DNA of 64,000 nt from Salminus brasiliensis (Eukaryota > Chordata > Actinopteri > Characiformes > Bryconidae). The notes under the pieces were generated by a model that saw only the letters and a program-made list of their open reading frames with translations, was not told the DNA's origin and did not search any database. The translations under genes and the position numbers were made by a program. Location: NCBI RefSeq assembly GCF_030463535.1, contig NC_132880.1, positions 43,713,842-43,777,841 of the forward strand, given 5' to 3'. This document shows positions 1 to 64,000 of the stretch, one piece after another; position 1 is the first letter of the stretch, and each line of letters begins with the position of its first letter.

Positions 1-837
1 AATCCATGGCAATCCAACCAGATTTAGCCCAAAAATACAATGTTCACATGATGCTGGTGCTGGGTGGGATATAACTGAAAACAGTGATTCCAGACTTTTG
101 AAAAGTGGTGCACAATTGGCTGGACCGCGACAAGCTTGCTTTCCTGCAAGCAATTATGTGTCAGCGACATTTGACTGGTTCAACTGTTGCATTTGGACTT
201 TTTGTGAAAACCTACTGACAACATTCCTCAAAGCTTTCAGTTCTCACCAAATAGATTTTCTTCTGAAAGCCACAGATCATTTGAAACTTGTTTTCTATGT
301 TATTTTCCAAATTGTTGCCCTTTCCGATTCCCAAGGCCTGGCTAAAAAAAAAGCCTTTGTCATATCTTTGCAGATTCACTGTTATTTCCCAGCCGGTAAA
401 TGGACAGTTTTGGGGCATCTCTGTGAAGCTGCCGGCTTTTTACTTAGTATGTCCTATGCTGACACCACCTCCATCCGAGATCAAATCCGCTATGCCATCT
501 TCCCTATCTTCCACGCTCATTAGCTCGCTCTGGGTCAACAGTGACTTTTTTCTCTACTGCGAACTCACTAATCACCCGACAGTGGCAATCGCACAAAGGC
601 GTTGGTTTCGGTTTCTTCGGCCTATTCTTAGAAATGCTAAACAGTTGCCAGGGACAACAGCTTGCGGCAAGGATGGTGGCTTGCCCGGATCAAAACGTCT
701 CTCAGCGAGGTTGCGGTTCGAGCAGTGCCAGAGCAGCTCTCAATGGACTACAAAGCTCTCTTTCTACTGTATGGAGAAAAGCTTGTGCTTGCCCTTGTGC
801 TGATGGTGGCTCTCTGTCTGCTCTTTTGTGTGTGCAG
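1..837 (+). other. ext1: ext1 intron 1, 3' part
   Basis: This stretch precedes the first exon that can be recognised. It carries open frames on both strands, but none resembles a known protein and none is bounded by convincing splice sites except the acceptor at 836-837. The large first coding exon of EXT1-type genes, which carries the membrane anchor and the start of the exostosin domain, must lie left of the window. Confidence 0.6.
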
Positions 838-1337
838 GTTCGACTATCAGGAGCTGCTCCACAACTCCACCTTCTGCCTGGTGCCTCGCGGGCGGCGCTT
901 GGGATCCTTCCGTTTCCTGGAGTCATTACAGGTACGCAAGTATTAGTTGACCTTCTGCCGAACCGTGATCTGACCTACGGCCGGCTTTCTACGTTCCAGC
1001 AGCTGCTCTGCTCTGTAGGCAGTATGAAAAAAACATGACTAGACCACCTCGCGGGCAAGAAAGGCTCGGAAAACTGCCAGAATGGTCCTGGTTTTCTAGA
1101 TAAACAACACATTAGGTGCTGAGTGGAAAAACTTCCCAAGCGTGTGTATTCCCGGGCCTCCTGGAGTTGAGTGTGAAAAAGGCCGGAAGCTTGCGTAGGT
1201 TGCCCTCAGTGCTGAATGGACAAATCCACAAAACAGTGGGTTTGGCAGCCGGCTTTGCTCTCACAGTAACTCCCCCTCACTCTCCCCCTCTCTTTCTCAC
1301 TCTCTCTCTCTATTTTTTCTCCAAGTGCACTCCTGTG

Positions 1338-1376
<39 letters not shown>

Positions 1377-1502
1377 CTCTCTTCCCTTCTTTTGCTTTTC
1401 CATTCACCCTTCTTTGAGCTTGTCTTCTTTGGTGCCAGCCAAAGCCACAGAAAGAACTGGCAATTATCAGCACTGTGGAAAGTTCTCGAACATCCTCTGA
1501 CA

Positions 1503-1556
<54 letters not shown>

Positions 1557-4018
1557 ACTTTAACACATTCTAATCTCTGACCCTCCTCCTCCCTTTCTCT
1601 CTTTAGCACACTCACTCTTAGACGCACACCCATAAATTGTCCATACTTGTCTTTGCAGCAGGCTAGTGTTATTCTGGCTGCCTCTGCTTCACCTCCTCTG
1701 GGTGTGAAAAACAGGCGAGGCCCAGGCTCCACAGAGCCTCGGTGGGCCCAATCAGCAGTCTGTTACCTGTTAGCCGATCTCGCTGTCCACTGTTAATGTC
1801 CTTTAAGGCCTGTGTAGCATGAAAGCCTGGCTGCACGCCTCCAGAGGGGGCATGTTTGATCTCCGCCTGTTCTTAAGAATGCGTTCTCCTGTGATTTAAT
1901 TAGAAAATTCTAACGATAGACCAGAATAGGCTACATGCTGAAGGAAGGGAAAACAACTAGCGCAAATAAGCAATCGTGGAGAGAGTGCGCACGGAGAAAG
2001 TAGAGCAACATCAAAACCTGACAGTAAACAAGAGGGATGAGAAACATCAAACTGTACTTCAATAAGTCATGGACTCCCTCACCAACAATGGCCCACCCCC
2101 CTACTACTGCTTACATGCAGGGATGCTGTTTAATTAGCAGGCCAGGGGTCCTCCACACTCTAACGTGACTGGCTGGCTGAGTCTCTCAGGGGGCTCAGAT
2201 AGGAAGAATGAGTCATGCACTGGTCTCGTGGGACCACTTTCATGTCCCGACTCCCGCTTAGTTCCCGCTCCCAACTCAATGCGATTATCGTCCCTAACGG
2301 GAATTCGTGAAATGCACAGCATCTTTATTTCTGAGCCGGAGGGATTTAGGACTGTTTTGTCTGCAGCAACCCCACTAGCAACATGCAGGAGATGCTAACA
2401 ACGGTGTATGCCTCTTTTCTGTCTCTTCCTGGCGTGTCCCTTAGGCCGCCTGCATCCCAGTGTTGCTCAGCAACGGTTGGGAGCTGCCCTTCTCTGATGT
2501 CATCCAGTGGAACCAGGCAGTCATCGAGGGAGACGAGAGGTTGCTGCTACAGGTAAACAGCACGCTAACAAACACTGAGAGCTGAAGTCTCTGAAGGACT
2601 GATGTCCTCATAGGACAGACCCATACATAAATCCGATATATGGCCATTTATGTTCATGTATCATAAGGCTTGGGTCTATATTTCTAAATATATTTAAATA
2701 ACGATAGGTGGCGTTGCGTGAGGATGATCGGGCTATAAATATCTACAGGGTGTACAGCGAGATTCACAGGTTGAGAAGAGGTGGAACAGTGCAGTGAGTG
2801 TCTTGTTTAATGTGTGGAAAATGGGCCACAAAGCAGATGTTCATGATTGAATTTGGGTGTGCTAAAGTTCATAGTGTGAAGTAGCTCAATCTGCAGGTGT
2901 ATGAAAGCAGATGGTCATACTGGTCTACCAGCAGTGGCAGATATGCCAGTCTACAGGAAATTGTCCTCAATCTTGAGCCACATTATATTGATAGACTGCA
3001 GGTTCCTGCTAAGTGTTATTTCAGATATTGGTGGTGAAGGACCTGCGGTGACTTCTAGAAGGAATTCTTGTCTGAAAGTGAAACGGTTTTCATTCACAAG
3101 CCGTGAAACACGCTGGCGGTCTGACGAGAATTTCTGCCACTGCTGGTAGACCTGTATGCCATGAGACTTCTATACAACTGCAGATTCAGCCACTATTTCA
3201 CACTGTGGTCTTTGCCACACCCAAATGCCAATCGTGAACACCTGCTTTGTGACCCATTTTCCACAAATCCAACAAGACACTGTTCCACCTCTTCTCAACC
3301 TATGAATCTCGCTGCACACCCTGCAGGTATTTATATCATCCTCACGCAACAATTTTTTTTGTCAATGGAGCTTAGCGTAAGTGTCATATGTGGGACACAT
3401 ATGTATAATATATGGATTATACATGTATGCAAATGTAAGTAAATGTCAGTTATATCAAATGAATATCCATTATAGTACATCTATATTTCAAATAGAATAG
3501 GACTCCCTGGAGCAGATAAACATGAACCTGTTGGCACCAACTACCTAATGTCAGACATGGGCTAGAGGAACATAAAGCCCCCCAGCATTAAGCTGTGGAG
3601 CAGTGGAGCTGTGTTCTCTGGAATGATGGATGGAACTCCATCTAATATTTTTGGGATGAGTTTTGGAGTTGGGGGTGAGGTGGGGTGGTAATCAACCAAC
3701 ATCCTGATCTCACTGACGCTGTCCCTAAATTAAATCAAATCCTCACAGCAATGCTGGGAGGAAGTCTTTCCTGCACAGTAGAGACAATTACCCCAACAAA
3801 AGCAAGATTAACTATTTTAATACCCTTGATTTCAGAAGAAACAATGAATGAGCAGGTGTCCCAATATTTTTGTCCATACATAAAAATATGGCATCTTATT
3901 GTGGCATCTTTGTGCAGTTTAATAATTAACCGTTTGTCATACTTGTCAGAAACAGACCTTGGCTAATCGGCTACATTTACAGTAAGGTCAGAACAGTTTT
4001 CCCTTTGACCTCAAAAAC

Positions 4019-4054
<36 letters not shown>

Positions 4055-7000
4055 GAAACCCCTGTCTACAGGCCAATAAATATTTTGATTTTGACTAGTT
4101 ATTTAATTAGGTTTTCAGTAATTTATTGTACATTATGATGAAATTCCATCCAAAGTAAACTAGAATTGGACCTGATCCAATACAAGGTACTGGGCCAGTA
4201 TCAGCAGAATCAGAAATACAGTTTAAAGCCATCGCACAGCAGTACAACAGATTTCAACCACAATTAAACAATCCATTGCAGTGAACACACACTGCATACA
4301 GTAGTAAATTGGGGCAGTGGGAACATACACCCAAAACAGTGGGCAACCTCAGTCTCCAGGGAGCAATTGGTGGGTTTAGGTGCCATGCACAAGGGCACCT
4401 CTGCTGTAAATGTTGAGGAAGGAGAAAGCACTGTTCCTTCTCTCCTCCCACCCATCAATTCCTACCAGTCAAGGGTATCAAACCAGCAAACATCTGGTCT
4501 CAGGTTCGCTTCTCTAACCTTTAGGACACAGCTGCCCCAAATGTGATTCAGATGAGACTTGAACCCACAGTTCTCAACAAAATTATCCTAAAATAGCACA
4601 CACTAACACTTGTCATGTGTATACCTTCCTGTGGGGTGTTTGAGTAGGTTGAGCTCAAGTTGTCCATGTTGGAGGCGGTATTCATTCTATCTTTAATGCT
4701 GCACAAAATTCATATACACTGATCAGCCATAACATTAATACCACCAGCTTAATTCTGAGTGGGTCCCCCGTGTGCCACCACAATAATCTGACCATTCGAG
4801 GCATGGACCCCACAAGACCTCTCAAGGTGTCCTGTGGTATCTGGCACCAAGAGTACCGTTAGCAGCAGATTCTTTAAGTCCTGTAAGTTGTGAGGTGGGG
4901 CCTCCATGGATCACCTTGGCGAGCCTTAGTTGCCTTTCCACCAGTTGTCTTTTCCTGAACCACTTTTGGGAGGTACTGACCACTACATACTGGGAACACC
5001 TCACAAGATCTGCCTGATGTTTTGGGGATGTTCTGACCCAGCCATCTAGCCATCACAGTCTGGTTCTTGTCAGAGTGGCTCAGATACTTATGCTCGCCCA
5101 TTTTTCCTGCTTGTAAAGCATCACTTTCAAGACCTAGTATGTCCACCCCTTGACAGATGTCATTGTAGATGAAGATAATCAGTGTTTTTTATTTCACCTC
5201 TCAGTGGTGGTAATGATCCGGCTGATTGGGGTACATATCTGTGTGTTTTCTGATCAGTGTATTGGCACATCTGGGAGATGGCATTTTTTTTATGTACAAC
5301 CTTCATTATAGCCTGTTTCCTAGATAAAGCCCCTTTCTCTTCCATCAGGTGCCCTCCACAGTGCGGGCCGTGGGCATCGACCGGGTGCTGGCTCTGAGGC
5401 AGCGCACTCAGATGCTCTGGGAGGCCTACTTCTCCTCAGTGGACAAGATTGTTCTCACCACGTTGGAGGTAAGTGAAAGGTGGCTCACAAGTCACTTGTA
5501 GGCAGCATGAGTGTGATGGGGCATGTACTCTTAGGGGAAATTAAAACAAGGATTAAGATGGCATGCATCATTAACACCCACTTAGTCCTCAGCCCTCAGG
5601 TTAATTGCCAAGCACAATGTTGGTTTTGCAGAAGGATGCACAATGCAGCACTGCCCTCTGCTGGACAAAAGCAAAGTGTACACTTCAGCAATACCAGTAT
5701 ATTGAAGCTGGTTTTCCATGCACTTTGGAAAATCTGGCTAAACTGTATTTATTCAATCTTGCATAAAAGATTTACATGTTAAACCACTGTAAAACTGACT
5801 TCTATACTACATGTCCAAATGTTTTTGGACATCCTTTGGAATGAATGCATTCGGCTTGCATTCATAGCAGCCATTGCTGACACAGATGTGCAAATGTGCA
5901 CACACACACAGCTTGTCTAGTCCCTGTAGAGAAGTACTGTCAATACAATAGGACTCTCTGGAGCAGATAATGATCTGTCTATTGGCACCATGCTGCCTAA
6001 TGCCAGGCGTGGGCTAGAGAGGTATAAAACCCCCAGCATTGAGCTGGAATGATGGATGGTGCTCCATCCAATACTTTTGGGATGTGCTGGAGAGTTGGGG
6101 ATGAGGTGGGGTGGTGACCAACCAACAGCCTGACCTCACTAACATTCTTGTCCATGAATCCAATCAAATCCTCACAGCAACTAGAAGAAAGCCTTCTTCC
6201 CTGGACAGTAGAGACAGTTACTCCAACAAAGGCAGAATCAGCTCTTTTTTTAATACCCTTAACAGTGAATGAGCAGGTGTCCCAGTACTTGTGTCCATAT
6301 AGTGCACATTTAATAATCATGTATGTATTAGTGAGAGGCTTTTAATACTCTCATTGAATGTATGTTGTCATGTATGGAAGTCATATAAAATGTCCTGGGA
6401 AAATCATGGAAGATGTTTTCTAACATGGATGAAACATCTGATGAAACTTTAAAAGGAGAGATATCCTAGTGAGCTTAAAGTGTCTGTGTCGTTGTCTGTC
6501 TGACATTCAAGATCATCAAGGACAGAGTGTACGCCCACATCTCCAGGAACAAGTTTATGTGGAATGCCCTGCCCGGGGGTCTTGTGGTGCTGCCCGAATA
6601 TTCAACTCACCTGGCCCACTACCCTTTCTACTACCTGAGCCTTGGTAAGTCTGATTTTATTGGCTGGTTTTAGCCAATAGCCTAGTCTAACATATCATAA
6701 CACCATAACAAGAACAAATCATTTAGCTGAAAGGATTGTACCTGGTCAAATAGTTTAGCTATGAGCCTTGCACCCGCAATCTTCATCACCTATCCGGTTT
6801 CCCTGTGTAGATACCTACAGCAGTGCTTCATCCAGTCGGCCCACTCCCTTTTCCAGGCAGCCTAGCATTAGTGTTTAGCCTTTTTTACTCTTGCTTCTAT
6901 ATTCTCCCAAAGTAGCAGCGACAGGTTTAATTTAATGATGAAAATCAATACGGTGGAGGAGGTTGTGATAAACTTACTACAAACAAGATGAAAGAGTAAT

Positions 7001-10000
7001 CGGTGTAAACAATCGTAAAGTGGAGTAAAGCAGTGGTCGTGTTTTATTTGGCTACACTGCCCCCACGCTTTTCAACAGCACTGGTCCGTTCTGTCCATAT
7101 CCATAAGAATGTGATCCCTTTTTCCAAGAACGTGCACAAATACGGATATAATCAATGCACTGTATGGACATACGGTACTGTCCGTATCTGTATTTGACTT
7201 TGCGCAGAAATGAGCCTTTAGAGGGTTTTAGAATTGGCCTGTTTCATAGCTCTGTTTTACTGGCATGGGGTTTGCTATTGAAAAAAGACACCAGAGGTTC
7301 ATGGTTTGTCAATTCCATAAAATGGAATGGTTTATGTAAGGGGGAAAAAAGTCCAAAATTGACTCTTTCACAATAGCAATGCAGCCTGTCTCAAACATTT
7401 CCCAGAAGCGGTACTGCATTCAGAGAATGAGTGCTGGGCATGTTTTTTTTTCAAAATGCAGCAAAATCTGAACCTGAACTAAACAATAAAATAAGCTATA
7501 AAAAAAACAATGAGGTTCGTAGATCGACAAGCTTGAAATGATTGCTCAATCACACATAAGATAAAACTGCAGAGGGTAAACAGGTCCAGCATCCTCTCTT
7601 ATAAAAGAAACTGGTTTAACCATGAACCCGTTTGGGAAAAGGAGATCTGTGGAGCATAATTACTTGCAGTGCACATTTCTAGTACGAGCAGGCTGTACGG
7701 TTCTGCACTGTAAACCTTGGATGAATGGCTACACATGCAAGCTGTCATAGTGGGTGTGACCAGGCCTTTGCAAGTTATGAGGCTTTTTTATTATTTTTGT
7801 TTTTTCAGTAGATTACAGAGTAGTATGCAGTTTACATTACATAGATGTAATTTCACTCGGGAATAAATTAAAATTGTGATTGAATGTAGGCAGATGTGAG
7901 GCCCATTAGAGTTTAGATATTTACAGAACTCATCAACCTTACTTATCAGAGTACATAATATGAGAGAGTGTTTGGTCTGTGAGGTGTTTTCTCAGCTATT
8001 TTTAATGTGACCTCTATTAATGCAGGAATCAGCCCTGGCCAGGAGTTTACTGCTGTCATCCATGCCACCTCTCCTCTAGTGTCACAGTCTCAGCCAATCA
8101 TGAAGCTTCTACAGGTGGTGTCCAAGTCAAAATACTGCTCACAGGTATGAAAAACGTATTGCAAGATTTTGATCCTTAGAGAACGGTGATGTGAAGGTGA
8201 CTCCACAGGTACATACAGTATATCTGTCGATCGTGACCAGATCTGTTCATATCTGCCCCTCTGCAGATCATCATCTTGTGGAACAGTGAGAAGCCGCCCC
8301 CTCACCGGAGCAAGTGGCCGCCCATGCCAGTGCCACTCGTCGTCACAGATGGCAGAAGGAAAGTAAGTGTTTTCAAATGAGAGCACAGACAAGCTGTGGC
8401 CATGTGCTACCAGACCCCCCTCCCCCACTTGCCGTGGCTCACTCCATCTCTGTTTTCTGTTTTCCACAGACAAGTAGCCGTTTCCTGCCCCATGTCACGA
8501 TTGAGACTGAAGCGGTGCTTAGCCTGGATGAAGACACGGTGCTACTGACCAGTGAGGTAAGAGCATCCCTCTCACACTTTATCCAAGATCAGGAATAATC
8601 AGCTGTTATACTGGAGTCCAAGAACTTAGCAGTGTTGCCCTGATTCTGATCTAATCATTTAACTAAGGGTTCAAATAATTAAAAGGTAGCTGCAAGCAAG
8701 AAAGCAGATAAATCTGTCCATTCATCCATACAAAAGAAAGTACAGTGATATGTATGTGTGTACATGTAAACTGCATATATACGCCATATGCTTCAAAAGG
8801 TTCTTTAAGCAATGCTTACACTGGATGAAAAGATAATCTGCCAACTTAAAGCAACATTATGTAACATTTTAACCTTATAATAACAGCTTCAAAATCATTG
8901 TGATGCTCCTTTGACTGTAACAGTCAGAGACTAGCATCTCTATCATTGCGACTCCAGGCTCAGCACTCCAGAAACTGCACTGTGTAACTGATGAAGCTGC
9001 CAGGACAGCACTCGCGAGAACTGTGTAATACTGTGTAACCTGAATCGTATTGGTGTGAAATCCTGTAATATTACTCTACCACCTCAGTCCACGTGCTTCT
9101 TATCCTTCAGATGCTGCTTTTGCTTCTTCAGATGTATCTCTCAGCTTGTCATCAAATGCATGTGTAAATGTGTCCTTAGTGCAAATTACACTTCCCAACT
9201 CTGGGGGGAGCTTGGGATATACTGAATACTGAATACTGAATCTTGCATATTGCTGCTTTAAAGGTTCTTCACACTCATACATTTTTCACAAACATGGTTC
9301 CTTATACAAATAAAGTGGATCTTCTAAAGTATTTTTTTGAAGAAACCTTTGAAGCACATTTATTTTTAAGAGTGTATGTAAGGTAGAGAAGGGTTGGTGA
9401 TCTAGCTGAGGGAAGATCATTTACCAGAAAGAAAGCAAAACAGAAAAAAATCTACTTTTAGTAGTGGTGTATGAACTTCCCTTGGGTGTCTGAACGGCAG
9501 AGTCGCTTGCTCTCTTCAGACGTTGACCGAAGACCCATTTCTCTCAGAAGTACTTAAATCAGAGCTTATCTTGCACTTGATTTGTTTGATATTCAGGCAA
9601 AGTGTAGCGAATGAGTATTGTGTATCCAGGTATCCATACTGACTTTTGTTTATGGCAGCATCTAGCTTGAGCATCTATCCCCTGAGTAAACAGTGAAGCA
9701 CTTTTGGAAGTCGCTATGGATAAGAGCATCTGCTAAATGCCATAAGCTTAGAGGTAAAAAAAAAAAAAAAAAAGCTACTATAAAAATCAGTGTTGGTTGT
9801 TGTCAGTCTGCCCGGTTATACCACACCTCATCTGAGCCATCTTTTCCAACTGCTGCACACAATGTAGTGGAGCAGCTTAAATGCACCTGTACATGAGAGC
9901 AGACACAACAAAAAAGGCTAGCATTGTTGTACATTAACAGTAGAGAAGGAGCTAAGCCACTCTAGGCCATCCTTCCCACCCACAGAGTAGGCCTATTGTG

Positions 10001-12572
10001 CTCTCTTCTACCACAGATGGCAGGCACATACAGTAGCTAGGTCGTTCACTTGGGAGCCTCCTCATTGTGTATTTCATATCGTCTCTTGCAGGTCAATTTT
10101 GCCTTCCATGTGTGGCAGAGTTTCCCTGAGAGGATCGTAGGATATCCTCCTAGAAGTCATTTCTGGGACCCTGTGAAGAAAACATGGGGTTACACCTCGA
10201 AATGGACTAACGAGTACTCGATTGTGCTGACTGGAGCAGCCTTCTATCACAGGTAACTGGTCACAGTGGATGTACCATTGCAGGTTCAACAATGCGGCTC
10301 AGAGAAATGTGCTCATGAAGCAAACCGAAAAAGCAATTGGGGCATGGAGACCTGATTTGGGTACTGATTACACTCTCCACAAGCACAGTAAACGTCATTT
10401 TTGAATTACGCTATATGTCCGAATGTTTGTGGACACCCCTTCTAAGGAATGCATTCAGCTACTTTAAGTTGCACCCATTGCTGACACAGATGTATATACA
10501 CAAATGCATACACACACATACACGCACACAGAAGTACTGCCAATAGAATAGGACTAGGACTAGAATAGGACTCTCTGAAGCAGATATACATGATTCTGTT
10601 CAACATTGCGTAATGCCAGGTGTGGACTAGTATAACCCCCCCCCCCCCTTGCTTTGAGCTCTCTGGAATGATGGATGCTGCTCCATCCAATACTTTTGGG
10701 ATGAGTTGGAGTTAGAGATGAGGTGGGATGGTGATCATCCAACATCCTGACCTCACTAATGCTCTTGTCGCTGAATGCAATCAAATCCTCAGAGCAATGC
10801 TTCTCCAAAATCTAGTAGTAAGCCTTCTCCCCAGGACAGTAGAGACAGTTACTCCAACAAAAGAAGGAGGAAACTCATTTTTTATCATCAGTACTGACAC
10901 GTTTAATTACTAATGTTTAATTGGATTGGAAGTGCAGCAGATTCTGAATAAAATACTGTACTTAGTATGGCAAAGTATTTGGGTTGCAGTTTTTGAAGAA
11001 TCTGATGCCACTGATGCATTTTGTCTGTCAAAATATTGCAATAAATATTGTGTATCGTAAAAATGTCCAACCTAGTGGTTGGTGTGGTGGAGCAGATAAC
11101 ATCACTACCTGCCACTGAGTTACACCACCACGTGGGAGACTGGGGTTCGATTCCCAGTCTAAGTGTCTATGCTGCACTATACCAATAGGAGTCCCTGGGT
11201 GAGACTCTTAACACTACATGTACATGTAATACAAGTAACCTTGTAGTCGCTCTGGATAAGAGCGTCAGCTAAATAAATAGCCATAAATGTAAATGTACTG
11301 TAGTCATGCTGCTGTTTAATCTACTGAAAAGAGTAGAACTGGGAGGTGGGAGCAGTGTTGAACCTTCTGGAGCGGAGTGTTAACTGGTTCTGCTGTCTGT
11401 AAACATTGGTTTATAAAGAAGATAACTGCATTAGATATTCGAATGAACAGAATGCCTGTTCTCCATAATGCATACTGCTACTTTTTAAGGATGTTTTCTC
11501 ACCAATTTAGTCCAATTTCCAGTTCCAATGCAGTCTTTTCTTTCTTCCTGTAGGTATTACCATTACCTGTTCTCGCATTACCTACCCCCTTCGTTACGGG
11601 CGCTAGTAGACCGCACCTCAAATTGTGAGGACATCCTGATGAACTTCTTGGTATCGTCAGTGACACACCTGCCACCCATCAAAGTGGCTCAGAGGAAGCA
11701 GTACAAAGAGATGCCTGGTCCACAGGTGAGTTTATTTCACTAAATTCCACATTGTATTGGTTTATTTAACAGTAAGAGTAATAATTGAGTTTATCTCACA
11801 CACAGAAATAAACAGGATGTTACTGTAGGCTCCCACCATACTCTTAACACCTTTCCCACTAGCTTCTGGCACCTGCTATCTGCATGCTTGGTGTGTATTT
11901 CCCCCTGTCACTAGCCATCGTTGTGTTGTTGTTCCCCTTAGGCTACCCCCCATGGGTGTTCAGATGTATTCTATTCGATGTATTTTAGTGTAACTTCCTG
12001 GCCTCAGTGTTGACGGTTATAAGAGCCAGTCCTCCGGGACCCTCATACAATTCAGATTTGTGCTCCAACCAAATCCAAATGCATGGGTATAGAGGGCAAA
12101 TGTGGACCTTCTGGTGGCAGCACAGCACAGCAGCCTTTTCCATTAGCTATGAAGGTCCTCAGAACTAACACACTAAAACAGCTGTACCAACTAAGCATGG
12201 GATTACAATGTGACCGCGTAATGGGACCTTGTGAATCCAGTGCATCTAAATGATCTAGTCAGGGCTCACCTACTTCTTCAATTCAGAAAGGGCTTGTTAA
12301 TTATCCAGGACAGAGAGACACCGGGAGCAGGGGAGTCGCTGCCACAGTACCCAGCATTTACCATATTCCCACTCTTCTCTTTGCAGAGCACCAATATGGC
12401 CCCGTGGGCGACCCCTGAGCACTTTAATCAGAGGCAGGACTGTGTCAACACCTTTGCGAGCTGGTTTGGCTACATGCCCCTGGTGCACTCTCAACTGCGC
12501 CTGGACCCCGTTCTCTTCAAGGACCACGTGTCTGTGCTGCGCAAGAAGTACAAAGACCTTGAGCGTGCCTGA
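838..12572 (+). CDS. ext1: Exostosin-1-type heparan sulfate glycosyltransferase, partial (exons 2-11)
   Basis: EXT1 is a Golgi/ER type II membrane enzyme. With EXT2 it polymerises the GlcA-GlcNAc backbone of heparan sulfate. Ten exons are read from splice sites and conserved protein: 838-931, 2445-2552, 5349-5468, 6512-6644, 8026-8144, 8267-8362, 8470-8556, 10092-10252, 11554-11725 and 12387-12572, encoding the last 424 residues. Frames join without a break. The first exons finish the exostosin domain ([19 protein letters not shown]). From exon 6 on lies the GT64 domain, with the acidic LDEDTVL metal-binding segment in exon 8 and [19 protein letters not shown] near the end. The exon pattern (94, 108, about 120, 119, 96, 161 bp) follows vertebrate EXT1. 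The segment before ATPEHF is slightly shorter than in mammalian EXT1 as I recall it. Fish have several ext1 copies (a, b, c); I cannot assign the letter. EXTL1 is less likely because identity to EXT1 looks clearly higher. Confidence 0.93.
1296..1556. repeat. Compound (CT)n ... (CA)n microsatellites in ext1 intron 2
   Basis: A CT-rich stretch around 1298-1383 includes a pure run of about 30 bp at 1341-1370. It is followed by CTCTCT and a (CA)n run of about 40 bp at 1513-1552. Arginine/glutamate-rich and cysteine/valine-rich open frames here are only translations of these repeats. Confidence 0.9.
2713..3350. mobile_element. Fold-back element with about 200 bp inverted arms
   Basis: The left arm (about 2713-2915) begins GTTGCGTGAGGATGAT. 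The right arm (about 3148-3350) reads the same sequence on the other strand and ends ATCATCCTCACGCAAC. Both arms contain the matching GAGATTCACAGGTTGAGAAG / CTTCTCAACCTATGAATCTC segment and continue with modest divergence. About 230 bp lie between them. This fits a nonautonomous DNA transposon or fold-back MITE in ext1 intron 3. No transposase is visible. Confidence 0.75.
3493..3886 (+). repeat. Family A MITE, truncated copy
   Basis: The copy shares the core AATAGGACTCCCTGGAGCAG and the end GAGCAGGTGTCCCAATATTT with the complete copies at 5805-6303 and 41361-41857. The TIR-bearing left end is missing. Family A has short inverted ends of the type CACTATATG...CAAA and is probably a Tc1/mariner-derived MITE. 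Confidence 0.8.
4020..4054. repeat. (ATT)n microsatellite
   Basis: About twelve uninterrupted ATT units lie in ext1 intron 3. Confidence 0.95.
4165..4545 (-). repeat. SINE/LINE-derived dispersed repeat remnant
   Basis: The stretch contains GGGCACCTCTGCTGTAA and ends with CTAACCTTTAGGACACAGCT. This resembles the reverse strand of a tRNA-like promoter followed by the usual fish tail text. It is degenerate and the class assignment rests on recognition only. Confidence 0.45.
4713..5261 (+). mobile_element. Family C MITE, complete
   Basis: The ends are imperfect inverted repeats: TATACACTGATCAGCCATAA on the left and CTGATCAGTGTA on the right. Other members are at 40857-41280 and 46513-46955, with fragments at 40085-40310 and about 20480-20520. 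It is a nonautonomous DNA transposon in ext1 intron 3, ending about 90 bp before exon 4. Confidence 0.75.
5805..6303 (+). mobile_element. Family A MITE, complete copy
   Basis: The copy starts CATGTCCAAATGTTTTTGGA and ends GTCCATATAGTGC, giving inverted ends. It lies in ext1 intron 4. The interior around 6060-6115, read on the minus strand, contains CTCATCCCCAACTCTCCAG. That string is nearly the unit of the minisatellite at 36471-38025. Confidence 0.85.
8846..9261 (+). repeat. Family B dispersed repeat
   Basis: The copy begins TTAAAGCAACATTATGTAAC and ends near TGCTGCTTTAA. Related copies are at 18369-18746 and 54460-54768. Family members share GTGATGCTCC, CTGTAACAG and the terminal TTAAAGC/GCTTTAA pair. 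It is probably a nonautonomous DNA element in ext1 intron 8. A second repeat made of GGTTCTTTAAAG-type words follows to about 9385. Confidence 0.7.
9698..9773 (+). repeat. SINE/L2-type 3' tail fragment with poly(A)
   Basis: GTCGCTATGGATAAGAGCAT followed by CTGCTAAATGCC is the tail shared by many fish SINEs and their partner LINEs. Here it is followed by a run of about 18 A. No SINE head was seen upstream. Confidence 0.65.
10405..10905 (+). mobile_element. Family A MITE copy
   Basis: The copy starts GCTATATGTCCGAATGTTTG and keeps the internal CTCTCTGAAGCAGATA and GATGAGGTGGGATGGTGATC segments. The right end is decayed. It lies in ext1 intron 9. Confidence 0.8.
11072..11290 (+). repeat. tRNA-derived SINE
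   Basis: The head carries a good RNA polymerase III B box, GGGTTCGATTCCCAG near 11143-11156. An A-box-like GGTGTGGTGGAGCAGA precedes it. The tail is TCGCTCTGGATAAGAGCGTC, then AAATGT repeats. The same SINE family is at 60590-60825. It lies in ext1 intron 9. Confidence 0.8.
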
Positions 12573-13020
12573 GCCAGACAGACAGACAGACCTACGTACG
12601 CCCAAACGACAACACATAAGGCTAGAGAAGGAGGACATGCTGATGGACAGACATTGTCTCTCAAGGAGTGGTCTCAGAAAGATTCTGCAGAATACAGTGG
12701 CTAGCCTTGGCTGAGGCCTCCTGCCCAGAGTGCCTGGAAAAGGTCAACCAGTGGTGGAGAAAGAAGGAGGACCTCCTTAAACCTACCTGTGACTGAATCT
12801 TCTTTATTTTGGACGGACAGCATAGTGGATAAGCTTTATCCAAGCGTGAGCATTTGGAAAAGCTTTTGAACTGCCCAGCTGCTGTTTCGGGGTCGGAGAG
12901 CTTTGACATTAGCACCTAGCAAGATGCTGATTGTACCATGGACTAACACATTGCAGTGTGCCGGAGGAGTCACAAAGGAATTGGCTCAATCCACAAAGTT
13001 GTAACTACATGACCAATAAA
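12573..13020 (+). terminator. ext1: ext1 3' UTR and poly(A) signal
   Basis: AATAAA at 13015-13020 is the first canonical signal after the stop codon at 12570-12572, giving a 3' UTR of about 0.45 kb. Confidence 0.65.
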
Positions 13021-13204
13021 ACATTTCTGAAATGCAGTTCTGCCAGAGAACTTGTGTGCTTCCACAAATGCATTAAATTTTTGTCTTTTGCAGATGATAT
13101 AAAGTCATGTGATAAAAATATATATTTTTTATATTTAACATATTTAAATATATTGACTTCTGATCCTTATGTGAACAATGCTGAGAGATAGAGGTAATAT
13201 AAAT

Positions 13205-13700
13205 AAGCACATACAACTGAAGAAATTAGGACACCCCCATATTTATTACTACTTAAATGTATGAAATTAGAATCAGGTGCAGCTCCTCATCAGCTGCAGA
13301 TGGTCAGTAAAAGAGGATTCTGGAGGAGCTTATCCCTTCTGGTGGGTCTTATTTAAACCTCAGTCTGGTTTGCTCTTGATTGTTGAAATGAGTGGTGAAG
13401 ATCACCATGGCCAGATCCAAAGAGTCTGTGGCCTTTAGTAAGAAGATTGGAGATCTCAGAACAGTGAGAAATCAGATGTTCCACTGTCCACTAAATCATT
13501 TACAAGTGAAACAAGTGCCAACATGATCAGGTCAGATCGCTCTACCAAGTTCAGCCCAAGAACAGACCACAAAATGTCTCAAGAGGTCTCCAACAATCCT
13601 AATATGTCATCATGAGACCTACAAGAATCTCCTGCTACAGATGATATCAAATGACAGCATCTACACCAGAAAGAGACTGAACAGGTGATTCAGTGATTAT
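13205..13700 (+). mobile_element. Decayed Tc1-like element
   Basis: The text from AATTAGGACACCCCCATA through CATGGCCAGATCCAAAGAGT to CCAGAAAGAGACTGAACAGG has the layout of a Tc1-like transposon: terminal end, then the N-terminal helix-turn-helix coding part. It has no long open frame. It sits between the converging 3' ends of ext1 and med30. Confidence 0.55.
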
Positions 13701-13855
13701 CGTGGTGTTGTTCAAATGAAGATCAGATATCTATTTTTCAATATATTAATATACAGCAGAAGCCTTCATGGGGGATCCAATTCACTAGTTTTAATGCAAG
13801 CTCAAACAAATAATAATATAAATATAAAATACAAGCAAAAAAATTTTTTTCCTCA

Positions 13856-13861
13856 TTTATT
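13856..13861 (-). terminator. med30: Candidate med30 poly(A) signal
   Basis: TTTATT on the plus strand reads AATAAA on the minus strand, about 640 bp beyond the med30 stop codon. A CA microsatellite at about 14012-14035 lies inside the presumed 3' UTR. Confidence 0.4.
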
Positions 13862-14500
13862 TTCTTTAGAAAATGATTTCAGGGCTTTTTGCTAGTTCAG
13901 TTTACAGAAAACAGATGTGCTCAAGTCATTCTTTTTTTAAGGTTATGAGCAGGTGTATGAACAGGTGTACAGTACTAAAGGATACATTAATTCTCTCACA
14001 CATTCTCTCTCTCACACACACACACACACAGACACACAAGCTCTCCACCTGAGAATATAGCTGCCAGGGTGCAAATGCGTGCTCACATCACACAGTCCAC
14101 TAAACAGAGCCAAGGATTCCACACTAGTGTTCACAAAGGAAATCTGCTCCCCATCTATCCCTCTAGCAGTTACTCAGGATCAGTCTTCGTGCTTGGCGCT
14201 GAAGTCACATTGCTGTTACAGGTCCCTGCTAATACAAAGCTATACTAGTTCAGTGCTTGAAGGCAAAAGTTCTCATTACAGCCAAGAAATAAATGGAGCA
14301 AGTTCTCCACCTGAGGCTGGACGAGTCTGCTCTCACTGAGTCGAGAGTAAACACCACATGGCATTAATAGTACCAGTGATCTGGAGGCAGTCTGCTGTCC
14401 TCAGCTGCCCTGTAAGAGAACCGGACCTCAAGAATTTGTGGGGGAGGTGACTATATCTAAACATACTGGATGGAAGGGGGTTAGAGGAAGGGTTTTCTGG

Positions 14501-17500
14501 TCATTTGCGCATGGTGAGCATAGCGTTGATATCCCATAGGAGGTTCCTCATCTGATCCATCAGCACCTTCATCTCTTGGTTCTTCTGCCTCACCTTCTGT
14601 GGAGGTCACACAAAGATTCAAATCAAACCACACAAGCATGCTTATGAAGGTCAATTTGTACCACATGTACTTTTACAATATATACAGTGCATTTCACAAG
14701 GAGAACCTCATTAGTAGCTAGTGCAATGAAGCTCAAATTATGTATATTGTCACAGCCAGCTGCATCACTGAGTCCATAGCCTGCCTGTCATTTATGGCAT
14801 GAAAACCTCCAACTGCTCCAAGTGGAATTTGAGAGGACCAACAATGAGGAGATTAACAAACTTTCAAAAGCCTGTATACAGCACTCTGTAATTATCAGAC
14901 TGTACTATTTACAGTCAGGGACAAAGTATTTGGACAGAGACAGTTTTTGTAATTTAACCTCTTTACCTCCGCCTTACTGGATTTGGAATTAAGCAAAGCA
15001 AACAACTGTGATTGAAGCTCCGACATCTAGCTTTAATTCAAGTGGGTTTAACAAAAAATATTGCTTTAAGCATTTAGGAATTACAGCCATTTTTACATAG
15101 TCCCTCAATTTTCACAATTTTCTCTAAAGGAATTGACCAACTGACTGATGAGCAGTTTCATAACTAGGGTTGCAGCGGTATACTGGTTTTAGGTATACCA
15201 TGGCATGTAAAAACAAATGGCCTGACCCCTGAAGACAACTAGAGGTGGATGATCGCAGAATTCTTTGCCTTGGTGAAGAAAAGCCCCTTGGATGTCTGAA
15301 GTGTACTGAGTATACAGATTCAGTTAAAGGTGGATAACGACTCAAAACATACTGCAAAAGCAACCATTCAATTTCTTTGCTTTTCATTTCTTAAAGCAAA
15401 GCAACGAAATGCTCTTAAATGGCAGATTCAGTCACCTGACCTTAACCCCACGGAGCAGCATTTCCACTGACTGAAGGCTGGAAGTTTACACTTGAGTCAC
15501 ATTTCTACGAAAAGCACACTTACAATATCTTTTTATAGTGTTTGGTTGATCATATTTAGTTGGAGAATGTTCAGAATTCACTAAAGGAGACCGACACTAT
15601 GTGCTTTTAGTGTGATGCCTTCCTCAGTGTTATTAATACACTGATTAAACCTATCAGGACTCCTTCTCTACAAGCCACATTTGCCACATGTGGAAATAAT
15701 GCTAAAGGTAAAGGTAATTTTGGTAAGTTTGGTTTTAAAAATCATGGGAAATATTACCTTCGATTAAAATAAACATGTCCATATTCTTTGCTTTTTGTGA
15801 TTAAATGTCCCAACACTTTGGACTATTAGGTTCCCACAAAAGGCTGGCATCACTGATGTTATTCTGCACAAACTCTGCACTCTGTTTATATTTCCATAAT
15901 TTTCCAGCATAAGATCTGTTATTACTGTGGCAATAATGACAATAACAATGAATGGAACAAACCTCTAAAACCTCTTGTCGGTCCTGACTCACTGCTGGAC
16001 TGCAGGGCTCAACTTTCAATGGAACCACCTCTTCTCCAGCATACGGCACCAGCTATAAGTACAAAGACAAAAATGGTCCATGATATGTAATGATCGTTGC
16101 ATTTAAAACAAACATGCCAAACAGGAAAAGGAGAATTCACATTTATTGACCAATGTAATCACAGTTGTTCACAGTGGTAGTAATACGAATCAGCTGATAT
16201 ATTATAAAGTCCTACCCCGCTAGATCTGCCCTGGCCAACCGTAAGTGCTAATATTATTGCTCACTACAGAATTCCAAACTGCCTCTAGAAGCAATATCAA
16301 CACATGGCCACTGGAGCTTCAAGAAATGGATTTCCATGGGCAATGGCCATGGCTGCCCACAAATTAAGATCACTATGTGCAATACCAAGCGTCAGTTGAA
16401 GTGGTGTAAAGCATACCGCCACTGCACTCTAAAGCAGTGGAAACGTGTTCTCCGGAGTGATGAATCCTGCGTGACTTTCTGGCAGCCTGAAGAACAAATC
16501 GGGGTTGGTAGATGCTAGAAGAACGTGCCGTCTTCTACTGCCCAGTGTCAACAGTTAATGTTTGGAGGAGGAAGGATAACGCCCTGGGGAAGACCGTCAG
16601 GATTTGGGCTCGGCCCCTTAGTTCTAGTGAAGGGTGCAGTTTCAGCACACAAACACAGTACACAACTCTATTCTTTCAAATTTGAGGTAACAGTATGAGA
16701 AAGTAGTCCCTTTCCTGTGTGACTGTCCCAAATGTACAAAGTCCAAAAAGTTACACTATATGGACTTCCTCCGGAAGCTGAGAAAGGCCCGTCTCCCTCC
16801 ACCCATCCTCACCCTCTGCTATAGGGGAACCATAGAGCGCATCCTAAGCAGCTGCATCACTGCCTGGTTTGGGACCTGCACAGCCTCTGACTGCAAGTCC
16901 CTCCAACGCATTGTGAGGACAGCTGAGAGGATCATCGGAGTCTCTCTCCCCTCAGTCATGGACATTTACACCACCCGCTGCATCCGCAAAGCAACCAGCA
17001 TTGTGGATGACTCCACCCACCCTCACACAGACTGTTCTCCCTCCTGCCATCAGGAAGAAGGTACTGCAGCATCCGGTCCAACACGACCAGACTCTGCAAC
17101 AGCTTCTTCCCCCAAGCCATCAGACTCCTCAACACAACTCAACTTCTGAACTGATGTCTTTTCTGTTACATGTACACTCTCCCTCTCTCTCCCTCTCTCT
17201 CTCTCTCTCTTTCCAACCATTTACCCCAGATAACATGGGAAGCATTTTTTGCACAAGCATTTGCACTAATAACTTTACTACCTCACTGGACTCTATTTAT
17301 TGCACATTGCACAATTTGCATACTACCGTCATTATTTATTATTCTCTGTCTGTACTGTGTTGTATTGTCTGTCCGCACTTGTTTGTTTGTGTTGCACTTG
17401 TGTCTTGTATGCACTGTCTATGTTGCACCATGGTCCTGGAGGAACGTTGTTTCGTTTCACTGTGTACTCTGTATGTAGTTGAAATGACAATAAAACCCAC

Positions 17501-19990
17501 TTGACTTGACATAAGTATGGGGACACCAGCTCATTCATCGTTTATTCAGAAAGCATATTGAAAAGATTTTCCTACTTTTTTTAAAAGTAACTGTCTAACT
17601 ACTGTCCAGATAAGGCTTTCTACTAGATTTGGAAACACTGCAGTGAGATTTTGATTGCATTCAGTGACAACTGAATGACATCTGGGATGGTCATTTAAAG
17701 GGCTAATTCAGTAAATAACACTTGTAGATGAAACCACTTAACTTTTAAAATTTAAATTATTAGTAGTGTATCAGGACCTACTGACATAGTTATAATAATT
17801 ATAAATATTATCTATAATTTCCTTTACGGTTAGTATGTTGCTACATCAATTTATTTTTCTGGAAAAACTGATTCTTTAGCCCTGTTTAACTAAAACCAAG
17901 CGAGACAGAACCTTCGTTGCCTATGTCCCTTGTCTAAGATTTCTAAAACACAGAAGCTGATTTTAGTTATTAAAGCTTATCAGACACTCAGCGCCAATGA
18001 AAACAGGTCTCACCTCAGCAGGAGACTCCTGAAGGTCAGAGGTCATCTCTACGCAGCGCTCGTACAGCAGTCGGAGTTTGCGGAAGAGGAGGGTCAACTG
18101 GCGCAGGTGCTCTTGCAGTTTGCCAAAGCGGTCCTGATACACTGCCTGACTCTGAGTCACACCGTTTGGCAACTACAGAGAATACAGAAGGCCATCAAGA
18201 CTGCAAAGCATACTCCCACAATACAACACAGCTTCCATGTGAGCCTGTTCATTAACACAGGCTGCTACATGCGTACAGCATAAAGGTGGTCCCAACCAAC
18301 AATGCAGAAAAATGCATTATGTACAAACTGTTCCAGCTGCTTCCAGTGTCTTAATAAATACATTCCTCCTAAAGCAACATTATGTATTTTTACCTTCGAA
18401 CTACAGCCACAAAGCACTGTGATGCTCCACCAGCTGCAACAGGGAGAACAGCATCACTGTCATTGCTACTCCTGGCTCAGCAGGTTGCTCACTGCACTAT
18501 GTAACTTTAGAGAGGCGGGGAGGGAAACACTAGCGAGAACTGTACATCACTGCGTATTTGTGTAAAATCCTGTGGTATTACTCCACCAGCTTAGTCCACA
18601 TGCTTCTTTCACTTTCAGTGATGGTTCTGTATCTCTCAGCTCGTTCAGAAAAACATCCTATAGTGGTGGAATATAAAATTACACTTTCTGACTGTAGGGG
18701 GAGCCCAGGAGCAAGAAATGCCAAATTTCCATAGCGTTGCTTTAAATTAGCTTCCTTAACTTCGTATTTAAGACTTCGTATTTAATATTTAACTTTCCTC
18801 TTATAAAAACTCTAGAATAAATAAATAAATAAAAATCTACAGTTAGTCCCTTAAATTTTATGTTTTAATAGTTAAATTACTAGATTTAATGTCTAATTTA
18901 ACCAGATTAAAAGTGGAGATTGTTCTCAAAGATTTTGTTTGGGGGGGGGGGCTGTTTTTCCAGTTTGCTCGCCTTTGCACAGATTTAACTGAATAATGGG
19001 AAATAAAAAATATGTCTGGTATTGTTAATGTTTAGCTGAAGAAAAGCATAAAAGGCAATAATAGCTATATAAGAAAATGCCTAAAAAAATAAAATAAAAT
19101 AACTTTTATCACCAGATTTTTTATAAATTTTTTCTTTAGGATTTCTCAGGATTCTTGTGAATCTGGCCTTAAATCTTTAAAACAGCGCTGTACCTTTAAC
19201 CATTAAAAAGTGCTGTAAACAGAGCATGCTCAGTGGGCATACCTGAAAATCTTTATATCATCACTGTCCAAAACCTTGTATCTCCAATATTCCCGTTTTA
19301 TAGAACGTGAATCTGCCAGTTCTTTATATTGTGTCCAAATTTCATGATGAGTTCAATCTTTCTACACTGACTTCCATTGAAAGTCAAGAAGACTTTTTTT
19401 TCTTCTCCCGTAAAGCTGCTGTTTAGGAGATGACGATGATCTGCTGCACTTAACTTTCATTTATGAACCACAATTTAATTTAAGATTTAACTAACAACTG
19501 GAGTAAACAAGGGTTTGACACTTTTGAGTGATGCTACAGGATGTGACACTAATATGACTCGGGTTAGGAAGGAGAGAGGTTCTCGTGCAGCTCCAGCAAA
19601 GTTGCAGCGTCCCGGGCCTGGAGTGGGAATGACGGAGACGCCATTCTCCCTATTGCAAACCTATTCAATCACAATATTCATCATAATCATTTTTATTTAA
19701 TCACAATACACTCACCTGCTCCTGTGTCTCAGAATCAGAATCTGACGCTACTTTCCAAACCATATGAATAAACTGTGAATATTATTCAGCGGAGCTACAT
19801 ACGCATAAAGCTTTTAACCCACCTGGGTGGCTCTTGTAATTTGGAAGATCTCCATAGTACGAGTGACGATGTCCTGAACTGTCTCCTGGCCAATTCGACA
19901 AAGGAAAACAGGAGAGATCTCCCTGAGAGCTCCCTGGTTTGGGCCCAGGGGGGGCTGCCCAGGGCCTGAACCTGGGGCAAGATGGGGAGG

Positions 19991-20027
<37 letters not shown>

Positions 20028-20089
20028 TGTTGAGGGGGCAACCCAACCATTCCAGGACCTGGAGCCTTTTGAGGCAGAGAAGCTGCCAT
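14501..20089 (-). CDS. med30: Mediator complex subunit 30
   Basis: MED30 is a metazoan subunit of Mediator, the nuclear coactivator that links transcription factors to RNA polymerase II. Four coding exons on the minus strand: 19823-20089, 18014-18172, 15963-16052 and 14501-14596; 203 codons plus stop. The first ends in the family signature LCRIGQETVQDIV...TRTMEIFQITRATQ. The second gives LPNGVTQSQAVYQDRFGKLQ and the coiled segment LRQLTLLFRKLRLLYERC. The third starts LVPYAGEE. The last ends RNLLWDINAMLTMRK. The protein is about 25 residues longer than the human one, largely through a glutamine run of 14 after residue 19 and the Pro/Gly stretch after it. The ATG at 20089 follows directly on a splice acceptor (TTGCAG), so a 5' exon must exist upstream. 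ext1 converges on it, as in the human 8q24 locus. Confidence 0.93.
14920..15830 (+). mobile_element. Decayed Tc1-like transposon in med30 intron
   Basis: The left end GGGACAAAGTATTTGGACAG and right end TGTCCCAACACTTTGGAC are inverted Tc1-type ends. Inside, CACCTGACCTTAACCCCACG and GAGCAGCATTTCCACTGACTG recall the C-terminal CPDLNPIE region of Tc1 transposases. It is interrupted by stops. It sits in the intron between med30 coding exons 3 and 4. Confidence 0.55.
16330..16680 (+). pseudogene. Tc1-like transposase fragment
   Basis: A 60-residue open stretch (16336-16518) contains LKQWKRVLRSDESCVTFWQP. It resembles the part of Tc1 transposases around the second catalytic Asp (W..VLWSDES). The sequence after the stop continues the GGAGGAGG...GGGGAAGACC region in a broken frame. 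It is a dead remnant in a med30 intron. Confidence 0.55.
16757..17512 (+). mobile_element. 5'-truncated non-LTR retrotransposon (LINE) 3' end
   Basis: The open stretch 16760-17149 encodes FLRKLRKARLPPPILTLCY, then SCITAWFGTCTASDCKSLQR and TAERIIGVSLPS. This is the text typical of the C terminus of fish LINE ORF2 just after the reverse transcriptase domain. A CT-rich tract (17176-17211) and a 3' UTR follow, ending AATGACAATAAAACCCACTT and GACTTGAC. The 5' end is truncated, as usual for target-primed insertion. The clade (L2/Rex-like) is inferred. It lies in the intron between med30 exons 2 and 3, same strand as ncdn. Confidence 0.75.
17512..17680 (-). repeat. Family A MITE fragment
   Basis: GTATGGGGACACCAGCTCAT followed by GGCTTTCTACTAGATTTGGA matches the terminal 170 bp of family A in reverse orientation. 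It directly abuts the LINE 3' end. Confidence 0.65.
18369..18746 (+). repeat. Family B dispersed repeat
   Basis: The copy begins CTAAAGCAACATTATGTATT and ends GTTGCTTTAAATTAG. It aligns by eye with 8846-9261. It is in the first coding intron of med30. Confidence 0.7.
18780..19440. other. AT-rich med30 intron sequence
   Basis: Only simple tracts are visible: AATA units near 18815, a G run at about 18943-18952 and A-rich stretches. AACCTTGTATCTCCAATATT at about 19273 and the following CATTGACTTCCATTGAAAGT-like text match a dispersed repeat also seen near 43270 and 48300. Confidence 0.5.
19994..20035 (-). repeat. med30: CAG/CAA tract encoding polyglutamine in MED30
   Basis: The plus strand reads mostly CTG units interrupted by TTG. 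On the coding strand this is 14 glutamines, nearly all CAG with a few CAA near the 5' side. It lies N-terminal to the conserved MED30 core. Confidence 0.9.
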
Positions 20090-20303
20090 CTGCAAGGAGA
20101 AGACAAAACTATGACTCTGATGGAGAGGAACTAAGCAGCTGTAAGTCAGTAACTCAGTAGCTGCCCTCTTCTTGTTGAAGGGGGTGAAGACCCTCCTAGC
20201 TGACAGAATCTACACAACTAATGAATGAAAACCATAAGAAAGGGTCCGCCTCGTGCTCTGCTTGTAAGCCCAAGACCCTCATCAGACCCTTACTTTCACT
20301 TAC

Positions 20304-20492
20304 TTTCAAACGCTGCCTGAAAATCCACGAACTTCTTTGGATAAACGTGAAAACCTCCTTCCTTTTCAAACGCAGGAGCAGCTTTAGCCGCTGATCTTCG
20401 TCATTTCCTGATTCCTGTTGTTCTCGCTCCAGTTCCTCCACCAGGTGGCGACCAGCCCATCTCCTCGCCACAGCTACACACCAAGCAGCCAT
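20304..20492 (-). other. Possible upstream med30 exon or unrelated ORF
   Basis: An open frame starting at 20492 encodes 63 residues rich in Arg, Lys, Glu and Leu (start MAAWCVAVARRWAGRHLVEE). It is followed exactly by a strong donor, AAA|GTAAGT, at 20304/20303. The next acceptor downstream on this strand is the one at 20090, immediately before the med30 ATG. Splicing these two keeps phase 0 and would put 63 residues in front of Met1. I do not recognise the segment in any protein. Alternatively the exon is 5' UTR, or the frame is fortuitous. A family C fragment lies just upstream at about 20480-20520. Confidence 0.35.
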
Positions 20493-20779
20493 AACATTAA
20501 AACCACCTGCCTATGTATGGGTCACACTCTCTATCCTGTACAAAATTAACATTTATGTATTTTTCTGTTGCATGCAGTACACGAATACTCCACCAGAAAA
20601 TATCATTTTTATTATGTATTTAAATAATTATTATCACTTAAATATATTATATATGATTGTTATTATTTATATAGCTAATTCATATTATTTAATTATAACA
20701 TTAATGCTGCAGATGTCTAAAAAAGAATTAGAATTAGGCTTTAAAAGGCTGATAAATGCTTATTTTGAAATTCACACGA

Positions 20780-20830
20780 CTTTTAATTTGCCGTTCACCG
20801 GAAGTCAGTGATTGGTCGCATGGCCAACGT
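20780..20830. promoter_or_regulatory. Candidate bidirectional med30/ncdn promoter
   Basis: ACCGGAAGT (20797-20805, an ETS-type site) lies six bases before an inverted CCAAT box, ATTGG (20811-20815). This pairing is common in divergent housekeeping promoters. It sits 0.3 kb upstream of the putative med30 5' exon and 0.7 kb upstream of the ncdn ATG. The surrounding 20830-21060 is AT-rich, with a GCTAGC-type repeat at 21006-21040. Confidence 0.5.
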
Positions 20831-21519
20831 TAGTAACTTGACGCGTTAGCCTCGTGGTTTGATGTTTTGACCTTTTGGGATTTCCCAATCAGGCAGGTGG
20901 CTTTCTTTTAGCTTTTTAAACTTTAATTAAAGAGTAAATCGAGAGTGTGGCGTGTTTTATAGGTAGATATGTATGTGTTGTAGGACGTACGATCGAGAAA
21001 GGGCGCTAGCTAGCTAGCTAACTAGCTCATTTTAGCTAGATAACTTGGCAACCCAGGTATGTCACTAACTTGATCTGGAGAACAGCACAATTGTCTGGTT
21101 GTTAAAATGTATAAAAGATATATAATTGCTCGAAAATGGTCAGCACTGTATACCCCACTTAGCTGGCTACCCTGAGCCTGTCTGTTTCCATATGTGTGAT
21201 CGTTTGCTTGTCATGTCTGCTCAAATGCACAGGCAGTCCCATCTAGTAAGTTTCCCAGTGTATTTGTATGTCTTGAAGACCGAAAGATTCATTAATTAGG
21301 CTTTTGTACAAGTGTCCACATCCTAGTGTGTCCATATTTCCAGGACCTGAAAGATGTGTCATTTCAAAGAAGCTGCAATGTCATCATTTCCTGAAATATC
21401 TGGGATTTGGCTTTAGTTTCTTGTTGACTTTTGCTTTTCTACAGTCTGCACTTTGCCACCCTCCTGTCCCAACATTTGGTCACCCTTTTTGTTTTCAGAT
21501 ATGCTGACTGACACTGAAG

Positions 21520-24500
21520 ATGGCTGGAAGTGAAAGCGCCATCATCATGGAGGAGATCTCCTCCCAACACTGTTCAAACAGTGAGGAGCAATCCGAAGCA
21601 GATGGTTCTGGTTCTGCACCTGAATCAAACCGACTGTCCGACGCTCAGCAAGAGGTTCTGGAGCGCTGTCTGCACGCTCTCACTCATGCCAAAAATGACA
21701 GCCACATATTGGCAGCCCTTCTCCTGGTAAAGCCATTCTGTCAGCTGAGTAGTGTAACCACAACTAGTTCATTTAAATGATCACTTTCTAATGTTTTGCT
21801 TTGAGCTGGACTGATATGAATTTAGTTAATTTCATTAATTGTAAGATATACATTCTCATAACCATCATTATTGGCTAAGTTTAAAGTTAAATAGTGCTTA
21901 AAAATGTTGTCATTGTTAATAAAGGCCTGGACAATCTCCAAAAATAATTGAATAATGGAATATTTTCTTGTAAAATCTTGATTATTAATAATATCAGTAA
22001 GTTCTATGATAGTCCTCTTTTCCAACATGATGATTATCACCTCTGAAGTGTTGCAGATATCCAATAAAATCTTCCTTTCCAGGTCTGTTACAGTTTATAA
22101 CTAATTTCTGATTAAATTGGTTAATTTCCTAAATAATAGAAGTCTATATAAAGGTCAAAAACAGTATGAATATAAAACGCCTGAAACCACTGGTGGTTCA
22201 GAGGCATTAACAAGGTTAAATTTCCATAAGTGCTATTAAATTTATTGAACATTAATATGGACCAAACATGTATTAATCCAAGTTGCTGTGATTTTTTTCT
22301 GTCCTCTGTCTAGATTACGCGGTTGTGTCCAGCCAGTCAGCTTGACAGGGTGACCCTGCATCGTGTCTTCGAAGCAGTGGGTTTTAACCTCCCTGCACGC
22401 CTCCTGGTGACTGCCATCCGGAGGAGCGAGAGCTCTGGGCTCCCTCCTGAGGAGCTGCTCTCTCTGGGCACTGCTCTGTTGGCTGCTGTCAGCACAGACC
22501 TAGACATGGCCACCCACCCTCAGCTGCTGAGCACCATCCCTCTCCTCCTTGGCCTGCTGGAAAGTGGAATACCAGCCAGTCAGAAGCAAGCCCAGCACAA
22601 CACTGCCTCTCAAACTGCGTCTTCTGAGGAATCGTGTCCAAATGGAAACTTCACAGCCTGTCAGGCAGAGCAAAGCACTTCAGGAGAGGATGTTCCAGAA
22701 AGTTCCCTAGGCAATGGGGAAGAGGTCCAGCCCCCTGCCACTACACTAGACGAGGCCTTGGCTGCTGACTGCTACCAGGTTCTGAACACTGTATGTTCTC
22801 TCCCGCGTGGCCCTGACCAGCTGCTGTCTCGTGGTGCTGTACCTGCTCTGTGCAGGGCTGTGTTGAAAAAGCAGACACTCAGCCATGAGAAAGGTCTTCC
22901 ACTCTTGGCTCACCTTCTGTCCAGCAATATTAGGGAGCGGGCATGGAGCAAACACCCAGCAGAACTTCTCTCTCTTCTTGCTACCATCTCACAGAACTTT
23001 AGCCAAGCTTCAAACCAGGATCGCCTGGACATGTGCTCTAGGATACCGCAGTTCCTCCCTTTACCAACAGGAGAACCCGAGACCAAAGAGCTCAAAGATG
23101 CGGTTTCTAGTCTGTGGGCAACTTTACGTCCAATGGTCCAGGGTAAACTCAGCATAGATCATCTGGGGCCCGTTCTGGTGCTGTCTGCTTGTTTGCTGGA
23201 CTTGTGTGGCTGGGAGCCAACTGGCTCGCCAAAGTTCTGCTGTCTGTTGGTAAACCGGGCATGTGTAGAAGTGAGGATGGTTCTGGAGGAGCCACCAGGT
23301 ACACAGCTTTCTGCTCAGCAGCAGCACACACTTACTGCCTGCTATCGTATCATGGAGGCAGCCATGGAACAAGCGTGCACTCAGGGCACTATTCCCAGTC
23401 CTGCCCAGCCAGAGACAGCCATTGCTGGGTTGACTCTGCAGCAGAGCAGGCAGGTCCTCGGGGTTTTGGAGGAGGCTTTCTCTGCAGTCATTTACCACTT
23501 GCAGCAGGTGAGAGATATTTGAAAATGGCTTGAATTTAACGTGTCACCACAGTCCACATGTGACAAAATATTGACCATTAAAATATCCTGATAGTATTTA
23601 ACAATGTGATATGCATGAATTTCACAGTACACAAATATGATGCGGGTAATATGCATCCTTTTGTATACTGGCTGCTTTCATTGGCTGTTCTCTTACCGGG
23701 TGGGTAGATGGCGTTCTCTCCCCCCCTCATCATTTTTAAAAGCGATGTTGGCCAGCACTAGCGTCTGTAAGCTGGTGCGAAAGGAGGATCAACTCCATAT
23801 TAATGCCTATGGATTTAGAATGGAATGTCATAAAAGCTCCTGTAGGTGTCCAAATACTTTTGTCTACCTAATTTTCTTTGGTCACAGTTTATTACTGATT
23901 GTGTTATCCTGCATTTTTCAATACTTTTTTCAATAACGAAATGCTGTTCATATTCAATTTCAAGAGTTTCACCACTCTCGAATACAAATCACAGCTGTGT
24001 TCTTCAATTCTGTGTTTCTACAGGTTGACTCCAGCTGCTATGATGATCCCTTCCTCTTTGCCACGTTTCGATCTCTTTGCGCCTGGCTGGCTGAAGAGAC
24101 TTCGTGTCTGAGGGAGGAGGTCACTGCTCTCTTGCCCTTCCTTGTTGGCTATGCCAAACAGCACCTACAAGATAGAAAAGACAAGGGCCTTTCTGACTGG
24201 ATGTCAAAGATGTCGGTCAGCGATGGCTCACAGACGAGGAGATGGTCAGGAGAGGATGTCCTAAGGTTGGTTGAGCCAGAAAAGTCTTGCTGAACTTGAC
24301 ATGACTTTACAGGAAAGGGCTCAGCCTTAATACTACACTACATTCTGCCTGAGTAACATGATTCAAGTGTCGGTTGCTCTGGATAACAGTATCAGCCCAG
24401 TGCCATGCATGTAAATAAGCCTGCAGTGTTTACATTAGTCCAGCATTATCCCACCTCTGCACTACATCAACTACTATCTTTCTCTTTCCCTCTCAGATAT

Positions 24501-26070
24501 CTCCTTCCAGCACTGTGCCACTTGTCAGCTGAAGAGGGTCCAAGAAAGGTGCTCCTGACCCTGGACACTCCAGCCCTGCTGGTGCACTTTCTCGAGCGGG
24601 GCTGGGCAGTGCTGAGGACACAGAGTGGGAAAACTGTAAGCAGAGATCCTAGCCTGGAGACAGCCTGCTCTGCCCTGCTCAACTTTGCCGTCACAGAACC
24701 AGACAGAGTCAGGTACACATGCTGCAGAGTTCTTGTTTGCGTCACCATCAACCTAGAAACATAAGGAACTCTCAAATGGGCTTGGTTCAGTTTAGTGGAT
24801 CTACTCATTGTCCCTCGCTGCTCTGTGTGTTTGCAGGACTGATGCTTGCTTTGCTTCCCTTGAGGCAATGCTGAGTGAAGCGCTTCCTGTACTCCTTCAC
24901 AAGCCACGCCTCCTGGTGCTGACAGCCAATTGCTGCACTCTGGGTCTCATGACTGGCAGACTGAAACCAGCGTCCACCGGTATGCACACCAGGAACATGT
25001 AGAACATTAAAATGTACATTTTTCACAACATACTTGTATTTCCATTTTTACCATTTTGTCATAATTTCAGGTGTGTGTGCGTGTCCTAATGTTTGTGGAC
25101 ACCCCTTCTAATAAATGCATTCAGGTACTATAAGTTGCACCCTTTCACCTTCTGCTGAGAAAGCAGTGCAAATGTGCACACAGCGTGTCTAGTCCCTGTC
25201 GAGAAGTATTGCCAATAGAATAGGACTCTCTGGAGCAGATAAACATGAACTTATTGGCACCATGCTGTGACGTAATAATGCCAGACGTGGGCTAGAGGTG
25301 TATAAAGCCCCCCAGCATTGAGCTGTGGAGCAGTGGAAGAACTGTGTTCTCTGGAATGATGAGTGGAGCTCCATTCAAAGTTGGCGAGTTAGGAATGAGG
25401 TGGGGTGGTGATCATCCAACATCCTGACCTCACTAATGCTCTTGTCGCTGAATGCAATCATAATGCTCCTGCAAAATCTAGGAGAAAGCTTTCTTCCCTG
25501 GACAGTAGAGACAGTTACTCCAACAAAACCTGGATACCCCTTAAATAAAAATTTCCCCAACCATCAAGATACACAAACTAGGCAGGCAGGTTATTCTTAT
25601 CCACTTTATCAGGATACAACTTACTCTTATCACTGCTCCTCTGTGCCCTAGGTCCGGTGGAGTCTGGTCCACGGCGGTTCTTTTCCTGTGCGCTGCGGTT
25701 CCTTCTGGGGGCGCTGCAACCAGGTAAGAACGGGGACCAGGCACGGCTCAGCCCTGTATGGGAGTCGTGCTGGGAGGAGGTGAGCGAGCTGTGGAGGCTC
25801 GGGCTGCAGGCTCTGGGAGGCTGTGTGAGCGCACAGCCCTGGATAACGGCCCTGGCCAGAGAGGACGGCTGGCTGCAGAACACAGTTAGCCTGCTGGAGT
25901 CCAGCAGCAGCCTGCCAGACCCCCATTCTCAACAAGCTCTGGAGGAGGCCCTGTGTGCCTTCGCCCGCCAATGCCCACTCTGTCGACAAGAAATCAGCAA
26001 ATCCATGAAAAGAAATGGGAGAAGCTCTCTGCATGGCATGGCACAGTTGAGGAAGGTGCTGACAGACTGA
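21520..26070 (+). CDS. ncdn: Neurochondrin (Norbin)
   Basis: Neurochondrin is a cytosolic, membrane-associated neuronal protein. It promotes neurite growth and mGluR5 surface signalling and dampens CaMKII phosphorylation (family knowledge). Six coding exons: 21520-21726, 22314-23507, 24024-24265, 24497-24712, 24837-24979 and 25652-26070; 806 residues, frames continuous. Recognisable family segments are ERCLHALTHAKNDS, AVGFNLPARLL, CLLVNRACVEVRMVLEE, FRSLCAWLAEETSCLREEV, LLPFLVGYAKQ and RRFFSCALRFLLGAL. The leucine-rich helical build fits an armadillo-like fold. The protein is about 77 residues longer than human. Much of the excess is an acidic, Ser/Gln-rich insert at about residues 153-215 (SQTASSEESC...STSGEDVPES). 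The ATG at 21520 was chosen because the frame upstream lacks similarity; a second Met nine codons later is possible. Confidence 0.93.
23640..23900. repeat. Dispersed repeat fragments in ncdn intron 2
   Basis: GGGTGGGTAGATGGCGTTCT followed by GATGTTGGCCAGCACTAG matches the body of the SINE-type repeat at 57186-57470. GTGTCCAAATACTTTTGTCT at 23848 is a family A-like end. Confidence 0.55.
25086..25565 (+). mobile_element. Family A MITE copy in ncdn intron 5
   Basis: The copy begins CTAATGTTTGTGGACACCCC and keeps the core ATAGGACTCTCTGGAGCAGA and TGAGGTGGGGTGGTGATCAT. Its right end is replaced by AT-rich sequence. It ends about 90 bp before exon 6. Confidence 0.8.
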
Positions 26071-26224
26071 GCTCATGCCACCTGTTTCTGCCTTGTACAT
26101 TTTTCTGGCTGTGGTGGTGCTCATGACTGCAGAGTCATAATTATTATTCTTCCATCAGTAATTTCTAAAATATGTATATATAAACATGGTTTCTGTAGTT
26201 ATTTCCTCTCAACCCAAACAATTA

Positions 26225-26230
26225 AATAAA
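26225..26230 (+). terminator. ncdn: ncdn poly(A) signal
   Basis: AATAAA lies 155 bp after the stop codon at 26068-26070. It is the first canonical signal. Confidence 0.7.
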
Positions 26231-26295
26231 ATATTTTTGCTTAAAGTGGATTTTGTTGTGTTTTATGTTGGAGGTTTACTGTATGAGTGCAGCTG

Positions 26296-26310
26296 CCAGT
26301 AGATGGCGTC
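26296..26310 (+). promoter_or_regulatory. CTCF-like motif, copy 1
   Basis: CCAGTAGATGGCGTC matches the vertebrate CTCF core CCASYAGRKGGCRSY at 14 of 15 positions. It sits at the head of the first array unit. Confidence 0.4.
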
Positions 26311-27339
26311 CTTATCACAAACTGGTCAAAGTTGAATTATCAGTAATATTAATTCATCTGAAATGAGTTAAAAGCTCTAAATAAGGGTGAACTTTTGGAT
26401 CTAGTTTTAAAAGTGGGTACACTTACGTTTTACTTGGGTATAAAATTTGCTTCTAAATTATTTGTAAAATAATTTTAAATGTATTTAGTTTTTACTTATA
26501 TGGATATATTTCTGAAGAATCAACGTTTTTTATATGTTATGGCTCTGTTCTAGCTCCTCACAACTTTTTGAGCAGAGCAATTACCTCTGCTATTCTTTTT
26601 CCATGTCTAACTTTCCAGATTTAATTTCAGATTTTAAAAGAACAAGAGAAATATAAAATGTTACAGTTAAAAAGGTCTGAATAATGATTCGGTTTATGTA
26701 ACGTTGGGAAATGTTGGGTCTAATTTTAAAAACAGCACGTTTCTATGGATGGGTGGGTGATTAGTTACATTTACAGTTTACACTTTACACTTACATTTTA
26801 CTTAGTTAAGAAATGTACTCCTAAATTATTTTATTTTATTGTAAAATAATGTTTAACTTTTTTTAATGAAACTTTTAAATAACATTTATTTATTTGTACT
26901 TAAATTCAGATTTATTTGGAATGAATTTATATAAATTAATATTTCTTTTGTTCTGTTTTAGCTGTTTACAATTTAAGTGGCTGCTTTCTGTTCTGTGCTT
27001 TAACTTTTAATATTTAACTTCATACTAAAGTAAGAATAAGAGAAGGATGAAGAAGACTTAAAAGGTCTGAATAATGATTTGGTTTATTTAATGTTGGAAA
27101 ATGTTGGCTCTGGTTCTGAACATTACATTTCTGAGGTGGATGGTGACTAGTTACATTTACAGGTTACACTTACATTTACTTGGGTAAAAAGTATTGGGTA
27201 TTAATTTATTTTACTGTATTCAGATCAGATTATTTGTGAATAATTTACTTGTTTGCTTAAATTACTGTTCCTTTTTAGCTTTATTTCACAACTTTTTGGC
27301 TACTTTCTGTTCTGAACCTTTACTGTATGAGTGCAGCTG

Positions 27340-27354
27340 CCACTAGATGGCGTC
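27340..27354 (+). promoter_or_regulatory. CTCF-like motif, copy 2
   Basis: CCACTAGATGGCGTC is in the same orientation, 1044 bp after copy 1, and matches 14 of 15 core positions. Confidence 0.4.
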
Positions 27355-28373
27355 CTTATCACAAACTGGTCAAAGTTGAATTATCAGTAATATTAATTCA
27401 TCTGAAATGAGTTAAAAGCTCTAAATAAGGGTGAACTTTTGGATCTAGTTTTAAAAGTGGGTACACTTACGTTTTACTTGGGTATAAAATTTACTTCTAA
27501 ATTATTTGTAAAATAAGTTAATAATTTAAAATGTATTTATTTTTTACTTATATGGATATATTTCTGAAGAATCAACGTTTTTTATATGTTATGGCTCTGT
27601 TCTAGCTCCTCACAACTTTTTGAGCAGAGCAATTACCTCTGCTATTCTTTTTCCATGTCCAACTTTCCAGATTTAATTTAAGATTTTAAAAGAATAAGAG
27701 AAATATAAAATGTTATGGTTAAAAAGGTCTGAATAATGATTCGGTTTATGTAACGTGGGGAAATGTTGGGTCTGGTTCTGAACATTACATTTCTGAGGTG
27801 GATGGTGACTAGTTACATTTACAGGTTACACTTACATTTACTTGGGTAAAAAGTATTGGGTGTTAATTTATTTTACTGTATTCAGATCAGATTATTTGTG
27901 AATAATTTACCTGTTTGCTTAAATGACACCTGTTTTAGCTTTATTTCACAACTTGGCTACTTTCTGTTCCATAGTTAAATCACCTCTGCTTTTTATTTTT
28001 AAGCAAAAGAATGAGAGAAGGATGAAGCTAAAAGGATGAGTTAAAAGGTCTGAACGAGGATTTGGGTTGTTGTTGTTTTTTTTGTAACGTTTGGAAAATG
28101 TTGGCTCATGTTTCTGAGGTAGGTGGTGACTAGTTACATTTACAGACTGCACTCGCATCTTATTGAGATTAAGGTTCACTACTAAACTATTTAAATACAG
28201 TATTAATATTAATACAGTATTAATATTAATAGAGTATAAAAATGAGCATTTTTTGTAAATAATCCACTTTTTACTTGCTTTGCAGTTCTGTTTTAGTTCT
28301 TCTGAAAGTTTTGGTTGGTTTTATTTTGCATGGGTTTTGTTTTGGTTCAGGGTTTACTGGAACAGAGCAGCTG

Positions 28374-28388
28374 CCACTAGGTGGCGCC
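28374..28388 (+). promoter_or_regulatory. CTCF-like motif, copy 3
   Basis: CCACTAGGTGGCGCC matches all 15 positions of the CTCF core consensus. It is in the same orientation as copies 1 and 2, 1034 bp after copy 2. Confidence 0.5.
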
Positions 28389-28754
28389 TTTTTTACAATC
28401 TGGTTAAAGTTGAATGATTGGTGACGGTAATTAATCCGGAAAGCGTTAAAAGGTCTGAATAAGGCTTAGATGAACAGGGTGAGGGTGAGGTTAATTTAAT
28501 ATAGGGTAATGTTGGGCCTAGTTCTGATAGATTATGAACATGTTTTTGAGGTGGGTGATAACTTATATTTACAGTTTACACTAAGTACAAAAAATACTGC
28601 TAATTATTTTTAATATCTGTTGGGTTTTTTTAATTAATTATATTAATTATATTAATGTATATGTATGTAAATCTACTTGTTTTGCTTATTTTATGGCTTT
28701 GTTTTACCTTGACAGTTTTTTTAATTGGCTAGAATTGGCTGGAATAAGCCATTT

Positions 28755-28756
<2 letters not shown>

Positions 28757-28792
<36 letters not shown>
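28757..28792. repeat. (ATT)n microsatellite
   Basis: About twelve ATT units lie just beyond the tandem array. Confidence 0.95.
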
Positions 28793-28794
<2 letters not shown>

Positions 28795-29240
28795 ATATCT
28801 GGTGTACTTTGTTTTACTTGTTTTAAAGGTGTTCTGTTTCTGATAGCTACGACTCTTTCTACTTGGATACTTGGATTAAACTGGACTAATAATCAGGCTT
28901 TCCTTCAGTGGGGCTGTGGTGGGTGGGTGATTGGGTGGGTTGGTTGGTCTACCCATCCCTGCTGATCTCTGCAGCCGTTTCTCCAGCAATTCCACAATTT
29001 CCTCCAATATTTTTTTAGGCCTGATGACTGCTTATTTCCCACGTGAGCTGAAGACATGGGAGATGAAGCTTCCTGCACACTTCCAGATCAACCTTTACAT
29101 CCCACAGTTCAACAACAGTGCGCGTGAGATCACTGTAGGTCTAGTCTGCTGGTCTGAGCCTGTATCTTCAGTCCTGGTATCAACATCCCCATCATCTCTC
29201 ACCACCCCCCCCCCCATTCTCCCTCTCCCGCCCCTCTCAT

Positions 29241-29274
<34 letters not shown>

Positions 29275-29412
29275 GCTCTCTCTCTCTCTCTCTTTGTGTG
29301 AATAAAAGTGCGCGTGCTGTTGGTGCTCTCACTCTGCGCTCTACGTGCAGCTCCACGCGCTTCTCCTTTTTTCTCCTCCTCATCCTCAAGGCAACATCTC
29401 AGCAGCAGCATC

Positions 29413-29457
29413 ATGCTGTGGAAATCCCGGGCGAAGACTGATCCCTACTGCATACAG
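29413..29457 (+). CDS. tfap2e: tfap2e alternative first coding exon (MLWK-type)
   Basis: An ATG at 29413 opens 15 codons starting MLWKSRAKTDPYCIQ and ends in CAG|GTAAGC, phase 0. Exon 2 of tfap2e also starts in phase 0, so it can splice in frame. TFAP2A and TFAP2B have a first exon beginning MLWK, which makes this a plausible alternative start for the gene. After the first four residues I see no family match. A (CT)n tract at 29241-29292 precedes it and a CA/TA/CG tract follows the donor. Confidence 0.5.
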
Positions 29458-29469
29458 GTAAGCTCATAC

Positions 29470-29491
29470 ATACACACACACACACACACAT

Positions 29492-29543
<52 letters not shown>

Positions 29544-29557
29544 CGCGCGCGCGCGAG
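29470..29557. repeat. (CA)n(TA)n(CA)n(CG)n compound tract
   Basis: An almost unbroken purine-pyrimidine alternation begins 13 bp after the donor of the MLWK exon: CA, then TA, then CA, then seven CG units. Such tracts can adopt Z-DNA and, at the TA block, cruciform structure. Confidence 0.85.
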
Positions 29558-30250
29558 CATTGTATCAACTTTTACAGATTACCGGCTGTTCCCTATTGAT
29601 TTGGGTGGTCGACAGGAGTGGGTTTGCATGGGAAGAGAGTTTCAGGCTGCATTAAAGAGGTCGAACACTGATCATCACTGTCTATCAGATGTTGTTAACG
29701 AGCACGAGGAACAAGCATTTGTCAGTGTGATGTTTTCAGGGGTTTTGTTTTTACTCTGAGTGAAACTGAGCTCGCCTGGCTTCTCTCTTCTGAATTGTTT
29801 TGGGACTCCTAAATAATAAAATCACCTGGGTAAACTATTAAAATTAGCAGTACTGTATGATCACTACAGATATTTATGTTTAGTGCGCGCGACACCGGTT
29901 TTACGTAAAATAACATTTCGGGATATTTTTTTTTTTCTTTGAAGCGTGAACCATCAAATCATCACCGGACTTTGTAATCATGCAACACTGCAGTCTTTAT
30001 TTGAGCTTCTTGCCAGTTAGTAAAAATATATATTTTCATTTATTTTGTATTTTATTTAATTAATTAATTAATTAACAATTTGCATTTAAGACTTTTAAGA
30101 ATTTGTATCATATTTGATACATCCGGAGTTTTTTTTTTTTTGCTCACATCAAGGTTTTTAATGCATTGAATTTGGACCCCAAAACAAACTCTACTGACCA
30201 GGTTATTGCAGGATTGAAAATGATAAAAACTCAGTTTGACGAATTCCTGC

Positions 30251-30302
30251 ATTGGCCCTTTAAGGTACCCCCTCCCCTCGTGTTGGGTGGGGGGGTATAA
30301 GG
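30251..30302 (+). promoter_or_regulatory. tfap2e: tfap2e core promoter (CCAAT and TATA boxes)
   Basis: TATAAGG at 30296-30302 lies in GC-rich sequence about 155 bp before the MLVHTYSAM start codon. An inverted CCAAT box, ATTGG, is at 30251-30255, about 45 bp upstream of it. The spacing is that of a standard TATA promoter with a start near 30325-30330. Confidence 0.6.
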
Positions 30303-30453
30303 GCCGGAGCGCAGGAGAACCAGGGCAGAACCGGCCCCCTGCTCCCACTCACTCCTCTAATGCCTCTCTGGGACTTTCACTGATCTATCCTGATCTATCT
30401 GGAGGACACTTTCCCCTCTCCACACACACACACACACACACACACACATCCAC

Positions 30454-32356
30454 ATGCTCGTGCACACCTACTCGGCCATGGTGAGTCCAGTGTCTTAAAC
30501 CTGTTGGCTTGTGGAGATGAAGGTTTGCAGTCGGGGAGGTAGTTTGGATTTGGGAGAGCTGAAGGTCCATGTTCAGGTTGCTGGTCACGTTTGGAAGTTT
30601 GGGGCAGGAGTTAAAGCAGCCGACACTGCAGCAGCCGGTCTGAGTTGTAACTGCTTGGTTTATTAGATGCTCCAGCTTTAATTCTGAATTGATTTCAGCG
30701 CAGCTGGTCATCGACTGTGGTCTGACTGATTCACCCTCACACGACTGACTGTCTGACCGCTCCTCTGTTCAGTCTGGCTGAGCAGACGAGACTCCTCGTT
30801 CTTAGTGGAGTGAGCTCCGTGTGTATTAATATAATCAGATTTGCCTGAAAACACTGGGACACCTGCTGCACGAACACACACACACACACATATATATATA
30901 TACACACATACACACACATCTTCTTCACTCCTGCTTATGAACAGTACATCAGTTCTTATAAAAAGGAAACGTCAAAATAATTCGTTTTCAAATATTCAGT
31001 GTAAAAAGAAATCGGATGTTTGTCATCATAACATTTCCTCGTTTATTAATTATTACTGTGTTGATCAGATAACTTAATAATGTAAATAATGTCAATTTCA
31101 ACTGGTAAAAATGAAGCTGGCACAAAGGGAGCGAGAAGCAGTTTTGGTTCAGTAAAGAAACCTGTTTGTAAAATAGGTGCAGGAGTATGACCAACATTTT
31201 ACATGTTTAAAAAACGTTCACTTGATTTTAAACGTTTACACTCAGCACTTTTACAAAAAAATGCTCGTTTTGGACCCAAAACTGGCGTCGCTCAATTCCC
31301 TTTATTTTTAAGGACTTTAATTTATTGGACTTTAAACGGAATTCACAATGAAATCGTTTAGTTTAACCGCGCAGCGTTTTAATTCTGGTTTATGTGTAGT
31401 TTCAATTCTTATATCTGAACGTGAACAACTTATTACGTTACTTATATTTAGGTTTTATTTATTTGCCTTTATTTGCATTTTTGCTCCTTTTTTTTTTTGT
31501 TAGTTTACTTTCCTCTTTTCGGCTCGCAGTTACGCGAGACTGTTGTATTTATTCGTGAAAAAATTAAGTTACCAAAAAAAACAACATTTGGTTTCTTAAC
31601 GAACAATTTTGTAAAAGAGATATGAGCTTTGAGCGATCCTTTAGACCCTTAAAAGGTTCCCACGCATTTATTACATTTACAAAAATGATGGAACCAAAAG
31701 TTCTTCTATTGCATCGCTCAAAAAACCGTTGTAACATCTTTTATATTTTAGAAGTGTAGGTATGTATGTATGCCAGCCTGACTCTTGTTGTGCAGCTATT
31801 TATTTGTGTTTTTATTAATTTGTAATTGTGTTGTATGTTTATTATTTATTATTTTGTGACTCGCCTCTACCACTATTCAGAGCCAGTTAAACTTTCATCC
31901 AGCGTTTCTTCTGAAATCGATTTTATTTGGTGGAAATAGAGACCCCCCCCCCTCACCCCTCTGTGCTGCAGTAACATACTAAAGCAACAAGAGCATCAGC
32001 GAGGTCAGTCAGGTGCTGATGTTGGATGATTAGCCCTGCCACTCCAGATCATCCCAAAGGGTGGATGGAGCCCCATCACTCTAGAGAACCAGGTCCACTG
32101 CTCTTCAGCCCAATGCAGGGGGGCTTGTTGACGCCTGATATTGGGCATGGTGTAAACTATAGGTTCTACAAATGGTTCCTCATCTCTGTTACAAAAATGG
32201 ATCTTTACGGAACCAAATATGGTTGTTCTGTGGCATCGCTCAAAGAATTTGTAGCACCTTAGTCCCTGTAGTCCCATTAATCTGTCTGGATACTTTTGGA
32301 CGTAGAGAATTGACCAGTGTGGTTTGTAGAGTAAGCATTTATCGTTGTGTGTGTGT

Positions 32357-32408
<52 letters not shown>

Positions 32409-35400
32409 GCTCCTGATCGGGCTGATGGAGTCTCCGGTTCCTCACCTCCCTCCCGCCTCCCTCAGCTGTCCTCCTTCTCCGCGGCTCCCCCGCTTTGCCA
32501 CACTCCAGCCTCAGACTTCCAGCCCCCTTACTTTCCCCCGCCGTACCCACAGGCCTCCCTGCCGTACCCCCAGAGCCAGGACGCATCCTACCCGCACCTC
32601 CCGGACCCATACCAGCCCCTGAGCTCCCTGCACCCGTCCCAGCACCTGCCCCAACACCTGCCCCCTCAGCAACAGCAGCAGCAGCAGCAGTGGCTGTCCC
32701 AGCGGAGCCGCGCCGATGACGGGGGTCTGCTGCCCCATTCTCTGCGCCGGGACTACTCCACGGTGCCACGACTCCTGCACGGCCTGGGCGAGGACGGCCC
32801 GATCGCAATGCATCACGGGATGGACGACCTCCAGGTCAGTCTATAAACTTTATTGTAAATAATTCTCTGAGCGTAAACGCGCGTGTTAATGTGAATTCAA
32901 AAAAGCCGGATTAACGCGGATTCGCCCACTGATAAAGAAAATACGAATTAAGGAAAATTATGAAGATAAAGAACATTAATCATGTAGGCTAAATTGCCAG
33001 GTGTTAGTTATAGTGAACATTTGTTTCTATTGGAATTTTAATGTAAACACTCCAAACTGGATAATTTTTAGATTATTTATTTTTATTTAGAATAATGGAT
33101 CTCAATAAAACCAAAATCACTTTAAAAACAATACAGTTTAAGAGTCGAGTGTAACTTTATTTACATTAGAATCGAAATGTGACCACTCTTAACTCTTAAG
33201 TTATTTTTTTACTGATATGCGTTTAAATAAAACCAATTTAAAACAATCCAGTTATAAATTATTAATTTATACATGTTAACGGTTGTTTTCAGCGACTCCT
33301 TCATATTTAAACTCGAATTCTCTAAATTCTACCTCTAATTAATCTCTAAATTGTGTCTTTTAAATAATCTTCCAATGACTATTTTTGTTGCCTGTTTTAA
33401 TAAACAGAAAAAAAACATAAAATGAGAGAAAGTTAAAAGTGAGGAGATTAGAACTGAACGGTTGACTGCAATTATTTGACCACAATAATAAAGTTCTGTG
33501 AAAATACTTAAATAATAAAAATCCAGATTAGTCTACATTTGCTAACAATCAATTGAACCGGGTTCGTTGAGCTAAAATAGACACACTGAAATAAACAATA
33601 AAAGGATAAATAAATGGTTTAGTTCCGCTGTTTAGAGTTTGTGCTCTGGACTGAATGGGGTACTTTGAAAGGACTTGCACTGTACATACAGTCTTATGCA
33701 AATGTTTGGACACCATTGCTCATATTTAGGGTTTCTCCTAAGTTGAAATAAGTGAGTACATCTTTCAAACTAAAAAAACAAAAACCCCTATTTATTATTT
33801 GGATTTTAACATAATGAAAACAGCGCGAAACCTGCCTTTCCGTTTGAACACGTAAGTGCAGTGATTATGACTGGTATGTCCAGAAATGTCTCTAGAGATT
33901 TATTTACACCTTACACTTATTTACACGTGGTGTTCACGTGTAATCTGACTCTGGAGTGCTCAAACTTTTAGCCTGTATTTAGACCTAATCGTTGTAATGT
34001 TAAGAATAATAAATATTCACAGCGAATATAACTTCACTGGCACTCAGAAATATGTTAATTCTTCATTTTAGAGTCAATGTAAAAATATGAAGTCATTCTA
34101 GAGCATTTCTATTGGCCCATTCATCATGACATTTTGACGCAATACAAAGAAGAACTCGCGCGTTATGTAAAAAAGTGAGAAACTAATTGGACAAAAATGG
34201 AGAAAAAAGGTTTTTGCGTGACAGCGACGATCTGCAGATGTGAGAGTGGTGTGTAAGCGCAACAGAAAGGAGCTCAAAATTAGACCGTAGTATTTCACCT
34301 TCCTGAGAATCAGCAGCTCTGTGTGTTCTTAATGAGGCTCGACCATTAGAGGGATTGAGTGTAAACACACTTAAGTGTTGAGACTTTGAGTAAAGTATGA
34401 AGGACTGTCTGGTGGACAGTCTGAGGAATATTTCTAAAGAAGATTGATTACGCTGGCGTCAACTGATTACGGTGACATTAATTAAAACGCAAAATAAAAG
34501 CGTTTTATTCGCGTTTTTAATTTTTAATTCTGCAAAGCGACTCGTTTTAATTCAGCCGTGATGTTCTTTATTCTGAGAATGGTGCTGACTTAACCTAAAC
34601 AACCTAAAACAACCTGAGCGACTTTCAGTTTTGTGTAATAGCATTTTTAATAAAAACTCAATTTCTTCGCAAGTGAGAACGTCAGAATTTCCCGAATTAG
34701 ATTCTGAATTTGACTGGCTTTTGTAGTTTCTACTCACATCTTAGTCACTATTCCCACTGTTCCCTGTTCTGTTCTAGCGAGGACTATGGGAATAAACAAC
34801 AGTGGCCAGTTTGATCATGGGTGAAGGGCAGTGCAGTCTTGCTGTTAAAACATCTATTTTTGTACAGTTTAGTTTTTAACGCGTTTAATTTCTGGGTCAG
34901 AATCAGGACCTCCACTGTGCGTTTACATTAATAACTGTTTAAAATGTTGACACAGTTATCGACCCTATTATAATCATAATTATTATTTTGGTGGTGGTGA
35001 TGATTTTATTAGTGGGTTTAGGGTGGGTTTTTTCTATTGTTCTCCTTCATGTCTTGTTCTGTAAATAATTCATGCACCAGTGCAGATTGAGCTCCTCTGA
35101 ACTTCACAGACTCATGAATGCACTAAAGCAACTGCCAATTTTATATTGTTTTTAATTTAAATTAATATAAACGACAACATTATCATGTATGGCATTTAGC
35201 AGAAGCTCTTATCCAGAGTAACCCACAGAAGTACTACTCTGTCCACTCAAATGTGTCCCCTTGCCAATGTGAACAAGCTAATCTGTCCAAAGACACCTCC
35301 AAGCTTCTCCAGCGCGGCACCAACGTCGATGAATGTTGTCATTTGACCCAAATGCAGATCGTGAGGTCGGATGACCAAAATCAGTGTCAGGGCAACGTCT

Positions 35401-36340
35401 AATGCCAACGTCAGTTTGCCGCAGAATAGTGACGACAGTTGGTTCTAAGTTGTGACGTTAAGTCGCGGTTCTGACACCACAACCGTCGCATGCCAACGTC
35501 AGATTGACATAAAGCCCCAACATCTTCTAAACGCCATAATGATAATGTCCACACAACATGACATTCTAACCAATGTTAGATGTTAATATGTTGCTGGTTT
35601 TAAGTCATGATGTTAAGTAGCCAAACTTCGACGTCTGTTTAACGTTAGAGGTTGATATCAACCTAATGTTGTTTTTTGATGGATGTGTGACTTCGAGCTC
35701 CAGCCAGAATTCAACATCTGTACAACGTTGGGTTTTGACATCAAGTTTAATTTTCAGCTAAAATTCCAGCTGTCCAACGTCTATCTGACGTCAGATAGCT
35801 CTACATACATTCACCATATTCTACCTGAAAGTCAAAGGTTCAGTCTCTAAGTCCTGACCCAGACTTCATAATCACACACTCTTAGAAACAAAGGTGCTAC
35901 AAACGGTTCTTTGAGTGATGCCCTAGAAGAACCATCGTTGGTTCCATAAAGAACTGTGAGTGTGAAGAACCTTTAAATTAGTAAAGACCTTTACATCAAC
36001 TCCATTAAAAATCTTTTATAAGGTTCTTCACAGAATTATCTCTTTTACAAAACTGGTTCTTTATGGAACCAAAAGTGGTTCTTCCATGGAATCGCTCAAA
36101 GAACCCTATGCAGCTTTGTGCTTAAGAGTGCAGTCCTAATCCAACAGTGAGAGCCAGGTAAAGGGTTAAAGTTCTGAGGAGCTTTGGGTAACAAACCACT
36201 GCTGTTCTTCTGTTCATCAGGGGATGGAAGAGGCCTCCTCTTTGGGGATCCTGGACCACTCTGTCATCAAGAAAGGTAAGAGACCACTGGAGAAGACAGT
36301 GTGTTGGGTGGGGGGGCAGAAAGGACAGCATGCATCATGC

Positions 36341-36378
<38 letters not shown>

Positions 36379-38179
36379 ATAGAAGAAGGAAAATGGTAGG
36401 GAAGGCTTTCGACTACATATTGGAGCATTGCTGAAAGAGCGTTAGTGAGGTCAGGAGGTTGGGGGATCAGCACCCCAGCTCATCCTCAACTCCCCAGCTC
36501 ATCCTCAACTCCCCAGCTCATCCTCAACTCCCCAGCTCATCCTCAACACCCCACCTCATCCTCAACTCCCCAGCTCATCCTCAACACCACACCTCATCCT
36601 CAACTCCCCAGGTCATCCTCAACACCCCAGATCATCCTTAACTCCCCAGCTCATCCTCAACACCCCACCTCATCCTCAACTCCCCAGCTCATCCTCAACT
36701 CCCCAGCTCATCCTCAACACCCCAGCTCATCCTCAACTCCCCAACTCATCCTCAACACCCCAGCTCATCCTCAACTCCCCAGCTCATCCTCAACTCCCCA
36801 CCTCATCCTCAACTCCCCAGCTCATCCTCAACTCCCCAGCTCATCCTCAACTCCCCAGCTCATCTTCAACACCCCACCTCATCCTCAACACCCCAGCTCA
36901 TCCTCAACTCCCCAAGTCATCCTCAACACCCCACCTCATCCTCAACTCCCCAGCTCATCCTCAACACCCCAGCTCATCCTCAACTCCCCAAGTCATCCTC
37001 AACACCCCACCTCATCCTCAACTCCCCAGCTCATCCTCAACACCCCACCTCATCCTCAACTCCCCAGCTCATCCTCAACACCCCAGCTCATCCTCAACTC
37101 CCCAAGTCATCCTCAACACCCCACCTCATCCTCAACTCCCCAGCTCATCCTCAACACCCCAGCTCATCCTCAACACCCCAGCTCATCCTCAACTCCCCAA
37201 GTCATCCTCAACTCCCCACCTCATCCTCAACACCCCAGCTCATCCTCAACTCCCCAGCTCATCCTCAACTCCCCAAGTCATCCTCAACACCCCAGCTCAT
37301 CCTCAACTCCCCACCTCATCCTCAACACCCCAGCTCATCCTCAACTCCCCACCTCATCCTCAACTCCCCAGCTCATCCTCAACTCCCCACCTCATCCTCA
37401 ACTCCCCAGCTCATCCTCAACTCCCCAGCTCATCCTCAACTCCCCAGCTCATCTTCAACACCCCACCTCATCCTCAACACCCCAGCTCATCCTCAACTCC
37501 CCAAGTCATCCTCAACACCCCACCTCATCCTCAACTCCCCAGCTCATCCTCAACACCCCAGCTCATCCTCAACTCCCCAAGTCATCCTCAACACCCCACC
37601 TCATCCTCAACTCCCCAGCTCATCCTCAACACCCCACCTCATCCTCAACTCCCCAGCTCATCCTCAACACCCCAGCTCATCCTCAACTCCCCAAGTCATC
37701 CTCAACACCCCACCTCATCCTCAACTCCCCAGCTCATCCTCAACACCCCAGCTCATCCTCAACACCCCAGCTCATCCTCAACTCCCCAAGTCATCCTCAA
37801 CTCCCCACCTCATCCTCAACACCCCAGCTCATCCTCAACTCCCCAGCTCATCCTCAACTCCCCAAGTCATCCTCAACACCCCAGCTCATCCTCAACTCCC
37901 CACCTCATCCTCAACTCCCCACCTCATCCTCAACACCCCAGCTCATCCTCAACTCCCCAGCTCATCCTCAACTCCCCACCTCATCCTCAACACCCCAGCT
38001 CATCCTCAACACCCCAGCTCATCCCAAAAGTCATGCCAGAGAACACAGGAGTTTCACTGCTCAATGCTGCTCAATGTAGCTGAATGCATTCATTAAAAGG
38101 AGTGTCCACAAACATTTGGACATATAGTGTATATAGGGGAACCAAATTGTATGGTACCTCATTCCCCAGTGGGTGTTAT

Positions 38180-38266
<87 letters not shown>

Positions 38267-38939
38267 AAGTAATTCAGCGCTGCCATTTGATTTGAAGTAG
38301 AGACTGTTTCAGTCGGAGTCTCTCCCTGCAGCGCCGAGTGTTAATGAAGTGTTCACGCTCATATGAGAGAGAGAGGGATTAGAGACAGGCGCATGAAGGA
38401 GGAGGAGGAGGAGGAGGAGGAGGAAGAGGAGGGGGTCTGAGGGAGAGGGGGAGTGATAAAGAAGAGTTATGAGGAATTCACAGTGTGATCTTTCCACCCA
38501 AATACCAAGAAATTGGATTTTTATAGGTCAGGGAGAGCCGCTCGCAAAGCAGCCTCTCCTTCAGAAGCTCGCGCGTCCCTCTGCGTCTCTAACTAACACA
38601 CACACACACACGCACGCACGCACACACGCACACGCGCGCGCACACACGCACGCACAGATTAAAGCGTTTTTTTTTCTCTATATGCGCGCGCTAAAGCGCC
38701 GTGTGTTTTGTAGAGAGTGCGCGCATGTGCGCATCCGTTCCGGAGCTAGTCTCGCGGGCTTTTCTGAGGGATTTGGGAGCGAGAACAAACCCGAAGCCCA
38801 CGTGAATGCAGGCCTGCGAGCGCGCGTCTCTAAGCGCCTCTCTCGCGCAGACACTGTCCGCCAATCAGCGGCGAGAGCGCAGGGGGGGGAGCGCGCGCTG
38901 CCCACGCAAAACGGAGCGGTCTTTACAATACGGGACACA

Positions 38940-38975
<36 letters not shown>

Positions 38976-39030
38976 TAGTGTCAAATGTAGGCAATGGGAA
39001 GGCGGGTACATGGGTTTGGGGTCCTCTTTC

Positions 39031-39083
<53 letters not shown>

Positions 39084-42000
39084 GCGTTTGCATTCGGTAT
39101 TCCTGTCCTTTTGGGGACTTTAGTACAGGGACTGTACTTCAAGCTAGATATAATCTTAACCTCAGAAAGTGAAGTGGCTTTAAACTCGGGTTCTATGACC
39201 CCTAACAATAGTGGAACCCTTTTTGGTGCTATCAGGAACCAAGTTCTTTTGGGAACTATCATAAAGAAGAATTGTTTAATCAGGCAAAAAACATTTAACC
39301 TTTAAATGGATCTTTGAGTTGGTTCTTTGATGCATAACAATAGAGGAACCCGATTAGGTGCTATCTAGAACAATTTCAAAGGTTTTTGAAGAACCATAAT
39401 AACCAGGCAAAAACATTGAAGAACCATTTAGGCTGGGTTCTATACTCAGTATTATTATAATGCAGAACCCTTGAATAGCTCTGTTATTTAGGAGTGCATA
39501 GCTGTGTTTGTTAACGGTGTCCATCACCCTGAGGACATTCGGTCCCCACAGAGTGTTAAATACACACACAGACTACAGATATTTGTAGTATTGCCTTTGT
39601 GGGGTATATGTCCCTGCTGTGTGTGCTGTTAGCTAAAATGATGGATTCCTAGCATTGAAAGTTGGACCGACGTTAAGTTGTAGTTATGGTTACTTAACAC
39701 CATGACTTCAAACCAGCAACACATCAACGTCCAACAACGTTACAATTTCACGTTGTGTGGGCAGTAATGTTTTGACACTTATGGCGCACACCTCACAACT
39801 ATTTTATGCCACAATGACGTTAGCATGCAACGTTTGGAAGACGTTGGATTGTGGTTCACTGTGTGTGTTCACTCCACTGTGTCAATTATCACAACTTGAA
39901 AGCAACATAATATCAACGTCAGCTGTCGTCACTATTCTGCAGCAAATTCTTCGTTGGCTTTAACCGTTGTGCTGACACTGATTTTGGGTCACCTGAGGTC
40001 ACGACCTACATTCAAACAGATAACAACGTCTATCAACGCTGGTGGCCAATCAGGGTGGCTTTAAAATCTTAACAAACGAGCTCTTTGATTAGAAGCATGG
40101 ACTTCTCGAGACCTCTGAAGGTGTCCTTCAAGTACTGTAAGTTGTAAGGTGGAGCCTTCATGAGCCTTAGGTGCCCATAACCCTGCCACAGGTATACAGG
40201 TTGTCCTTTCTAGGACCAGTATTGGTAGGTACTGACCACGATCTGCCTGACCTAGTCGCCTAGCCAACCACTGTCGATAAAGGTAATCATGAGAGTGGTA
40301 TTAATGTAATGGCAGATTGGTGAATTGAAAAATACCTAACGTCTCCAGTCATATTGTTCATGCTTTTCATCATCCTTTTGATATGTTTGGTCCCCACGAA
40401 GCGCCCAGTACACACTGACACACACACACACTGACACACACACACACATACACACCAGAGAATGGGGAAGATTGGGAGCATTGCTGGTTTTTTGAATACA
40501 GAGCCTCTGAGCCCCTTCAGTCAAGCAAACTGAATTGTTGTGGAAAATCCTGCCCACACAGCCGTGAACATGGAACTGTGGGATTAGGCGGCTACATGCA
40601 CTAATCTACTGAACCCAAATTAAGGGTTTAAAGGATGATGTAACAAAGATGCTCCAGCTCAAATGAAAAGCCAATGGGGCTCACATCTCCATGTCAGCGC
40701 TAATCATTATTAGAGGCTGAATAGAGTTTAAGTGTTTTAAGTCTTAATCATTTTTTCAGAGAGGAATCTTGGCTTGGTGAATGTCATTTCACATCCTGAC
40801 AGACTTAAAAAGAGTATATAATCAATGTAGTCCTCATTTACTGCCGTTATAGGCCTATATACACAGATTAGCCTTAGCATTAAATCCCCTGACATGGGGT
40901 GAATAACACTGATTGTCTGGTGGCACAGTGGCACCACTTCAAGTTGATGCATTGAAAGCATGAAAAATGAGGAACGTGCAATCTGAGAGACTTTGTGTAT
41001 TGCTGGTATGCAGTGGTCAATACCTACCAAAAGTGCTCAGAGGAAGGACATCCCATCAACCACAGATGGGGTCACAGGCTCCTAGGGCTCAATGAAGCAT
41101 GTGGGAAGTGAGGATTGGCCCGTCTGGTCCGATCCCACAGAAGAGCTACTGTAACACAAATGGCTGAGTTAGTTAAGTAAGGTTAATGCTGGGCTATGTC
41201 TTGTGCAGTGCAGTACAGGGAGCACCTACACAATATAAGGCAGGTTGGTGGTTTTAATGTTATGGCTAATCAGTGTATATACGCTATTGGAAACCTGGCC
41301 ATAAATCACATTTTTTTTAAATGGCCCATAACTCAAACAAAAGTCATCAACCATAACATACACTATATAGCCAAATGTTTGTGGACATCCAATCTTATAA
41401 ATGCATTCAGCTACTTTAAGTTGCACCCATTGCTGACAGAGAGGTACAAATGCACACACACACACAGCTTGTCTAGTCCCTGTAGAGAAGTATTGCCAAT
41501 AGAATAGATGCATTGGCACCCTGCCTAATGCCAGGCATGGGTTAGAGGGGTATAAAGCCCCCCAGCATTGAGCTGTGTTCTCTGGAATGATGGTTGGTAC
41601 TCCATCCAATACTTTTGGGTGATGTTGGGGAGTTTTGGGATGAGGTGGGGTGGTGATTATCCAACATCCTGACCTCACTAATGCTTGTGTTGCTCAATGC
41701 AATCAAATCCTCACAGCAATGCTCCTTCTCAAACCTAGTAGACTCTATTTTCTTGGGCAGTAGAGACAGTTACTCCAAGAAAAGCAAGATACACTTGATT
41801 TTAGAAGATACAAAGAATGAGCAGGTGTCCCAATACTTTTGTCCATATTGTGCATTTATATCTATGGATATAGAAAGGTAATAAAACACCAAGATCAACA
41901 CTAGTGAGACTTGATCTGCCACCAACCCAGACGAGAGAAGATCTACTGATGCTGCATCACATGAAACTGCAGCACTTCCTTCACTAGCACACAAGTTGTC

Positions 42001-43894
42001 CTACTTTTCATTGCCTCTTGCATTTTTCATAAAAGCACCAGAATAACAGCAAAAAGCAGAGCTCTTCTGCCTAACATGAGCCTAACGTGTGCGCCCCCTC
42101 TCCTTTTCTCTCCTCCCTCTCTCTCCAGTTCCCATCCCCTCCAAGCTGAACGGCTCAGCTCTGTCCGTCCTGTCCCTGGGTAAGGACGGCCTGGGCCTGG
42201 GTGGCGTTTCTAACCCCGGTGAAGTTTTCTGCTCCGTTCCTGGACGCCTGTCTCTCCTCAGCTCCACATCCAAGTACAAGGTGACGGTGGGAGAGGTCCA
42301 GAGGAGGCTGAGCCCACCTGAGTGCCTCAACGCCTCATTGTTGGGAGGAGTGCTGCGGAGGTGAGTGAAGAGAGGAGGCACTCTGACTGGGACTGTGGAT
42401 CAGACAGTGGAGATTGACTGTCTAAACTGTACCATTTTGAGAGCCAAACATTAGGTGACGTAAATAAACATGAACATGATGAACACGTGAGGAAAATCTA
42501 GAGAAAATTCATACGCTCAAGAATGGATCACTGAATCACTGAAACGTACAGATGGGAAGAAAGGAGCTACTGACTGAACCGCTGAGCTACAGAGACAACA
42601 TACAGCATATTAAAGCAATAGATGAAGAGACACGAGCTGAAGGCCGGCCCTGCTGTTATTTCACAATAGCAACCAACCTTACGTTTTTCTTTATGCTACA
42701 GATCGAAAAATAAATTAAGTAAGAAATAAATGAAATAAATAAAATGAGCCGTGAACGTAGCATTTCATGTTTTAATGACAGCATATCCTTCCGCCAAATT
42801 AGCTATAGTTCCTAAACAAGCAGCTTGTTGCTCGCTAAGTCACAGCAACGAACTCCACTCAGCCTGCTGTTCCTTCTCCATCGACCAACCAATTAAAGTC
42901 ACAGTTTTTACAGTAATGTACTAATTAACGTTAATGTTTTACGTTAATGCTGCTGTTTACTAATATACTTAACTGTGTTCAGCGGAGTGATACAGTGTTT
43001 GTGTGTGTGTGTGTGTGGGGGGGGGGGGGGGGCAAACGCACTGTTAAGGCAAAATACTAGCACGTTTTGACCGCTTGTCAGCCAATCAGCTTGTGTGGTT
43101 GGACCTAGCTAGAGATTGAACAGTGGTTGGACAGAGATGCGTTATCCTGTGTGGTTCATAAATCAGAACGACAATAAAATACTGAGGACATTTAAGGTCA
43201 CTTTGTTCTCAGTGCCTTTACACCAACCTGCAAAGTAGGCCCAACAAATCTTTTGTGTTATTAGTACAAACCTTGTATCTCCATTTTAACTGTTTTTTCA
43301 CTTTTTGACTGTATTTGAATCTGGATCATATTTGAATCTAACAGTTTTTCAGTTTTTCGATGAATTGACCAATAGTATCACTTTTCACATCAACTTCTAT
43401 TGGAAGATACAGGAAGATTTCTCCTTCTACTGTGAAGTGACATTTTGGAGATACCAGAATTTTGCGTGACTGCAACCATATTGTTTTAAGTGGTGATATG
43501 AAATAACTACATTTTGGGAGGAGGAACATGCCTGAAGCCCCATCTCTACTTTGCTCACATGTCTACAGCAAAACTTTTGCATCCTTCCACCACCCCGTCT
43601 CCTCACTTTTCCCCTGTCTGATCTCTCATTGCTGTCTCCTGTCACTTATCAGAGGAGGGAGTAGAAGCCACTTAAACTCCAGCTCAATGTTCTCAGCGTT
43701 CTCCCCCCTCCCCTCTTACAGTCTCCTCACAAATCATCATCACATGCTGATGACCTGGTCCAAACTAGCGAAAGGACTACTTTTTTTCATCAGTTCTCTA
43801 ATGAGCAGGGTTTTTTGTAACTATTAGCAATATGAGCAGTTGCATAAGGCCAGCAAGCCTTAGGACACAATATGAGCAGTTTATTATCATTAAT

Positions 43895-43930
<36 letters not shown>

Positions 43931-44240
43931 GTTCGAAACATAATGACAGAAAATTCTGAACACACTGTTGATGTTATTCGCATGCTATTTAAACCCAGCT
44001 TATTTATTTATTTGTTTAATTTTGTTTAGTTTAGTTTATGTGCTGCCCTTTTCTTAATTAAAATTGTTGCACTGAGTTTACTTTAGCATTTAATAGACTT
44101 TTTAATTTAAATAAAATGTAAAAAAAATAATAATAATAATAATATATATAATAATATAATAATATATAATAATATATAATAAGGGTATAATTCCTGGTTG
44201 GTGGATAAACAGAAAACCTATGGTTTCCTTATAGGAAAAA

Positions 44241-44275
<35 letters not shown>

Positions 44276-44400
44276 ACAAATAAATAAGACCATTTATCAA
44301 GGTCACAAGCAATTCAGCCTTTCAATCAGGTCACCGGATGTTTGGCCCTTGACCTTTCTCTGACTTACATTTCACACCTGTGTAGTTACAGCAGAGAGAG

Positions 44401-44438
<38 letters not shown>

Positions 44439-45540
44439 TTTAGTGTGCTAATCCTCTCTCTGTCTGTTTCCTCAGAGCCAAGTCAAAGAATGGTGGCCGC
44501 TGCCTCCGCGAACGCCTGGAGAAGATCGGCCTGAACCTGCCTGCCGGCCGCCGCAAAGCAGCTAACGTCACACTCCTCACAGCACTGGTGGAAGGTACGT
44601 AGACACACTCACACCAAACACACACACACACACACACACAGAAAGGGAAAGATAACAGCAGTCATTTTAACATGCTTCTCAGTGCTGCAAACACTTTGTC
44701 ACGAACCCTCAGCTGCATTCCCAACTCTAAATTCTCCTGTTTTCCCTTTCATTAAGGTGAAGCGGTGCACCTGGCCAGAGACTTTGGCTATGTGTGTGAG
44801 ACAGAGTTCCCAGCCAGGGCCACAGCAGAGTACCTATGCAGGCAGAGTGATCCGGACCAGCTGCCCACACGGCGGAGCATGCTGCTGGCCACCAAGTAAG
44901 TTCTAGCTTCATTCAAATTTAGCCTTAAAAGTGAATTTCAGGTAAAAAAAAAAGGAAGATTTTCCCAGTTTTATTCCCAAATGCATTCCAAAAGTAGTTG
45001 ATCACCTTCGACATACACTACATGACAAAAGCATTGAGCAACACAAGCATTAGTAAGGGCAGGATATTGGATGATCACCACCTCACCTCATCCCTGATTC
45101 CCAAACTCACTCAAGTATCGGATTGAGCACCAAACACTGCTCCACAGCTCAATGTTGGGGTGCTTTATACCCCTCTGGCATACACCTGACATTAGGCATG
45201 GTGTTAATAGGTCCATGTTTATCTGCTCCAGAGAGTCCTATTCTATTGGCAATACTGCACTACTGCTCTACAGTGACTAGACAAGCTGTGTGTGTTTGTG
45301 TGCATTCGCACATCTGTGTAAGCAATAGCTGAATTTATTAGAAGGGGTGTCCACATACTTTTGGACATATAATGTATAGGATTTTTTTAATGTGATTTCT
45401 GGCTGAACCCAATGATTGGGTTTTCCTAACTTCATGGAATATTAGGAACATGGAAGGAATGTGGTTGACCACTGAGGATAGCTAACAACAATGCAACAGT
45501 TCCATCAGAAAGCCATGCTTGGTGCCCCAGCCTCACTAAA

Positions 45541-45619
<79 letters not shown>

Positions 45620-45838
45620 GCTCGTCCCCCCAGGGAGATCTGTAAGGAGTTTGTTGACCTGATGTCCCAGGACAGGTCGCCGCTGGGGGCCAGCCGGCCC
45701 ACGCCATGCTTAGAGCCCGGGGTGCAGGGCAGCCTGACCCACTTCAGCCTGCTGACCCACGGCTTCGTCAAACTGCTGGACAAAGGCGAGGGCGGCGGCA
45801 AGGGTCATCAGGAGAAAGATCTCAAACACCGCAAATGA
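30454..45838 (+). CDS. tfap2e: Transcription factor AP-2 epsilon
   Basis: AP-2 proteins are nuclear dimers that bind GCCNNNGGC sites; AP-2 epsilon acts in olfactory bulb, neural crest and pigment cell development. Exons: 30454-30480 (MLVHTYSAM), 32409-32834, 36221-36275, 42129-42360, 44476-44594, 44757-44895 and 45634-45838; 400 residues, all phases join. Exon 2 carries the transactivation region with the PPYFPPPYP motif (residues 48-56) and eight glutamines. Exons 4-7 carry the basic and helix-span-helix DNA-binding/dimerization domain ([50 protein letters not shown]). The last exon ends [18 protein letters not shown]...LKHRK. AP-2 proteins normally have about 20 residues (GxPAICAALTAxQNYL and following) between GF and the LDK segment; these are missing. 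Length is 400 against about 442 in human. Choice of epsilon rests on MLVHTYSAM, the linker DHSVIKKVPIPSK and the NCDN/PSMB2 neighbours. Confidence 0.94.
30481..32344 (+). other. tfap2e: tfap2e intron 1
   Basis: AT-rich intron. Visible contents are a CA/TA tract at 30877-30920, poly(T) at about 31490, and two copies of a GGTTC-word repeat (about 31620-31740 and 32160-32270) of the kind CATCGCTCAAAGAA. No exon was recognised. The CATGGTGTAAACTATAGGTT stretch near 32150 belongs to the second repeat copy. Confidence 0.5.
32345..32406. repeat. tfap2e: (TG)n tract abutting the tfap2e exon 2 acceptor
   Basis: About 60 bp of TG units with one A interruption run straight into GCAG|GCTCCTG. There is no separate polypyrimidine tract between the repeat and the AG at 32407-32408. 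Confidence 0.9.
32835..35310 (+). other. tfap2e: tfap2e intron 2, AT-rich part
   Basis: Mostly unique-looking AT-rich sequence. A Tc1-type MITE remnant starts near 33690 (CTTATGCAAATGTTTGGACA). A fragment of the SINE/L2 tail lies in reverse at about 35190-35222 (GGCATTTAGCAGAAGCTCTT). No coding exon was recognised. Conserved enhancers would be plausible here but cannot be judged from a single sequence. Confidence 0.4.
35322..35650 (+). repeat. Inverted repeat arm 1 (CAACGTC-rich dispersed repeat)
   Basis: The text is rich in CAACGTC and ACGTT words and contains GTGACGACAGTTG near 35427 and TTTTAAGTCATGATGTTAAG near 35599. A copy in the opposite orientation is at 39655-40043. The two align by eye over roughly 330-380 bp at perhaps three-quarters identity. 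Confidence 0.75.
35880..36125 (+). repeat. GGTTCTTT-word dispersed repeat
   Basis: The words AACGGTTCTTTGAG, GGTTCCATAAAGAA and GGAACCAAAAGTGGTTCTTC recur in both strands around a central symmetry. Similar text is at 31620-31740, 32160-32270, 39170-39480 and 46390-46460. It ends about 95 bp before tfap2e exon 3. Confidence 0.6.
36381..38133 (-). mobile_element. Family A MITE expanded by an internal minisatellite
   Basis: Before the tandem array, GGGAAGGCTTTCGACTACAT, GGAGCATTGCTG and TTAGTGAGGTCAGGA follow the family A reverse strand. After the array, CCAAAAGTCATGCCAGAGAA, GCTGAATGCATTCATTAAAA and CATTTGGACATATAGTGTA complete it to its inverted end. The array replaces the short CTCATCC...CCCAACTC segment of ordinary copies. 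The distal end is lost at a (CA)n run (36342-36376). Confidence 0.85.
36471..38025. repeat. 19 bp minisatellite, about 82 units
   Basis: The unit is CTCATCCTCAACTCCCCAG. Variants are AACACCCCAC, CCAAGTCATC and rare ATCTTCAAC. Because 19 is not a multiple of three, each 57 bp reads as a 19-residue cycle, which leaves one 544-codon frame open across the array; that frame is not a gene. A block of 31 units (589 bp) is itself duplicated. Confidence 0.95.
38182..38264. repeat. (CT)n(CA)n microsatellite
   Basis: About 50 bp of CT units pass directly into about 30 bp of CA units in tfap2e intron 3. A GGA-rich run follows at about 38396-38430. Confidence 0.95.
38670..38930. promoter_or_regulatory. 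CpG-dense island in tfap2e intron 3
   Basis: CpG is very frequent here (GCGCGCGCTAAAGCGCCGTG, GCGAGCGCGCGTCTCTAAGC, CTCTCGCGCAG), in contrast to the CpG-poor flanks. A CCAAT box sits in CCGCCAATCAGCGGC near 38858-38872. The island lies between exon 3 and exon 4 and is bordered by CA/CG tracts. It could be an internal promoter; no initiation site can be fixed. Confidence 0.4.
38942..39082. repeat. Two (CA)n microsatellites
   Basis: CA runs at about 38943-38973 and 39033-39080 flank 60 bp of unique sequence. Confidence 0.95.
39655..40043 (-). repeat. Inverted repeat arm 2 (CAACGTC-rich dispersed repeat)
   Basis: CAGCTGTCGTCACTATTCTG, GACACTGATTTTGGGTCA and AACACCATGACTTCAAACCA are the reverse complements of text in 35322-35650. 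Together the arms enclose tfap2e exon 3 and the minisatellite. Confidence 0.75.
40085..40310 (+). repeat. Family C fragment
   Basis: GACCTCTGAAGGTGTCCTTC, then GTACTGTAAGTTGTAAGGTG, match the interior of the family C copy at 4713-5261. Confidence 0.65.
40857..41280 (+). mobile_element. Family C MITE, complete
   Basis: The left end TATACACAGATTAGCC and the right end GGCTAATCAGTGTATA are inverted repeats. The interior matches the copy at 46513-46955. Confidence 0.75.
41361..41857 (+). mobile_element. Family A MITE, complete copy
   Basis: The copy runs from CACTATATAGCCAAATGTTT to CAATACTTTTGTCCATATTG. It has the standard interior, including GATGAGGTGGGGTGGTGATT. It ends 270 bp before tfap2e exon 4. 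Confidence 0.85.
42361..44475 (+). other. tfap2e: tfap2e intron 4
   Basis: No exon was recognised. Simple tracts: TG then a G run at 43001-43032, (ATT)n at about 43898-43930, TAATAA-rich sequence at 44128-44180, (AAAT)n at 44236-44286 and (GA)n at 44405-44435. A repeat text AACCTTGTATCTCCATTTTA near 43270 is shared with 48300 and 51240. Confidence 0.55.
45012..45375 (-). mobile_element. Family A MITE, reverse, shortened
   Basis: Reading on the plus strand it goes from CATGACAAAAGCATTGAGCA to GGGTGTCCACATACTTTTGG. An internal part is deleted relative to the 500 bp copies. It is in tfap2e intron 6. Confidence 0.75.
45540..45622. repeat. tfap2e: (CT)n tract upstream of tfap2e exon 7
   Basis: About 80 bp of CT units with GT interruptions end 11 bp before the acceptor at 45632-45633 and serve as an unusually long pyrimidine tract. 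Confidence 0.9.
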
Positions 45839-45957
45839 AGCTTCGGGACCTTTAAGACGGACAGACATGCGAACAGACACACAGACAGAGACTGAACTTC
45901 CCCAGCCTTTTAGCAGAGTGCGAGTGTATTTATGTATGTATGTGCGTGTGTATGTAC

Positions 45958-45999
<42 letters not shown>

Positions 46000-47329
46000 G
46001 TTCGCCACTCAAGTCTGACTCATAAGCAGCTGGGGTCAGTCCTCTGCATCACAGGAGTTTGTGCCTGCAGGATCTGTTTTCCTCTGGACACAGAGATTAC
46101 CACTGCTCCTCTTTTGCCCTGAGCAGGGTTCACTACTGCCCACTTCATCACGCCGTGTCCAACCAGGGAGAATTTCACAAGGCAGGATTTTTCAGTCAGT
46201 CAGAGGCCGGTCTTCCATTCCTCACTTCATGAAACAATGTTTATCATGATAATTCTTAAATAATTACTAATATATCAGTAATTAGGGTTTTTGCATGGAT
46301 TCCCATGTTATTGAATAATAAGCTAAAGCCGCTCACCCACCCAAGAGGTGCTGAAGAGGAAAGTGAAGTCTGTTAACATTCTTAACCTCCACTGAACGTT
46401 AAGAAGGTTCCTTAGATGTGGAACCATACAAGAACCCAGATTTGGTTCCCCAAGGAAATTGTTCAATCTTCAGTTTTGTAAATATGATAACAGAGGTTTA
46501 CAAAACGTGCACATACACTGATCAGCCATAACATTAGGTGAAGTGAGAACATATCTACATAGGCAGCGAGTGAACAGTCGGTTCCTGAAGGTGATGAAGG
46601 TGTTAAAGCAGGAGAAATAATCAAGCGTAAAAACCAAACTCTCCAAAACATTAGACCGGTCTTGTGGGCTTGCTCCAGTGGCATGCAGTGGTCAGTACCT
46701 ACCAAAACATGCACCAACAAAGCGCAAACAGAAACCGGCAACAGGGTCATGGCCACCTAATGCTCATTGATTTGACCTACGGAGGTCCCACTTCACAACT
46801 TACAGGACCTTCTAATGTCTTGGTGCAGATTCCACAGGAAACCTTGAGGTCCAGAGGTCTTGTGGAGTCCATGTCTCGAAGGGTTAGAGTTGTTGTGGTG
46901 GCACAATGGGGACCTACTCGATATTATGCAGGTGGTACTAATGTTATGGCTGATTCTTCCTACAACCACATGCCCACTAACCATTAAGGAAGCATGTAAA
47001 AGTTAGCTTGTTATACGTCAATCATTAAGGTGAGGAATGGAAGTCTTATAGGACACTATAGGTCTCCACTTTGGGCTTAAGTTATCTATCCTTACTCTGA
47101 ACTCCTGCTTTGTGAAACACCCCGTGTGCGCTGGCCCTGTGTTTACTACAGAACTGTGAAAGGCAGCTAGAGATGGCGCACACCACTTGAGGATGAAGAA
47201 GGTAGTTAAAAAAAAAAAAGAAGAAAAAAAAATATTGTCCTTTTGTACTCCCTGCTGTATGTTTATTATCAATGTTATTACTGTCCTTATCATTGCTGTA
47301 TTTCAAGGTAAATGTAATATATTATTAAA
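45839..47329 (+). terminator. tfap2e: tfap2e 3' UTR region with candidate poly(A) signal
   Basis: ATTAAA at 47324-47329 follows a U-rich stretch typical of a vertebrate 3' end and no clear AATAAA lies between. The 3' UTR would be about 1.5 kb and include a (TG)n at 45962-45998 and a complete family C element at 46513-46955. Confidence 0.45.
46513..46955 (+). mobile_element. Family C MITE, complete
   Basis: The left end ATACACTGATCAGCCATAAC pairs with ACTAATGTTATGGCTGATTC on the right. It lies in the presumed tfap2e 3' UTR. Confidence 0.75.
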
Positions 47330-48041
47330 AACGAAATAACGGATGGTGTCGGCCTGATACCTCTGGCATGGATTCTAAATCTACTGATTGTTTTTCTTCT
47401 GATTTATTGTAAAAAACAAACGATTCATTTTTTAATATCTTCTTGTTGTTACAGGATAATACAAACTACACACAAGCTGATGTATTTGCTAATGGTCGTT
47501 TCGGTCAGCATTTTGGGGACCTATCTTTTCAACGAAATACAACAAAACACAAATAAGCTTGATGACGTTTAGATGTTCAGCGGTTTCGATCGTCTTGCTG
47601 TTTTTGGAAAATGGAAAAAGGTCGGATCTAATCTACCTGTAGATTTCCTCTCTGTAGATTTCCTCAGCACTCAACGCTTCTGCCATTTAAAGCTGCAGTA
47701 CACGATCTCCAGTGAGATTCAGCTAATGGCTCCTCACGCTTCGTTAGCTCTCCGGTCTGTTTGCGTGCTGGTGTTCATACTGAGCTCAGGCTCTGTGAAC
47801 AAAAAAAGGGCCCCATCCAATCGGCAACGGGGGGCATTTGTGCTTGTGCACAGGGAGGGAGGATCAGGGTCAAAGACACATGTAAACATCAGTGAGGCCT
47901 TTGGATGCGCCGAACGTTGAGAGGCCTGAAAAGGGATGAGGATGTTGCTCTATTCCTGTTGGCTAGGCGGGAAAACTGCCTGAATTTTGACTGTTTTACA
48001 GAAACCGCTCAGTATTGTTTTGTGTTTGGAATAGATAGTGG

Positions 48042-48371
48042 TATATATCACAGCTGGTAGCACCAGCAGACAATGTAGCAAGAGTTTGCTAATGCATGAA
48101 TTCAGGGGCGGAGCTTCAGAAGGGGAAACTGAAATTCAGTGAAATTCATTGAGTTCAACAGTCCTTCTCCAGAATCACATACAGCACCTTTAAGCCACTT
48201 TTGAGCCAAAAGCAAGTGCTTTTAACAATCATTTTGAAAAGAAAAGTCAAGTCTAAGGAACCATTGCGAAGCTGAGCACGCAAATCGATGCTGTCATACA
48301 AAAACCTTGTATCTCCATTTTTGTTGTTTTTCACTTTTTGACATATTTCGAATCTGACGGTTGTCCTTTAC
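48042..48371 (+). repeat. 330 bp segment, probable donor copy
   Basis: The segment starts TATATATCACAGCTGGTAGC and ends CGGTTGTCCTTTAC. It recurs almost identically at 50974-51304. The text continues beyond it on the right here (ATTGTGTCCGAATTAGATGG) as the rest of a dispersed repeat, so this copy is more likely the source. Confidence 0.85.
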
Positions 48372-49139
48372 ATTGTGTCCGAATTAGATGGTGAAATGAC
48401 CAATAGAAATGCTCCAAAATGAGGTTGACTAAGATCTTTTCACATTGACTTCCATTGAAAGTTAAGAAGTTTTTTTCTTCTCCTGTAAAATGCATTTTTG
48501 CCTTTTTGCCTAAATTGTTGGTAAAAATCTGATCGATCTGATAAATCTGGGCAGCTACCCTTCGCTTTCCTGACCTAATTGAAAAGCAACAGCAAAAATA
48601 AAAAGATTTACACACAACATTTGAGAAGGCGGCAAGGGGTCCTGAACGGTTGACAGCTGAACGTGTGAATGAAATGCTAACCATCCTGATCCTTATTTAC
48701 ACAGTGAGAACAACAGGAGGGTGGTGTGTATTCTTTAACCCGTTCTCACTGTTTATAGAACTGCTTGTTAAGCATTTGCACTGATTATTTCAGTTGCAGT
48801 AGGGTCTATTCGTTTCACTGCCACAGCGGATCCTCCTGCGTGTTGCCCTGAGCCAGGCCTCTGTAGCAGAAGTCATGACTGTCATTGCATCCGAGTCTCA
48901 TCAGGTCTCTCAGGGGGCTCCACATGAACCGGTGGCTAAATTCCCTCGTTTTTTTCTCTCCCTTCTCACCCCATCTGCCACTCTACCTTTCTGCTACTGC
49001 TCGGGGGCCTACTACACCTCCATACCTGCCCCCCTACTGACTCACACGCCCTGAGTGTCAATTCCCCAATCTACCTCTCTCTCTCTCTTTGTCACCCCCC
49101 ACAACCAACCCACCCCAAATGAAGAAAAAAAAACTCCCT

Positions 49140-49141
<2 letters not shown>

Positions 49142-49222
<81 letters not shown>
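49142..49222. repeat. Pure (CT)n microsatellite
   Basis: About 80 bp of CT units lie downstream of tfap2e. A CA run follows at 49394-49416. Confidence 0.95.
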
Positions 49223-49224
<2 letters not shown>

Positions 49225-49419
49225 TCTGTCTCTCTCTGACACTCGCAGTGCTGTTCAGTGTGTGCCTGCAGGCGAACATATGCTCCTCTTCCCTGCAGAT
49301 TCCGGTGTGTTCAGGGGGAGAAGAGGGATTGTTTAATGTTTATTAATCTCACCTGTCTGCAGAGGGGGAGATGTGGCACCGCACAGATGAATGCACACAC
49401 ACACACACACACACACCTG

Positions 49420-50620
49420 CACACACCTATGTAAAAGAAGAACACAAAAATACTTTTGAGTATGAAGGGTGAGAAAACAACAGCACTTCACAAAGACAGT
49501 GACGGAGAAGCACTCCTTCTATTTTTCCCCGTGCAGTTCTGCTTCAGAGGCAGAACCATGCTAGAACAAACAAGCCAGAAGAACCTGGCTGCCAGCTCTA
49601 CGAGTGCAGCACACAGCCAGCTCCGGAGACAAAAGGCCTAGACTAGCTGACTGAGATACAGTCATGATTTTAGAATTTAGAGCAGCAATTTTCTGCATCA
49701 CTTAAACAGGCAGGTGCGGATTTGTAGACAGAGAAAGCAGCAGGAGAAGCAGCTTAAAGAATCGGGAGTGTTCTCAAGATCGGGCCTCGTTTACCAACCG
49801 TTCTTAAGAAGAACCTGCTTCTCAAAACCCACTTATGCAGATTTATTAATGAGGATTTGTTCAATTTACAAGGACAATAGGATCCGTCATCAATTCTGCA
49901 CTTTAGGAATCTGACCTAGACTTTTATTTTCAAATTTATAGATAAAATTTTGGTTTTAATTAACCACCTTTTCGTAGTCCCCCCTAGCACTAGCAGTTCT
50001 CCTGCCATTAGAAGGGTAAGGACTTAACCCGTATCCTCTAAAACATGCAAAGCCAGCCACCGCCTTTTTTTTTTTAAACTGCAGCATCACCAGGCAGCCG
50101 ATATGCTCTGAGGACAGCGCCGGATCCCCAGCTCCACCACTCCAGCTAACAGACCCCTGTGCTCTCCAATCTTGCTTAAGAGTGATGAGGAGAGAGCACA
50201 GATACTTGTGCTCTCTAGGTCTCCGGCTGCTGATGACAAAGTGGCATGACTCAGGATTCGACCGCTCGCGCCCCTCCGGCCATAGTTTTAGTATGTATTG
50301 TACTTTTTGTCAGGACTTTTCTTTAGGAAAATTCGTAGGGAGATATTGGTGAATGAGGCCCATGAAGGTTCTCAGGCTCTGAACGTTCTTTACTCATCAG
50401 TTAGGTCCTCTGCTTACTTTGGACCAGAGCTGTTTACAACAGAAGCAAGGAAAATGAACCACTTATATGTTACTCACCAATCTCTATATTAGGAACAGCA
50501 AAACACCTCCTTATTCAGGTGGAGGTGGTGGTGTAATAATGAGGAGAATGTTTTTTGGCACACTTCAGGTCTGTTAAAGCCAAACTCTTATTGGTTGAAT
50601 GCCACAGTCTATTTGAGTAC
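49420..50620. other. Intergenic sequence with no recognised gene
   Basis: No frame here shows family similarity. GTGCTCTCCAATCTTGCTTA and the following text around 50158-50260 resemble the reverse strand of the SINE-type repeat at 57186-57470. Confidence 0.4.
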
Positions 50621-50922
50621 ATGCTCATGTTTATAGCTGTGTACATGTGCCAATTTTGCACATGGCCCATTTCCCCGCATGGTTGATGGACCATGATGGA
50701 GATTACTCCTACAGGACCGTTGACATTGACATTCTAAATCTATAGGCATTAATATGGAGCTGCTCCCCCTTTTGCAGCTATAACAGCTTCTACAAGACTG
50801 TGTCTGTGAGAAGTTTTGCTCATTCATCCAGATAAACACTTGTAGGATCAAGGAACTTTGGACAAGGGAGCCTGGCTCGCAGTCCCTGTTCAGGTTCATC
50901 CCTAGGGTGTTTAATGGAGTTG

Positions 50923-50974
50923 AACTCAGGGGATCTGTGCAGGCCAGTCAGGTTCTTCCACATCAGACTCACCT
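50923..50974 (+). repeat. 52 bp direct repeat, left of the insertion
   Basis: The repeat begins AACTCAGGGGATCTGTGCAG and ends CATCAGACTCACCT. The identical sequence follows the insertion at 51305-51356. Confidence 0.9.
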
Positions 50975-51304
50975 ATATATCACAGCTGGTAGCACCAGCA
51001 GACAATGTAGCAAGAGTTTGCTAATGCATGAATTCAGGGGGCGGAGCTTCAGAAGGGGAAACTGAAATTCAGTGAAATTCATTGAGTTCAACAGTCCTTC
51101 TCCAGAATCACATACAGCACCTTTAAGCCACTTTTGAGCCAAAAGCAAGTGCTTTTAACAATCATTTTGAAAAGAAAAGTCAAGTCTAAGGAACCATTGC
51201 GAAGCTGAGCATGCAAATCGATGCTGTCATACAAAAACCTTGTATCTCCATTTTTGTTGTTTTTCACTTTTTGACATATTTCAAATCTGACGGTTGTCCT
51301 TTAC
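50974..51304 (+). repeat. 330 bp segment, inserted copy
   Basis: The copy differs from 48042-48371 at about three positions (one extra G, and two C/T or G/A changes). It interrupts the Tc1-like remnant. Confidence 0.9.
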
Positions 51305-51356
51305 AACTCAGGGGATCTGTGCAGGCCAGTCAGGTTCTTCCACATCAGACTCACCT
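51305..51356 (+). repeat. 52 bp direct repeat, right of the insertion
   Basis: It is an exact second copy of 50923-50974. After it the Tc1-like sequence continues (AACCAGGTTTCC). Confidence 0.9.
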
Positions 51357-52129
51357 AACCAGGTTTCCCTTAATTGGAATTAAAGGGCCTATAAGCCCTG
51401 AGAAAACCCCATAGCATTATCCCTCCTCCACCAAATGTGAGAGTTGCAGGTACAATGCAGTCAGACAGGTAACATTCTCCCGGCATTCGCCAAACCCAGA
51501 CTCGTTCGTGAGGAGTGCCAGACATCACTTCATCACCCCACAGAACACATTTCCACTGCTCCAGAGTCCAGTGGTGGTGTGCTGAACACCACTCCACTCC
51601 ATGCTTGGCATTGTGCATGGTGATGAAAGACATCACACAAGCATTCAGCTACTCTGCCATTGAAACCCATGCTATGAAGCTCTGAGCACAGTTTTCATGC
51701 TGATGTTAATGTTAGAGGTTTGGAACTGCAGTTATCGAGTCAGCAGACCATTGGTAACTTTTATGCACTATGCTTATCAGTACTTGATAAGCTCTGATCC
51801 CACTCTGCAACTTGGTCATTACGTCTTATGTGGTCTGACAAATCATAGCTGCTGATTCCTAAATGCTTCCACTGTTCGATAATACCACTCACAGTTCATG
51901 GTGGAAGATCTTCCCTAAATAGAACACCTGTATTCAGTGATTAAAAGGTGTGTCCTAATACTTTTGTCCATATAGTGTACTCCTTATTTAGGTGATTTTA
52001 ATCGATTTTCAATGTTTTAAGTATAGTGATGTCATGGCAGAGGCTTTAAAATTGATACCGGGACAGAGAGAACAGTTAGACATAAAAACAAGAATCAAAA
52101 CACAAGGCACTCTTAACAGGGGGTAATGT

Positions 52130-52135
52130 TTTAAT
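52130..52135 (-). terminator. psmb2: psmb2 poly(A) signal
   Basis: TTTAAT on the plus strand is ATTAAA on the minus strand, 65 bp past the psmb2 stop codon at 52200-52202. Confidence 0.55.
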
Positions 52136-52199
52136 CGGACATAAAAGATTCAGATACGCAGTACAAAAGAGTGACATTGTGGGGAGGCAAAAGTAGTCG

Positions 52200-61611
<9,412 letters not shown>

Positions 61612-61745
61612 CTCTGAGACGGACAGAGGAGCTCAGGTAAACGTGCTGAACGGGGTCGGAATTACACAGCAGAAGTGGAGCACAGCGGCGCACGAGACTG
61701 TCGTCATCACACTACTGGAGCTGCTGGGTCACGTGGGCGCATGAC
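61612..61745 (-). promoter_or_regulatory. psmb2: psmb2 5' UTR/promoter with E-box
   Basis: The 130 bp upstream of the ATG is CpG-containing. It holds a CACGTG E-box (61730-61735) in GTCACGTGGGC. No TATA box is seen, as usual for proteasome genes. GCTAGC-rich short repeats lie inside intron 1 (61240-61285, 61457-61502). Confidence 0.45.
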
Positions 61746-61759
61746 AAGTGGACACGGAG

Positions 61760-62960
61760 GCGTGCAAAAGTTTGGGCACCCCGGTGAACGTATTTGTGAA
61801 AAAAAACTAGTCAAGTCAAGATTTGAAAAAAGCATAAAGCTAAAGATTAAACATTTAGTTTGTAAGTATTTAAAGCACGAGTATTTTTTCAGCTTATTAA
61901 TTTACAGTTTTACTATAATAACACTATAATAATGGATTTTCACTCATTCTTCCTTGCAAGTGGTGATATTCATGGGCCGTCTGCAGCACTGCTCAGATTT
62001 CCGATGGTGTTTTGGCCCATTGTGGATTCTGAGGTGTGTTTAGGGTCATTATTCTGCTGTAGAAGCTCATCCTCTTTTCATCTTCAGCTTTTTACAGAGG
62101 GTGTACTGATTGCTTTCAGAATTTGTGGGTATTTAATTTAATAAATTCTTCCCTCTACCGGTGAATGTTTTCCGTGCCACTGGCTGCAACACAAGCCCAA
62201 AGCATGAATGCTCCACCCAGTGCGTAACAGTTGGAGAGGTGTTCTTCTTATGAAATGCTGCCCCCTTTTTGCCCAAACATGCTTTTGATTCCCGGGCTCG
62301 GCAAGCTGCCACTGTTGGGCCCTTGAGCAAGGCCCTTTACCCTCTCTGCTCCCCGGGCGCTGGAGTTGGCTGCCCACCGCTCTGGGTGTGTGTGTGTGTA
62401 CTCACTGCCCCTAACACACGTGTGTGTGTGTGTTCACTACCAGATGGGTTAAATGCGGAGGACACATTTCGCTGTACACTGTACAGTGACAAATACGTGC
62501 ACCTTTACCTTTTTTTTTTACCTTTGCATTTACATAATGTAATAGGCTTTGGGGGTTTATTTGAATGGTTTCAAAGCTGAATGTTTTGGTGAGGACGCAG
62601 GAAAGGTTTTCTTCTGATGACCCTTCCTTGAAGGTGTTGCTGCACAGTAGAACAGTGCACCGCTACTCCAGAGTCTTCAAAATTTTCCAGCCAAATGGGG
62701 GCTTTGATTTGCCGTTCTAGAAATCCTACACGCTCAGAGAACTTAAATCTTGTCCTCAAACTTTTGCATGGTGCTTCTTTTCATTTTCTCACTCTAAATC
62801 TGTACAAAACAGAAATAATACACATGATGCCTTTCGGATATCAGTCCAATCTCCACTCACTCACTAACTATTTACAGTTAAGGAATTTTGACCAGGGGAG
62901 CCCAAACCTTGTATGCTACGACATAATGTCTGAATTCCTGTATTTGTGCACATTTTAACC
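61760..62960 (+). mobile_element. Tc1-type MITE remnant with nested repeat
   Basis: The left end GCAAAAGTTTGGGCACCCCG is a familiar fish Tc1-type terminus. Transposon-like text follows (GGTCATTATTCTGCTGTAGA). At about 62285-62515 another repeat is inserted, recognisable by CCTTGAGCAAGGCCCTTTAC and GGTTAAATGCGGAGGACACA. Confidence 0.55.
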
Positions 62961-62974
62961 ACGTAATGACATTA

Positions 62975-64000
62975 CATCTTAAATCATAACTCAATAATGC
63001 TCAAAAGTGACCCTGAGGGAACAAATCCACGAGAAGACATTTAATCTAAATGTATTTATTAAGGAACAATATTCAACACTCAACCCCCCTGTGTGAAAAA
63101 GCCACCACCCTCTTTCTTTCAATAACATGTTACATTCCCCTTAGCAACAATAACTGCAACCAAATGCTTTCTGTAGATGTTAATTAGCATCTCACAACAC
63201 TGTGGAGGAATGCTATCCCACTCCTTCAGCTTTAGCTCGGTATGTTTTGTAGGATTCCCCAAATAAAGAAAATGGTAGCAAGGCAGCCATAAACCATCAC
63301 ACTACCACCACCATGCTTTACAGTTGGTGTGAGGTTCCTAAATGGATAGATTTAATGATGACCATGTTGGCCAAAAAGCTCTGCCTTATCTGTTCATTAG
63401 ACACTGTTCCAGAACTCAGAAGGGTCTTCTAAATCAGTGGTGTCCAACCTTATCCACAGAGGACCCCGGTGGGTGCAGGTTTTCATTTTATGAACACACT
63501 TCAGCTTTTGAAAGACTGAGGAACCAACTGGATAAACAAGTGGAGTCAGGTGTGCTTCGGCTTCAGTGCAGAATTGAAACCTACAGCCCCAACAGCCTTT
63601 GTGTATAAGACTGGACACCTCTGATCTAGGTGTTTCTTGGTGAATTTGAGATAAGCATTTACATTTGTCTGGGTTAGCAATGGTTGAGTCATGAACACTG
63701 ACCTTATCTGATGCAACAGAGGTCTGCAGAGGTCTTCTTTACCTGTTGTTCCTAGGTTCTTTGTCCCCTCCTGGATGATTTTACATCTCCCTTTTGCCAA
63801 GATTTTGGAGTGTGCACTCCTAGGAAGATTGACTACTATTATAGCCCTGATTGTAGTTTGGTGGAGCCCTAGAGATTTAGAAATGGCATTGTAACCTTAT
63901 ACAGATTGATTGAAGTCCACAAACCCTTTTGTGAGGTCTTCAGGAATCTCTCTCTTCACTGTGGCAGGAGTGCCTCACCAGACAATCAGTGTGCTACTGA
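62975..64000. mobile_element. DNA transposon remnant with nested MITE, runs off window
   Basis: CAACAATAACTGCAACCAAA and CACAACACTGTGGAGGAATG, then CACCACCATGCTTTACAGTT, follow the usual order of a Tc1-type fish element read in reverse. At 63434-63626 a second element is inserted: its ends GTGGTGTCCAACCTTATCC and GACTGGACACCTCTGA are partly inverted repeats. Confidence 0.5.

Follow-up and report, generated by a model that had tools for sequence, protein, structure and literature searches.

The 64-kb window, that is, the whole stretch of DNA that was analyzed, carries in this order a neurochondrin match (PF05536, E 1.9e-53, 22314-23522), an AP-2 exon (42086-42364; PF03299, E 1.9e-20; AP-2-beta in the PDB, E 4.7e-27), and, on the minus strand, a proteasome beta type-2 exon (52831-53124, E 2.9e-29). 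A probable small AP-2 exon on the plus strand, at 36221-36275, is followed by GT and presumably belongs to AP-2, given a resemblance judged by eye; if it does, the minisatellite described below, which starts 190 bp behind it, lies in the intron directly behind this small exon. The array thus probably sits in an AP-2 intron, with the transposable element that surrounds it in antisense orientation. By synteny, the AP-2 gene is probably tfap2e. Elsewhere in the window, an open frame at 19814-20209 on the minus strand encodes some 13 consecutive glutamines, followed by a stretch that resembles Mediator subunit 30.

The minisatellite occupies 36466-38023 and is read here on the minus strand, which is the strand of the surrounding miniature inverted-repeat element (MITE). 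It consists of exactly 82 units of 19 bp, in perfect register and with zero indels, in agreement with an earlier note on this DNA that had spoken of about 82 such units. Twelve unit types occur, and the top five, GATGAGCTGGGGAGTTGAG (25 units), GATGAGCTGGGGTGTTGAG (20), GATGACTTGGGGAGTTGAG (10), GATGAGGTGGGGTGTTGAG (10) and GATGAGGTGGGGAGTTGAG (9), make up 74 of the 82 units. Variation in units 1-81 is found almost entirely at unit positions 6, 7 and 13; rarely, it affects position 10 (one unit), 17 (one unit) or 19 (two units). TRF calls a 38-bp period at 36473-38024, with 40.8 copies; a regular dimer is nevertheless absent, since a unit equals the next but one in no more than 17.5% of comparisons. 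Three forward frames stay open from stop to stop across 36400-38096, over 559, 544 and 484 codons, which is what might suggest that the array is a coding repeat. Such openness is, however, automatic, because the 19-bp unit is stop-free when three units are read through; in addition, Pfam yields nothing for the longest frame and the array lies inside a transposon relic, so that we give a coding role next to no credence. The array is most likely functionless, a by-product of repeat instability.

Both flanks of the array align, across both borders, to one element of a dispersed family, termed family A, in reverse orientation, as the earlier note had proposed. For the comparison, an nhmmer profile was made of six other copies (3475-3820, 5805-6312, 10411-10885, 25082-25551, 41362-41854, and 45371-45031 on the minus strand); a fragment at 17684-17563 (minus strand), which starts behind the site corresponding to the array, was excluded. 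The profile matched 38127-38065 with model positions 1-63 (E 1.4e-12), 38069-37987 with 229-321 (E 1.6e-06), and 36505-36401 with 283-413 (E 4e-17; envelope to 36388), all on the minus strand and in the correct order relative to the model; smaller matches that look like element ends also occur elsewhere. The flanks together with two units scored 189 against the family A consensus, while the best of 200 single-base shuffles scored 47.8. The 5' part of the host copy, at 38024-38129 on the minus strand, comprises TA and the 5' end, the element start, internal deletions, and then the MITE's own TTTTGG, through which unit 1 is entered (blastn to the consensus, 56/64). At the other end, unit 82 runs into the MITE's own sequence, and a blastn match to the consensus crosses this border (44/50); the 3' part that follows, at 36388-36465 on the same strand, was defined by nhmmer, blastn and TRF. 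MITE sequence thus stands directly at both array borders, as expected from growth in place.

The host copy is damaged, having internal deletions and no 3' end. On its 5' side, the 285 bp of the consensus are reduced to about 103 bp, which leaves about 180 bp of internal sequence absent, and roughly 24 bp more are lacking behind the array. Clear similarity stops near consensus position 416 of 520, about 100 bp short of the 3' end, so that this end is missing. A (CA)n tract called by TRF at 36342-36376 lies near the breakpoint. The TA that precedes the 5' end of this copy was recognized by eye and may be one half of a TA target-site duplication, the 3' end being missing.

Judged by its sequence, family A looks like a MITE derived from a Tc1/mariner element: it is short and retains, internally, part of a Tc1-like transposase gene. 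A decayed Tc1-like element at 50720-51979 on the minus strand, whose 3' limit was set by eye, shares two parts with family A: its 5' end matches model positions 1-56 (E 8.6e-04), and an internal stretch of its transposase gene at 51628-51512 (minus strand) matches positions 174-269 (E 9.2e-08). In this relic, an open frame at 51648-51370 has a match to the transposase of Sleeping Beauty (5cr4, E 9.4e-07) and none in Pfam or NCBIfam. The DNA of a second fragment, 16252-16518, matches the same model segment (174-269) weakly (E 7.9e-04), and the fragment has no match in Pfam, NCBIfam or the structure-sequence library used for 5cr4. Possible terminal inverted repeats, imperfect and about 30-36 bp long, are seen in two copies that have both ends, with local scores of 11 and 17; a third copy, 3475-3820, which has no 5' end, scored 9. 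Two side observations concern Tc1-like sequences. Within the relic, GTGAGTCTGATGTGGAAGAACCTGACTGGCCTGCACAGATCCCCTGAGTT (about 50 bp) was recognized by eye in two places, about 51355-51305 and 50972-50921 on the minus strand, roughly 330 bp apart; either this stretch was duplicated or a very long direct repeat brackets an insertion. At 23780-23870 on the plus strand, a fragment resembles, again by eye, a Tc1-like 3' end, but from a different subfamily.

At the site that corresponds to the array, the family A consensus reads TTTTGGGATGAGTTGGGGAGTTAGGGATGAGGTGGGGTGGTGATCATCC, which holds two imperfect 19-bp units, hereafter the seed. The earlier note had placed about one and a half units in ordinary copies; the motif is indeed at the same place, but it amounts to two imperfect units. 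When the consensus is compared with itself without gaps over 19 bp, at lags of 15-25, the top match lies at the seed, at lag 19, with 16/19 identities, and every self-match of at least 13 in the whole consensus over these lags falls at the seed with lag 19. A self-match of 16 was attained by 1/300 Markov shuffles of the whole consensus and, when an 80-bp seed piece was used, by 0/2000 permutations and 1/2000 Markov shuffles. By eye, and given how Tc1 transposases end, the seed may be the remainder of the transposase gene just behind the last catalytic residue; the family A profile did not match the Tc1-like relic at the seed position.

The seed is present in other copies of the window, which were assessed by alignment, profile and seed test. 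The second unit is recognizable in all six profile copies, with 13-16 of 19 positions matching the array unit. For the first unit, the stretch before the second unit was gap-aligned to the array unit and compared with 2000 random 24-mers of the window, and it proved clear in four of the six copies, for which at most one of the 2000 was as good. These are 5805-6312, 41362-41854 (where the period is 20), 10411-10885 (where the seed is two bases shorter) and 3475-3820 (where the 5' part of the element is missing), all on the plus strand. The first unit is marginal and hence doubtful in 45031-45371 on the minus strand (37 of 2000 random 24-mers as good), which has a clear second unit, and it is indistinguishable from chance (239 of 2000) in 25082-25551 on the plus strand, where it is mostly deleted and only the second unit is left. 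TRF lists the seed of one ordinary copy only, at 41613-41650 within 41362-41854. A single 19-mer score was rejected as sole proof of the seed in the weakest copies because background 19-mers, taken from the window outside the elements on both strands, match the array unit at 12/19 in 92 cases, at 13 in 21 and at 14 in one; the second unit of the weakest copy was accepted because of its homologous position and not from its score alone. Two units are the maximum among the six profile copies, and no array of intermediate size, between 2 and 82 units, was found within the 64 kb.

A related element at 31982-32157 on the minus strand holds one unit, with a 13-bp gap opposite the second unit in the output of both aligners, so that the one-, two- and 82-unit states are present in a single window. 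In this relative, an imperfect short repeat, GGGATGATC and GGGCTAATC, is seen by eye with a spacing of 19 bp, which is what a first duplication mediated by short repeats on either side would lead one to expect. Two observations speak against a simple, single duplication of 19 bp, namely, that the extra stretch compared with the one-unit relative is 13 bp and that the Tc1-like relic has, by eye, nearly the same length at the seed stretch. Part of the second unit could therefore be reshaped older sequence. In the opposite direction of change, a tandem repeat that already existed would have been captured by the MITE, and the dimers elsewhere would be its shrunken remains. This has a precedent in Xenopus, where, as one review relates (PMC12628747), capture was proposed for a Tc1/mariner MITE. 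It seems very improbable here, since the seed site is common to the one-unit relative and since the ordinary copies, which diverge by 15-22% from the consensus, never exceed two units.

The two units of the seed, here called proto-units, differ at 6 of 19 positions in the register of the array (7, 13, 15, 17, 18 and 19), and two of the three frequently variable sites of the array, 7 and 13, are among them, while position 6 is not, both proto-units having G there. At position 7, G is present in 22 of 81 units, and at position 13, A and T are present in 47 and 34 of 81, respectively; these are the bases of the proto-units. The chance that two of three variable sites coincide in this way is about 0.22 by our own arithmetic, and the shared sites therefore lend weak support to inheritance from the proto-units. 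The idea that positions 7 and 13 are linked because whole proto-units were inherited was also considered and rejected: G at position 7 occurs with T at position 13 in 13 units and with A in 9, and because of both combinations there is no clean inheritance of the proto-units. CT at positions 6-7 is paired with A at position 13 in 10 of 10 units. The C at position 6 is new in the array, and the C at position 7, which is the commonest base there and was found by eye in only one ordinary copy (5805), is perhaps new as well.

The order of unit types within the array bears on how it grew. A stretch of 563 bp from 37915 to 37353 on the minus strand, delimited by unit comparison, recurs without one difference 589 bp, i.e. 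31 units, further on, at 36764-37326 as positioned from this lag. The copy includes 29 consecutive whole units that are identical at lag 31, where 1000 shuffles of unit order gave at most 8, and it also includes a rare unit type found only at units 30 and 61. Growth therefore included a block duplication. Perfect identity over 563 bp could also arise in a mis-joined assembly, in which case the block copy or the array length would be an artifact and the true array shorter or longer. We consider this rather unlikely, as block duplications are ordinary in minisatellites, and the array ends, the seed and the flanks are independent of the block copy in any case. Apart from edge unit 82, all five singleton types are found in units 68-76 (36580-36750, minus strand; units 68, 73, 74, 75 and 76), and the chance that all five fall within the last 14 of 81 units is 7.8e-05 in a test made post hoc. 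This clustering suggests that one end of the array is old and quiet and that the remainder has been turned over. Unequal exchange, or repair in which copies are misaligned, would account for the block copying, and slippage for small steps. Secondary structure did not emerge as a driver in the one 152-nt piece tried, which, folded on each strand, does no better than its shuffles (z -0.89 and -0.20).

Taken together, these observations favor a local birth of the minisatellite, in which the two-unit seed of family A expanded to 82 units inside one copy, and we assign this reading a probability of about 0.88. The earlier note had likewise derived the array from an internal duplication in a transposon, a proposal borne out by the flanks and by the seed in other copies. 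Family A would have arisen as a non-autonomous Tc1/mariner-type element by internal deletion from a Tc1-like transposon, and a short stretch duplicated in its lineage would have produced the imperfect 19-bp dimer that most copies in the window keep. One copy would then have inserted in antisense orientation, probably in the AP-2 intron, where the two units, through misalignment during copying or through exchange, may have given rise to 82, a block of 31 units being duplicated at least once on the way. The step from 2 to 82 units is one that we infer from the borders and the shared sequence; the order of events and the agent, be it slippage or unequal exchange, are likewise proposals, and the expansion may have preceded or followed the loss of the 3' end. 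Alternatively, the array might have expanded first in another copy and been transposed here afterward, which would predict sister loci with long arrays. This course of events appears unlikely, given that 0/6 other profile copies in the window exceed two units and that the present copy, without its 3' end, is now no mobile source, though it may have been one before that loss.

The birth of a minisatellite in a dispersed element fits a published class. PMC6947457 reviews minisatellites that arose within Alu, B1 and LTR elements, together with the Haber-Louis model, in which a short duplication arises between short repeats and then expands. As described there, those cases share with the present one a short duplication in a dispersed element that grows by slippage or unequal exchange, but they concern retroelements, whereas a DNA transposon is involved here. 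MITEs, too, are known to have given rise to satellites, and one such MITE is of the Tc1/mariner type and comes from Xenopus (PMC12628747 and PMC9659126). This element, miDNA4 of Xenopus tropicalis (Scalvenzi and Pollet 2014), is, in these accounts, a non-autonomous Tc1/mariner element whose internal satellite may consist of one monomer or form an array that differs in length between copies, and in these respects it resembles family A. It differs in that, according to the one review (PMC12628747), capture of an older repeat was suggested for it, while family A has an imperfect 19-bp dimer as seed and only one of the seven copies in the window is expanded. The Xstir repeats on a Xenopus MITE (Hikosaka and Kawahara 2004, as cited in PMC12628747) are likewise tandem repeats from internal MITE sequence, but belong to another element, and a stem-and-loop mechanism between two neighboring elements was proposed for them. 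The BrickBuilt MITE of Porphyromonas gingivalis (PMC4596501) also has a minisatellite, with a 23-bp unit, within a MITE, but it is bacterial, and its forms are reported to be present 19 times in one strain. Among the matches listed for MITE- or Tc1-born minisatellites, the titles and abstract openings mention neither this locus nor a MITE minisatellite of fish, and the sole match to sequence letters of the element in literature text concerns, by its title and abstract opening, a zebrafish connexin. The unit, the MITE core, its 5' end and the first seed unit had 0 exact matches in viral contigs, a result uninformative on fish genomes. The locus thus belongs with the published transposon- and MITE-born minisatellites and satellites, and the example itself is new.

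Many minisatellites have lost the trace of their beginning. In the present case we know from where the expansion set out, because the one-, two- and 82-unit states occur within 64 kb with matching borders, and it is this side-by-side presence of three states of the same site that is distinctive, the locus alone being an added example of its class. We raise, tentatively and as less probable than not, the idea that the family A dimer is a nursery: if the family is numerous, many copies would each carry a ready-made 19-bp seed of two units, giving the genome many independent chances of minisatellite birth. If that were true, unit counts between 2 and 82 would be found across loci, and the rate and the trigger of the first expansion steps would become measurable. 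Counting more copies of family A genome-wide could allow the first steps of repeat growth to be measured.
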